NCBI GenBank assembly: GCA_019454045.1
Contig: SKCR01021385.1
Coordinates: 27,776-91,775, forward strand
Direction: 5' to 3'
DNA length: 64,000 nucleotides
DNA from: Zanthoxylum bungeanum
Taxonomy: Eukaryota > Streptophyta > Magnoliopsida > Sapindales > Rutaceae
Part shown: positions 1 through 64,000 of the stretch, one piece after another
Position numbering within the stretch: the stretch's first letter is position 1
Layout of the letters: every line of letters begins with the position of its first letter
Position numbers and translations under genes: made by a program
The notes under the pieces: model-generated
What the model was told of the DNA's origin: nothing
Databases searched by the model: none
What the model saw: only the letters and a program-made list of their open reading frames with translations

Positions 1-356
1 CCCTAAACAGAACCTCTTATCACACTTGCATAAGTATCCAATACTTAAATATATGAGAATTATGTCGTTAAGCTTCCATAACGCGCACAAATGTAATACT
101 AGTCTATTCTGTATTATCGATGTCCAGTCTCGATAATACTACGACTAGGGATATTTAATGATCAAACCTTTCGGGATTAATATTGTCTCATATCTTATTA
201 ATCAGGTATTAATCATATGGACTTTTATCATTTATATATCCAAGTAATCCAATTACAAAATGATAAAAGAGCAATTTCCTTTGTCACATAGTTAATTTAT
301 ACAAAAACACCATGTCTTTTACAAATAGTGATGCTATGGGTCATAATTATCCAACA
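1..356 (-). repeat. Copia LTR, partial, minus orientation
   Basis: On the minus strand the LTR starts TGTTGGATAATTATGACCC at position 356 and runs off the window start. It directly follows a Copia-type polypurine tract (minus strand, 357-371) and RNase H remnants, so it is the 3' LTR of a minus-strand Copia element. A second copy of the same LTR lies at about 16625-16945 plus 26065-26086, where another Copia has split it. The alignment of the two copies sets the right boundary. Confidence 0.8.
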
Positions 357-1575
357 ATCTCCAACTTGGCCTATAGCCAATCACTCAAGTGTCCAACACT
401 TGAACTATGTACGGGTCGCTCAAATTTTTGCTGAGATATAGCTTTCGTCAATGGATATACAATGTTATCATCTGAAACGATCTTTTCGATCTTTACATCG
501 GCACGATGTACGATCTCACAAATCAGATGAAACCATCGATGTACATACTTGGATCATTGATGAGACCGTAATTCCTTGGATCACGAATCACGAATCATTG
601 CTATAGCCCAGCTCAGCTGCTAACAGAACTACTCCTAATCCAATTAAGAATTTTATAGATCCAAAATGCTTCTTTTGCTGCCTCAGCCACATCAATATAT
701 TCCGCTTTTGTTGTTGAATCGGCAACAGTATCTTGCTTGGAAGATTTCCAGCTCACTGTTCCGTTGTTCAAACAAAATATGTACCCTGATTCCCACTAAC
801 AGTCGTCTTTATCGATTTGGAAACTTACAACGGTGAACCCAGTCACCTCAAGTTCTAATTATCTATAGACTAAGAATGCATCCTTAGTTTGTCTAAGATA
901 CTCAAGGATATTCTTTACATCAATCCAGTGACCATCACCTGGATCGGCCTGCTTGTGACTGCATATGCTCAAAGCATATGAGACATCAGGTCGCGTACAT
1001 ATCATGACATACATGATCAATCCGACTACTTAAGCGAACAAGATCCGATTCATTGAATATCTCTCATCTTGAGTTTTAGGACACATGTCCTTAGATAGAA
1101 AGACGCCATGTGACACCGGAAGCAGCCCCATCTGGGACTGATCAATTTTGAATCTCTTCAACATTGTCAATGTACGAGTTCTCGAAAAGTGCCAACAACT
1201 TTTAGATCTATCCCAGTGGATCCTTATTTCTAGAATAAAGGTTGCCTCTCCCATGTCTTTCATGGAGAATTTTAATGAAAGCCAAGCTTTAACCTATTGT
1301 AGCATGAGAATGTCATTGCTAAGAAGCAATACATGATCAATATATAGGATAATCATTGTCAGTGCGCTCCCACTAACCTTCTTATATACACAAGAATCAT
1401 CTTCATTTTGAATGAAACCATATTGTAATATGATCTCATCAAAACGTTGGTTCCAAAAACACAATGCTTACTTCAATCCATAAATGGATCGATTTAACTT
1501 GCAAACCTTGTTTGCATGTTTTGACACGACAAAACCGTCAGGCTGTTGTATATAAAAATCCTCCAAAAGGTTTCG
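357..1575 (-). pseudogene. Copia reverse transcriptase / RNase H remnant
   Basis: Read on the minus strand, fragments match the Copia pol end. They include a KLNRSIYGLK motif near 1490, a degenerate LYIDHVLLL where LYVDDILLI is expected near 1340, an MKDMGEATFILEI motif at 1263, and RNase H tail remnants down to the polypurine tract near 357. Several stops and frame changes interrupt the reading, so no polyprotein can be made. The fragment ends abruptly at 1575/1576, where the large Copia LTR begins in mid-sequence. This points to a deletion or recombination breakpoint. Confidence 0.85.
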
Positions 1576-2780
1576 TTGGGTGTGGACTCATGCTCATGAT
1601 ATCTTGTGTGTATCAAGATAAGATCCGTCAGTTCTGTGTACAGAGCATATGTAGTCCAAATGTGATTAACAATCTGTTAAATCTATGGCCATAGTATACT
1701 TCGGAAGTGAGTTCCGAATGTTATTTAGAGATTTCTAATAGATACGTCGACGGGATTATTCCTATAGAGATTTGACGTTTATATCTATATCTCTGGGATA
1801 ATCCGGATACCTGTGACGGAGGGATTATACGTATGCAGTGACCTCGACCTGTATGATTCAGCGAGTTTATCCGTGATCGTTATAATTTACGGGTGGGTGA
1901 ATTATGGACATGAAATTGGATTTCGTGACGGATATGTATGAATCTAGAGAGTCTCACTAATGAAATATACTCGTAGAGCACTAGGGCAACTGTTATGAAT
2001 AATACTGATTATTTATAACTCGTTTAACGGTTAAACGAAAAATACATGCAATCGGGACCTGATCGTCATTCCTGAATTAATGTGTATTTGTATTTAATAT
2101 TTGATATTATTCAATACACATTAATTAAATATCAAATTGTGATATTTAACATATATCATTAATATGTATTTGAGATATTTAATGTAAATATAATACATAT
2201 ATTTGAGATATTTATATTTATTATTTAATTGTTTAATTGTTAAATAATTAATTAATTAAAATTACAAATATCTTTGTAATGATTTATGCTTTATTAAAGT
2301 TGGAAATGGCTTGATACCATTGGCACACATTTTGATTTACTTTATTAAAGTTAAAGTGTTAACTTTATTAACTAAAATGTGGACTAATGAAAATTGAACA
2401 AAAAATCAATAATTGTTATTATTTTTTTTGTCAATTTCGGCCATGAGGGAAATTAATTAACAAAATTGTTTTGTTTTTCATTTTCTATCACTTAGACAAG
2501 TTTTACAAATATTTATAAAGAAAAGTTTAAGAGAAAAGTGAAGGAAAAATGGAAAAACTCAATCAAAGCTTGAAATTTGTAAGTTTTTCTTAACTTTCTT
2601 CAACTAAGAAATTGTTTCCGTGTATCTAGGCTTCAATTTGTGATGCTTAGAATTTTCTCTACTCTTTTATGTATGTAATTACATGGTTGTAAACTTGTTG
2701 GAAAGATGCTGCATGTGTGTATGAACAAAGTATGCTTATAAATGGTTATTAAGCATTCTTTTGATTAATTAGTAATCATG

Positions 2781-4865
2781 TGACCTGCGTAAACACACGC
2801 GTATAACGCAAGCGCACATATCGTTCAAGTAGTATAAAAATATCGATCCCACGAGGACTTAATTCCTACTGTTGTTATTAATTATTGAATCTATTTATTT
2901 ACAGATATCTAATTGAGAGAGAAGAGAATGATTACTTGATTGATTTGATTGATTGTAGAATTGCTAAATAAATAAATAAATAAAAAGACAAAAGAAAATA
3001 CTAAAGAAAATAACAAAAGACACAAAGATCTAGGGTTGTGAATCATTCTAATATCATTTAAAAGATGAAGTGGTTATTTCATGTTTGTGTAATAAATCGG
3101 TTTACTAACCTGGAACACTAAATTATGCAAAAGCCTTTGTTGATGGTCAGACGCAAATACACAGTTTAACCCAATTGAACCATATGTCTATGTCAACCAA
3201 ATTATCTGGATTCATTAAGTTAAGTTCCAATTATGGCTACCCCCGCCCGACAGGTATATGTCTATCCTGTAAGGAAATCTATTAAAGGGTTATCTATCCT
3301 CAATGAAGATCGTGGGCTATTAAGTCTAAGGCTGAAACCTAAAATCCCTATGTCTAGTTCATTTTAGATTTACCAGATCAATCTTATTGGTGATCAGAAA
3401 ACAAGAAGCATTAAGCTTAAGACTTAATAAGTAAACCTTTAAATTATCCAAACTATAAAATAACCTCTTATAAACCGGTGATATTAGAATTCATCACAAC
3501 CCCAGATAACTAACACATAACTATGGCTAGTAAGAACTTAAAAGTAAAAGACATAAAGTAAAAATGTTGAAAAGTAAAAGACATAAAGTAAAAGCTGAAA
3601 AGTAAAATAAAATAAAATGCAAAGGTAAAAGGAATTACTTTTACTATTTACTATTTTAGATATCTCCCATAAAATAATATATAAACTTATGATAATATTA
3701 CCAACCGACCAATCTGGCGGTATCCTTTATTAGTCAGGTTTAAACCAGATTAAAATGAATTACCAACCGACCAATCTGGCGGTATCCTTTTTAAGTCAAT
3801 ATTTTAAATAGAGAATATATTATTTTTAAGAGAGATTAATCTAAATAGTAACAGTAAAAGATTTACCTTTCACCCTAGCTGGGGAAGTTACCTCCTCATG
3901 GTGAATAGTAAAAACTGTAAAAAGTAAAAAAAAAAATTACTATATTAACAAAACGTAATTAAAATTATTTACAAAACTAAAAACTAAAAAAACTAAAAAC
4001 TAAAAGAAACTAGAGAGAGAAACTATCTCTTTACATCAAATAGATGAGAGAGAGTGGTGCATCTAAAACGGAAATCTCGAGCTCAATTTATAGGCGCGGA
4101 TAGGCATCGGGCGTCGCGACGCTGAGGCCTTTAGCGTCGCTACGCCAGCTTCTGTCGACGTGGCATGCTCTGGTTCGTCGGATACAGATTCTGGATAAGA
4201 TGATAAGGTGACACGTGGCGAGGTTGTTGGAGACTCAATTATTGTGACACGTGGCGGCTTCCGATTGGTCGGCTAGATTCTTATCCGCCACGTGTCAGAT
4301 AAGGATTAGATAGCCAATAATTGATGCTGACGTGGCGCTAATGTGGCGACACGTGGGAAAGGGACTGTCGGCACCGTAGGATTGCGACACGTGGCACTCC
4401 TGATTGGCTGATGATGACGTGGCGGTGAGGTGGCAGTTTGACTTGGTCAACCTGGTGATGTGGCTGATGACGTGGCGGTGACATGGAGTGACACGTGGCG
4501 ATGATGATTGTCAGCACCGTATGATGATGACACGTGGCACGGCGCATTGTAGCAGATCGGCTGTGATGGTGACACGTGGCACGGCACACGTTAGCAAAGT
4601 CAAACTTTTCTCAGATTCTGATTTGTGGACCCGGCGCACGTTAGCACTGTTCAACACATGTTAGGCGTCGCGACGCGTGAAATTACCAAAATGCCTTTTT
4701 CGTCCAATTTTCACTGTTTTGGCCCAAATCACCTCCAGAATTTCCTGAAACTTTATTTATCTACAAAATAACACAAAACACATCAAAATATTCATAATAC
4801 TCAAGAAACTATACAAAATATTAGGTTAAATGAGTGGGTATTAGTGATAGATTTACCACTCATCA
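2781..4865. mobile_element. Solo LTR, family C (2,085 bp)
   Basis: This block is absent from the sister LTR at 14580, which serves as the empty site. It starts TGACCTGCG, ends CTCATCA, and is flanked by TCATG (2776-2780) and TCATA (4866-4870), a 5-bp TSD with one mismatch. TG...CA ends plus a 5-bp duplication and no internal region indicate a solo LTR. A second, truncated copy starts at 27674. Inside are a GCGTCGCGACGC palindrome near 4110 and the CACGTG cluster listed separately. The superfamily is not identifiable, because no coding part or primer site is present. Confidence 0.8.
4205..4580. promoter_or_regulatory. Cluster of eight CACGTG (G-box/ABRE-type) sites in a solo LTR
   Basis: ACACGTGG occurs at 4211, 4247, 4349, 4387, 4491, 4530 and 4572, and its reverse complement CCACGTGT at 4288. 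ACGTGGC without the full palindrome occurs near 4330, 4416 and 4470. In plants CACGTG and ACGTGGC cores bind bZIP (ABF/GBF) and bHLH (PIF) factors. The sites lie in GC-rich sequence upstream of no recognised gene. They are seen directly; regulatory activity is inference. Confidence 0.5.
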
Positions 4866-6162
4866 TCATATTACCATTCTAGAGTTGCTTAGCCATTCAT
4901 AAATGACCTAGAATTGTTCTTGAGTTGTTTCATGATGGTGAGACTTGATTAGTGTGGTATTGGATTGATTAAAGTGTTGAATTTTATCAATTTAGTGTAA
5001 ATTGCCCAATTTGAGTAATTTATGAAATTAGGGTTCTTAACCCTCTCAAATTTTGGGGCTTTTCATATATATGTTATAATTTAATGTATATTTAATGTGT
5101 GTCAAATTTGGGATTGATTGGATTTGATCTTGATGTGTTTTGAACAAATTGGGCCAAATTGTAATTAATAAAAGTTCTGGGCTATTTTCGTAATTCTGGA
5201 AAATTACTGGGCAGTTTGCGCAAATATGAAAAAGTTTCTGGTTTGTTGCAAAATTGTAAAAATTATTTTGGGATTGATTTTGAATCAATTAAATATGTAA
5301 TTGACATATTTAAAACTAAATGATTAAATTGCAAACTTTTGAGGTCTTATTGCAATTAATGATAAATCTGATTTTTCTGATAAAAATTCAGTTTTTTTTT
5401 TAATTTATTGAGTAATTAGAATAAATTAGTTTATTTTAATTGCCAAAGAAAAATATTTATCGGAAATTATTTCGGAGTGAAAATACGCGAAAATTGTGAA
5501 AAACGGCGTTACTGGATAACGACAGTGTGGGACACAGGACCTGAGCGACGCCGTTCCTAGGCTCGCGGCCTAGTTGGGAAGGATTACATAACATGGAGTC
5601 GCCACCCGGTGTGAACCGGGACAAAGATTTAAGGCCGCACTCACCCCTCGCAAGGGAAGACCTCAAACCGTTGGGTTCGGAATGGTCCCTTACTTATGTC
5701 ACTTGTAATGAAAGGATTCATGTAATAATTTAACTAAGCTTAAGTAACACTTATTTCCAATAGTATTATGCTTCTAAATTCTCATATGCAAAATAAAACT
5801 TATGTGTACATTTTTACATATGTCTCATATTTAAAGTCGCATGCTTAACATATATCAAGATAGCAGCGAACATACAACTTAATTTACATATCACATTCAG
5901 GAAAACACAAGCACACATATGGGCACTTTTCCAAGCGGTACGTGGAATTGTAGCCCAAGTACAGACCGCACTACCGTCCATTCGGAATCGGCTACGGAAT
6001 TTACGTCTGGGTTTCCATCCGATATACCGCAAGAAATAATACTCAAATGTTATCATGACATAAGCATACGAATTGTAATACATTGACACATTTGCATAAG
6101 AAAGATCAATCAATAGGCAATTATGCATGAATATAATAAGACAGACTCAGTTCAGTGTGTGC

Positions 6163-6430
6163 ACGTTCGTGTAGCGTTCGTAAACGCGTTCGAACGGAAA
6201 TGAAACAGAATGCTCACGTTCGAGTAGCGTTCGTAAACGCGTTCGAACGGAAATGAAACAGAATGCTCAAGTTCGTATGGCGTTCGTAAACGCGTTCGAA
6301 CGGAAATGAAACAGAATACTCACGTTCGTATGGCGTTTGTTAACGCGTTCGAACGGAAATGAGACCTGATGCATGATAAGGCAAAATGTATGCGCGTTCG
6401 AGTTGCGTTCGTGAACGCGTTCGAACGGAC
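6163..6430. repeat. 53-bp tandem repeat with CGTTCGAACG core
   Basis: The palindrome CGTTCGAACG recurs at 6187, 6240, 6293 and 6346, exactly 53 bp apart, and again at 6418 after a longer spacer. Each unit also carries a GCGTTCGTAAACG half and an AAATGAAACAGAAT stretch. Related GTTCGAACG sites recur near 8281 and 8329 in the same solo LTR. Short open frames across it are by-products of the repeat. Confidence 0.9.
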
Positions 6431-6477
6431 ACGGACCTGATGCATGAAATAGGATGCAATACATAAACAGAAAGTAA

Positions 6478-6945
6478 AGGGGCGCGGCGAAGCACTGCCG
6501 TAAAGGTGACCTTTTGGGGCTCTTGATCTCTCAAAGAGAGGACCTTTAGACCAACATACTAAACCCATGCGCGTCACATCACACATACAAGAATAGAACC
6601 AATCATATCAACCAAGTATGCCTGATTGAACACATCTTACATCCAATCTGAACACGCATCAACCGGCGCGGCAAAGCATCGTGGTAAAGGGCTTTTAGCC
6701 CCCTCCCCATAGGGGATCTCACATCACACTTACTAAGCCCATGCGCTCGATTGACTTATACATACGAAAATAAAGATAATAATATCAAACTAAGTATGCC
6801 CGATTGAACGTATCTCGCGTCCAACCGAACATACATCAACCGGCGCGGCGAAGTAGTGTCACGAAGGTGGCCTTTTCGGCTCTTTGTCTCCCAAATGGAG
6901 GACCTTTGGACTAACTCACTAAGCCCATGCGCTTGGTTGAATCAT
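6478..6945. repeat. Triplicated module of about 180 bp
   Basis: Three diverged copies begin with a GGCGCGGC(G/A)AAG motif at about 6480, 6663 and 6841. Each continues through a CCTTTT/GGCTCTT stretch and a GAGGACCTTT-like segment and ends with ACTAA(A/G)CCCATGCGC. They lie inside solo LTR D, directly after the 53-bp array. No function is apparent. Confidence 0.75.
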
Positions 6946-8827
6946 GCATAACTAACGACATATTGAATTCAAGTAAAGCAAACTAAATAAACAAGAGCAA
7001 CACAACAAAAGAAAGATGGTGCCGTTTACCCAAGCGGTACGTGGAGTTGTGGCCCGAGTACAGATCATATTACCGTCCATTCGGAATCGGCTATGAAATT
7101 TATGTCCGGGTTTCCATCCGATATACCGCGAGAGTTGACACATCTCTCGTTCATCCAATACCCACAACATACATCATACACACAACGGATACCACAAATA
7201 CAGAAAATATAATCAAAATAAATGACCAGAAAATAAAATGAGAATAAGTGTGAAAGATACCCTCAGGTCTAACCTTTTAAGCCGTCTCTCTGACTCACGT
7301 TCCACGAAAATCGGAAGGGGGGGGAAAGCTCCGCAACTTTTCTGGTCCGCTGGTTCAACGTCCTAGCTCACTGCTTCGCTGCTTTGCTTACGGTTCGAAC
7401 TCCGTTCTGCTCCTATTCGGCTCCTGTTTTGCTGCTCACTGCACGGGCTACATGTTTCAACGTTTTCAAAGAACTATTCCAAGTTTGTGGGTTCTTAGTG
7501 CAATTATATATGATTATTCTTAAGGTTATCAATGTAGTTTTTATGTTACTGTTTTAAGGTAATCTAGGAGGTTGTTTAGGCGTGTTTTAGGGTTCGGCTA
7601 TGGGTGAGTTTGGTGTGTTTTGGATTCGGCTGTGGTGGTTGTAAGTGTTTTGGATTCGGCTATGGTGGTTGGGTTCTTTGTTTTCTTTTTTGTGTATGTG
7701 TGAAGTGTTTTCTCTTTTGTTTGCTTGTTTAGTCTTGGGTGTGTAGAGAGAGTCTAGAGAGATTTTGAGAGAGTTTGGGTGTGAATTCTATGTGTCAAGC
7801 TTGGGTGTGATTTTTGTTCTGTCCAGGAGAGGAATGGCCTTGGTTATGGGTTGTTTATATAGAGAAGGGTTAGGGTTGACAAGGGAAGGGATTTGTGCAT
7901 TAAATTAGGATATGATTTAGTTTTAAACAAGGAAATCAAAGGATTGAGGGGGGGACAAAATATTTTACTTTAGGAAGTTGTAATATTTAATTTGTGTTGG
8001 TTTAGGAATACAAATATTTTATATTGGTAAATATCTTATTAGATTAGGAAGTCAAATATATGATTGGCTTTAATTGGTTAAGATTGATTTTAATTAGGCA
8101 TATCTTCTTTTTAGTATTGGTAAATATTTTATTTAATTGGTAAATGGTTTAAATATTTTATCTAATGTTTAATGTTTAAATTAATATTTATTTATTTAAT
8201 TTGGGATGTGTTTTATGGGCTTTGGGGAGCTAAATGGGCTGGGTGTGAGGCTAGCAGCAAAACCAGAATTACCGACACCGTTCGAACGCTTCCTCGAATG
8301 CGACACGAACGCCCGCAATCTGTTTCCCGTTCGAACGAAGTAACGAACGCAGCACCAACGAAGACAGTGAGCTTGTTTATTCTGAATTTCCCCTTCCGAT
8401 ATCCGTTTCCCGCGGCTTTCGTGACTCAAAAGGTAGTGCCTCCAAATGAGGCTCATCATCGGGTTAATATGCAAGAATGCAGTGCCTACAGACAGCCTAA
8501 ACAGCGAACTGGTCACTGTTCGGGCAGCCTACGTATTGTCCAAATATTTTAGGGGCTGACCTGGGCAGTCCCCATGAGCATTGGTTGATTGGTTCGGTCG
8601 GAAACGCATTTTATGCTATTTTGTGAAAAACGTTTTCATAAAAGTTTCGTTGTATTTCAACATTATTTATATCGTTATATGATATCGAATAAATATTTTC
8701 ATGTGAAATATGAATGAATTATTAATATTGGATATTAAATAATTTATTCGTAAGTTTAAAAATTTTAAACTACGATTTCACCCGAACCGCGCTCCTTCAG
8801 CTGCGCCTCCATGTTTAGACCCCAACA

Positions 8828-11800
8828 AAAATGGTATCAGAGCGAGTCTGATCAAGGACGCCCGTTATGAATAGCCCTTTAAAATTCAATGTTTAGTTTA
8901 ATCATTAATTTATACATGCATGTGTTTATTTAATTTGATTAAATAAAGTAAAAGCATATTTTTGTTGGAAAATCCCCGATTTAAATAAGGTTTTAAGAAA
9001 GTGACTAGTATTATGAATACTTGTTTCTTCGTCTGCCTTGTCAATACGGATGTAAATATTTTCATGATGTTATGGCTGTAACGTGCCAAAGCTGTGTAGT
9101 TATAGTTGAAGGTTGTTCATTTGCGCCGCTAGAACTTATATGATAAGAGATAAATTCAAGTGAAAATGGAAATCTTGAACGTGCCAAAGCTGTCAGGACT
9201 ATATCGGTAGCTTGAGTTTGTCATTGACAAGTTTAACCTTGATACGCCTCCTTGTGAACGTGCCAAAGCTATCATAACGAGAAACGATAAGGACTGAACC
9301 TAGGAGTCACAGTGAGTGTGATTGACAATGAGTTGTCTACCTAATGAATATACGTAGGCGAGAACGTGCCAAAGCTGTGAGTCGAAATATATTCATGGGG
9401 TCCACTTCCCATTATGGAATTCAATTTAATTATTGAATTCTCATTTCCGTTGGGGATTACGGTTTTACATAAAGTAGTGGGAGGCACTGCTAAGTTAAAA
9501 TCCTTAACTTATGTGGTGTGTAATATTATGTAAATTGTCGCTCATGTTGTTCCTTATTCTATTTGTTTAATAGAATTAAACTTTTATCCACTGCATGCAT
9601 ATTATATATATGTTTTCTGACTTTAATTATGGTTGCAGATTTCTAGAATAGGTTCTAGATTAGAATAGATATTGATATAATCCTTCTAGACAGAATAGTT
9701 TCTTATGCAGTAAAGATTGACATGAATTGGTTCACGTCTCGAGATTCTTCACTGACATTAAGAAAACCCCATTAGGTATTTGTTTATCTAATAATGACGT
9801 TTCTTGGCTTTAGTGACATTCAGAGGTCATATGTCAGACACTATTTGTTTTTCGATTATTTGCAAATGTTGTAAATAATTTGAAAGTAAATAATAAAGCT
9901 AAAGAAAGAAGATGCGTATATTTGTGTATAGAAAATAATGATTTTCATAATACGACAACTGTAGATATTGGATATCAGATCTCCCGTCTAGTTATTTAAA
10001 ATATAGTTGAATGATTGTTTCGATATTTGATATCAGAACTTGCGACTATTTGATAGTTACTGGTTCTTTGTAAACAATTGTTACATATTTTAAAACCACT
10101 AGTAGTGTCATTAACGAATAGATAAACATTAAGAAAAATATTCGGTTAAGTAAATAACTTAGAACATTATTTTATGAGATTTTATCACTTAAGTATTGTA
10201 TGCTTAATCCATATGGTGAATGATGGTCTGATATGAGATCACTCCATATATCCTTATCCATTTAACGAATATTGTATTCGGGAAAGTGACTAAATCTCAT
10301 TTAACCAATGACTGTCATTGGACCAGAAAATTTATTAAACTGATACATTGGATGTATGTCATTTAATGAATTGTAAACTGCTTAAGGTAGTTTTCTTTAC
10401 TTCGTAACTTAGTCAATGAACTGTCGTGACTTAGTTACATGTTTCTGATGAAACACAGATAGAATATTTTGACTTGTTCAAAGATATTCGATCTGAAGTG
10501 TTGAAAATTATATCTTTAAAATTCATCAGAAGTCTTTGAATTGTTCAAAGAGGTTTGATATGATCAAACATATGAATTTATGGCAATTTGTTCTAAGGTT
10601 ATTCGAAGAATATAATTCTTACATCAATATTATTCTTCCACGATTCCATATTGATGGAATTGGTTAGTGGAAGAAATCAAATCTTATATGATTTGATTCG
10701 TTTGATATTGAGTGTTACCGAATTAGTTTCAATACTGTTGGGGATATGCTCCAATAACACTTATTCATCATTTTATTAATGTTCCATTAGTTTCTACAGT
10801 TACATATATGATATGTATAAGTAGAAAATTCGAATCTTGAAAAGTTTGAGTTTTGAATCTTTCTTTTGTATAATGGTTATACAATCGATAGTACTTGCGC
10901 CTTGGAGGTACGAGTATAAGTTTGTCATTTATTTTATTTAATAGAATATTGTATTCTATTTGATATAATATCTTTTCTACGATCTCGAGTAATAAAATTG
11001 TTTATTACTTAGTGTGTAACATTGGATGTTGACTATAGTAGAAAAGACTTGACTTATTGAAGTCAAATACGGTGATAAACTATAAATGAAACTACATAAT
11101 TAATAAGATGAAAATACCCTTTTATTACTTCCATATAAGTGCTATAGGATGTCAGAATCATTAGCAAAGTATTTGATACTTAATGATTTTATTATTTTCT
11201 TATCGAAGAAAATTATCTTATAACTTATAGTGGAAACGATATTTGATATCGATTCCGGAATTTAGCATTAGACCATAGATCTAAGATTGTTCATAGCTTA
11301 CTACGATCAAGTTTGGAACTTGATTGAGCTTTTATTATGAATCGTTCATAAAATGTATAAATGGTTTACGCAGCAAAAGCACAATTAGCTTATTAAAGGT
11401 TTGACCTTTATAGTATGACAGTGAGAAAAGTTATACTCAATAATCTATTGTAGATTCCGAGGAAACTTGTCTCTAGTCGCACTGATTGAACAATTTAGGA
11501 TCTGATGGCTAATAATGATATTAAATTGTATATTTTAGCTAAAGAATACAAAGTGGCGAATGGTTTCTTCAGATAAGAGATCCATTGTGAGTTCTTAGTT
11601 TGAAGAATTCATTTTGGAATGGCCCTGGAGTTTGTATTATGCTAATATTACAATTTAATATATTAGCTTATAGAGCCTATTGTAGACTCATATGAGCTTT
11701 CTGGAAATTTATGTTTTCTAATTTTGATATTAGTCAGAGTATCTGATTTTATCAAAGCATATTGAATACATATGGGATTGAAGGGTTAGTAGGAGTGTAC

Positions 11801-12789
11801 AAATTTTTTTCTAGTATTTTACATCATAATGACATTGTCATTATTAATGTAATAATGGGATGTTTATGAGGTAAAAAGGTTTACCTCAGTCTTGTTTTCT
11901 CCATGAAAGCAGTGGGAGTGGTCTCTATTATATTTGATATAAAGTTTTATATAAGATATAAAACTAAGAGACCTGTGAGTACTCCTGGACGCAACAAGAC
12001 TATATGTATGACAGTTAGTGTGTGTCTTGTGTATATTATTTATCTTTCGTAAATGATGATTCATTTTTTCGAAAGAGATAATGATTAGAATGTCTAATTA
12101 ATCTTATGCATCATATGATTATGGCATAATGAATACTATATGGAGTGCGATTAGAGATATCAATTTAATCGTAATTGTTACGAGTTATTTTGATAACCTC
12201 TGGACCATAAGATGGGTCTTGAAACATATTCTTTATTATCTTTGAGATATAAGAATGAGTTTCTAATTAATGGAGAATAAATCCGCAACCATTAGGGTCA
12301 GATTAATTTTGAATCTAATTATGACGTTAGACAGTCTACGTCATAAAGAGTCAGAAAAGATGCAGTGAGAGTGTCACGAATGATTCTACTGTATGAGTGG
12401 AATTAGTTGCAACTTATGAAGTATTGACTTATGAAGTTACATATTGACCTCGTAGATTAGAAGTTTGTTATTAGTGTTGTGTTTGCAATTGTCTACATAG
12501 TATTTTGGATTTGATCCGTAAATACATAGACAATTTAGTAGCTGAAACACAAAGTTGATATGGCATCTAATTCATATTGATGTAGAACTTAGTTTCTACA
12601 AAAATATGAATGATGTCTGCTAAGGAAAATGATTGTGTTTGTTGGACAAACTCAATATGTCATAGCGGGCTTACTTGTTGTTACCTACCTCTTGAATGTT
12701 AAGTGAGTTCCTGAGGGCCATGAGTATGTGATACACATTGGGATTCATATATGATACTATGGATTGGCACTAGAGCAAGTGGGAGAAAT
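8828..12789 (+). mobile_element. Decayed internal region of the large-LTR Copia
   Basis: It lies between LTR copy 1 and copy 2. It opens with AAAA and TGGTATCAGAGC (8832-8843), the initiator-Met primer-binding site typical of plant Copia. It closes with the polypurine tract GCAAGTGGGAGAAAT (12775-12789). Coding capacity is gone: only scattered RNase H-like traces can be read, for example VELVATYEV near 12400 and WVLKHILYYL near 12215, between many stops. The rest is AT-rich sequence without long frames. The element is therefore non-autonomous and probably old. Confidence 0.8.
9080..9378 (+). repeat. Leader repeats GAACGTGCCAAAGCTGT x4
   Basis: AACGTGCCAAAGCTGT or a one-base variant occurs at 9080, 9178, 9257 and 9363, starting about 240 bp after the primer-binding site. 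The start of a further copy (ACGTGCCAAAGC) ends the second internal fragment near 15831. The spacing (98, 79 and 106 bp) is irregular, so these are dispersed direct repeats and not a satellite. A leader signal such as packaging is possible but unproven. Confidence 0.8.
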
Positions 12790-15565
12790 TGTTAGGGTTG
12801 GTGCTCTGAGCGCCAATCCCGATCGTATTTATGTTTGATTCATGAATACAAGCAATACCTTTTTCCATAATATACTAATTTTAATGGTAGCATCTCTTGT
12901 CTGTTAAATATGTATTCGATCTAATTCTGGTTTAGTGATATGTATATATATTAGATAAAGACCCCAGGATTTACAAAGTAGTGCACAGTTACAATATAGT
13001 TTGTAATTGACATTGGGAAGTGTCACTATAAGTTGTATATCCTTAAATTAAGTTCCTGGTCAAGATTCGCTGACACGGGTCGGTTAGTAAAATCCGTTGA
13101 GACCAGTACATGTCGTATATCGGACTTGGTCCGATGGTTTATCCCATTGAACCATGAGTCTTGGGAGACTCGTATAGACGTGTAGGTGTTTATTTGATAA
13201 ACACCGAACGACTCACCGAAGATTTCCTAATAGATGGTACACCAACTTCAATAGGAATCTTCACGGGTTGAGTAGCATAATGATTCTTTGACTTGAGATA
13301 CCACTGTGGATATATGAGTTATCCTCCACACTTAGATGACAGTCACATCACCGATCTATTTAGATCAGACCTCCGCCTGTTCGTTGGGTGTGGACTCATG
13401 CTCATGATATCTTGTGTGTATCAAGATAAGATCCGTCAGTTCTGTGTACAGAGCATAGGTAGTCCAAATGTGATTAACAATCTGTTAAATTTATGGCCAT
13501 AGTATAATTCGGAAGTGAGTTCCGAATGTTATTTAGAGATTTCTAATAGATACGTCGACATGATTATTCCTATAGAGATTTGACGTTTATATCTATATCT
13601 CTGGGATAATCCGGATACCTGTGACGGAGGGATTATACATATGCAGTGACCTCGACCTGTATGATTCAGCGAGTTTATCCGTGATCGTCATAATTTACGG
13701 GTGGGTGAATTATGGACATGAAATTGGATTTCGTGACGGATATGTATGAATCTAGAGAGTCTCACTAATGAAATATACTCGTAGAGCACTAGGGCAACTG
13801 TTATGAATAATACTGATTATTTATAACTCGTTTAACGGTTAAACGAAAAATACATGCAATCGGGACCTGATCGTCATTCCTGAATTAATGTGTATTTGTA
13901 TTTAATATTTGATATTATTCAATACACATTAATTAAATATCAAATTGTGATATTTAACATATATCATTAATATATGTATTTGAGATATTTAATGTAAATA
14001 TAATACATATATTTGAGATATTTATATTTATTATTTATTAATTTAATTGTTAAATAATTAATTAATTAAAATTACAAATATCTTTGTAATGATTTATGCT
14101 TTATTAAAGTTGGAAATGGCTTGATACCATTGGCACACATTTTGATTTACTTTATTACAGTTAAAGTGTTAACTTTATTAACTAAAATGTGGACTAATGA
14201 AAATTGAACAAAAAATCAATAATTGTTATTATTTTTTTTGTCAATTTCGGCCATGAGGAAATTAATTAACAAAACTGTTTTGTTTTTCATTTTCTATCAC
14301 TTAGACAAGTTTTAACAAATATTTACAAAGAAAAGTTTAAGAGAAAGGTGAAGGAAAAATGGAAAAACTCAATCAAAGCTTGGAATTTGTAAGTTTTTCT
14401 TAACTTTCTTCAACTAAGAAATTGTTTCCATGTATCTAGGATTCAATTTGTGATGGTTAGAATTTTCTCTACTCTTTTATGTATGTAATTACATGGTTGT
14501 AAACTTGTTGGAAAGATGTTGCATGTGTGTATGAACAAAATATGCTTATTAAGCATTCTTTTGATTAATTAGTAATCATGTTGTCATTCTAGAGTTGCTT
14601 AGCCATTCATAAATGACCTAGAATTGTTCTTGAGTTGTTTCATGATGGTGAGACTTGATTGGTGTGGTATTGGATTGATTAAAGTGTTGAATTTTATCAA
14701 TTTAGTGTAAATTGCCCAATTTGAGTAATTTATGAAATTAGGGTTCTTAACCCACTCAAATTTTGGGGCTTTTCATATATATGTTATAATTTGATGTATA
14801 TTTGATGTGTGTCAAATTTTGGATTGATTGGATTTGATCTTGATGTGTTTTGAACAAATTAGGCCAAATTGTAATTAATAAAAGTTCTGGGCTGTTTTCG
14901 TAATTCTGGAAAATTACTGGGCAGTTTGCGCAAATCTGAAAAAGTTTATGGTTTTGTTGCAAAATTGTAAAAATTATTTTGGGATTGATTTTGAATCAAT
15001 TAAATATGTAATTGACATATTTAAAACTAAATGATTAAATTGCAAACTTTTGAGGTCTTATTGCAATTAATGATAAATCTGATTTTTCTGATAAAAATTC
15101 AGTTTTTTTATTTATTTATTGAGTAATTAGAATAAATTAGTTTATTTTAATTGCCAAAGAAAAATATTTATCGGAAATTATTTCGGAGTGAAAATACGCG
15201 AAAATTGTGAAAAACGGCGTTACTGGATAACGGCACCCCAAACAGCGAACTAGTCATTGTTCGGGCAGCCTACGTATTGTCCAAATATTTTAGGGGCTGA
15301 CCTGGGCAGTCCCCATGAGCATTGGTTGATTGGTTTGGTCGGAAACGCGTTTTATGTTATTTTGTGAAAAACGTTTTCGTAAAAGTTCGTTGTATTTCAA
15401 CATTATTTATATCATTATATGATATCGAATAAATATGTTCATGTGAAATATGAATGAATTATTAATATTGGATATTAAATAATTTTCGTAAGTTTAAAAA
15501 TTTTAAACTAAGATTTCACCCGAACCGCGCTCCTTCCGCTGCGCCTCCCTGTTTAGACCCCAACA
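12790..15565 (+). repeat. Large Copia LTR copy 2 (2,776 bp)
   Basis: It starts TGTTAGGGTTGGTGCTC right after the polypurine tract and ends CCCCAACA before a TGGTATCAGAGC primer site at 15570. It has no nested insertions and so serves as the reference for LTR copy 1. Near its start, GGTGCTCTGAGCGCC (12800-12814) forms an almost perfect inverted repeat. Because internal sequence follows it and no TSD does, it sits in an LTR-internal-LTR-internal arrangement. Confidence 0.9.
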
Positions 15566-15831
15566 AAAATGGTATCAGAGCGAGTCTGATCAAGGACGCC
15601 TGATATGAATAGCCCTTTAAAATTCAATTTTAGTTTAATCATTAATTTATACATGCATGTGTTTATTTAATTTGATTAAATAAAGTAAAAGCATCTTTTG
15701 TTGGAAAATCCCCGATTTAAATAAGGTTTTAAGAAAGTGACTAGTATTAGGAATACTTGTTTTTCTTTCGTCCGCCTTGTCAATACGGATGTAAATGTTT
15801 TCATGATGCTATGGCTGTAACGTGCCAAAGC
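15566..15831 (+). mobile_element. Second internal start of the large-LTR Copia, truncated
   Basis: AAAA and TGGTATCAGAGCGAG (primer site at 15570) followed by about 250 bp collinear with 8828-9093. It stops inside the first leader repeat at 15831, where unrelated sequence begins. Finding a new 5' internal region after what should be the 3' LTR implies unequal recombination between LTRs, or that copy 2 is also the 5' LTR of a second, truncated element. Confidence 0.85.
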
Positions 15832-15950
15832 AATTAATCCCAGATTAATTTTCTCTTTCATAATTAATCCCAGATTAATTCTGGACGTAATTAATCCCAG
15901 ATTAATTTTCTCTCTCATAATTAATCCCAGATTAATTTTGTTCGAGTCAA
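15832..15950. repeat. Four tandem AATTAATCCCAGATTAATT units
   Basis: AATTAATCCCAGATTAATT recurs four times at 15832, 15862, 15889 and 15919 (spacing 27-30 bp), separated by variable TTCTCTCTCAT-like linkers. Each core is itself an imperfect inverted repeat (AATTAAT/ATTAATT). The block sits exactly at the junction between the truncated Copia internal sequence and the older minus-strand LTR region. Confidence 0.8.
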
Positions 15951-16945
15951 ATGTCACCGGTGAATCTTTGAGAAGCAACCCAAAAGATCCATGGATATGT
16001 TGGCAGTAAATACGGTCATCGGACTATCCGAACACGTGCGTACCCTGTACCACGTTCTTACCGATTTACAAGACATGGTTGGCTTCTAGCAAAACACCGT
16101 GCATACCCAATTCTACAGAAATATTCAACGAGGAATATATAATCTGTATCAGGCGTAATATACAATGTATTGCGAAATACGATCCAGTATCGGATGTCAC
16201 ATGCTAGACCTAGGGCTGAAATTGTGTCTGCCCCGTACGAAGCATATATCGGATCATCAACAACTAGTCTCTATAATCAGATAAATATGACCTAGTCATA
16301 CTATCCCGATAGCTGCAACATTTAAGAGTAGTAGTTCTGTATCCTGCGTGATCATCATCTCCATATGACTGAAGTGATACTTCCATCTTGACATCACACC
16401 CAATACACTACGATTCTCAGTAAACCCTGAAGAGGCGTACACAGAACCTGTTAAAGCTCCGGACGACCAAAACCAAAGCGTACTGATTGTACCAAGTATT
16501 AGCGATGCAAGTCTCAGGTTAAGACCACATACACCTACCCTGATTTGGATTCCCATAGACACATAGTCATACTACCAATGGGACTCCGAGGGGTCTATCC
16601 AGAGCGAAGCTGTTCCCGGTCCAACGGCTAACAGAACCTCCTATCACACTTGCATAAGTATCCAATACTTAAATATATGAGAATTATGTCGTTAAGCTTC
16701 CATAACGCGCACAAGTGTAATACTAGTCTATTCCGCATTATCAATGTCCACTACGACTAGGGTTATTTAATGATCAAACCTTTCGTGGATTAATATTGTC
16801 TCATATCTTATTAATCTGGTTCTAATCATATGGACTTTTATCAATTATATATCCAAGTAATCCAATTACAAAATGATAAAAGAGCAATTTCTTTTCTCAC
16901 ATAGTTAATTTGTACAAACACCATGTCTTTTACAAATAGTGATGC
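15951..16945 (-). repeat. Older Copia LTR (left part), minus orientation
   Basis: From about 16625 to 16945 this matches positions 15-341, the LTR of the minus-strand Copia at the window start. The LTR resumes at 26065 and ends CCAACA at 26086. The left limit, somewhere in 15832-16620, is unclear because the other copy runs off the window. I see no gene in 15951-16620. The split shows that this LTR was already present when the Copia at 16946-26059 inserted. Confidence 0.75.
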
Positions 16946-18890
16946 TGTTAGGGATATGCCCTATAACCAACTTGTGGATGTGCTATATGTACATGTATTT
17001 GTATATTTTCATTAATTAATAAAACCGAAATATTTATTATACGTGTCTTACATAACTTATATGAATCATCAAACACTGTAATAAAGCCCTTGGAGTAATA
17101 AGATGATGGCTTCCACGGCTTATGAGAATCATTACTCTTAAACGTTCATAGTCATAGTTTTGTGAATAGTCTGGGCGTTCACAAAGCGGAGAGACTATCA
17201 TGATGATATGATCTGCCCTTAAGTGGGGTAGCCGATCTCATAGGCTACTAGCGGAGATCCGTCCGCTTGGTGTATCACATAGATGCATGAGTTGCTCGGG
17301 TCCATCGGACTGACAGCCGAAAGTTTTCACATGGAGTGTTTATCCCATGTGTCTGTGAGAACTTTCATATATCGATTGTGTGACTAGTCCTTATACTTTA
17401 GGTCTTTACAATCTTATGTGTGGATCAAATAACTTTGACATTCTCCTTCCCTGGTTCAAAAGATCCGGTCATAAGGGTATGATTGGGTCATTTGTTGAAA
17501 AACATGAAGTTTGTAAAGATACAACAGAGAATCGCCACTCTCTCGGATAATATTTTCTTATAAGAGTAGTATTCCAGTGCACGGGTTGATATATGTGATC
17601 AGTGCTTGAGACTGTGGCCACAGCGGAAGAATCATGTGAGATTCTTGGGTTAACACGATTCATGACACTATCAACATCATACCTTTGACTATATGGGTGG
17701 ACACTTTCCATACCCTAGGTCAAACGGTGGGGATACAGTGAGGCGAGGGACCGTATCATATGTAAATCGCATACATAATGGGTATATATATCTTTCATTC
17801 TCATTTGGGGGCCTTGGCATGTGCTAGATGTCAACCTTGGTCATTGAAATCGAATGACCATCTGATCGGATGATAATTTATGTTCGATTAAATTATCACT
17901 ATTCATTTCATGTCCAACTTGAGGGGAATCCAAAAGGTCACACACAACAAAGTCGAAATCAATGGTTAATAGTACACAGTACAAATTTAAAAGCATATAT
18001 GATTGTTGTAGGAATTGTTCATAAATAGTTCAATGTGTTTAATTATTGAAAGATCATTTATGAGGTTCCATAGTGGCTAAGGATTGGTGAATGATGATAT
18101 AGGGCTCTTTGGGAATTAGAATAAATAAATAAATAAATAAAACGTGAATAATAACGTGAATAGTAATTTTTTTTGGGTATTTGTTTTGAATTTCAATTCG
18201 GCCCAAACTCTTATTAGGGTTTTATAATCTCATTAAACCACTAAATTAAGATCCAATGGCTAAGATTAAATTAACATTTATCCCACATCGGATTCTTAAT
18301 TAATTTTGTTTTCTTTGGAGCACCTATATAAACCAAAGAATTCTTCAAAAAATTTTGCACCAAACCTTTCATATCTTGGGTTTATATAAGTGAGCAACTC
18401 TAAAGTTTAAGAGTAAGCCACTGATTTTGAGGATCCTTAAGTCTAATTGACTAGAGGAACCTCGAGTTAAAAGTTTTGAGGTATTTGCCTAGGCTAGCAC
18501 CAAGGGCAAAATACCAGTGCACTCAAGGCGTAGTCTTGCCGTTGAGTTTTGGCTTTGGTGTGTGTACCTTTGGAGGCCACACACTTGGGTGGATCTTTGG
18601 AATGTGGAAGAGCTTGCTGAGTTCGAGAAAAGCTTGTAGATTGAATGGAGGACTGGATGGGTCTTCGGTTCAAGTAAGTCTTTTTCTTTCTTTATTTAAT
18701 AAGATTTCTTATGATAGTTAGCATGTTTAGGTTTATGTTCTTTGCATGTTTTATGAGTTTTTATGCTCAGAATATATAGTAACAACCTAGGCTTGTAGAA
18801 TAATCAAAACAAATGGGTCTTGGGCAAGGGATATCGGCATCATAATTTGATTATTTAATTTTCCGATGCGCACTCGTTGCCGCTTCCCAT
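16946..18890 (+). repeat. 5' LTR of the Copia at 16946-26059
   Basis: About 1,945 bp, from TGTTAGGGATATGCC to near CGCTTCCCAT, just before TAG and TGGTATCAGCGCC. It carries a TATATAAA box at 18325-18332. It has extra sequence around 18700-18830 that the 3' LTR lacks. The exact 3' end is uncertain by a few bases because the terminal CA is not conserved. Confidence 0.9.
18325..18332 (+). promoter_or_regulatory. TATA box (TATATAAA) in Copia 5' LTR
   Basis: TATATAAA in the sequence GCACCTATATAAACC, conserved in the 3' LTR at 25615-25622. It lies in the last third of the LTR, where transcription of Copia elements normally starts. Activity is inferred from position only. Confidence 0.55.
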
Positions 18891-20269
18891 TAGTGGTATC
18901 AGCGCCGTTTTTGTTTTAATTAGTTCTCTCTCATTTGAACTCGAAATTGGGTGTGTAAACGCTCGTTGGAAAGCTAAAACACCTGAAATTAATTTTAGGC
19001 ACAAGTTTTTCATGATTTGGTTAAGATTTAAATTATGAATTGCATTTAAAATTCACGCATCTGTAAAAAAATGTGAATAGTAAATTTATTTGAAAAAATA
19101 AAATGCAATATCATAATTAAATATTAATCCAAGTTATTTAATGCCTAAAATAATTCCAACATATTAAAACTCATATGCTTGATGATTCTATGTATGATTA
19201 GAATTGGCATGATTATTTTAGGGTGCAAGCATCTAGAGACTTTCTAAGGAAATAGAGAGTGTATTGTTTATCCCTTAGCTAAGTAATTATTCGTGATGAA
19301 CTTAGAGATTTATTAACTTTAAGGCTAATAAATATAAATCACTTGTTTATAATAAAAGACATTATAAAAGATACAAGTTGGGTGGGACCATGGCGTTAAT
19401 AAAAATTTCCAAACTAAAGTTAATTTAACCAAATGTATTACTAGAATTAGATAATGATTTGGTGTTTTCCTTCACTCACTACCTTTTTATAGCCAAAAGG
19501 AAAAACTATGAAGACATCTAAATAATCATTTACTCAAAGCTTACCTTAAAGCATATTAAAGTGTTGGACTAATTTGGAGGATCTATTGTTTATTCTGTCA
19601 CCAAGGCAATAAGAGCCTAAGAGGTAATGGTATTAAGAGAGTTCGCTCCACCCTCCATCTGAGGAATTTTCAATGGAGGAATCCATTTGACAGTTATTCA
19701 CTTAAAAAATGCTAAAATCCTCAATAATAATTTAAGTCTAAAATTTGCCTCCCATTGTAAAGTATAGACCCAAAGAGCTTAAACCGTATTGGCAGGACTA
19801 GGCTTTACCAGACTGACCAATACCAATTTGTCCCTAAATTGTACTATTGACAATGGTTTGACTTTTTTGAGTCATAAGACGCATCGACCCTTAGGCGTGG
19901 TCTTATAACTTAGTGGAAAAGATTGGGTGTCCACAAGGATTAGCATAAGTTATGACATGTTTGATTGCCCAACCCAATGATCAATGAATTATGATTTATA
20001 TCATAAATTGGTTGGGAACCTACCTAATTATCATATTTTATAACGACCGGCCCTAGTCGGAGTTATGAAATGATGATAATGGGATCCTTGCCCACAAGAA
20101 ATCCATCATATTAAGGTTGATGCGATTTGCTTAAAATTTTAAAACAATTGAGTGGGAGCAACTTCATAATATTAAAAGCTCATGTTATTATGAAACATTA
20201 ATGAAAACATATTCCTAATTTTAACATTCTCTCTTAACATGTGGGTTAAAATATTTCACAAACATTCAA
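18891..20269 (+). other. Copia primer-binding site and untranslated leader
   Basis: TGGTATCAG at 18894 matches the initiator-Met tRNA primer site, but the following AGC is changed to CGCC, which weakens the match. About 1.37 kb of AT-rich, stop-filled sequence follows before the gag start. I see no gene in it. Confidence 0.7.
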
Positions 20270-21054
20270 ATGGAAAACAGATTATCACTTCGTTCCATCC
20301 TTGATGAGCATAAACTCAAAGGGGACAACTACAATGACTGGTTTAGAAACCTTAAAATTATCTTACGACAAGAAAATATTTTCTATGTTCTTGAAAGACC
20401 ATTTCCCCCTGAACCCGCAGAAGATACTGACCAAAATACATTTGATGCTTAGAAGAAACACGTCGATGATGATGAGCAAGCAGTTTGCATAATGCTTGGC
20501 TCTATGTCGGACGAACTTCAGAAAGCTCACGAAGATATGGATGCTCAAACCATCATCTTTCAATTAAAGGAGTTGTATGCAACTTCCGTTCATACCGTGA
20601 GATTCCAAGTGTCATGTGCCTTATTCCAAACAAGGTATAAGAAGGATCTGTTAGTGGACATGTGCTTAAGATGATTGGCCACATTGGAAAATTGGCCAAC
20701 CTCGGGTTCATCATGGATCATGAGATAGGTCACGATCTAATTCTTCAGTTCTTCTCCTTACCAAAAGACTTCTATAACTTTATTATGCAGTTTCATCTGT
20801 CTGATAAAGAAGCTACTTTAGCAGAATTGCACAATCTGATAAAGCAAGCAGAAGGACTTGAACCGGAGCTTAAAACCTCCTTCATGCTTACGGGTACGGA
20901 CTTGAAGCCACGAGGCCCAAAGAAAAATAAGGGCAAGGCCAAGGCTCCAGATCACCTAAAGCCCAATGGTAAGGTGGAGAAGAAAAAGGGAAATGGGAAA
21001 TGTTTCTTTTGAGGAAAGAAGAGTCATTGGAAGAAAGACTGCAGATCCTTGAAA
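20270..21054 (+). pseudogene. Copia gag, broken
   Basis: Starts MENRLSLRSILDEHKLKGDN at 20270, the usual Copia gag opening, followed by a YNDWFRNLKIIL motif. The gag core can be followed through EQAVCIMLGSMSDELQ and LPKDFYNFIMQFHL, then a lysine-rich stretch and one zinc knuckle. Damage: TAG at 20450-20452 where Trp is expected, a stop and frame change near 20674, and TGA at 21010-21012 in place of the second Cys of the knuckle (CFF-stop-GKKSHWKKDC). Gag forms the virus-like particle in intact relatives; here it cannot be made whole. Confidence 0.9.
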
Positions 21055-22669
21055 GCCAATGAAGCTAGGGAAGTCCAAGAGGCCAAGAAGCCCAATGCTC
21101 CATGTATGTTGTATATGATTGAACTATATTCTCAAAACTCTGAACCTTCTACTTGGGTACTTGACACCGGTTATGGGACTCACTTGTGTAACAATGTGCA
21201 GGGTCTGAGAAACACTAGGAGACTCCTTCATGGGGAGGTTGACTTACGCATAGGTAATGGAGCAAAACTGGATGCATTGTGCGTGGGGACTTATTCATTA
21301 GTTTTGCCGAATGGTTTAGTTTTAGACTTAGAAGATTGTGTTTATGTACTTTCTCTAGTAAAGAACATCATTTCAATTTCTTATTTATTTAATAAAGGCT
21401 TTTCATGCCTAATAAGTTGTAATGAATGTTCTATTTATTTCAATGAAATAAAATATGGATATGATATTTTGAATAATGGTATCTATGTCTTACAAAATAA
21501 CAAAGAATGTTCAACCTCTAATATATACAACGTTAACTCGAATAATCTCAATGAATCACTTATATGGCACAGTCGCTTAGGTCATATCAATGAAATAAGA
21601 TTAACTAAGCTACATAAGGATGAGTATTTCAGACCCTTCAAATATGAACCTTATGGAACTTTTGAGTCTTGTTTACTTGGTAAAATGACCAAATTACCCT
21701 TCAAAGGTAAAAGACAGCGTGCAGCGGAGACATTAGAACTCACACACTTTGATGTATGCTGACCAATGCCAGTCACCGCTAGAGGTGGATTCTCCTACTT
21801 CATTACCTTTATCGATGATCACTTGCGATATGGGTATGTGTACCTTATGCGGTACAAATCTGAAGCCTTTGAGAAATTCAAAGTCTTCAAAGCTGAAGTA
21901 GAAAACCAGTTTAATAAAAGTATTAAGTCACTAAGGTCTGACCGAGGTGGTGAATACTTAAGCGACGAATTTCAAGATTACTTGAGAGAAAATGGCATTG
22001 TTTCCCAGTGGACTCCTTCGGAAACTCACAGCATAATAGGTCTCCGAAAGGAGAAATCGGACATTATTAGATATGGTCTGATCAATGATGCCAGACACGG
22101 ATCTACCTCTTTCATTTTGGGGTCTTGCTTTAGAAACTGCAACACTACTACTAAACCAAGTTTCTTCCAAGACTGTTAGTCAAACACCATATGAGTTATG
22201 GTATGGGAAACGTCCTAGTCTAAGTTATCTAAGAGTTTGGGGATGTGACGCATATGTTAAGCTCACACAAACTAACAAATTGGATGATAGGGCAGTTAAA
22301 TGTAAGTTTGTAGGATATGCCTTGAACTCAAGAGCATACGTGTTCTACGTCCCAAATGAACAAAGAACATTTATCTCACGAAATGCTAAATTTCTAGAGA
22401 ATGAATTCCTTCTCAAGAAATATAGTGGGAGTAAACTTGACCTCGATGAGGTACGAGAAGAACAAACTAACATAGAACTAAACCCCAGGCCCCTCAAAAG
22501 GGCAGCGACGGAACAACCACAAGCTTATGAACTTAGAAGGTCAGGTAGGGAAAGACATGAGCCTGAAAGATATTGTTTCCATATTGATGAGGAACATGAT
22601 CAAGTCATTGATAATGACGATCCCACCGGTTATGACGAAGCAATGCGTGACATTGATTCAGTCATGTAG
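21049..22669 (+). pseudogene. Copia protease-integrase, broken
   Basis: The protease active site reads WVLDTGYGTHLCNN at about 21154. The pre-integrase motif IWHSRLGHINE lies near 21560. The integrase core shows FITFIDDHLRYGYVYL and SLRSDRGGEYL. Beyond SQWTPS the catalytic Glu region is scrambled by a frameshift (about 22020-22090), so the DD35E triad is lost. The frame resumes with SFWGLALETATLLLN through the C-terminal domain to 22669. A TGA at 21760-21762 separates protease and integrase. TAG at 22667-22669 stands where the family has Trp. Confidence 0.9.
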
Positions 22670-24210
22670 CTTGAGGCCATGAAATCCGAAATAGACTCTA
22701 TGTATCAGAATCAAGTCTGAGACTTGGTGGATGCACCTGAAGGGATAAAACCCATAGGCTGCAAGTGGATTTACAAGCGTAAAAATGATGCAGAATGCAA
22801 CATCCAAACCTATAAGGCTAGGTTGGTGGCGAAAGGTTATAGACAAATCCAAGGAATTGACTATGACAAAACCTTCTCGCCTGTTGCAATGATAAAGTAC
22901 ATTCGAATTTTACTGGCACTAGCTGCATACTTTGATTATGAGATTTGGCAGATGGATGTCAAAACAGCCTTCCTTAATGGGAACCTCGTAGAGGAAGTCT
23001 ATATGACACAACCTGAGGGGTTTGCATCTAAGGATGATCATAATAAAGTATGCAAGCTTAAACGATCCATTTATGGGCTCAAGCAAGCCTCCAGAAGTTG
23101 GAATATACGATTTGATGAGACAATCAAATAATATGACTTCATCAAAAATGTAGACGAGCCTTGTGTTTACATGAAAAGTAGTGGGAGTGCTGTTGTATTT
23201 CTTGTATTATATGTTGATGACATATTAATCATCTGGAATGATATTCCCATGATGCAAGCCACCAAGCAATGGTTATCTCAGAATTTCTCCATGAAAGATT
23301 TGGGAGAAGCAGCCTACATCATCGACATTAAGATCTACCGTAATAGATCTAAGAGGTTGTTACGACTTTCTCAATCTACATACATAGATAAAGTTTTGAA
23401 AAGATTCAAAATGGAAGATTCCAAAAGAGGTAATTTACCTACTTGTCATGGAATTAAATTATCTAAGGAGCAATGTCCACATACTCCTTCAGAGATAGAG
23501 AACGTATGAGTAGGATCCTTTATGCTTCAGCAATAGGATCGATCATGTACGCCATGCTATGTACAAGACCTGATGTCTCTTATGCTCTTAGCATAATGAG
23601 TAGGTATCAGACAAATCCTGGTGTGCAACACTGGGCAGCTGTCAAAACAATCCTCAAGTATCTGAGAAGAACTAAGGATGTGTTCTTGACATACATTGAT
23701 TGTTATGAGATGAAAGTCATTGGTTACTGTGATGCGAGCTTTCAGACCGATAGGGATGACAGTAGATAGCAAATAGGATATCTGTTTACTTTGAATGGCA
23801 GAGCTGTCGGTTGGAAAAGCTCAAAGCAGTCAACTACAACGGACTCCACCACTGAAGCCGAGTATATTACAGCATCTGAGGCAGCTAAAGCAGCTAAAGA
23901 AGCAGCCTGGATAAAGAAGTTCATCACGGAGCTGGAAGTGCTTCCCGTGATAAAGAATGGCGTCACGATGTACTGTAACAACACGGGTGCCATTGCTCAA
24001 TCAAAGGAACCAAGGTCCCACCAGAAATCCAAGCATGTACTCAGGCGATTTCATCTCATCAGGGAGATTGTTGAGAGAAAAGTAGTTATTATAGAGAAAA
24101 TACCCACAGAAGATAATCTTACAGATTCTCTGACTAAACGGCTGACTCAACAAAAGAATGATAGGCACACCCGAGAGTATGGTGTCCAGATTCATACTAG
24201 TTGGCTATAG
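22670..24210 (+). pseudogene. Copia reverse transcriptase and RNase H, broken
   Basis: RT motifs in order: GCKWIYKRKN (22760), KARLVAKGYRQ, DVKTAFLNGNL (22957), KLKRSIYGLKQASRSWN, and the catalytic LYVDDILII (about 23208). RNase H follows with YASAIGSIMYAML, a VIGYCDASF catalytic Asp motif, DSTTEAEYI and YCNNTGAIA, ending at 24210 just before the polypurine tract. Breaks: TGA at 22718-22720 (Trp expected), a stop at 23129-23131, a frameshift near 23500 and a stop at 23767-23769. The catalytic residues themselves are mostly kept, which suggests the loss came after insertion. Confidence 0.92.
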
Positions 24211-24211
24211 T

Positions 24212-26059
24212 GCAAGTGGGAGATTGTTAGGGATATGCCCTATACCCAACTTGTGGATGGGCCATATGTACATGTATTTGTAATATTTTCATTAATTAAT
24301 AAAATGGAAATCTTTATTATACGTGTCTTACATAACTTATATGAATCATCAAACACTGTAATAAAACCCTTGGAGTAATAAGATGATGGCTTCCACACCT
24401 TATGAGAATCATTACTCTTAAACGTTCCTAGTCATAGTTTTGTGAATAATCTGGGCGTTCACAAAGTGGAGAGACTAGCATGATGATATGATCCGCCCTT
24501 AAGTGGGGTAGCCGATCTCATAGGCTACTAGCGGAGATCCGTCCGTTTGGTGTATCACATGGATGCATGAGTTGCTCGTGTCCATCGAACTGACCGTCGA
24601 AAGTTTTCACATGGAGTGTTTATCCCATGTGTCTGTGAGAACTTTCATGTATCGATTGTATGACTAGTCCTTAGACTTGAGGTCTTTACAATCTTATGTG
24701 TGGATCAAATACTTTGACATTCTCCTTCCCCGGTTCAAAAGATCCTGTCATAAGGGTATGATTGGGTCATTTATTGAAACACATGAAGTTTGTAAAGATA
24801 CAACAGAGAATCGCCACTCTCTCGGATAATATTTTCTTATAAGAGTAGTATTCCAGTTCGTGGGTTGATATGTGTGATCAGTGCTTGAGATTGTGGCCGC
24901 ATCGGAAGAATCATGTGAGATTCTTAGGTTAACACGATTCATGACACTATCAACATCATACATTTGGCTATATGGGTGGACATTTTCCATACCATAGGTC
25001 AAACGGTGGGGATACAGTAAGACGATGGACCGTATCATATGTAAATCGCATACAGAATGGTTATATATATATATTTCCTTCTCATTTGGGGGCATTGACA
25101 TGTTGCTAGATGTCAGCCTTGGTCATTGAAATCGAACGACCATCTGATCGGAGGATAATTTATGTTCGATTAAACTATCACGATTCATTTCATGTCCAAC
25201 TTGAGGGGAACCCAAAAGGTCACACACAACAAAGTCGAAATTAATGGTTAACAGTGCACAATACAAATTTAACAAATATATGATTGCTGTAGGAATTGTT
25301 CATAAATGGTTCAATGTGTTTAATTATTGAACATATCATTTATGAGGTTCCATAGTGGCTTAGGGATTGGTGAATGATGATATGGGCACTTTGGGAATTG
25401 GAATAAATAAATAAATAAATAAATAAATAAAAACGTGAATAGAAATGTGAATAGTAAAAAAAATTTGTTATTTGTTTTGAATTCCAATTCGGCCCAAACT
25501 CTTATTAGGTTTTATAATCTCATTAAACCACTAAATTAAGATCCAATGGCTAATATTAAATTAGCATTTATCCCACATCGGATTCTTAATTAATTTTGTT
25601 GTCTTTGGAGCACATATATAAACCCAAAGAATTCTTCAAAAATTTTTGCACCAAACCTTTCATATCTTGGGTTTATATAAGTGAGCAACTCTAAAGTTTA
25701 AGAGTAAGCCACTGATTTTGAGGATCCTTAATTCTAATTGACTAGAGGAACCTCGAGTTAAAAGTTTTGAGGTATTTGCCTAGGCTAGCACCAATGGCAA
25801 AATACCCGTGCACTCAAGGCGTAGTCTTGCTGTTGAGTTTTGGCTTTGGTGTGTGCACCTTTAGAGGCCACACACTTGGGTGGATCTTTGGAACGTGGAA
25901 GAGCTTGCTGAGTTCGAGAAAAGCTTGTAGATTGAAGAGAAGACTTGAGGAGTCTTCGGTTCAAGTAAGTCTTTTTCTTTCTTTATTTTATTTAGAGAAA
26001 ATGAATCATAATTTGATTTATTTAATTTTCCGCTGCGCACTCGCGGCAGCTTCCCTACC
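24212..26059 (+). repeat. Polypurine tract and 3' LTR of the Copia at 16946-26059
   Basis: GCAAGTGGGAGAT at 24212-24224 is the plus-strand primer, followed by the LTR from TGTTAGGGATATGCCC at 24225. The LTR is about 1,835 bp and lacks about 110 bp present in the 5' copy. It contains a TATATAAA box at 25615-25622 and an AATA microsatellite at about 25402-25430. It ends at TTCCCTACC, before the GATGT TSD. Confidence 0.9.
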
Positions 26060-26086
26060 GATGTTATGGGTCATAATTGTCCAACA
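26060..26086 (-). repeat. Older Copia LTR, right end
   Basis: TSD GATGT followed by TATGGGTCATAATTGTCCAACA, which continues the split minus-strand LTR from 16945. The next bases, ATAAG, could be that LTR's own TSD, but I found no matching left copy. Confidence 0.8.
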
Positions 26087-26861
26087 ATAAGGAGAGGGGT
26101 ATAACCCTTGGGAGGGTTCACCCCACACCAAAAGGTGCCATCAAAGGCACCATTCCATGCCTATAAATTAAGAGGCATTGAGTTCATTTGGTATCCAGAA
26201 AACATAAGTCTCATACATAGTCTTAGAGTATCCTTTAAGAAAAGAGTTTACACCATTGCCTTAGTTCAATATCTTGTGAAATGAGTGCTCATTCTACATT
26301 AGGAATCCAAGTAATCCTGAGAGAACATTAGCCACAAAACCATCCATAGAGCACCGAGGCGGGGCTAATAAGAACAAGGCAACTCGACTTGGACCAAGTT
26401 GATCATTATCTTCAAGTTTTCAGTTTTTTTCTAAGTTTCATGGTTCATTTTAATTGACATGTTAGTGTAGATGTGATTTCTATTGTTGTGTTCTGTTTTT
26501 TGAATGGTTAAGATTTATTTGATGCATGTTAAATTCATTTATTGACACTAATATTTTAACCATAATTTTATTGATCATAAACATCATGTTCAAAAAAAAT
26601 CACAAAAGCCATTTTATTCTCAAAATACACTCATTTCAAAAATCCTAATTCTCTCCCCACACACACATTTATCTCTATCTTCTCAACGGCGATGAATTTG
26701 CTATTTTCTTCATCAATTTCTCTCAAATTCGTCTATTTCAGTTTTATGTGATGATTATATGCTTATTTTTATTAAAAAACAAATGAAATATTTGAATCTT
26801 TTAGACAGATAATGGCACATTAGATATTGTTTGATAAAAACCTTGTGTAAAGTTTTTATTT
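26087..26861 (+). other. Unassigned non-coding stretch with promoter-like start
   Basis: A TATAAAT motif at 26162 lies upstream of about 280 bp without repeats recognised elsewhere in the window (GGCATTGAGTTCATTTGG and beyond). The rest is AT-rich and lacks a reading frame. It resembles an LTR or element leader, but I cannot match it to a family from sequence alone. Confidence 0.35.
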
Positions 26862-27032
26862 GTCCCAAATGACAGTACCTTGGTGATGTAAGGTTCAAGA
26901 TCTGATCTTCAGGTCCTGAGTTCGAATCCAAAAAATATATTTTTTGTAAGAGTCTAGTACAATCAAGAGTTTTACTTACTCCACTTGGCGAGTCAGGTGG
27001 TTTGACGGCGAAATTTTCAATGTTAAAAAAAA
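26862..27032 (+). mobile_element. tRNA-like SINE copy 1, with 15-bp TSD
   Basis: A 171-bp insert with a tRNA-like head (GGTTCAAGATCT; B-box-like GAGTTCGAATCC near 26920) and an AAAAAAAA tail. It is flanked by perfect copies of GTAAAGTTTTTATTT at 26847-26861 and 27033-27047. A 15-bp TSD with an A tail is diagnostic of LINE-driven retroposition. The body matches four more copies at about 55.7, 57.4, 58.9 and 59.9 kb. Confidence 0.9.
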
Positions 27033-27047
27033 GTAAAGTTTTTATTT

Positions 27048-27673
27048 ATAACAAAAAGTCATGTTACTATTGGTGCACATACCTAATAATTGGACACGTG
27101 TCTTAACATTAGAGTAGTTCTCTTAGAGTGACAATTATTTCTTTCAATGATAATAATTTTCATGAATTACTATGTGTTTTTTTTAATACAAAGAAGTCAA
27201 TATACAATTAAAAGTAAAGTTTGCATTCACTTAAATCAATTGACTAAATCATGTTATCCTCTTTGATACACAATATATTTGAATCCATCAAAAATCATCT
27301 CAACTTAGTAGTAGTTGATGTAAATTGAATTGGTTTGTTTAAGCTAGCCATAGTTTAAACTAGTTAAAAAAACACACTTTAATATAATATTTTTTAATCT
27401 TAAAACATTGAAATTCATATTTTTTGTTTTGTTTTTAACTTATCATCGTTTATTAAAATAAGAGGGCTCTTATTAGAAGATGATTCATTCACATAAATGT
27501 CAAATAAAATGATAACACCAATATTTACTTTCTACATTAAGTATGACATTAAAACATACCATATAAAAAAAAAAATCAATAAATAAACATGCCGTTTAAA
27601 AAAGAAAACGAAAAGGGTAAATGTTCATTTTCGTCCCTAATATTGAACCAATTAAAATAATTTTATTGTATAT
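27048..27673. other. AT-rich spacer, nothing recognised
   Basis: Low-complexity AT-rich sequence with stops in all frames. I see no gene, repeat family or RNA here. Confidence 0.5.
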
Positions 27674-28560
27674 TGACCGGCGTAAACACACACGTATAAC
27701 GCAAGTGCACGTATCGTTCAAGTAGTATAAAAATATCGATCCCACGAGGACTTAATTCCTACTGTTGTTATTAATTGTTGATACTATTTATTTACAGATA
27801 TCTAATTGAGGGAGAAGAGAATGATTGCTTGATTGATTTGGTTGATTGTAGATTTGCTAAATAAATAAAAAGACAAAAGAAAATACTAAGGAAAATAAAA
27901 GAAAAGACTCAAGGATCTAGGGTCGTGACTCCACACAATATTATTATAAGGATGAATTGATTCTCTTATTTATGTGTAATAATTTAATTTGTTAACCTGG
28001 AACACGATGGTATGCAAAAGCCTATTCCGATGGTCAGACGCATATACCCAGTATAACCCAATTGAACCATATTCCTATGTCAATCAAATTACATGGATTC
28101 ATTAAGACCAAGTTCCAATTATGGCTACCCACGCCCGACAGGTATATGTCTATCCTGTAAGAAAATCTATTAAAGGGTTATCTATCCTCAAGGAATATTG
28201 TGGGCTATTGAATCTAAGGCTGAAACCTAAAATCCTTATGTCTAGTTCATTTTAAGTTTACCATATCAATCTTATTGGTGATCAGACAACAAGAAACATT
28301 AAGCTTAAGACTCAATAAACAAACTAAAGAATTACCCATAAAAAGAAAATCAATTATTAAGTGTGGATATTGTGTTTCATCATTTCCCTAGAATAAAAAT
28401 AAAATGCTGGGGTTAGAGGATCCACATTTAATATTTCTTATCTAGGAATCTCACTTATTATAAAATATAAATTATTTTATATTCTGCTTTCTCAAGAATT
28501 AATAATGTTAAACATTTAAAACCAACCATATAGGCGGTAATCCATAAGGGTCCAACAAGT
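27674..28560. repeat. LTR family C, second copy, truncated on the right
   Basis: Starts TGACCGGCGTAAACACAC and is collinear with 2781 to about 3750, including the motif ATCGATCCCACGAGG and an ACCAACCNANCNATNTGGCGG stretch at its right end. At about 28560 it gives way to LINE coding sequence. About 1.1 kb of the family consensus is missing. Confidence 0.8.
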
Positions 28561-28579
28561 GCCGGATATAGGTGTCTAC

Positions 28580-29690
28580 CTGGGCTTACCGGTCTCAGTA
28601 GGGCGAAATAAAAGCCAAAATTTTGGTTACATAAAAGATAGAATATGGAGGCGTATACAAGATTGGAAGGAAAATTCTTATCAAGAGCGGGAAAAATATG
28701 TTTATTAAATTCGTCCTCCAATCAATTCCCACTTACGCTATGGGTGTTTTCCTACCTGTTCAAATTTGTGAGGATATCGAACGCATGATCAATAAATTTT
28801 GGTGGAAGTCCTCAAACAAAAACAGTTCGGTCATATGCTGGCAGCGATGGGAAAGGTTGTATCTGCCAAAAAAGTTCGGAGGTTTGGGTTTTAGCAGGCT
28901 CCATGCTTTTAATTTAGCGCTCCTCACAAAACAGGGATGGCGTATTTTACAAAATCCATCTTCTCTGGTAGCAACAATGCTGAAGGCTCGTTATTTTCCT
29001 CGTAGTAATTTTCTTAATGCGGAGTTAGGCAATAATCCCAGCCATGTGTGACAGAGCATACTCGCAGGCAGGAAAGTGTTGGAAGCGCGCATCTCTTGGA
29101 AAGTAGGCAATGGTGAGTCGATCAATATATGGGATGATAGATAGCTACCTGACAGTTCAAAACCTTTTGTGTCGTCGGTTAGGACAGATGATGAATCAAT
29201 CTTGAGGGTAAGTCATTTGATGGATGAAACGAAAGGTTGCGACGTAGTGCGAGTGTCGCAGTTATTTAATGAAAGGGATCAGTCTCTCATTTTTTCTATC
29301 CCACTTAATCATATGTCAGTGGCCGATAGATGGTATTGGAGCAAAGACAAAACTGGGATTTATTCAGTAAAAAACGGATACAAACAGGTAGTTCAGCTGC
29401 AACACCTCCTCACCAACCCTGCGCAAGGAATTAATTGGAACCAACTATGGAAGCTGAAGCTCCCTCAGAAAGTTAAGCCTTGTGTTTGACGCATATTCTC
29501 TCTGACCCTTCCAACAGTAGACAATCTCCTCAGAAAACATGCTACAGTAGTTAATCACTGCCTCATTTGTGATGCTTATGGTGAGTCTGAAGACCGCGTC
29601 ATCTGTTCCTGCGAATTTGCTCACGAATGCTGGAAGATATTCTTCAGTGGCCAGGTCGAGCTTCAAACGGGTTGCCTTGTGAACTAGTTC
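28580..29690 (+). pseudogene. LINE ORF2: RT C-terminal and zf-RVT part
   Basis: The frame opens with YLGLPVSVGRNKS near 28577 and RIWRRIQDWK near 28632. A one-base deletion near 28665 shifts it before SIPTYAMGVFLP. FGGLGFSRLHAFNLALL is the conserved post-RT segment. TGA at 29049, TAG at 29142 and TGA at 29487 all replace Trp codons of the family (xWRSIL, DDRWLP, VWRIFSL). The Cys-rich zf-RVT motif reads CLICDAYGESEDRVICSC, near 29560. The fragment cannot encode a working protein. Confidence 0.9.
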
Positions 29691-29933
29691 GCCTCTATCA
29701 TATGTGTGTTACCTATAGATACTATTGCAGGCTGTTGTACTCTTTTGTGGAGGCCGTGGAGACATGGAAACGATGTGTTATGGCGTAAAGTAATAGAAAG
29801 CCCAAATTAGGTAGTTCAATCAGCTGCAGAGTTTCTACTACAGTAGCGTGAATCCCAAAATTTGAAAAGGAAAGTTTGCCTAGCCACACAAAAGGTTGGG
29901 GATAGAAGATGAACTAAATCGGATATAGGAACT

Positions 29934-30389
29934 TTGAAATGTAATATAGATGCAGCTGTGTTTGTAGAAGGGTATAGCTCCTATGGGTTCTTGCTCAGGG
30001 ACCATAATAGCATATGTATCTCAGCAGTTTATGCAGGAATGCGAGGGGCGTTGGAGCCAAGAATGGCTGAGGTGATTGGGGTCCGAGAAGCACTAAGTTG
30101 GCTGAAATCCAAGGGCTTGTCACACGTTTGCGTGGAGTCCGATTGTCAAGAGTTGGTCAATAGTTTTCACAGCAATAGGGATGATTGTTCTTATTTCCAT
30201 GATATTATTGTTGATTGTCAAAATTTGTTACGCTTGATGGAAGATGTTTCTCTTGCGTTTGTAAAACGTACAACAAATTCTGCTGCTTATGTTCTTGCTA
30301 GAGCGGTTGATTCCATGACTATATGCGGAGAGTGGGCTTGTCCGCCCTCCTTTCTATATGATGTAATGCGCATTGATATTGAATAAAAT
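29934..30389 (+). pseudogene. LINE ORF2: C-terminal RNase H domain
   Basis: A 150-residue open frame with the RNase H pattern of plant L1 elements: KCNIDAAVF (first Asp), RMAEVIGVREAL (Glu), VESDCQELV (second Asp), and a VLARAVDS stretch where the last catalytic region lies. It ends in TAA 15 bases before the A tail. This domain removes RNA from RNA-DNA hybrids in the parent element. It is open here but detached from RT by upstream stops, so it is a relic and not a gene. Confidence 0.85.
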
Positions 30390-30418
30390 TTGGCATGTTT
30401 TCCTAAAAAAAAAAAAAA

Positions 30419-30832
30419 TCACCTGCTTGGGGTATTTCGGTCATTATATTATTTTGGGTTGTGGTGACTTCCATTTTGAAGTTTCTATATGTTATATGAT
30501 TACAATTTTTTCTATATGTAAATATGATTACTGAAACTGTGTTTCTGCACTCCCTTCCCATGAGGTCATTTGTCCTTTTTGGGATCAGGAGAGCAACACG
30601 TAGGCGCAGCCTCAGGGTACCTTCGTCGGTCTAATGACCGCTCAGGAAAGGGCCCCTGGCGAAAAAGCGCCCCTCGGACACACCTCCTAGAAAATCCTTA
30701 AGCGGACACATGACCTCGTGGGAAAGGGGTGCAAAATAGCACCTTCAATTACAATTTTGCATAATAGGTGTACGTTGTGATAATGTTGCTTTTGGTGCAA
30801 TCGATGGAAATTAGTTTTTATTCTTTGTTTAG
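30419..30832. other. Non-coding spacer ending in a splice acceptor
   Basis: No reading frame. It ends TTCTTTGTTTAG before GATGAGACG, a good plant 3' splice site feeding the DRB exon, so the last part is probably old DRB intron. Confidence 0.5.
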
Positions 30833-31638
30833 GATGAGACGGGGGTGTACAAGAACCTCTTACAGGAAATTGCTCAAAGAGTTGGAGCTCCATTGCCGCA
30901 ATACACTACAATCAGGTCAGACCTAGGACACCTGCCTGCTTTCAGAGGGATTGTAGAATTGGCTGGGACAACCTCTTACTCCTGGCAAATGACACAAAAC
31001 CTGTGCTGCCACAACTGTATGGCACAGAAGGCCATGTGGCTAGACCTCAAAAATTCCCTGTGGCAGGAGCTGCTCCTTATGTTCCCATCCGACAATATAG
31101 GTCTTCTTGCCATGGCATTGCACTGCCAGTGACAGTAAGAACTGCGGTGCCCTGTTTCTCAGCACCCCCACACCCACCACAATCTGTGCTTCCGCTTCAG
31201 CTGATGCGTGCTCCACCTGTACGAATTGCTCCATCTGTCACCATTAGACAAGCTGTGCCAGTATATGCTGCTGCTCCACCAGTTCGAAAAGACGATTCTC
31301 TGACTATCCCCAAAGAAGATCCTCTGGCCACTCCTGCTCCTGCTGCTTAAAAACTAGATTCTCCCATTCTTATTTCTCCTGCCATTCTAAAATATCATTC
31401 AACTGGTGCCGCCACCGCTGCCATTCAGAAAGAAGATCCTCCAACTTTTCCTGCTCCTGCTGTTCTGAAAGAAGATTCTCAAACTGTTCCTGCTCCTGCC
31501 GTTCAGAAACAAAATCCTCCAACTGCTGTTGCTTCTGCTGTCCAGAAAGAAGATGGTCCAAATTATACTACTTCTCTGCTAGATGGAATACTGTCTCAAG
31601 TAGAAAAAAGTGAGAACACAATCCCAAACAACATTGCT
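30833..31638 (+). pseudogene. DRB (double-stranded-RNA-binding) protein gene fragment
   Basis: After a splice acceptor at 30832 the frame reads DETGVYKNLLQEIAQRVGAP, the start of the second dsRNA-binding domain of DRB2/3/5-like plant proteins. The match stops after GIVELAGTTSY (about 30990). The rest of the domain and the linker are missing, and the frame shifts by one. From about 31045 it matches the DRB C-terminal region (APYVPIRQYRSSCHG, TVRTAVPCFSAPP, PPVRIAPSVTIRQAVPVY), then TAA at 31348-31350. Read through, it continues with four AxQKEDPPT-type repeats to TGA at 31638. The first dsRNA-binding domain exon is absent from the window. In intact form such proteins partner Dicer-like enzymes in small-RNA pathways. 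Confidence 0.85.
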
Positions 31639-32893
31639 TGAGACAACTTAAAATTTAATAGCGTTTAAGGTTAAAAAAAGGAAAAAGATCAGGGTTTGGT
31701 AATGGAATTAAGTTTATTTTGTCATCTCCTCCCCTATTATCATATAATTGTTTATATTTCGCTTTCGGTGTTTTTATCATTTTCCATTTTGATTTTCGTT
31801 TTCTTAGAGTTCTGCAGGCTACATATCAGTATCAGAAGGTCTATATCTTTGCAATTCACGAGCAGCATGGTTGATTCATTTGCCCATATTTTTCCCATTT
31901 TCACCTGTTTGTTCATATTCTGTTTCAAAATTTTGTTGCAGCTTGCAGGATAGATCATTTGGTCATGCTGAGTGATTAGAACTTCAATGTTGTATTAAAT
32001 GCTTATCCTTCTGAGATTGGAAAAAATGAACAGCTTCTCATGGGACAAGGCTCTGGATATTGTCCTTAAATTTTCCATATTGTTGGTGACATGAAATTGA
32101 ATTTGTTTTATGCCTTGAAAGAAAGGGTGTTAAAACAAACTTGTATTGATCCAATATGTTTCCCAAGAAATTGGCATGTGCTATCTCTCAATCATTAAGA
32201 AATTGGAGCATCCCATGTCTCTGAAAATGACCAGAAAGTCGTGCAGAGTCCATTTATGTTGTCATATAATGCTGGGTTCACATTAAGTCATTAATTAGCA
32301 GGTGATTAATCAAATCCTCTCTATCACATCACAAGCGGGGCTGCTTTTAATTCCTTATACTAGACTCGGCCACGGTTTCGATTCGGAATCAAAAGGAACC
32401 GTCCGGTTCCTGTTCCGGAACCGAAATCGATTCCGTACGGTTCGGTTAGAGTTCTCACCCTAGTCGAATGGTTGGATTCGGACAGTTCCAACCGGAGCTG
32501 TTGGAACCGTTCGATTCTAATATTACTATAATAAAATTTAAGTTCAAATAAATATATTTTTTTCAAGTTCAAGTTGAAGTTATTTATTTTAATTTAAGTT
32601 TTTAATTTAATATAATAAAATTCAAATAGATAAATTTTTTATTATATTTATTTGATAATAATATCGAATTACAAATTTTTAAAAAAAATTATTTTCCATT
32701 TTTTTAAATTATTTTAAAAAAAAAAAATTGAGCTTGTTGCCACTGGACTTATGGGTTAGAGCTTTCCTTATCATCAATCTAAGACTTCCAAAAAGGAGTT
32801 TTGGCCGAAAAATGATAAACATATAGATGAGTGACAAAAACTAAAAAAAATATTCTTATTATACTTTTAAAATTATTTTTTAACTTGGAAATA
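31639..32893. other. Non-coding sequence; possible DRB 3' region and a hAT-like fragment
   Basis: Mostly AT-rich and frame-poor. Around 31935-31960 TTTTGTTGCAG followed by CTTGCAGG resembles a 3' splice site, perhaps an intron in the old DRB 3' UTR. At 32340-32530 a GGTTCGGTT-rich patch with the stem CGGTTCC/GGAACCG looks like subterminal hAT sequence, but no ends are definable. Confidence 0.35.
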
Positions 32894-33237
32894 TGGTTGT
32901 AAATGAATCGAGTTGTTCATGAACAACTCTAGCTCGGCTCGCATTTGACTTGATTCGAGATCGATTCGTGTAATAAATGAGTCCTTCGAACTCGAAAATA
33001 ATACATTGATTATTTAAAATTAAATTAAGTAAATAAAATTTTAAATTTTAAATTTTAAATTAATCGAGTCGAGCAAAACCAATTCGTTTAGTAATCGAAT
33101 TTGATCCGAGCTCAAGCATAATATATTCTTAACGAGTCGAATTCAAACAACACATTTAAAACTCGATTGGAGTTCGAACTCATATTGATACTTATGGAGT
33201 CGAGTCGAATTATACTCAGCTCGATTATACACCTACC
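32894..33237. mobile_element. Small non-autonomous hAT-like element (344 bp)
   Basis: The ends TGGTTGTAAATGAATCGAG and (reverse complement of the right end) GGTAGGTGTATAATCGAG form imperfect terminal inverted repeats. The flanks are TGGAAATA (32886-32893) and TGGATATA (33238-33245), an 8-bp TSD with one mismatch, as expected for hAT. The interior has CTCGGCTCG-type subterminal repeats and no coding capacity. Confidence 0.65.
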
Positions 33238-33467
33238 TGGATATAACCATCCTTTTCAACCTGATAAATGAAAATGAATTGGCTTCCATTTTTCAGGCCT
33301 CTTGCTCATCTAATCCAATTATTAATCTAAATGTGCACTTTGATTTTATCATCTTTCTGCAGTTGTAATGAAAGAAAAATGATAATCTTAGTCATGTAAT
33401 TTTGGAAACCATTTTTACCGTTTTGTATGAGATTATATTCAAATTACTCAGTGATTTGATTAGGATT

Positions 33468-34244
33468 TGTTGATGGTGTTTTTAGGCACTATGGTATTTA
33501 AGACAGCACGACAGGGGCAAAAGGGTAATTTTCTCCTTGGTCAAAGATCATTAATACCGACCCGACCACATGAGTGAGTGGCCGAGAACTTTATGATCCG
33601 ATAACCGACCACTTTGGTTCGGATGACCGAGCACTATCAGATCGGTAGCAGCATTCTCAGCACAAATGACCATCATGACCGACCACATGAAGACCGAGCA
33701 TAGGGCAAGACATGATCGGGAAAATAAGGCATTATATCCATATGAGATAAGATAATAAGTTATCCTACTGTCATGGGGTAAACTAGTAAGTCAATGTCCT
33801 AATATGATAAAGGAAGTAAAAGTAGTTTTGACTAGGAATCCTTATGGGAAAAAGGAATAGTTTCAGCTAGGAAACTCTTGTACAAATAGGAATATGATTT
33901 CTGTATTATTATAAATAGAAGGGTAGAGCATGTGTAAAGGAGCATCTAAAAATCATCACAAGAGTAAGAGATTAGTGTCATAGAGCTCTGATTTGTAAAA
34001 GCAAAGAGGAGATCTGAGGAGTGAATTTGAGTAATAAAAAGTATCATCTTGTTTGTGCCCGTGGACGTAGGTCGGATCCAAATCCACCGAACCACGTTAA
34101 ATCTCCTTGTTGATTGGTGTATTTATTTGTTTTTCGCTAAGTTTGCCTTTGGTCCCCCATAACCAAACAAATTCACTATTGAAGGAGGATTTCCTCGGGA
34201 GTGATATTCCCATATTGCCCTGAGACCAAAATCCACCGTCAACA
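33468..34244 (+). repeat. 5' LTR of the gag-only element
   Basis: TGTTGATGGTG...CACCGTCAACA, 777 bp. A TATAAATA box lies at 33910-33917. Differences from the 3' LTR: T/A near 33715, G/A near 33866, one extra T near 34132, and C/T near 34196. Confidence 0.95.
33910..33917 (+). promoter_or_regulatory. TATA box (TATAAATA) of the gag-only element
   Basis: TATAAATA followed by GAAGGG within the LTR, about 330 bp before the LTR end. It is identical in the 3' LTR. The position suits the U3/R border; the transcription start was not determined. Confidence 0.6.
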
Positions 34245-34246
34245 GT

Positions 34247-34264
34247 TGGCGCCGTCTGTGGGGA
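34247..34264 (+). other. Primer-binding site of the gag-only element
   Basis: TGGCGCCGTCTGTGGGGA, two bases after the LTR. Compared with the 3' end of plant tRNA-Asp it matches at TGGCGCCGT and GGGGA, with a mismatched middle, as seen in many plant Gypsy elements of the Tat group. The tRNA assignment is tentative. Confidence 0.75.
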
Positions 34265-34297
34265 ACCTCACAAAAAGCAGTTCACGTGATAAGACAA

Positions 34298-36613
34298 ATG
34301 GCGGAGGACGGAAATCACCAACCAGGAGGTCCGGCAATGGACTGGATGAAAAAAATGGAAGATGGCATGAGGACTATGATGGATCGACTAGAAAGAATGG
34401 AAGGAGCAAACAACGAGAGAACTGAAACCGAGGCCGGACAGAGGAGAGAAAGAGGGAAAAGAGTAGTAGATGTAAGTGAAGACGAGGGACCCAGAAAGAG
34501 AGGCCCCTATGGGATAAGATCTGCGGTGGTAGGAAGATCAGAAGACACATGGGAAGAAGAAGAGAAGGAACAATCACCCGACCCCTCCTCCGACAGTTTT
34601 TACAACTCCAAGAGGGAGGATAGAAAGTATAACGAGGACGTACAGGAGACCTCTGAGCTCAAAGAACGCCACGCCCGGAACGACAGGCGAACAGAAGGAC
34701 ACAGAAGGCGACATAGGGGCACAACCCGTGAAATAAAGTCTTGGCTAAGAAAGGAGATGACCAGATGGGAAGAAGGCCTCAAGATCAGGGCGGGAGACAC
34801 CCGAGGCGAGGAAGAAGGGTCTCCCCTTACGGAAGAGATAATGTCAGCACAGTTCCCGAAGCGATTCAACATGCCGACCATGGCACCATACAAAGGCCAC
34901 TCCGACCCAAAATCCCACATCGAAAACTTTGTCCTCCTGATGGAAGTACAGGGAGTAACGGGCGACGCCATATGCAAAGTTTTCCCCCTAACTCTGGCCG
35001 GACCGGCCATCCTATGGTACAGAAGCCTAGCTCCGAGAAGCATCAACAGCTTCACACAACTAAAGAAGTCATTCATACGACACTTCAAAGGGGCTTGTGT
35101 TCCTAAGAAAACGATTGGAGAACTCAGGCTCATGAAGCAAGAAGACGATGAACCTCTGAAGATATTTATTGAAAGATACCATAATATGGTACTCGAGGTC
35201 GGAGGGTATGAATCCCCCGAGGCCCTGGAAAGTTTGAAAGGAGCCTTGAGGGTCGGAAAACTGTGGACCCACCTGAGGATCCATGAGACACCAGACTACG
35301 CTACCGCACTGGAGGTAGCCAGGAAGTACGTCCTACTAGAAAGCGAGGAAAAAGTATCCCGGAGAGGGACAACCACCAGAGAAAGGGTAACCAGGAGAGA
35401 AGACCATCGGCGACCGGAGAGAGAATTCCGGAAGTTCAATCCAAGACCCAAAGAGTTCAAACCAATGGCACAAAAGGATCAAGGCAAAAGGCCCGCAACT
35501 CAAGTAAACCATGTGGTCGGGGAAGATGCATACATTCCCCTAAAGAAACCACTAGGGCGAATTGTCATGGAAATCCAGGGGAAAGGCCTCTTAGTAGAAC
35601 CCGACCAAAGGAGATTCCCCCCGGACAAAAGAAACCAAAGGGCTTATTGTGTACACCACAACGCCAAAGGACATGCAACGGACGGATGTAAAGATCTGCG
35701 AGAACAAATGGAAGACCTGGCACGGAACGGGTATCTCAACAAATACATCGACCACGAGGTCATGACAGCCAGACAAAGAGAACGTGGTCGCCAAATCAAT
35801 ATCATCGCAGGAGGAAGAACACTGGCCGGAAACTCTAACCGGTCAAGGAAAGATTACAGCAGAACCCAAGGACCAGATGTCTTACAAACAGAGCAGGGCA
35901 CAAGGCTACCGGGAGGCCGGTCAGTACCAATAATGTTCACCGAGGAGGATACCCGAGGAGTAAGTTTCCCTCATGACGATGCATTGATAATCAAGGCAGT
36001 CATCAGCGGGTCAGAAGTAGACAGAATCCTAGTGGACCCCGGGAGCGCAGTGGATATAATTTCCAGAGAAGCGCTGGACAACCTAGGGGTAGAATATGCA
36101 ACCCTTACCAACGATAGCACCCCCTTATACGGTTTCGGAGGAGCAGCCGTTATCCCACTGGGAAGAATACAGTTGGCAATAACTGTCGGGACACATCCCC
36201 GGACCCGGACGATCATGACAGACTTCACTGTGGTAGACTGCATGAGCAGTTACCAGGCCATCGTCGGACGACCCTTCATGATGAAAACGAAAGCTGCGAT
36301 GTCCTGCTACCACCTAAAACTGAAATTCCCCACCCGGGAAGGGATTGGAATTGTGGGCGGAAGCCAGAAAACAGCTCGCAGCTGCTTCGCAACTCTCTCA
36401 CGAGAAACTCTATGCATCGCAGAAGACAGTCGAAAACGACAAAGGAACCAGGGAGAAGAAGAAGAAGACAGAGGCCCAGGCGTTTGGCCGAACAAAAATG
36501 CTCGACTCACAACAGCCGAGGAAACCGAGGAGAGAGAACTTTACGGAACAGGCCCCGAGATTACAAAATGGGCGGTCGGTATCAAACAATGCCCACCAAT
36601 GAACCAAATATAA
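34298..36613 (+). CDS. Gag with fused aspartic-protease-like domain
   Basis: An open frame of about 771 codons; the first ATG (34298) is preferred over an upstream GTG. Residues 1-180 are charged and low-complexity. About 185-340 form the retrotransposon gag core (FPKRFNMPTMAPY, ILWYRSLAPRSI, FIRHFKGACVPKKT). A variant zinc knuckle, C-X2-H-X4-H-X4-C, lies near residue 450. The protease-like part starts near 565 (DDALIIKAVISG) with ILVDPGSAVDII where the family has DTG or DSG, then IVGRPFM. The Thr/Ser to Pro change at the active site probably inactivates cleavage. Gag would build the particle. No pol follows, so the protein may act alone or assemble with helper proteins. Confidence 0.9.
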   Translation: MAEDGNHQPGGPAMDWMKKMEDGMRTMMDRLERMEGANNERTETEAGQRRERGKRVVDVSEDEGPRKRGPYGIRSAVVGRSEDTWEEEEKEQSPDPSSDSFYNSKREDRKYNEDVQETSELKERHARNDRRTEGHRRRHRGTTREIKSWLRKEMTRWEEGLKIRAGDTRGEEEGSPLTEEIMSAQFPKRFNMPTMAPYKGHSDPKSHIENFVLLMEVQGVTGDAICKVFPLTLAGPAILWYRSLAPRSINSFTQLKKSFIRHFKGACVPKKTIGELRLMKQEDDEPLKIFIERYHNMVLEVGGYESPEALESLKGALRVGKLWTHLRIHETPDYATALEVARKYVLLESEEKVSRRGTTTRERVTRREDHRRPEREFRKFNPRPKEFKPMAQKDQGKRPATQVNHVVGEDAYIPLKKPLGRIVMEIQGKGLLVEPDQRRFPPDKRNQRAYCVHHNAKGHATDGCKDLREQMEDLARNGYLNKYIDHEVMTARQRERGRQINIIAGGRTLAGNSNRSRKDYSRTQGPDVLQTEQGTRLPGGRSVPIMFTEEDTRGVSFPHDDALIIKAVISGSEVDRILVDPGSAVDIISREALDNLGVEYATLTNDSTPLYGFGGAAVIPLGRIQLAITVGTHPRTRTIMTDFTVVDCMSSYQAIVGRPFMMKTKAAMSCYHLKLKFPTREGIGIVGGSQKTARSCFATLSRETLCIAEDSRKRQRNQGEEEEDRGPGVWPNKNARLTTAEETEERELYGTGPEITKWAVGIKQCPPMNQI

Positions 36614-36691
36614 AGTTTTTTCTCAAAGTATTACGCAGAAGAACTGTAAGGAGGACAGTATGTCCCCAAATATGAATAAAACATTTTTTAT

Positions 36692-36698
<7 letters not shown>

Positions 36699-36733
<35 letters not shown>
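36699..36733 (+). repeat. A35 homopolymer downstream of gag
   Basis: Thirty-five consecutive A residues, 86 bases after the gag stop and soon after an AATAAA at 36674. It may be an internal poly(A) captured from a processed transcript, or simple slippage. Confidence 0.85.
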
Positions 36734-36734
<1 letters not shown>

Positions 36735-36860
36735 AAAATTGAAAGACATATTCAAAGACAGGGGACATACTCAAACGCCCACTACATAAAGACAGTCGGG
36801 CGCCAAGGCCCCTTGAACCATCAGCTCGAGACTGGATCTTATTCCGCCGGGGTCGTTCAG

Positions 36861-37440
36861 CTCGGGGTCGGGCACGTCCCACCGAGTCAGCCCTTCGGAC
36901 TGGGGACGTAACATTCCCTCAGATCCAAGTGCCTTTTTCTACTCGGGGTCGGGTATATCCCACCGAGTCAGCCCTTCGGACTGGGGACATAACATTCCCC
37001 CAGGTCCAAGTGCCTTTTTCTACTCGGGGTCGGGTATATCCCACCGAGTCAGCCCTTCGGACTGGGGACATAACATTCCCCCAGGTCCAAGTGCCTTTCT
37101 CAGCTCGGGGTCGGGTATATCCCACCGAGTCAGCCCTTCGGACTGGGGACGTAACATTCCCTCAGGTCCAAGTGCCTTTCTCAGCTCGGGGTCGGGTATA
37201 TCCCACCGAGTCAGCCCTTCGGACTGGGGACGTAACATTCCCTCAGATCCAAGTGCCTTTTTCTACTCGGGGTCGGGTATATCCCACCGAGTCAGCCCTT
37301 CGGACTGGGGAGGTAACATTCCCCCAGGTCCAAGTGTCTTTTTCAGCTCGGGGTCGGGCTATGTCCCACCGAGGCATGCTCCTTTGGACTGGGGAGGTAA
37401 CATTCCCCCAGAGCCAAGTGTTTCATTCAGCTCGGGGTCC
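36861..37440 (+). repeat. 81-bp tandem array, eight units
   Basis: CTCGGGGTCGGG begins units at 36861, 36942, 37023, 37104, 37185, 37266, 37347 and 37430, a period of 81 bp (last step 83). Within a unit CTCGG...CCGAG and GGG-tata-CCC pair into a short hairpin. Because 81 is a multiple of three, one plus-strand frame stays open for 192 codons (36929-37507) with a 27-residue repeat, and parallel frames are open on the minus strand. I treat these as repeat artefacts. Confidence 0.92.
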
Positions 37441-38100
37441 CCAGGGACATACTCGATGCATAGGATCCGTAAGAAGCATAGCACGGGGAGGGATGATACC
37501 CCTGTGACGATTGCTTGCTCCAGTGTTACCGAACACTCTCTGATCCTCACTTACCCGATGTAATGGATCCGTGGGAAAGCATAGCACGGGGGATAGTGAT
37601 GCCCCCGTGACGATTGCTGGCTCCAGTGATGCCGGGCCTAAGGAGGAATGTGCCCTTAGTATCCCGGACACTCTTTGATCCATTCATCACCTCGGATCCG
37701 CGAGAGATGCAGCACGGGGATGAGTGGTGCCCCTGTAGCGTGTGCCTACTCCAGCGTGGTAAGGAGGAGCCCTCATATGATACACAGGCTCCCCAGTGAA
37801 CCGACGTGTAGAGGATGTGCCCTTACCAATCAAACGCTCTATTTGATCCGAATCCTGGTTCGCCGGGACACTGAATTGAAAGATTCAGAATTGTGTTTTG
37901 GAGGCCTCTTGCAGGACGCTGTTTTGAGGCATCCGTGCTGTTGTTTACATTTGTAAAAAGTTTTCTTTTGGGACAAGTGCCGAGTCACCCCCCACCTTTT
38001 TGGTCTTGTTTTTCAAAGTTTTGATTTTGTTTTTCGCTGGTCTGGCAATGGGACGCCCGTGCCAGATTCGGTAGGGCTTCACAAGGTTGATTCAATTCCC
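37441..38100 (+). other. Non-coding region with CATAGCACGGGG-type repeats
   Basis: Two loose copies of a GGATCCGT-(G/A)AGAAGCATAGCACGGGG-like segment at 37464 and 37566, plus a shorter one near 37695. Part of the internal region of the gag-only element. No coding evidence. Confidence 0.5.
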
Positions 38101-38129
38101 TTCTGAGCAAGTCCCAAAGATTACCTGGC

Positions 38130-38580
38130 ACAGGGCTGGATTCGTTCCGCCGAGGCCACTTGTTTATTCAGCTCGGGGCTGGATTCGTTCCGCCGAGGCC
38201 ACTTGTTTATTCAGCTCGGGGCTGGATTCGTTCCGCCGATGCCACTTGTTTATTCAGCTCGGGGCTGGATTCGTTCCGCCTATGCCACTTGTTTATTCGG
38301 CTCGGGGCTGGATTCGTTCCGCCGATGCCACTTGTTTATTCGGCTCGGGGCTGGATTCGTTCCGCCAAGGTCACTTGGTTTCTCTCAGCTCGGGGTCGGG
38401 TTACGTCCCACTGAGTCCGTCCCTTTTTGGTCTGGGTACGTAATATCCCCCCAGGGCCAAGCGTTCATCTCAGCTCGGGGTCGGGTCGTGTCCCACCGAG
38501 TCCGTCCTTTTGGTCTGGGGACGTAACATTTCCCCCGGAGCCAAGTGTTCATTTCAGCTCGGGGTCGGGTTACGTCCCAC
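38130..38580 (+). repeat. 43-bp tandem array and further 84-bp units
   Basis: Six units of CTCGGGGCTGGATTCGTTCC plus CGCCGAGGCCACTTGTTTATTC-type sequence recur every 43 bp from about 38130 to 38375. Three longer units resembling the 81-bp array follow at about 38390, 38474 and 38558. The CTCGG...CCGAG pairing seen in the first array is kept in several units. All lie upstream of the polypurine tract. Confidence 0.88.
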
Positions 38581-38796
38581 CGAGTCGGCCGTCGTCAGCA
38601 TAAGGGCAAAGCATTGTCTCCACGGGTAGATATCGGGATCCTCGTTGACTGAGCACATGAGGGTGGCAGGAAGGACCAGATTTGCAGCCAAGACATTTTT
38701 CTTTGCGATTCCTGGAGTGACCACCGACGGATTCATCGGCACACCATCTTTTTTATAGTTCCCGGCATCAACTCGCAAACTCGTTGTTACCGAGAA

Positions 38797-39584
38797 CTAG
38801 GGGACAGATGTTGATGGTGTTTTTAGGCACTATGGTATTTAAGACAGCACGACAGGGGCAAAAGGGTAATTTTCTCCTTGGTCAAAGATCATTAATACCG
38901 ACCCGACCACATGAGTGAGTGGCCGAGAACTTTATGATCCGATAACCGACCACTTTGGTTCGGATGACCGAGCACTATCAGATCGGTAGCAGCATTCTCA
39001 GCACAAATGACCATCATGACCGACCACATGAAGACCGAGCATAGGGCAAGACATGAACGGGAAAATAAGGCATTATATCCATATGAGATAAGATAATAAG
39101 TTATCCTACTGTCATGGGGTAAACTAGTAAGTCAATGTCCTAATATGATAAAGGAAGTAAAAGTAGTTTTGACTAGGAATCCTTATGGGAAAAAGGAATA
39201 GTTTCAACTAGGAAACTCTTGTACAAATAGGAATATGATTTCTGTATTATTATAAATAGAAGGGTAGAGCATGTGTAAAGGAGCATCTAAAAATCATCAC
39301 AAGAGTAAGAGATTAGTGTCATAGAGCTCTGATTTGTAAAAGCAAAGAGGAGATCTGAGGAGTGAATTTGAGTAATAAAAAGTATCATCTTGTTTGTGCC
39401 CGTGGACGTAGGTCGGATCCAAATCCACCGAACCACGTTAAATCTCCTTGTTGATTGGTGTATTTATTTGTTTTCGCTAAGTTTGCCTTTGGTCCCCCAT
39501 AACCAAACAAATTCACTATTGAAGGAGGATTTCCTTGGGAGTGATATTCCCATATTGCCCTGAGACCAAAATCCACCGTCAACA
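38797..39584 (+). repeat. Polypurine tract and 3' LTR of the gag-only element
   Basis: CTAGGGGACAGA ends at 38808, then TGTTGATGGTG begins the 776-bp LTR, which ends GTCAACA at 39584. The TSD GGATT follows. Confidence 0.93.
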
Positions 39585-39819
39585 GGATTTAACTACAATG
39601 TAATGCTGTATCTACATTTTTTCCCTTTTTTTTGGTTACAAGTCGTTACCCTCAAGTTTATCTGAGGTGTCAAAGCATTCCTAATAAGTTCCGATCAAGA
39701 AGAAAAGAAAAAAAAAACACACAAAAAAACAAAAGAAAAAAAAAGTCTTTGTAAACTTCAAAATTTTCGAACATGGAGTGTTAGGCAAATCATTGTAACC
39801 AATAACGTTGTATAATTAT

Positions 39820-40180
39820 TGTTGACGGTTGTTTTTCATTCTAAGGGTAATATAGGAAATTACCTCTCGAATAATCCTCACTCGTCAATAAATTTGTTTG
39901 ATTACTTGGGAATCAAAACAACATTAGCAAGCAAACAGAATAAACACAGAGTCTACGTGGTTCGATGGAGAGTGTCTCCTACCTACATCCACGAGAGAAT
40001 GAGAATATTTTATTATTACTTGGGGTCAAGACCGACTCGAGATATGAATGGGGAAATAAACTCACAAACTAATTAAACACAACAGGTCTTACACAAGCCC
40101 GGTGTGATTATCTCAACTGATCGGGTAACTGACCAGGTTTCTCTCTCCATCTCTAGTTCTTAACTTCTTGCTTCTACAAG
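39820..40180 (-). repeat. Older Gypsy LTR, first half (minus orientation)
   Basis: On the plus strand it starts TGTTGACGGTTG. Read on the minus strand it resembles the 3' part of the gag-only element's LTR (GTGGATGTAGGT, CGAACCACGT, ending CCGTCAACA). The hAT transposon interrupts it at 40181; it continues at 54014. The gap 39590-39819 holds A-rich low-complexity sequence and nothing else. Confidence 0.7.
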
Positions 40181-40363
40181 TAGGAGTGTGCATTAATCGA
40201 TTTTAACCGATTAACCGAACCGTTCCGACCCATTTTTTTTATTACGGTTCGGTTATTGTGATTAAATCGGTTATTGCGGTTAAAATTTTTAACTTTTTCG
40301 GTTATTCAGTTCGGTTACGGTTATGAGATTCGTATAACCGAACCGACCGATTAACCGAAATTA

Positions 40364-40366
<3 letters not shown>

Positions 40367-40437
<71 letters not shown>

Positions 40438-40442
40438 TATAT
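40367..40442. repeat. (TA)n microsatellite
   Basis: About 32 uninterrupted TA dinucleotides, then a one-base phase change and six more. It lies in the 5' subterminal region of the hAT element. Confidence 0.98.
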
Positions 40443-40986
40443 GTTTCAAAACCCTAAATCAAAATTAATGCTTCAAAACCCTAATTTCCACCCACATACC
40501 CACTCCAACCGCCGACTCACAAAATTCCAAAATCCCAAAATCACAAAACCTTCGCATCTTGAGAGTAACTAGTAACCACCTAAAGGTGCAGCATCATTTC
40601 TTTTGTTTAACAACTTTGATTTTTCTCATTCTAAGGCTCCAGCTGCCGACAACTTTGATTAGGTGAGGTACTTACATCTTTGATTTGATTCGGTTTCTTT
40701 TTATTGTTCTTCGTCTTCTCCGATTGCTCATTGATGTATTATGTATATTTGATTTGTGTTTCCTTTGATGCTTTTTGTGTTCTCAATGAGGGTTCTAAGA
40801 ACATGCTTCCCCAAATTATCGAAATTCCCCAAAATCTAGGGTTTACTTAGTTCTGAAAATCCTCGCAGGTTAAAAGCTTCTCTCTTTTCCCTCGCGCTAC
40901 TTTTACCACTAGGGTTTAAGATTATCTCCTTATATTTTTAAAAAATATTAGCTTTTTTCCTCTTTCAATTACTAATTGCATGCAAG

Positions 40987-41043
40987 CAGTGGCGGAGCCA
41001 CTTAGGGTCGAGTGGGGGCAGTTGCCCCCACTGGACCTACAAG

Positions 41044-41074
<31 letters not shown>

Positions 41075-41909
41075 TATATGTATATATATTAATATTATAA
41101 AATATAAATAATTAAAAATACCCTTAAATATATTATTTATTAATTTTTTGAGTTGTATTTTTTAATATAATATGTAGGCCCAAGCCCAAATTAATTAAAA
41201 AAATTCCAATACACTTTTGTATCAATCTTATTTCTTAAACATATCTAAAATAATTATATTTATTTATATGTGTATAGATATTTGATTATTTTTCATTTTA
41301 AATCCAATCATTTATGTGTTTTTCCATTTGCAAAAGAATAGAGATTCCATTACATTTAAATAAAAATAAAAATAAAAATAACTATGTTTATACTTAGGTT
41401 TGGTTATTGATCTTCTAATTTATTGATATATTTGTAGTGATTCTTTTACTAAATCACATCGTGTATAGTTGTTATGTAAAAATATTCACATATTAATATA
41501 AATATAATTATTTTGTATATTTATTTTTTATTTATAGTTGTTCAAAGCACTAATGTTGCGTTTTAGTACCAGACTTTTAATAATTTAATTAAAAAATGAT
41601 TAAATCTATAATAAATTAGCGGAAATTTAGTATATAATATACTACATTAACTTAAAATACATAATTTTAAAAATAAATTCTTACTTAAATTTTTAGGGTA
41701 GATTGATTTTTTTTAGAAATTATGGATAAAAATATAATTCTGAAAATTTTGGGTTAATTTATAAGTTTAGAAACTAATGGCTATTTCATAATTTTCAAAA
41801 ATATAGAGATCATCTTGTAATTTCAAAAATATGTATGAAATCATTATATATTATTTCGGTTAGAAAATTTTTTTGCCCCCACTGACTGAAATTTCTGGAT
41901 ACGCCACTG
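40987..41909. mobile_element. Non-autonomous Tip100-like hAT element (923 bp)
   Basis: Ends CAGTGGCGGAGCCA and (reverse complement) CAGTGGCGTATCCA, flanked by a perfect 8-bp TSD CATGCAAG (40979-40986 and 41910-41917). GTTGCCCCCACTG near the left end and TTGCCCCCACTG near the right extend the inverted repeat. The interior is AT-rich with a T27 run and has no transposase. The 8-bp TSD and CAG-GGCGGA-type ends place it in hAT, near Tip100. Confidence 0.9.
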
Positions 41910-42267
41910 CATGCAAGAATAATCAATTTTTTTCCCTCTACCACCTGGTCTGAGATTTGATTCTTCAGTTCTGAAAACCTACACAAGAAGTCATGAAATC
42001 CCTGTCTGCCAAATACTATAAGGTTTGACAAGCTGCCCAATTCAAATTAAAGTTCACTAAGCAAGTTTAGGGAATTTCTGGGTTATTGAGAGAGAAATCT
42101 TTTATTTATGGCTATCCAACATAATGGATGAGGATGTAGTTTTTAAATGGCAATAACTTGGGTCTTGTTTTCTTGTCCTAAACTAGCGCTATAACGTGAA
42201 GTTTTAGACAACTATTTATTAATGGCATCTTAGGCTTCCTTTTCTGTTTCAGATTGGAGGACCACCC

Positions 42268-43044
42268 ATGGAAATAAACCAAGGTGAAGCAAATGAAATT
42301 GGACAACCTGCAGATGAAACTTCTCATCCAAACCATAGTCAAAATCCAATTATGCAAGAGTCTTCATCTATTCCAGATACTTTGATTTTGAGGCCCCCAA
42401 AGATGATGAAGAAAAGCAAGAGACGATATGTAGTTTAGGATCACTTCACAAAGCCTGAAAGTGGTGATGAAAATCCTATAAATAAGTGCAATTACTGTCA
42501 TCGTGAATTTTATAGTGGTTCAAAAACTAATGGTACATCATCTCTCAAATATCATCTTAGTATTTGCAAGAAATATTTAGCCACAAAGCCTGCAGACCCT
42601 AAACAATCCATTATTAGTATTCATGTTGACTCTAAAAGTCAAGAAGTTATCTCTTTAACTAATTGGAAGTTTGATCAGAATGCAATTAGGTTGGCTTTGA
42701 TGAAAATGTTAACCATTGATGAACTGCCATTTAAATTCGTAGAGGGTGATGGGTTTAGGCATTTCATGAGTGTTGCATGCCCACACTTTCATATTAATTC
42801 TATGTGGACTTATGCTAGAGATTTTTCAAATTTTTTCTTGATGAGAAGAAATGCTATAAATCTGAGATAAAGAGATGTGCAAAAAGAATTTGTCTAACTA
42901 CTCATACTTGGACTTCAATACAAATGGACAATTATACGTGTCTCGCCGCACATTATATTGATGAGAACTGGAAATTGAACAAAATATTTTTGAGTTTTTG
43001 TTCAATTTCTAGTCATAAATGGGAGGCAATTGGTAGGGCCAGAG
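42268..43044 (+). pseudogene. hAT transposase, N-terminal part with BED zinc finger
   Basis: ATG at 42268 follows a splice-acceptor-like TTTCTGTTTCAG. A BED-type finger is seen at about residues 57-95 (NKCNYCHREFY ... YHLSICKKY, a C-X2-C...H-X4-C pattern). TAG at 42436-42438 replaces the Trp just before it. The frame continues through FVEGDGFRHFM and TYARDFSNFF, then shifts near 42835. TTHTWTSIQMDNY and SSHKWEAIGRARET are readable up to the insertion at 43045. BED fingers bind transposon ends in active relatives. Confidence 0.88.
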
Positions 43045-43049
43045 AGACA

Positions 43050-45453
43050 TGTATGGGTTTTATTGCGGATATCCGGTAACGCAGCGGAACAGTGGAAAAT
43101 CAGAATTTTCCGATTTCAAAAATTTTTCTCGGATTAATAAAATAAACTTATTTATTTTATTATCCAATAATCAAATTATGAAATAAAATATTATAAATCA
43201 AATTTATGTGAATTTACCGAATTACCCTTAAACATAACATTTTGTTTATTTTAATCCGAAATTGTTCAAAATAATTTTGAATGATTCTAAATCATTTCTA
43301 GGATGATTTTAACATGTCCCAAATGTCAAAGTATAATTTGCAACAAAAAAACCCAAAAAACTTAGCCAAGGCCGAGAGCCTACAAGGGTTGGATAATTGT
43401 GCATTTTGCACTTCCAATATTCAAAACACATTAAGCCAAAATCCAATCAACCCAATATTTTACATGCATCATATACACATCCAAATACACCATATAAATG
43501 AAAAGCCCCAAATTTGGAAGTGGTCTTAAACCCTAATTTTTCAATTTCTTCAAATTGGACAAATTAGACCAAATTAACAAAATCCAATACTTCAATCATG
43601 TTTCTTCCATTCAAATCAAGTATCAACGCAATGAAATAACTATAGATCAAATTTAGGTCATTTAAGAGTGAGTCAACAACTCTAGATTAGCAACAAGTTT
43701 CTCAAACTTTCAAAAGTATGCTTATTAACGCATTAGAAACATCTTTTGAATTTTATACATACATAACCTTATCAACAAACTTCCATCAAACAAAAACACC
43801 AAGAATAAAGAAAATAATAACAAGAAAACATCATAGCATATAGCCTAGAACAAAAGAAACATTTTTCTCTCTAATAGTAAGTTGAAGAAACTTACTAAAA
43901 TTCCAAGTTTTGCTTGTTTTTCTTTATATTTCTCTCTAGCTTCTTTTGTTTCTTCAATGGAGTTTTTGTATAAAGTGTATTATGTTAGTAAACCCTAAAT
44001 GAAACAAAACAATATATATTTGCCAAATAAAGCCCTTGGCCGAATTTTGCTAGTAAAAAATATCTAGATATTTTTGCTTTTATTTCATTTAATTAGCTTT
44101 ACAACTTGTTAACTTTAATCATCAAACCATTTAATGAATTAAAGTTAGTCAAAAATTGCAACTCAAGCCATTAATAAAATATCATAACTTTAAGATATTT
44201 ATGTTTTAATTATTAATTAAACATTTAATAATTAATTAATTAAATACAAATATATTAAATATATGTATTATATTTACAATAAATATCAAATACATATATA
44301 TATATATACATTTTTATAATATTAGTCAAATATCTCAATTTGACAATTAATTAATTTGTATTTGAATTAATCAAGCATTAAATGCAAATACATAAAAATT
44401 AAGGAAATGACTATCGGGTCTCTTCACATGTATTTTGCGTTTAACCTTTAAATGACTTTATAAATAATCAACATTATTTATAATTGTTGCCCTAGTTCTC
44501 TACGAGTATATTTCATTAGTGAGACTCTCTAGATTCAGGCATATCCGTCACGAAATCCAATTTCGTGTCCATAATTTATCCACCTGTAAATTATGACGAT
44601 CACAGATAAACTCGCTGAATCATACAGGTCGAGGTCATGGCAAATGTATAATTCCTCCGTCACAGGTATCCAGATAAATCCCAGAGATATAGATGTAAAC
44701 TTCAAATCTCTATAGGGATTATCCAGTCGACTATTCTATTAGCAATCTCAAAAAGAACATTTAGAACTAACTTCTAAATTGTACCACGGGAGTTTTTATC
44801 TGATTGATAATCATATGGACTACCTATGCTATGATACACAGAACTGACAGATCCTATCTCGATACACACATGACACCCTGAGGATCTATCTACACCCAAC
44901 GAACAGGCGGAGGTCTGATCTTAATAGATCGGTGACGTGACTGCCATCTAAGTGTAGAAGATGTCTCATGTGCCCACAATGGCATCTCAAGTCTAAGAAT
45001 CACAAGTGCTACTCAACCCGATAAGATTCTTATTGACGTTGGTGTATCATCCATTAAGAATCTTCGGTGAGTCATTCAGTGTTTATCCGCTATAAACACC
45101 TACATGTCTATACTAGTCTCCAAGACTTATGATTCATTGAGAAACCATTGGAATCATATATTCCATTATACGACATGTACCGGTCTCAACAGGTTTACTT
45201 TACTAACCAAGTAGTGTAAACATTGACCAGGAACTGTCTGAGAATGACAACGTCATGATACTACTCAATGTCAGTTGCGACGTTTTTGCAACAGCACCAT
45301 GACTAGTCATTCTAAGGTAATTACGTCTTTACAATATTAAAAGATATATTATATTATAGAAACTGCATATATTATTCAAAATAATAACGTTTTACAGAAG
45401 TATTCATAAAGAAATACAACCGGGAATCGGTGCTCTGAGCACCAACCCCAACA
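43050..45453 (-). mobile_element. Copia solo LTR (2,404 bp) inside the transposase gene
   Basis: Minus-strand start TGTTGGGGTTGGTGCTC at 45453 and end ...AAAACCCATACA at 43050, with a perfect TSD AGACA (43045-43049 and 45454-45458). It is related to the large LTRs at 1576-8827 and 12790-15565: shared starts, and a shared 44450-44700 segment in reverse. Its first bases contain a perfect inverted repeat, GGTGCTC-T-GAGCACC (45429-45443). Removing it with one TSD copy restores the hAT reading frame. Confidence 0.93.
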
Positions 45454-45667
45454 AGACATGCTTATCTGCTTGGGAAATTGATGGGGTAATGATTGTGACA
45501 GTTGACAATGCAAGCTCTAATGATGTTGCTATATATTATTTGAGGATAAAAATGAGAACATGGCCAACCACTATTCTTCAAGCTAAGAATCTACATGTTA
45601 GATGTGTTGCACATATCTTGAATCTAGTTGTAACAGATGGTTTGAAAGAGGCTAGCAAGTCAGTTGA
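45454..45667 (+). pseudogene. hAT transposase, catalytic-core segment
   Basis: Reads CLSAWEIDGVMIVTVDNASS and NDVAIYYLRIKMRTW, then HVRCVAHILNLVVTDGL. These correspond to the hAT core, with the VDNASSND Asp motif and the CxxH-like CVAHILNL motif. The segment is open and ends at KSVD, where the tandem-repeat retroelement inserted. Joining across that element at one GTTGA copy keeps the frame. Confidence 0.9.
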
Positions 45668-46333
45668 TGTGGATGCTGGATTTCGGCCGAGGTCCACAAT
45701 CAGAATTTGTAGGTTGGGGGCATTAGCGATCCTGCAAGACAAAGGTAGAATGAGCGGGAGTAGACTACCCACCGGTGTGGTGGGTGCCGGGGGCACTCCG
45801 ACGCCCAAGTCAGTAGTATGAAATGAGTAGTAAATGCATAAAATGTGAAAGCAAGGCTTATTATTACCTTAACTTTCTTATAGTGGCCGTGAGGGCGATG
45901 ATATGTGTTTTGAAGAAGGGAATTCTCTGAGAACTTTTGTCTACGAACAGTAGCTAGTAAGCCATCGAGAAGCCTGTCTAGAACTTTGAATTATCTCCCC
46001 TTTTATAGATCTGAAAAGAGATTACTCTGTAGCTGTGATAAGTGCTGACCTCTCTGGCAGATGAGCCCACAACGTGCTTTGGATTCAACTTTCGGCGTGG
46101 AAGAATATTTGCATGTGTTTGTGTTTTTAGAAAAAGAGGAATAGTTAGTAACAATTGTTTTATGCTGTCTACTTATTTGGCTTTTCATTTGTAGAGTTAT
46201 GTACCGATGGAATAAAGTCTTTTGGGCTGGGTTCTTCCAATATGGTTTTTAAGGGCCAATATTTGTGGGCTTTTGGTATTGAATTTTGATGTGAAAAGAC
46301 AATTTTACCCCTGGCCCAAATTTGGCACGTACA
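45668..46333 (-). repeat. 3' LTR of the tandem-array element
   Basis: TG...CA on the plus strand, from TGTGGATGCTGG to GGCACGTACA, 666 bp. It has one extra G (AAAAAGAGGAATAG) compared with the 5' LTR. Confidence 0.95.
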
Positions 46334-46352
46334 GTTTGTCCCCTACTCTCTA
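46334..46352 (-). other. Polypurine tract of the tandem-array element
   Basis: Minus strand GAGAGTAGGGGACAAAC immediately before the 3' LTR. The AGGGGACA core is shared with the polypurine tract of the gag-only element at 38800, which may mean a related helper. Confidence 0.8.
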
Positions 46353-46399
46353 AGTCAAGAAGTCCTTGACTTGGAGAGTATTTCAATATATATCGAATA

Positions 46400-47925
46400 C
46401 AACAAGATGTATCTCGTACCAGTCAAGAATGTACTAGTTCATGTTTCATACGACAGAGTGAATTCAATGCATGGTTTATGAGTAGTCCAAGTCTTCAACT
46501 TGGCTTGACACAAGCCATGGGGAATGTCCCCAGTCGACTGAACCATAATACGGTTCAGGAGTATATTCCATACGATAAGTGTAAACTGGACAGAGGAAGT
46601 CCAGGTCTTCAACTTGACTCGGCATGATTCGTGGGGAATGTCCACAGTCGACTGAACCAGATGAAAGTTCAGGAAAATCTCTATACTGCCGGTCAAGGAC
46701 CAGGGGATCTAGACCAGATGAAGGTCATGTGCTGAACTTGACTCGTTATGAGCCATAGGGGATGTCCCCAGTCTACTGAATCAAATAAAGGCCAGGACAA
46801 TCTCCGTACTACTGGTCAAGGACCAGAAGAATCTTCAAATTTTTCTAGTCCAGATGAAGGTCATGTGATGAACTCGACTCTACATGAGTCCATGAGGGAT
46901 ATCCCCAGTCGACTGATCCGGACGAAGATCAGGATAATCAATTGACTCTATATGAGCCATATGGGATGTCAACGGTCGACTGATCCAGTTGAAGATCAGG
47001 ATAATCAATTGACTATATATGAGCCATGGGGGATGTCCCCAGTCGACTGATCCAGTTGATGATCAGGATAATCAATTGACTCTATATGAGCCATGAGGGA
47101 AGTCCCCAGTCGACTGATTCAGATGATGATCAGGATAATCCCCATACTACGGGTCAAAGGACCAGGGGAATTAACAATGTCGTCTGACCAGATGAAGGTT
47201 ATATATTGACTCTACTTGAGCCATGGGGAGTGTTCCCAGTCGACTGAACCAGACGAAGGTTCAGGATAATCTCCATACTACTAGTCATGGACCAGTAGAG
47301 TTTACAATGTCTTCTGGACCAGATGAAGGCCAGGTCTTCAACTTGACTCTACATGAGCCAACGGGGGATGTCCCCAGTCGACTGAACCAGATGAAGGTCA
47401 GGATAATCCCCATACTACGGGTCAAAAGACCAGGGGAATCTACAATGTCGTCTGACTCTACTTGAGCCATGAGGGATGTTCCCAGTCGACTGAACCAGAT
47501 GAAGGTCAGGATAATCAATTGACTCTTTATGAGCCATGTGGGATGTCCCCAGTCGACTGAACCAGATGAAGGTCAGGATAATCCCCATACTACGGGTCAA
47601 AGGACCAGGGGAATCTACAATGTCGTCTGACCAGATGAAGGCCAGGTCTTCAACTTGACTCTACATGAGCCAATGGGGGATGTCCCCAGTCGACTGAACC
47701 AGATGAAGGTCAGGATAATCAATTGACTCTTTATGAGCCATGGGGGATGTCCCCAGTCGACTGAACCAGATGAAGGTCAGGATAATCCCCATACTACGGG
47801 TCAAAGGACCAGGGGAATCTACAATGTCGTCTGACCAGATGAAGGCCAGGTCTTCAACTTGACTCTACATGAGCCAATGGGGGATGTCCCCAGTCGACTG
47901 AACCAGATGAAGGTCAGGATAATGG
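46400..47925 (-). repeat. Array 3: 67/137-bp higher-order repeat with CAGTCGACTG
   Basis: CAGTCGACTG, a perfect 10-bp palindrome, or a one-base variant marks 14 units. Examples are at 46531, 46906, 47040, 47107, 47375, 47483, 47550, 47687, 47754 and 47891. Late spacings alternate 67 and 137 bp, giving a repeat of about 204 bp. GGGG-atgt-CCCC beside it can form a hairpin. Older units near the 3' LTR are more diverged. Confidence 0.9.
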
Positions 47926-47989
47926 GTATATTGTCGAATGAGTTCATCAACAAGTTCCAAGATATAGGCTTGTAGATGTAGACTGCGAT

Positions 47990-49700
47990 GAACATCAAGT
48001 CTCAAGTCATAACTATATGTGGTATCTACAACAATTCCCAAGCTACATATGTAGATGTCGATTGGGAAAAACATCAAGCATCAAGCCATACATGCATAAG
48101 ATCAACAACAAGTCCCAAGCTACATATGTAGATGTCGATTGGGAAAAACATCAAGCATCAGGCCATACAAGCATAAGATCAACAATAAGTCCCAAGCTAC
48201 ATATGTAGATGTCGATTGGGAAAAACATCAAGCATCAAGCCATACAAGCATAAGATCCACAACAAGTCCCAAGCTACATGTAGATGTCGATTGGGAAAAA
48301 CATCAAGCATCAATCTACACATGCATGAAATCCACAATAAATCCCAAGCTACACTTATGTAGATGTCGATTGGGAAAGACATCAAATATCAAGCTATACA
48401 CGCATGAAATCCTCAATAAATCCCAAGCTACACTTATGTAGATGTCGATTGGGAAAGACATCAAACATCAATCTACACATGCATGAAATCCACAATAAAT
48501 CCCAAGTTACACTTATGTAGATGTCGATTGGGAAAGACATCAAATATCAAGCTATACACGCATGAAATCCTCAATAAATCCCAAGCTACACTTATGTAGA
48601 TGTCGATTGGGAAAGACATCAAACATCAATCTACACATGCATGAAATCCACAATAAATCCCAAGCTACACTTATGTAGATGTCGATTGGGAAAGACATCA
48701 AATATCAAGCTATACACGCATGAAATCCTCAATAAATCCCAAGCTACACTTATGTAGATGTCGATTGGGAAAGACATCAACATCAATCACATGCATGAAA
48801 TCCACAATAAATCCCAAGCTACACTTATGTAGATGTCGATTGGGAAAGACATCAAATATCAAGCTATACACGCATGAAATCCTCAATAAATCCCAAGCTA
48901 CACTTATGTAGATGTCGATTGGGAAAGACATCAAATATCAAGCTATACACGCATGAAATCTCAATAAATCCCAAGCTACACTTATGTAGATGTCGATTGG
49001 GAAAGACATCAAACATCAATCTACACATGCATGAAATCCACAATAAATCCCAAGCTACACTTATGTAGATGTCGATTGGGAAACATCCAATATCAATCTA
49101 CACATGCATGAAATCCACAATAATCCCAAGCTACACTTATGTAGATGTCGATTGGGAAAGACATCAAGTATCAAGCCATACAAGCATAAGATCTACAACT
49201 AGTCCCAAGCTACATATGTAGATGTCGATTGGAAAAACATCAAGTATCAAGCCATACAAGCATAAGATCTACAACTAGTCCCACTACATATGTAGATGTC
49301 GATTGGGAAAACATCAAGTATCAAGCCATACAAGCATAAGATCTACAACTAGTCCCAAGCTACATATGTAGATGTCGATTGGGAAAAACATCAAGTATCA
49401 AGCCATACAAGCATAAGATATGCAACTAGTCCCAAGCTACATATGTAGATGTCGATTGGGAAAACATCAAGTATCAAGCCATACAAGCATAAGATCTACA
49501 ACTAGTCCCAAGCTACATATGTAATGTCTATTGGGACTGACATCAAGTATCAAGCCATACAAGCATAAGATCTACAACTAGTCCCAAGCTACATATGTAG
49601 ATGTCGATTGGGAAAAACATCAAGTATCAAGCCATACAAGCATAAGATCTACAACTAGTCCCAAGCTACACATGTAGATGTCGACTGGGACAAATTGACT
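47990..49700 (-). repeat. Array 2: about 22 units of about 77 bp, each with a nested hairpin
   Basis: GTAGATGTCGATTGGG recurs about 22 times from 48049 to 49673, every 72-80 bp. Each unit contains TCCCAA, then CTACA-loop-TGTAG, then TTGGGA. The outer 6-bp and inner 5-bp stems persist while the loop varies (none, TA, CA or CTTA). Two subfamilies occupy separate blocks (about 48340-49140 and 49140-49700), a sign of local amplification. Confidence 0.92.
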
Positions 49701-50119
49701 TGATGAAAGTCCAAAAGAATTTTCATACTACCTAACTTGATAAAGATTGGTCGATTGGACCTAAAGGAGATCCAAGAAAGTTTTTTTTTTTATTCTACTA
49801 GGAATGATAAAAGATTCCCTATGTAGTATGGAGTTGGCAATAATAAATCAATGTAGCATGAAGATGATGACTAACCTTTGACTTAGTCTGGAGGAGTTGA
49901 CAATAATTCCAAGTTGTCTGGAGAGATTGGAAGTTTTCCATGTAGCCTGAAGTGGATAGCCATCCACATTGTCGTATGGAGAATAGTTTTGTTGTTTGGC
50001 TTTGTGTTCATGCTCCACATACACCAAGAAAGCATATTATTATTTTGACTTTCGTTGAAGCCTGCTCCTTCTTTTCTTCCACGTACTACTTGTGTCGATT
50101 CAAAAATGAGACCTTTCAT

Positions 50120-50760
50120 ATAATCATTCCATGCTACAAGTGAAGATGCTCGTATGTAGAGTCAAAAAAGCCAAGCCAAAGCACTCCATGCTACACGTGA
50201 AGATGCTAGAATGTAGAGTCAAAAAATCCAAGCCAAAGCACTCCATGCTACACGTGAATATGCTTGCATGTATAGTCAAAAATGCCTAGCCAAAGCACTC
50301 CATGCTACACGTGAAGATGCTAGCATGTAGAGTCAAAAAATCCAATCCAAAGCACTCCATGCTACACGTGAATATGCTTGCATGTATAGTCAAAAATGCC
50401 TAGCCAAAGCACTCCATGGATCACGTGAAGATGCTTGTATGTAGAGTCAAAAAAGCCAAGTCAAAATACTTCATGCTACACGTGAAGATGCTTGCATGTA
50501 GACTTAAAAAATCCAAACTAAAGCACCCAATGAATCACGTGAATATGCTTATATGTAGACTCAAAAAATCCAAGCCAAAGCACCCAATGAATCACGTGAA
50601 TATGCTTATATGTAGACTCAAAAAATCCAAGCCAAAGCACCCAATGAATCACGTGAATATGCTTATAAGTAGACTCAAAAAATCCAAGCCAAAGCACCCA
50701 ATGAATCACGTGAATATGCTTATATGTAGACTCAAAAAATCCAAAAATAAAAATGAAAGA
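50120..50760 (-). repeat. Array 1: 57-bp repeat with CACGTG in every unit
   Basis: CACGTG occurs at 50194, 50251, 50308, 50365, 50422, 50479, 50536, 50593, 50650 and 50707, exactly 57 bp apart each time. A further degenerate unit lies near 50137. There are no indels across ten units although bases vary. Because 57 is a multiple of three, 19-residue periodic frames stay open on both strands. The minus-strand (sense) one at 50518-50781 is strongly hydrophobic. Confidence 0.95.
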
Positions 50761-51689
50761 AACTACAAGTATGAAACACAAGCGAGAGTTGAATGTTTAG
50801 TGGTCAACTGGTATGTCCAAAAATGGGCAATGCAAGCCATGAAAGCAAACATGTATTGTGCTTATATGGATGTGTTAATGAAGGCGTATGTTGGCTAGGC
50901 CATGCATGATTTGTCTCTTTCTGTATGGAGTGTAGCATGGGATTTTCAAGGTGATGGGTGATAAGCTTACATCTTTTGTAGGCGTATGATGTTTATGCAT
51001 ATGGGATGGTTCGTGAATGGTGGAATAAAGAGAGGTATTATTTCCACTATACTTATCTGATGGTTTTCAAAAATCAGAATATCTTGTAGTGTCGAATGGG
51101 ACCTGGTCATTTTAAATCAAGTTGGATCCCATATGTCTTGGCCTGTGCATGGTGTTTTGTCGAATGGACCATTTCTCCTTTGCATGTGGCTTTGTCGAGT
51201 GAACCCCACAATCATCTCTTCTTTGAATATAATTTTACAGATATGATCTAGCATGTGGTCTCATAGTAGGCTATTCTTACAGTCTACATTTGTTTAAGGA
51301 CTACATGTGGCAGAGTGCTTTCTTCGGTGTAGATTGGAGATAATTACTCCAACATTTCCTTTCACACGGAAGATGTGACTTGTTGTGAAAGGTCGGCTGG
51401 TGAAATGTGATGGTTTTTTTAGTGATTAAATGGATGGTTGTTTGATGATGAATTTTCACTTGCCATATTCTTGAATGCTCATAAGAGATTGAGTTTGATA
51501 AGATAGTTGAAATGACTTGTTGCCTCATGCTACTATTGGAGATTAGTACTCGAGTTTTACATGGATCAATTTTCATCTTCCATTGATTGTAAATGTTATG
51601 TAGAGTGGCTGATTATGCCACTACAGGATCTTGTGTCTGTTTGTAAAGATTGTCGACCGAGTGGTATTTGCTTGCTATGAATCGCTAAG
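50761..51689 (-). other. Unique non-coding leader of the tandem-array element
   Basis: Between the primer site and the first array. No reading frame with recognisable homology on either strand, and no repeats. By position it is the 5' untranslated leader, where packaging and dimerisation signals would be expected. Confidence 0.6.
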
Positions 51690-51707
51690 GCCCCACGGTG
51701 GGCGCCA
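51690..51707 (-). other. tRNA-Lys primer-binding site
   Basis: The minus strand reads TGGCGCCCACCGTGGGGC, three bases after the 5' LTR. It complements all 18 terminal bases of plant tRNA-Lys as I know it (…GCCCCACGGTGGGCG plus CCA). This fixes the orientation of an element that has no coding region. Confidence 0.9.
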
Positions 51708-51710
51708 AAT

Positions 51711-52375
51711 TGTGGATGCTGGATTTCGGCCGAGGTCCACAATCAGAATTTGTAGGTTGGGGGCATTAGCGATCCTGCAAGACAAAGGTAGAATGAGCGG
51801 GAGTAGACTACCCACCGGTGTGGTGGGTGCCGGGGGCACTCCGACGCCCAAGTCAGTAGTATGAAATGAGTAGTAAATGCATAAAATGTGAAAGCAAGGC
51901 TTATTATTACCTTAACTTTCTTATAGTGGCCGTGAGGGCGATGATATGTGTTTTGAAGAAGGGAATTCTCTGAGAACTTTTGTCTACGAACAGTAGCTAG
52001 TAAGCCATCGAGAAGCCTGTCTAGAACTTTGAATTATCTCCCCTTTTATAGATCTGAAAAGAGATTACTCTGTAGCTGTGATAAGTGCTGACCTCTCTGG
52101 CAGATGAGCCCACAACGTGCTTTGGATTCAACTTTCGGCGTGGAAGAATATTTGCATGTGTTTGTGTTTTTAGAAAAAGAGAATAGTTAGTAACAATTGT
52201 TTTATGCTGTCTACTTATTTGGCTTTTCATTTGTAGAGTTATGTACCGATGGAATAAAGTCTTTTGGGCTGGGTTCTTCCAATATGGTTTTTAAGGGCCA
52301 ATATTTGTGGGCTTTTGGTATTGAATTTTGATGTGAAAAGACAATTTTACCCCTGGCCCAAATTTGGCACGTACA
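51711..52375 (-). repeat. 5' LTR of the tandem-array element
   Basis: 665 bp. It contains the minus-strand TATA box TATAAAAGGGGAG. The reading frame of the host hAT transposase resumes directly after the TSD at 52376-52380. Confidence 0.95.
52044..52050 (-). promoter_or_regulatory. TATA box of the tandem-array element
   Basis: The minus strand reads CTATAAAAGGGGAG, a near-ideal plant TATA box, within the 5' LTR and about 330 bp before its end. Also present at about 46000-46006 in the 3' LTR. With intact LTRs this promoter may be functional. Confidence 0.65.
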
Positions 52376-52380
52376 GTTGA

Positions 52381-53423
52381 CCGTATTCGACAGGCTGTAA
52401 AATTCATTAGATAATCTCCTTCTAGGCTGCAAAAGTTTAATGAATGTGTAGCTATTGAGAAAATTGATAGCAAGTGTATGTTGAATCTTGATGGTCCCAC
52501 AAGTTGGAATTCCACCTACAAGATGCTTGATGTGGCTTTGAAATTCAGAAATACTTTTGAGATATATGATGACCTAGATCCAAATTTTAGTAGAGATCTT
52601 ACATTAAATTATGATTGAGTTCATATGAATGATGATTGGAACAATATCAATAGCTTGGTAGTTTTCCTACGACACTTCTATGAGATTACATTACGTGTCT
52701 CTCGAATGAAATATTAACTGCCAATACTTTTTTGAGGAGATTACTGCAATTGATTGGTTGTTGAATGAGTTGGAGAACAGTGATGACATGGATATGAGTG
52801 CTATGGCAATAAAAATGAGGCAAAAGAATGAGAAATATTGGGGGAAAGTGACAAAATGAACAAATTGATTTACATAGCTGCCATTCTTGATACTATGAGA
52901 AAATTATAGTATGTTGAATTTGCATTAGAGCACATGTACAGAAAAGAATTAGGTGGCCAATTGGCTAAGAGTGTGAAAGATGCAATTTATGATCTATATA
53001 GGATTATAAGAAGCTTGCATCTGCAAACAGTCAGGGACCTCCAATTCTATCTTTGCTGCCTTATCATCATCTACGACTTGTGAACAAGGCAACGATCTTG
53101 CAGTTCCTGTATCAAAGCTTATGATATCCAAGTATAAGAGGTTTAGGTCTGAATCTCATAGAGGTGATGCAAAATCTGATTTGGAAAAGTATTTGACAGA
53201 GGAAGGTGAAGACGACTGTGATGACTTTGAAATTTTTCGATGGTGGCAGCTTAACTCTTCCAGGTTTCTTTTACTTTCAGAGATGGCACCTGATGTGCTA
53301 GCAATACCAATGTCAAATGTTGCATCGGAGTCAACTTTTAGCACATGTGGGAGAGTACTGGATGAATTTATGAGCTCTTTGACTCCTAAAATTGTAGAAT
53401 CCTTAATGTGTTCTCAAGATTGA
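52381..53423 (+). pseudogene. hAT transposase, C-terminal part with dimerisation domain
   Basis: Continues RIRQAVKFIR directly from the upstream segment, then TAA. Further pieces read CMLNLDGPTSWNSTYKMLDV and KLIYIAAILDTM. The final open frame starts at 53121, with the hAT dimerisation domain at about 53238-53420 (FRWWQLNSSRFLLLSEMA, DVLAIPMSNVASESTFST, LTPKIVESLMCSQD). TGA at 53421-53423 replaces the conserved Trp after SQD. Several stops and shifts lie between 52400 and 52920. Confidence 0.9.
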
Positions 53424-54013
53424 CTTCACATTCCTTGAAGAAAATTATTGAAAATGAGGAACAAATAGAAGAAGTTGTGAAGCTTGAGCAAGGTAAATGG
53501 AAAAAATCAATATTCAACATTCCTTGCTGAGTTGCTACCTTGCTGATGCTGAGTTATTGAGCCCGAGGCCCTGAGTTGCTGACTTTGAATATGATTAATG
53601 AAAATTGTTTATTTATTAGTTGTTGAACACCGAATATGTTTGTATTTTTGATGGATTTTGTAATATAATTTTGAGTTGTCTTCTGACTTTCTGAATTGCC
53701 TTCTCAAAAATGCTTGATAAGTTGATGAATTTATATCTGTGTTAAATTGTCTTCTGATTTGTTGTCTTTTGATGAATATGAATTTATATTTGTGTAATTG
53801 TGTTAAATTGATTTGTTGAATGTTGATGAATTTATATTTGTTGGACTGGTTAATAATCGAATTAACCAAATCGACCAAAATATAATGGTTAATTGGTTAA
53901 TGGTTATGTGTCATAATATGGTTAAATCGGTTGCACATTTATTTAAACGAAAAATATCGGTTCGGTTAAAAAATCAAGGATTAACCTACCGAACCGACCG
54001 ATACACACCCATA
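53424..54013 (+). other. hAT 3' untranslated and subterminal region
   Basis: AT-rich, ending in a CGGTT/AACCG-rich patch (GGTTCGGTTAAAAAATC, ACCGAACCGACCG) and the terminal ATACACACCCATA. The motif clusters mirror those at 40200-40360 near the left end. Confidence 0.75.
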
Positions 54014-54650
54014 ATTCCACCGACTCTGATGTCAGCCAACGTCACTAGGTCATCATTACAAACGCTACATTCCTCAAACACCATTTATCCAACCAATCAA
54101 ATTAGCTCATTCCTCAGACACTGCACTAGCCTATGGCGGCTCTGCTCTGCCACAACACTGACCTATGTACAACTGTTAGAGGCTACTTTTAATGAGAACT
54201 GTTGCTTTGCTTCTGTCATCATTAGCCTTCTAGAGCACATCTTCTCAGTTAAGGGATATGTCATATGACTCAAATACCGGTCGGCTTGTGATCTCATTTT
54301 CGTTCCTCGAGTATGATACTTATCAAAGTCATGTCTTTCAACTCTTCAACTGGGTCGAGTTCATACGTAGGGACCTTGTCAGGTCGGTTTTTACAAACTA
54401 TCAAACAATCCCAAAATCATTTTTTCATGTGATCGGGTCAGTATCACTACTTGCTTCATTTTCAACATGTTATGTCTGTGGGATATCTTCTCTATACCAT
54501 GTAGTCGGGTCTTCTTGTCAAACCTCATCTCTTTCTGGGCCATTGGATCTTTACCATCTATTTTCGGCTAAGTGTAATCTCTCTCTCTTCCACCCTCCCG
54601 ATATCTGGACCTTACTCGAAGTAATAGCTTAAAAAAATAACCATCCAACA
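54014..54650 (-). repeat. Older Gypsy LTR, second half (minus orientation)
   Basis: Read on the minus strand from 54650 it starts TGTTGGATGGTTATTTTT, close to the gag-only LTR start TGTTGATGGTGTTTTT. It later has TACTGACCCGATCACATGA, where that LTR has TACCGACCCGACCACATGA. With 39820-40180 it makes one LTR of about 1.0 kb, split by the hAT insertion. Open frames in it are chance. Confidence 0.7.
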
Positions 54651-55700
54651 TATGCTTTAGAATTCATATTATCTTTCTTTTTTAAACCATATAGATAAAA
54701 AAAAAAATTTTTTTTTTACCATATTTATATCATTTTCCTTCTCAATATCAACCGACAATGCCAATAGCGAATTATCTCTTTGTTTCAGCTTCAGAGCCAT
54801 GCTAATGATTTTGGGTCATAATTTTTTTTTTATAACAAAACAAGAGTTTATTACTGCACTGAAATGGAGAGACACACTAGGACAAAAAATCCACCAAAAT
54901 CATTTAGTACAATTCCCATCACCCAAAACAAGTTACAAGAAACAATATCCAATATGAATTGATACAGAAAAATGAATACCCATATGAAATAAAAACATAA
55001 AGAGAGGTGCATTTTTAACAATAACATGTTAAATCTACTGTTTAATAATATTATTGCGTTCTTATCAATCAAATTAAGCTTTCAAATTTAGTAATTTTTA
55101 TAACATAGTATTCGAGTCAAGTACAAATTCTTTTCTGTTTCAATTATTTCTGATTCAATTTTTTGACTCACTTTTAAGTTCTTAGCTAGTTTATGATAGA
55201 GATTGAAGAAAATTTCGATTTTCGATCAGGATTTTAGAATTCATACCGTTCAATAAAAAATTCAGGATTTCGAATTATTCCATTCAGAATTCGAGATGAA
55301 TAAAAAATCGATATAAGATTCAAGCTGAAGAATGCTGCAAAAATACAAGCAGAAGTGCATGCCAAGCTTAACCCACCAAATGGCCAAATGGTGGACTGTA
55401 TTATACAAAGAGGTAGTTAATAAATTAATGATGGCTAAAATTGTGTATTGATAGGTATTATTAGGTAATAGGGTGGGGGTGACCCCAAGTCTCTTCCAAT
55501 TGACTAGTTTTGCTTGAGCAACACCCCTAACCACCAAGAAAGAGTAGGGGCATCTTTATCCATTTGTGGTTAAAAGCTTTATGGTGAAAACAACACAACA
55601 TGGAGAGTGAAATGATGTAAAATATACACACCCCTCAATAATAATAATAATAATAATAAGTGTACCCAACAAGCAAAGTTAATGAAGGAGTCAGAGGGGG
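54651..55700. other. AT-rich non-coding sequence
   Basis: Homopolymer runs, a short ATA microsatellite at 55637-55658, and no reading frame with recognisable content. Nothing else seen. Confidence 0.5.
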
Positions 55701-55884
55701 CTTTTTTTTTTATATATTTGTTGGAATCGCTGGAAATTTCACGGTCAAACTATCTATTTCGGGCTTAAGCGGAGCAAGTAAAACTTTCAGCTGTCTCAGA
55801 CTCTTACAAGAAACGCACTCATTGGATTCGAACTCAAGAGCTCAAGGTGAGATCTTGAACCCTACACCACCAAGTCACGCTTAT
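55701..55884 (-). mobile_element. tRNA-like SINE copy 2
   Basis: The minus strand reads GCGTGACTTGGTGGTGTAGG, GGTTCAAGATCTCACC and GAGTTCGAATCC (B-box-like), then the shared body TGCGTTTCTTGTAAGAGTCTG, and ends in an A-rich tail (the T10 run at 55702 on the plus strand). It is collinear with the other four copies. Confidence 0.85.
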
Positions 55885-57372
55885 GTAGTAGAGGGAGACA
55901 CTTATGCTTATGTAGTATTTAAAAGTAACAATTTCTCACACATATTCATTTTCAAATTAATCATTTTGTATTCTTTATCATATCAGTTAAAAAAATGTTG
56001 TGTTCAATCATAAGGTCTTCGTTATAAGTAGGATATGGGGAAAACTTGATATACGCGATCTTATCCTTTTTTTTTTTATAGAGATTATTTATAAGGTTCG
56101 AATAAACCATAACTAAACGGCTAACAATAGCAAGATGTGGATTCAGTTATAACTAATATATATACACATGTTGTAATGTTTTATTTGTGGGGAAAGAAAA
56201 ATTTAGAAAGGGAGGGCAAATGGTCACAAAGTTGCATGACTTGTGGGGTGGGGTGGGGTGGGGTAAAGTTTCCACTTCAAAGACACCAACCCTCAAAAGC
56301 AAAGCCACACCAATATTCTATTTGATTTACCCAACAATGCAATTGTGTGTGTGTCTTTATATCATTTGTTTCTTATATTTTAAAAATATTTAAGAGGATG
56401 TGTATGGGGCCGGCCCAGACAAGAAGGGCCCACATGATTGGACCTCAATGGGGCCCAAAAGTGGTTAAGGAAGCACTAGCATTATATGATATATTCCTTA
56501 CCTATGACAAAAGCAATGATGGCTGATGGCTGATGGCTAAAGCAAAGATAGTAACCCCTCCACCACCCATATAAGCATTAGCCATTAGCAAATTAGAATT
56601 TTACCAATTTGCAATAACAAGAAGCCAAAAGAAGACCAAAAGTGAACATAAATACAAGAGGAGGGGGACAAAGTGGAAGGATGTTAATCCCATCACTTAA
56701 AAAGTTTTGAAAATAAACAAAAAAAAAAAAAAAAAAAATCCCATTTGACTTTGTTATAGCTCATCATATAATTGATTGTCCTACATTTATATTATACATT
56801 AATGAGGAAATATGTCATGCATTAGCCAATCCTTTATGTGTAATATGTCTGCTACCTCCATCATGTTGAAAAAAAAACTAGCATTATTTATTTAATCATA
56901 GAAAATGTTATGAATACGGATAAATAATACAAATCTAGCCATAGATATTTATGTGGTTAGATCTGTGTCATTGATAGAGGGAAAATGAATCAATAATATA
57001 AATCTAGTCACGTAAACATTTGTGATTGGATTTATGTCATTTGTCTGTGTCTGTATCTGTATCCTGACTCTTTAATCATTTTAAACAGAAAATTTCACTC
57101 TTAATTTTTTTTTTTTTTTTAAAAATCAAAATCAAAATCTATTTGGTGGTAGAAGCTTGAAGGTTATGTTTCCATAAAAGACAATGAATGTGAATGATAA
57201 ATACAAGACATAGTATCACAAAAAGCAGACCATGGACTCAAAAAATTAGTGTAGACATCAAGAATTTAGAAAAGACTCTTTACTTGTAGTTGTTCCGTCG
57301 TGACTTAGTGTTAAAGTTTCGAATCTTACAAATAATAACTGTATTTGTATGAATAATATAGTCTATGAAGGG
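55885..57372. other. Non-coding sequence
   Basis: No gene recognised. It holds a GGGGT repeat (listed separately), an A-run at about 56720 and a short SINE-like scrap near 57290-57330 (CGTGACTTAGTGTTAAAG, TTCGAATC). Confidence 0.5.
56245..56263 (+). repeat. Four-tract G-quadruplex motif (GGGGT repeats)
   Basis: GGGG at 56245-56248, 56250-56253, 56255-56258 and 56260-56263, separated by single T bases. Four G4 tracts with one-base loops form one of the most stable intramolecular quadruplex types known. Structure in the cell is inference. Confidence 0.9.
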
Positions 57373-57530
57373 CATGATTTGGTAGTATAAGATTTATGAT
57401 CTCACATTGAGGTCCTGAATTCGAATTCATGGAGTGTATTTCTTATAAGAGCTTGAAATAGCCGTGGGTTTTACATGTTCTGCTTAAGCCCGTAAGGGGT
57501 TGTTTGACGATTAGATTTCCAACGATTTCA
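57373..57530 (+). mobile_element. tRNA-like SINE copy 3
   Basis: ATGATCTCACATTGAGGTCC and GAATTCGAATTC (degenerate B box), then TTTCTTATAAGAGCTTGAAA and TGCTTAAGCCCG. It ends TTTCCAACGATTTC, followed by an AT microsatellite. More diverged than copies 1, 2 and 5. Confidence 0.8.
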
Positions 57531-57581
57531 AAATATATATATATATATATATGAATAATATCATAAATGATATACATACAT

Positions 57582-57736
57582 AAAGTTTTCACTACTCTCT
57601 CACTGTAGCTACAGTGAGAGAGTATGAAAAATTTTATGAATGTTATTGTAGTTACAGTAAGTTATCGTAGCTCACTGTAGCTACAATAAGTTATTATAGT
57701 TCACTGTAATTACAATAAAAGAGTTGAGAAAACTTT
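57582..57736. mobile_element. Palindrome-rich miniature inverted-repeat element (155 bp)
   Basis: The ends AAAGTTTTC and GAAAACTTT are exact inverted repeats, extending with mismatches over about 30 bases. Inside is a perfect 32-bp palindrome at 57593-57624 centred on CTGTAG/CTACAG, and three further CTGTA(G/A)(C/T)TACA cores. No coding capacity. The TSD is unclear, so the superfamily is open. Confidence 0.75.
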
Positions 57737-58861
57737 CAAAAAAAAATTATTTCTCGAATAATATTTGCCCAAACTCAGTATATTTGGAACCTTTGAAAGG
57801 TCTTTTTCTTATATCAAGAGTAGACTCTCTCTCCTCCTTTCTTTTCATGTCTACAAAGACTACAATGTGATAGAGAGAGAGAGAAAGGACTGTGTCTGAA
57901 CTGATAAATACATAATAATGCCGACAGCACCAAATATGGAGCATGAAATTGCTTTCCTTTCACTTGTTGAAAGTCAATTTCATTGCTTTTGTTTTCTGCA
58001 ATATGTATGAATTATTTTGTTGCCACATGCTTAAGGGAGCAAAGTCATTGTTTCAAGATTGCAAAAATCTTTTTTTCCCCCTTTTTGTTGAAAATGGATT
58101 AATATTCAAGCTTTCCATTAGCAAATCCAAACAAAGATTTGTTCCAATCATATATTACCTATATATATACATAGTAACATTAATAAGATACCCTCTTGCC
58201 CACTTCCACTACAATTTCATAAATATCAAATTAATTACATCTTTGATTACTTTCATTACTAAAAAAAATGCAGTTTTATAGTTTAATAACAATATTAAAT
58301 TATTGATTAAAATTGTCAAAGTGATAAATGACTTTGTTTGATTATCTTGGTCCACTTCTTTTAATATTTATGTTGTATAATGATTAAGTAACTAATATTC
58401 AACAATATTGCATTTTTTAGGGGCTCATTTTAGAGGGGAAAAAAGATGGCCCTGTAGAAAAAAATTTCATTTAATGAAATGAGGGTATTTCTCAAATTTA
58501 TTAACAGAATTTGTAGTTATACTCAGCAGACCTCGAGTAATCCCATTATATATCGTATGAACTTTAGTTCATGGGCTCCGGTAGAACCCTGATTATAATA
58601 TTCTAATAAAAAATAATATTGGCCTTAATATTCAAAATTTTTATCAGTACTTGACCTTAATATCCAATCCCTGCGAGTTTTGGTATGAGCACCGTTTAAA
58701 TAAGGATTTTATTTCTATTAGAATGAGAATGGCAATACATATATCCGACTCATCTAACTAATGAGTACATAAATATATTCTCTTATTCGAACTGGATGAT
58801 TTTTTGATCTCAAATGATAATATATACATATACACACACATTCACACACACTATGTTGAGA
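57737..58861. other. AT-rich non-coding sequence
   Basis: No gene or element recognised. A CA-rich microsatellite lies at about 58830-58850. Confidence 0.5.
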
Positions 58862-59012
58862 AATCTCGCCACCAAACCACCAATTTCGGGCTTAAACGGA
58901 GCGGGTAAAATCCCCGGTTGTCTCAGATTCTTACAAGAAACGCACTCCCTAGATTCGAACCGAGAACCTCAATGTGAGATCTTGAATTCTACACTATCAA
59001 GTCACGCCCCAT
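58862..59012 (-). mobile_element. tRNA-like SINE copy 4
   Basis: The minus strand starts GGGGCGTGACTTGATAGTG, then TTCAAGATCTCACATTGAGG, GGTTCGAATCT (B-box-like), and the shared TGCGTTTCTTGTAAGAATCTG body with GCTCCGTTTAAGCCCG. Confidence 0.85.
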
Positions 59013-59842
59013 GGGGACCTATGTTGACAAGACACATCTCTTTCTTTATTTAATTTTCTTCTTTTGGGTCACATTCCTCGAGTCAAATAAACTACCACAA
59101 GAAAAATTGAAGAGCTCAAACCTTAATAAACGGCGTCAATTTCACACAATCACTACAATATTTGCATAAAAAAAAATTGTATTATATATAATACTCAATC
59201 ATTGTAGCAAAAAGATTAATTTCAACCTGGTGTGCCCAATAATAATTCTTTAATCTTTAATAATTTATTCTTGTTGCTTGCTTGTTATGAGATTTTACAT
59301 TCTGTTTGTTGCATTTCAGTCGATTTAATTAAAAAAAAAAGGTTTAATTTAGGTCAAAATGATTAGTATTTCATGTAAAGTAATAAATAATAATATTATT
59401 ACTAAGATATATTTGTGTGGCTTGACGAGTTTGTGGACACCAAGTGACGTTACTTTTTGCGCATGCCAAAAAGCAGCTGAAAATGTCACTCACATTTCTC
59501 ATCTCATTGCAGTTCTAATGTTTATTTCCAAAATTTTAAAGAATTAAAAAATATTTTTATACATGAATGTAGTATTTGAAGTATTTGGAAATTTTTTTAA
59601 TTTTTTTTATCACATTTAATGGAGGAATTCAATAAAATTAGAGTAATGATATGCTTATATAATTAAGAACATATAAATGAGTAAATAAATATTAAAAAAA
59701 AAAAAAAAAAAAACTTCTCATGATAAAATTATTTTTTTTTTATTTTTTTATCTTTATGTATAAAATTATGTGATTAATTATATGTGTATCTCATTTTTCA
59801 TAAACTTATTTTAATTCAACTTCCATTTCTTTTTAAATACAA
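59013..59842. other. AT-rich non-coding sequence
   Basis: Homopolymer-rich, no recognisable frame or element. Confidence 0.5.
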
Positions 59843-60002
59843 TCGTTTAGTGGTGTAAGATTCAGGATCTCACATTGAGGTCATGAGTTCGAATCCATAG
59901 AGTGCGTTTCTTGTAAGAGCCTGAGACAGACGAGAATTTCACTTACTCCGCTTAAGTCCGGAAGAGATATTTTGACGGCGGGATTTCCAACTATTCCAAA
60001 AA
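59843..60002 (+). mobile_element. tRNA-like SINE copy 5
   Basis: GTTTAGTGGTGTAAGATTCA, GATCTCACATTGAGGTCATG, GAGTTCGAATCC (B box), TGCGTTTCTTGTAAGAGCCTG and CTCCGCTTAAGTCCGG, ending CCAAAAACAAATCC. A loose repeat of AAATACAATC/AAAACAAATC at the two ends may be a decayed TSD. Confidence 0.85.
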
Positions 60003-60771
60003 CAAATCCAAAATATCTGTTAGGTGCCAACAATCTGAGGACACATAATTAGTTATGTGATATGCATGCATGACCGTCTGAGGGATCATTGATCTTCTAA
60101 TCATGATGAGATCATGTACCTTTCAATTATAACTCATGTTATATCCCAAATTCTTTGATGTCAAGCTTATCCTTAGCGTTTAATGGGTTATACTCAAACA
60201 ATAATATAATATAATTATAATTATAATAACTAAACTAATTATTAAAAAGCATTTAATTATAATTTATTGAATAATATCTAAGCTAAGATAATTAAATTGG
60301 CATCATTATTTTCCTTTTGCGGCTTGGCTTCCTCACGTTACCGAATTCCTTCTTGCATGCAAATTCTTCAACCATGCAAAACCCTCGCGTAACGATTGGT
60401 CGAAACACTCGTCTATGATTCCCAATTCTTTTATTATAATATTCTATTATGATCAATAATTTCAAAATATAAAAATAATATTAGGCTTTAAAAATATCAT
60501 AGCCGATTATGATTAAATGATAACATACTCTTCTCTTCATCCGTTGAAGAGGAATTGATGAAAAATCAAATAATATGTAGTATTTCTATTTTGATCTCAG
60601 TTGAGTTTGCCCTTTAAGATGTACTTTTTGGAATATGATTGAAATTGATAAATATTTTTGAATGATACAATTAAATGTTTAAATGAATAATTTATTACAA
60701 GTACATTTATAAAAAGATTGCGCTATTTCATATAAGTTTTTGACTAAAAATTTTATCTAAATTTTGGGTAA
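60003..60771. other. AT-rich non-coding sequence
   Basis: No gene or repeat recognised up to the Copia breakpoint near 60771. Confidence 0.5.
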
Positions 60772-61700
60772 TCAATCATCAAGAGGAGTGCTATATTCGT
60801 CTATAGGTGTAAGACAAATATTATACTCAATTGGAGTTGGAACCGTCTTGCTATCTGTAAGGTCAGCTCGAAAAATAAGATCAGAGGCATACTTGGATTG
60901 CGAGAGATGATAACCATCATCAGAACAAACAACCTCAAGGCCTAAAAAATAACTCAAAGGACCAAGATCTTTCATTTCAAATTGTTGACTAAGAGCCTGC
61001 TTGAGATCTGCCATGCCTGAAATATCATCTCCAATAATAATCATATCATCAACATAAAGAAGTAATATCACAATACCCTTTTCAGATTTTCGAAGAAATA
61101 AGGCTGAATCATATGGACTAGAGGTGAATCCAATCTGATTGACAGCAGTACTGAATTTGGCAAACCATGCATGGGGAGCTTGCTTCAAACCATATAAGGC
61201 ACATCGCAGGCGGCATACTGTATTTGATGGATGATCAAGACCTAGAGGAGGCTTCATATAAACTTCTTCAGTGAGATCACCATTGAGAAAAGCATTATTG
61301 ACATCCATCTGAAACAGACTTCATTGTCAAGCAGCAGCAATAACAAGCAGACTGCGAACTGAGGTAAGGCGAGCAACATGAGCAAAAGTCTCATCATAAT
61401 CAATCCCATACTCTTGAGCAAATTCTTTAGCAACAAGTCGTGCTTTATAACGTTCAATAGATCCATCTGAATGTGTTTTGATTTTGTAAACCCATTTGCA
61501 TCCCACTAGATTTTTACAAGGAGGAAGATCAACCAAGTCCCAAGTACCAGTCTTTATCAATGCCTGTAATTCATCTTGCATAGCTTGCTGCCAATGAGGA
61601 TTAGAATAAGCCTCCCTATAGGACTGAGGTTCATGCAAAGAAACAAGAGCAGAGAAACAATGATAATCTCGAAGGTAATGGGGATGATTTCTTACTCGGG
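60772..61700 (-). pseudogene. Copia reverse transcriptase, truncated
   Basis: On the minus strand: HWQQAMQDELQALIKTGTW, GCKWVYKIKTHSDGS, KARLVAKEFAQEYGIDYDET, DVNNAFLNGDLTEEVYMKPP, LRCALYGLKQAPHAWF, the catalytic LLLYVDDMIII (about 61060) and MKDLGPLSYFLGLEV. Two TGA codons at about 61327 and 61321 fall where the family has Arg and Trp. Homology ends at STPLDD near 60775, before RNase H; no polypurine tract or LTR follows. The element lost its 3' third. Confidence 0.92.
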
Positions 61701-63140
61701 TAGGATATGGTGGAGATGAGTCACTAATGGTCTCTGGTGCAGTATTTACAGGAGGGGCATCATCAGGAACAGACGGTGATGGAGGTTAGACATATGTATG
61801 TTCATCATGAGTATTTGCATCAGGCGGAAACAACTCGATAGATGGATTAGTGAAAAGTGGAGGAGGATCTGAAGGTGACACTATGAACTTAGAAAGAGAT
61901 GAGAACATAATGTGTTCCCATAAAATAACATGACGAGAGATGCGAAGTTTCTTTGACACGGGATCCCAACAACGATACCCTTTGTGTTGAATACCATATT
62001 CTAAGAAACAATAAAGTCTTGCACGGGGTTCTAACTTGTGATGCTCTGTGGGAGGAAGAAGAACAAAACAAACACTCCCAAAAACCTTGAGAATATCATA
62101 AGGATGGGAAACACCATAAAGGCACCCATAAGGAGATAAATTGTGTTTGGTGACTGAAGAAGGAATACGATTATTAACATAAACAGCGGTAAGGGCAGCT
62201 TCACCCCAAAAGCGTTCAGGACAAGAGGATGAAATGAGCATAGATCGAGTGGAATCTAAAATATGATAATGTTTTCTTTCAGCTCGTCCATTTTGTTGAT
62301 AGATATATGGGCATGATCGTTGTGAAATGCTTCCTTGGACTTTTAAAAATTATTGAATTTTTGAGTCAAGATATTCATTGGCATTGTCGGTCCTCAAAAT
62401 TTTGATAGTTTTGGAAATTGTGTTTTGATCATGTTTGCAAAGTCAATATAAATTTGAGGTAATTCAGAACGTTATTTCATATGAAATATCCATGTAAATC
62501 AAGAATAATCATCAATAAATAAGACAATATTTATATCCTCCCATAGTGGATATAGGTGAAGTTCCACATACATCAGAGTGGACCAAATCAAATGGGGCAA
62601 CATAATTATGTTTATTATGTTGAAATGATATAGCTGGTTGTTTTCCAAGTTGACAAGAGACACAATGGAAAGACTGATCTGTAACAGAACCTAGTGAACC
62701 ATTAGAAACTAAAAGACTAAGTTTATTTATCGAGGCATGACCAAGACACATATGCCACAAGTGAAGAGAAGATGGAGTAGATACATCACATAGTTGGGAA
62801 AATGATTGGAAGGAAGATGCAGAGAGGTGAGTTCAAACAGACGTCTAATTCTACGGCCTGTCCCAAGAATCTGTCCCGTCTGCGGATCCTGCACATGACA
62901 ACCATTAGTAAAGAATATCAATTCTAATCCAAGTTCACATAGTTGACCAACAGAAATAATGTTGAATGTAAGTTTGGGAATAAGAAATGTATTTAGTAAT
63001 GTGAGTGTAGATGTTGATACAAGCATTTGTGAGCCATCTGCAGTGAAAATTGGAGAAATATTTCTGGTATGAGAGGTGGAAGAAAATAACGGGGATTGAG
63101 AATTCATATGATTGCAATGACCAGAGTCAAAATACCAATG
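61701..63140 (-). pseudogene. Copia protease-integrase, broken
   Basis: Protease motif HWYFDSGHCNHMNS at about 63105-63145 (usual DSGAS is changed to DSGHC). Then LTFNIISVGQLCELGLELIF, the zinc-binding MWHMCLGHASINK and SCQLGKQ of the pre-integrase region, and FDLVHSDVCGTSP at the integrase start. The catalytic middle (62270-62510) is broken by stops and shifts. The integrase C-terminal part (ERFWGEAALTAVYVNNRIPS, FGSVCFVLLP) is open at 61786-62241. Confidence 0.88.
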
Positions 63141-64000
63141 AGAATTACCTGAAGTGGAAGATAAGGCAGTGAAGTACTGGGATGTGTGGAGAGTATTTGT
63201 CTAATGAGTGTTTATAAGTTACCAATGGATGTAGGAGAGACAATGACCTCAGAGGTAGCAACAGTAATTGAATTGCTATCTTGGAGGGCTGACCAGGTCT
63301 TGGGGGACGAGTAGGGCACTGCTCAATGGAATGGCCAGACAGCTTGCAGTAGCGACAATCCACCTTAGTGGGACAGTGAGAGGCAATATGGCCTATTTTC
63401 TTGCATTTGTGACATTCAGTAAGACTACATTCAATCAGAGTATGACCAGATTTGTTGCAGGTACGACAAAATTTGCCTCCACCTTTTGAGAAATATTTAC
63501 CCGCGGCGGCAAGCACAACATCATCGTGAGATGGCTTAAGTAAGCCGAGATGAGTTTCATCAGACAATAACCGAGAGACAACAACTTCTAATGTAGGTAG
63601 GGGAGATTGATGTAACAATGAAGCTCGACAAGATTCAAAATCATCAGTAAGGGCCATAAGGAATTCAATTAGCCGCATACGGTCATGGTGTACCGTATAA
63701 TTAGTTGCATCAACGGTGCAAATCATAGATCGTTCTGACAGAGCAAGTTGGTCCCAAATATTCTCAATTTATGCAAGAAAATCAGTAATAGACTGACCTT
63801 TCTCTTTTTTCAAATTATGCAACTTTTCCCATAATTGATACTGACTAGAGAGATCAGAAGAGGTGTACATGTATCGGATTTTGACCAAAAATGTGTCATT
63901 TCCACTATTTTCGGTCATTCTGGACGCAAAGGTAGCCTCAGAATCATCAAAATCAATCCCGATCTTATAATATTTGACAAATGGAAAAATCAGATGATAT
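63141..64000 (-). pseudogene. Copia gag with three zinc knuckles, partial
   Basis: The open part at 63145-63726 reads LIEFLMALTDDFESCRASLL and three CX2CX4HX4C knuckles in a row: CRTCNKSGHTLIEC, CHKCKKIGHIASHC and CRYCKLSGHSIEQC (about 63320-63465). Gag sequence continues past 63726 with breaks and leaves the window. Knuckles bind the element's RNA for packaging. Most Copia gags have one, so three is notable. The element's 5' LTR should lie beyond 64000. Confidence 0.88.

Follow-up and report, generated by a model that had tools for sequence, protein, structure and literature searches.

A family of non-coding LTR retrotransposons in Zanthoxylum bungeanum with tandem-repeat arrays and alternative 5' modules

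An LTR retrotransposon in a 64,000-nucleotide stretch of the Zanthoxylum bungeanum genome (the whole stretch analysed, called the window below) belongs to a real multi-copy family of elements that, judging from their sequences, are non-coding. We consider it very probable that the element is a young member of a family that is fully non-coding and non-autonomous, is related to Tat-type Gypsy elements, is mobilised in trans and has become mosaic by recombination during reverse transcription, with its tandem arrays as by-products. The window element occupies 45668-52375 on the minus strand, an orientation given by the PBS TGGCGCCCACCGTGGGG, which reads down from 51707. The features of the element and its insertion site are as follows.

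45360-45662, plus strand: left-hand part of a hAT transposase relic, up to the insertion; its frame runs on across the empty site
45663-45667, no strand: TSD GTTGA, left copy, also present in two identical assembly copies of the locus
45668-46333, minus strand: LTR, TGTACG...TCCACA (the 3' LTR in element orientation), from the LTR alignment
46334-46351, minus strand: purine-rich PPT region AGAGAGTAGGGGACAAAC, adjoining the 3' LTR and common to the coding relatives
46344-46380, minus strand: stable hairpin next to the PPT with a 7+8 bp stem, fold z -4.29 in the window
46461-46610, minus strand: final units of the third array, decayed and with several short hairpins, fold z -3.57 (200 shuffles) and -5.0 (40 shuffles)
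46580-47925, minus strand: third array, built of 67-bp units (higher-order periods of 130 and 204 bp) and including decayed ones (TRF core 46849-47923)
48024-49694, minus strand: second array, ~79-bp units, 21.6 copies (TRF)
49911-51710, minus strand: non-coding 5' module containing the first array; the break is near 49911 and decayed homology starts at 49978
50128-50744, minus strand: first array, 57-bp units, 10.8 copies, within the 5' module (TRF)
51691-51707, minus strand: PBS TGGCGCCCACCGTGGGG, by sequence match
51711-52375, minus strand: LTR (the 5' LTR in element orientation), from the LTR alignment, with TATA box TATAAAAGG at 52042-52050
52376-52380, no strand: TSD GTTGA, right copy, flanking the right LTR
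52381-53423, plus strand: right-hand part of the hAT transposase relic, beyond the insertion; it includes Dimer_Tnp_hAT at 53010-53420

The element thus has the direct LTRs with TG..CA ends, the 5-bp TSD, the PBS (which we take to be the complement of tRNA-Lys) and the PPT of an LTR retrotransposon. Its two LTRs, of 666 bp (45668-46333) and 665 bp (51711-52375), align with 665 identities, no mismatches and one 1-base gap. The element is a young copy that inserted recently, as an earlier note on this DNA had concluded from LTRs one indel apart and free of substitutions; the TSD, PBS, PPT and TATA box listed in that note were all found again. The insertion lies within an old hAT transposase gene, of which the left part (45360-45662), taken alone, gives no Pfam match.

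Further copies were chosen from the source assembly (3.96 Gb) by LTR similarity to the window element, with 40 scored of 3838 candidates, a sampling that leaves out older and more divergent members. We fetched 17 further LTR pairs, 663-668 bp in length, all with TGTA...CACA ends and 16 with an identical 5-bp TSD. Setting aside L031 and L032, which are the window locus, and L044, which is the same element as L041, there are 15 distinct insertions including the window, and the TSD matches in 14 of them (L039 being the exception). The LTR search that the earlier note had proposed has brought up a multi-copy family. Its elements are 5.1-8.4 kb long with interiors of 3.8-7.1 kb. Among the 18 sequences compared, i.e. 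the window and the 17 fetched LTR pairs, the exact TATA string is present in 13, the PBS is intact in 17 (not in L043) and the last 95 interior bases are nearly invariant in all.

The three arrays cover 62% of the window interior by TRF. Measured between flanking anchors with the decayed units counted, they amount to 600, 1698 and 1346 bp, i.e. 3644 of 5377 bp or 68%, so the earlier claim that arrays fill more than two thirds of the interior holds by the anchors and fails by TRF. The arrays are not related to each other, as none of the three pairs of units aligned better than shuffled sequences. The 79-bp and 67-bp arrays are present in nearly all family copies. Both anchors of the 79-bp array could be placed in 17 of 18 sequences, and between them the array spans 768-3527 bp. 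The 57-bp array is almost deleted in L033 and was not found in module types B, C and D. Array length evolves faster than base substitution: L034 differs from the window at 2 of 1818 non-array bases yet by 449 bp in interior length, and the 79-bp arrays span 935-2351 bp in seven distinct insertions that show no LTR substitution.

No coding remnants were detected in these interiors. Six-frame searches of the window interior against Pfam gave no family in one run and five families in another, all below the curated cut-off. Pieces of gag, RT and RH-IN from relatives in the same genome, compared by tblastn with the window and four other interiors (5 of 18, covering all four module types), gave a best E of 0.21, and three coding elements used as controls reached 1e-73 or lower. 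The Pfam and tblastn searches uphold, for the window and the five interiors respectively, the earlier statement that there is no gag or pol trace; they also set the family apart from the TR-GAG type, which has a gag ORF only. In the seven of 18 interiors read, the longest ORF is 166 aa and no antisense ORF of 600 nt occurs. Rfam, run over the whole window, gave no match at gathering scores.

In other insertions the 5' module of the window is replaced by one of three alternatives, likewise non-coding, whose 5' ends are partly related, and hence four 5' modules sit on one chassis of LTR and 3' end. The 5' LTR is 92-100% identical in every 40-bp block (three comparisons) and the PBS shows no differences, while the next 80 bp carry 8-32 differences in all five comparisons, which include the three other module types. 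This drop of identity just after the PBS is the pattern that template switching by reverse transcriptase should leave; the break is resolved only to 15 bases after the PBS, a stretch similar in every type. A second break falls near interior position 1800 (type A versus B and C) or 5060 (type D).

The same PBS with a different 5' UTR occurs at 342 places in the genome. We fetched 11 of these, and in all 11 the R-U5-PBS region is 77-88% similar to the window (in L060 over 118 bp only). Gag-type reading frames were seen in eight, by Pfam in L054, L058 and L059, by tblastn in L051, L053 and L057, and by eye in L052 and L056. In one coding relative, C7789, the RT, RNase H, RVT_3 and integrase are followed by an array of 52 or more 68-bp units and then by the hairpin, PPT and start of U3, a region of which 97 bp align with the window; the fold z of its PPT hairpin is -2.48, its reading frames are broken and its LTRs stand at 95%. 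In another, C29173, U5-PBS is identical at 54 of 55 positions, the gag frame is open to the end of the piece read, and the 3' end again has an array and the hairpin-PPT (the interior was read at both ends only). Both coding 3' ends read have a 68-bp array homologous to the 67-bp array of the window; no 79-bp or 57-bp array turned up in the portions of the coding relatives that were read. The U3 of the relatives read is unlike that of the window family beyond about 50 bp. A search of solved structures with the RH-IN protein of a relative gave retroviral-type integrase and RNase H. The coding relatives are Gypsy elements that have the PBS and the hairpin-PPT-U3 start in common with the family, and a similar R-U5. 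In the pol of C7789, RT_RNaseH and RVT_3 stand ahead of the integrase, and a dual RNase H is a mark of the Tat lineage; this domain order suggests Tat membership for the relatives. The domains of Ogre are described as including RH and aRH (in passages of PMC7004042). A gag-only element at 33463-39589 of the window is not an obvious partner, as its PBS and LTR differ.

By alignment, the family has kept cis-acting parts of its coding relatives, namely the LTR ends, R-U5, PBS and PPT with hairpin, and it has a 3' array homologous to theirs besides two further arrays. We propose that the family transcript would be packaged by the gag-pol of these relatives, reverse transcribed from the tRNA primer shared with them and integrated by the same proteins. 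The earlier presumption that the RNA is recognised by another element's proteins is in our view right as a presumption. Two co-packaged RNAs would recombine during reverse transcription, which could place different 5' modules on one LTR/3'-end chassis, and slippage or template switching within arrays could often change the repeat number. The arrays would need no function and may be by-products of copying that lengthen the RNA. We also considered, as a rather doubtful extension, a modular protein-free parasite with a constant LTR/3'-end chassis that repeatedly captures interiors, its arrays acting as homology landing pads that promote switching with the changing family of the helper. If so, the arrays would keep the parasite recombining with that family, and arrays would have been born and decayed over several generations.

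The rate of array change and the exchange of modules are usually inferred separately. This family offers a natural record of both, with near-identical copies hundreds of array bases apart and non-coding parasites swapping modules at the point that reverse transcription predicts. The family might also serve as a nursery for satellite DNA, and a census of the family would allow a direct test of array origin by abnormal strand transfer.

LARDs have a large non-coding interior with conserved ends, are mobilised in trans and have LTRs of several kb. The window family resembles them in its large conserved interior without gag or pol, and differs in its LTRs of 663-668 bp, its interior of tandem arrays and its modular 5' half. 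TRIM and SMART elements are miniature, about 1 kb or less in total, unlike the 5.1-8.4 kb found here. In soybean, going by the title of Du et al. (2010), autonomous and non-autonomous partners reportedly swap LTRs. Here, by contrast, the LTR and 3' end stay the same across several non-coding interiors. ONSEN is a Copia family with coding capacity. Recombination of co-packaged transcripts is given as the explanation for the mosaic new copies of its transposition bursts (passages of PMC5668417); there recombination was observed in new insertions, whereas in the window family we infer it. Tat-lineage Gypsy elements, non-autonomous ones included, are known to carry tandem arrays between pol and the 3' LTR (passages of PMC7004042 and PMC11963269), and Vicient (2025) describes arrays in roughly half of the young Retand elements and in some non-autonomous ones (PMC11963269). 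The earlier impression that an array-built design lacks precedent must therefore be given up, as the Tat lineage provides one and the 67-bp array itself is homologous in two coding relatives, placed between pol and the 3' LTR. With Retand and Ogre the family shares a Gypsy chassis based on PBS and PPT and family-specific, length-variable arrays near the 3' LTR; unlike them, it has no gag, pol or 600-nt antisense ORF in the interiors read, and it has arrays in the 5' half too. The interiors in Vicient's table (PMC11963269) measure 7.4-12.9 kb versus 3.8-7.1 kb here. In non-autonomous Ogre elements that lack pol and carry FabTR arrays (Vondrak et al. 2020; passages of PMC7004042), arrays likewise persist after coding loss and are attributed to replication within a common particle, but those elements have a gag domain near the array, whereas the window family is without gag and exchanges its 5' modules. 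The family is not a new class of element; what is new relative to the documented Tat arrays is one chassis with four 5' modules and the identity drop just past the PBS.

The mosaics might have formed by ectopic recombination or gene conversion among integrated DNA copies instead of during reverse transcription, which we hold to be unlikely. The genome does hold many near-identical copies, and the identical 8446-bp element of L041 and L044, beside a 1500-bp flank with 38 differences, resembles conversion or an assembly effect; yet in each of the three other module types the break comes directly behind the PBS, as strand transfer predicts, and 14 of 15 insertions have their own matching TSD, which crossovers would scramble. 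It is very unlikely that the elements are simple deletion derivatives, each descended from an autonomous element with these LTRs that dropped gag-pol and retained its 3' arrays independently of the others. Such losses would fit the homology of the third array with the post-pol array of coding relatives, as well as L060, a non-coding element with the same PBS that retains a gag N-terminal trace (tblastn E 3e-9). However, one non-coding layout is common to many insertions, no trace of gag or pol was found in the five interiors tested, and U3 past about 50 bp differs from the coding relatives read. The earlier note had named gag-pol-coding members as what would reduce the element to a deletion copy: relatives do encode gag-pol, but most of their U3 is different and neither the 79- nor the 57-bp array turned up in what was read of them, and its view that this is no simple deletion copy agrees with an array-filled design common to 15 distinct insertions. 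Arrays collapsed or invented by the assembly, which the same note had listed as a possible refutation, are extremely improbable: the assembly contains duplicate contigs of one locus and one odd identical pair, but the same arrays recur at other lengths in distinct insertions with their own TSDs and have homologues in coding elements, so an artefact is refuted as far as the existence of the arrays goes.

It is decidedly unlikely, in our judgement, that the arrays are functional RNA, e.g. structured packaging or recruitment motifs selected for repetition. Single units can be folded into hairpins, the decayed final stretch of the third array gives a good fold (z -3.57), and the 79- and 67-bp arrays are kept in nearly all copies; against this, the 57-bp array is dispensable, array lengths vary several-fold, and the mean fold z of three interiors does not exceed that of two controls. 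The sense means are -0.86 for the window, -1.07 for L047 and -0.98 for L046, with controls at -1.18 and -0.36, and the antisense means are -1.04, -1.14 and -1.17, with controls at -0.98 and -0.54, respectively. The interiors are thus close to one control and below the other, and without a clear excess we discarded RNA structure as an explanation of the arrays. CKAC motifs, picked post hoc, are over-represented in six of seven non-array pieces and in none of five controls, which could speak for function; we read this excess, absent in the piece WIN_3 and in the controls, as a remnant of decayed arrays and not as a signal. As a separate observation on folding, two local stretches stand out, one at the decayed end of the third array and one at the PPT hairpin.

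The non-coding element of the window lies on the minus strand at 45668-52375 (6708 bp), inside an old hAT transposase gene; when its flanks are joined, the hAT frame runs through the empty site, and stop codons follow further along this relic frame. A single-base gap, and no substitution, separates its two LTRs (666 and 665 bp), and the target site duplication (TSD) GTTGA is present at both flanks. TRF reports three tandem arrays with units of 67, 79 and 57 bp; by its limits they make up 62% of the interior, versus 68% when measured between flanking anchors. No Pfam match in the six frames of the interior reaches a curated cut-off. The structural description in the earlier note, i.e. the boundaries, the LTR pair with one gap, GTTGA, the three arrays and the lack of gag and pol traces, is thus borne out.

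The LTR search of the source genome proposed in that note does reveal a multi-copy family. An LTR search of the assembly (3.96 Gb, 51,709 contigs) gave 3838 candidates, of which 40 were scored; 17 LTR pairs plus the window form the family sample. All 17 pairs have the termini TGTA...CACA, and 16 have an identical 5-bp TSD, the exception being L039. Two pairs (L031 and L032) duplicate the window locus, both flanks being identical at 300/300 bases, and L044 duplicates L041, hence the sample holds 15 distinct insertions including the window. Seven of these 15 have no LTR substitution; the sample was picked by LTR similarity and is therefore biased to young copies. The count covers complete pairs, leaving out L048-L050, which lie around single LTR matches, and the single match on C27051. 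L041 and L044 (also L022/L029) show no difference over the 8446-bp element and have identical TSDs, with 38 differences in the adjoining 1500-bp flank; an effect of the assembly, or haplotypes that underwent gene conversion, may account for this pattern.

The primer binding site (PBS) connects this family to coding elements. A pattern of the PBS with a different 5' UTR occurs at 342 places in the genome, and a reversed control pattern at none. In 11 places sampled from the first ones of the 342, R-U5-PBS is 77-88% similar to the window (for L060 over 118 bp only). A coding partner sharing the primer site had been suggested in the earlier note, and gag-type frames are indeed found in eight of these 11 places, recognized by Pfam (L054, L058, L059), by tblastn (L051, L053, L057) or by eye (L052, L056). 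The other three (L055, L060 and L061) have no gag frame, the same PBS as the window and R-U5 82-88% similar; L060 retains a trace of the gag N-terminus (tblastn, E 3e-9). Non-coding elements like these may form a clan. The 61-bp repeat of L055 matches the stretch preceding the 79-bp array, which suggests that the unique parts of the interiors are decayed older arrays.

Among the eight, the coding element most like the window is C7789, a 13.6-kb Gypsy element with LTRs 95% alike and broken frames, encoding RT, RNase H, RVT_3 and integrase domains. Downstream of pol a 68-bp repeat recurs in at least 52 units; it is 72-87% identical to the 67-bp array over short stretches, with a unit alignment score beating 300/300 shuffles. 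Its 97 bp spanning the 3' LTR border (hairpin, polypurine tract (PPT), U3 start) can be aligned to the window. A second coding relative, C29173, is identical to the window at 54/55 bases of U5-PBS; its gag frame stays open up to the end of a 601-base piece, and its array kind and hairpin-PPT are as in C7789 (interior ends only). No 79- or 57-bp array was seen in the parts read of the coding elements. Among the best 120 of 3684 protein matches to the C7789 integrase, identity is at most 68%, and the named matches (many are unnamed) are from eudicots except for two labelled Escherichia coli.

According to Vondrak et al. (2020, PMC7004042), the 3' untranslated region of Tat-lineage Ogre elements is where tandem arrays lie, some such arrays occur in non-autonomous Ogre without pol, and an origin of arrays in co-packaged copies is attributed there to Macas 2009. 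About half of the young Retand elements carry arrays, as stated by Vicient (2025, PMC11963269). Our literature search, with subscription papers mostly outside reach, found no LTR element that is devoid of coding sequence and consists of three separate arrays. The family is a known class, the non-autonomous, probably Tat-related LTR element, in extreme form, and kinship with Tat 3' regions probably explains the arrays.

The family elements range from 5101 to 8446 bp. Measured from anchor to anchor, the 67-bp array spans 561-1772 bp, the 79-bp array 768-3527 bp (17 of 18 sequences; L047 misfits the anchors), and the 57-bp array 318-714 bp in the 11 of 18 with both anchors found. The family member L034 differs from the window at 2/1818 non-array bases, yet its interior is 449 bp shorter, so array length evolves much faster than sequence. 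Array lengths vary also among copies without LTR substitutions, and we therefore infer that array length often changes before insertion or along with it.

The exchange of modules is more informative than the arrays. A single LTR and 3' end is combined with four different 5' modules, all of them non-coding and in part related to each other at the 5' end:

Type A: the window element (45668-52375, minus strand) and nine others
Type B: L041, L042 and L045
Type C: L046
Type D: L047

Between types the LTRs diverge by 1.1-1.8% on average, versus 8.1% (A-C), 14.4% (A-B) and 28.7% (A-D) in the first 177 interior bases. Identity in 40-bp blocks is 92-100% along the 5' LTR and drops immediately past the PBS. 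Base by base, all five comparisons give 4-11 differences in 365 LTR positions, 0/21 in PBS plus leader, then 8-32 in the 80 positions that follow, the first one past the PBS falling at element position 702-710. Further breaks lie near interior 1800 (A versus B and C) and near 5060 (D). Gene conversion may also produce such a mosaic, but it has no expected preference for the PBS as a break. The contrast between LTR or 3' end and post-PBS sequence is the pattern predicted by a switch between two co-packaged RNAs, in which U3, R, U5 and the 3' end would come from one parent and the post-PBS sequence from the other. Co-packaged RNAs recombine in ONSEN, as a 2017 study (PMC5668417) describes. The shared ends and primer site, the amplification of the family, the mosaic and the change in array length are observed; beyond these, the non-coding element would be transcribed from its LTR, gag-pol of Tat-type relatives would package the RNA and integrate the copy, and template switching would exchange modules between RNAs.

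Folding z-scores of three family interiors give no clear sign that RNA structure is generally in excess. One local feature occurs in the non-coding family as well as in two coding relatives:

46344-46380: hairpin directly before the PPT (also in L064 and L066-L067)

Its fold has z -4.29 in the window and -2.48 in C7789, and both of the coding relatives examined have it. In the window, the third array's decayed end likewise folds well (z -3.57). Pairing is predicted from energy and few changes, so our claim is conservation rather than a proven structure.

The window holds further repeats. A second LTR element at 33463-39589 has the TSD GGATT, LTRs at 33468-34244 and 38809-39584 (~99.5% alike), and a PBS, TTGGCGCCGTCTGTGGGG, unlike that of the non-coding element. 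It encodes a gag frame of 802 aa stop to stop (Retrotrans_gag), followed downstream by 81-, 43- and 84-bp tandem arrays; no pol was found in three frames scanned, and its make-up resembles that of a TR-GAG, with gag only, to which arrays of its own are added. A Copia-type coding stretch at 16946-25988, with gag_pre-integrs and Pol_BBD in 21013-21759, is enclosed by direct repeats (16946-18697 and 24225-25988, 93%). The duplication of 1572-9092 and 13380-15831 (three pieces, 95-98%, the first copy interrupted) represents nested insertions in an older repeat, with an inverted relative near 43420-45208 (76-83%). Several repeat copies of ~150 bp in both orientations at 55711-60002 are possibly a MITE family, and a very stable fold lies near 57551-57700 (z -11.7).
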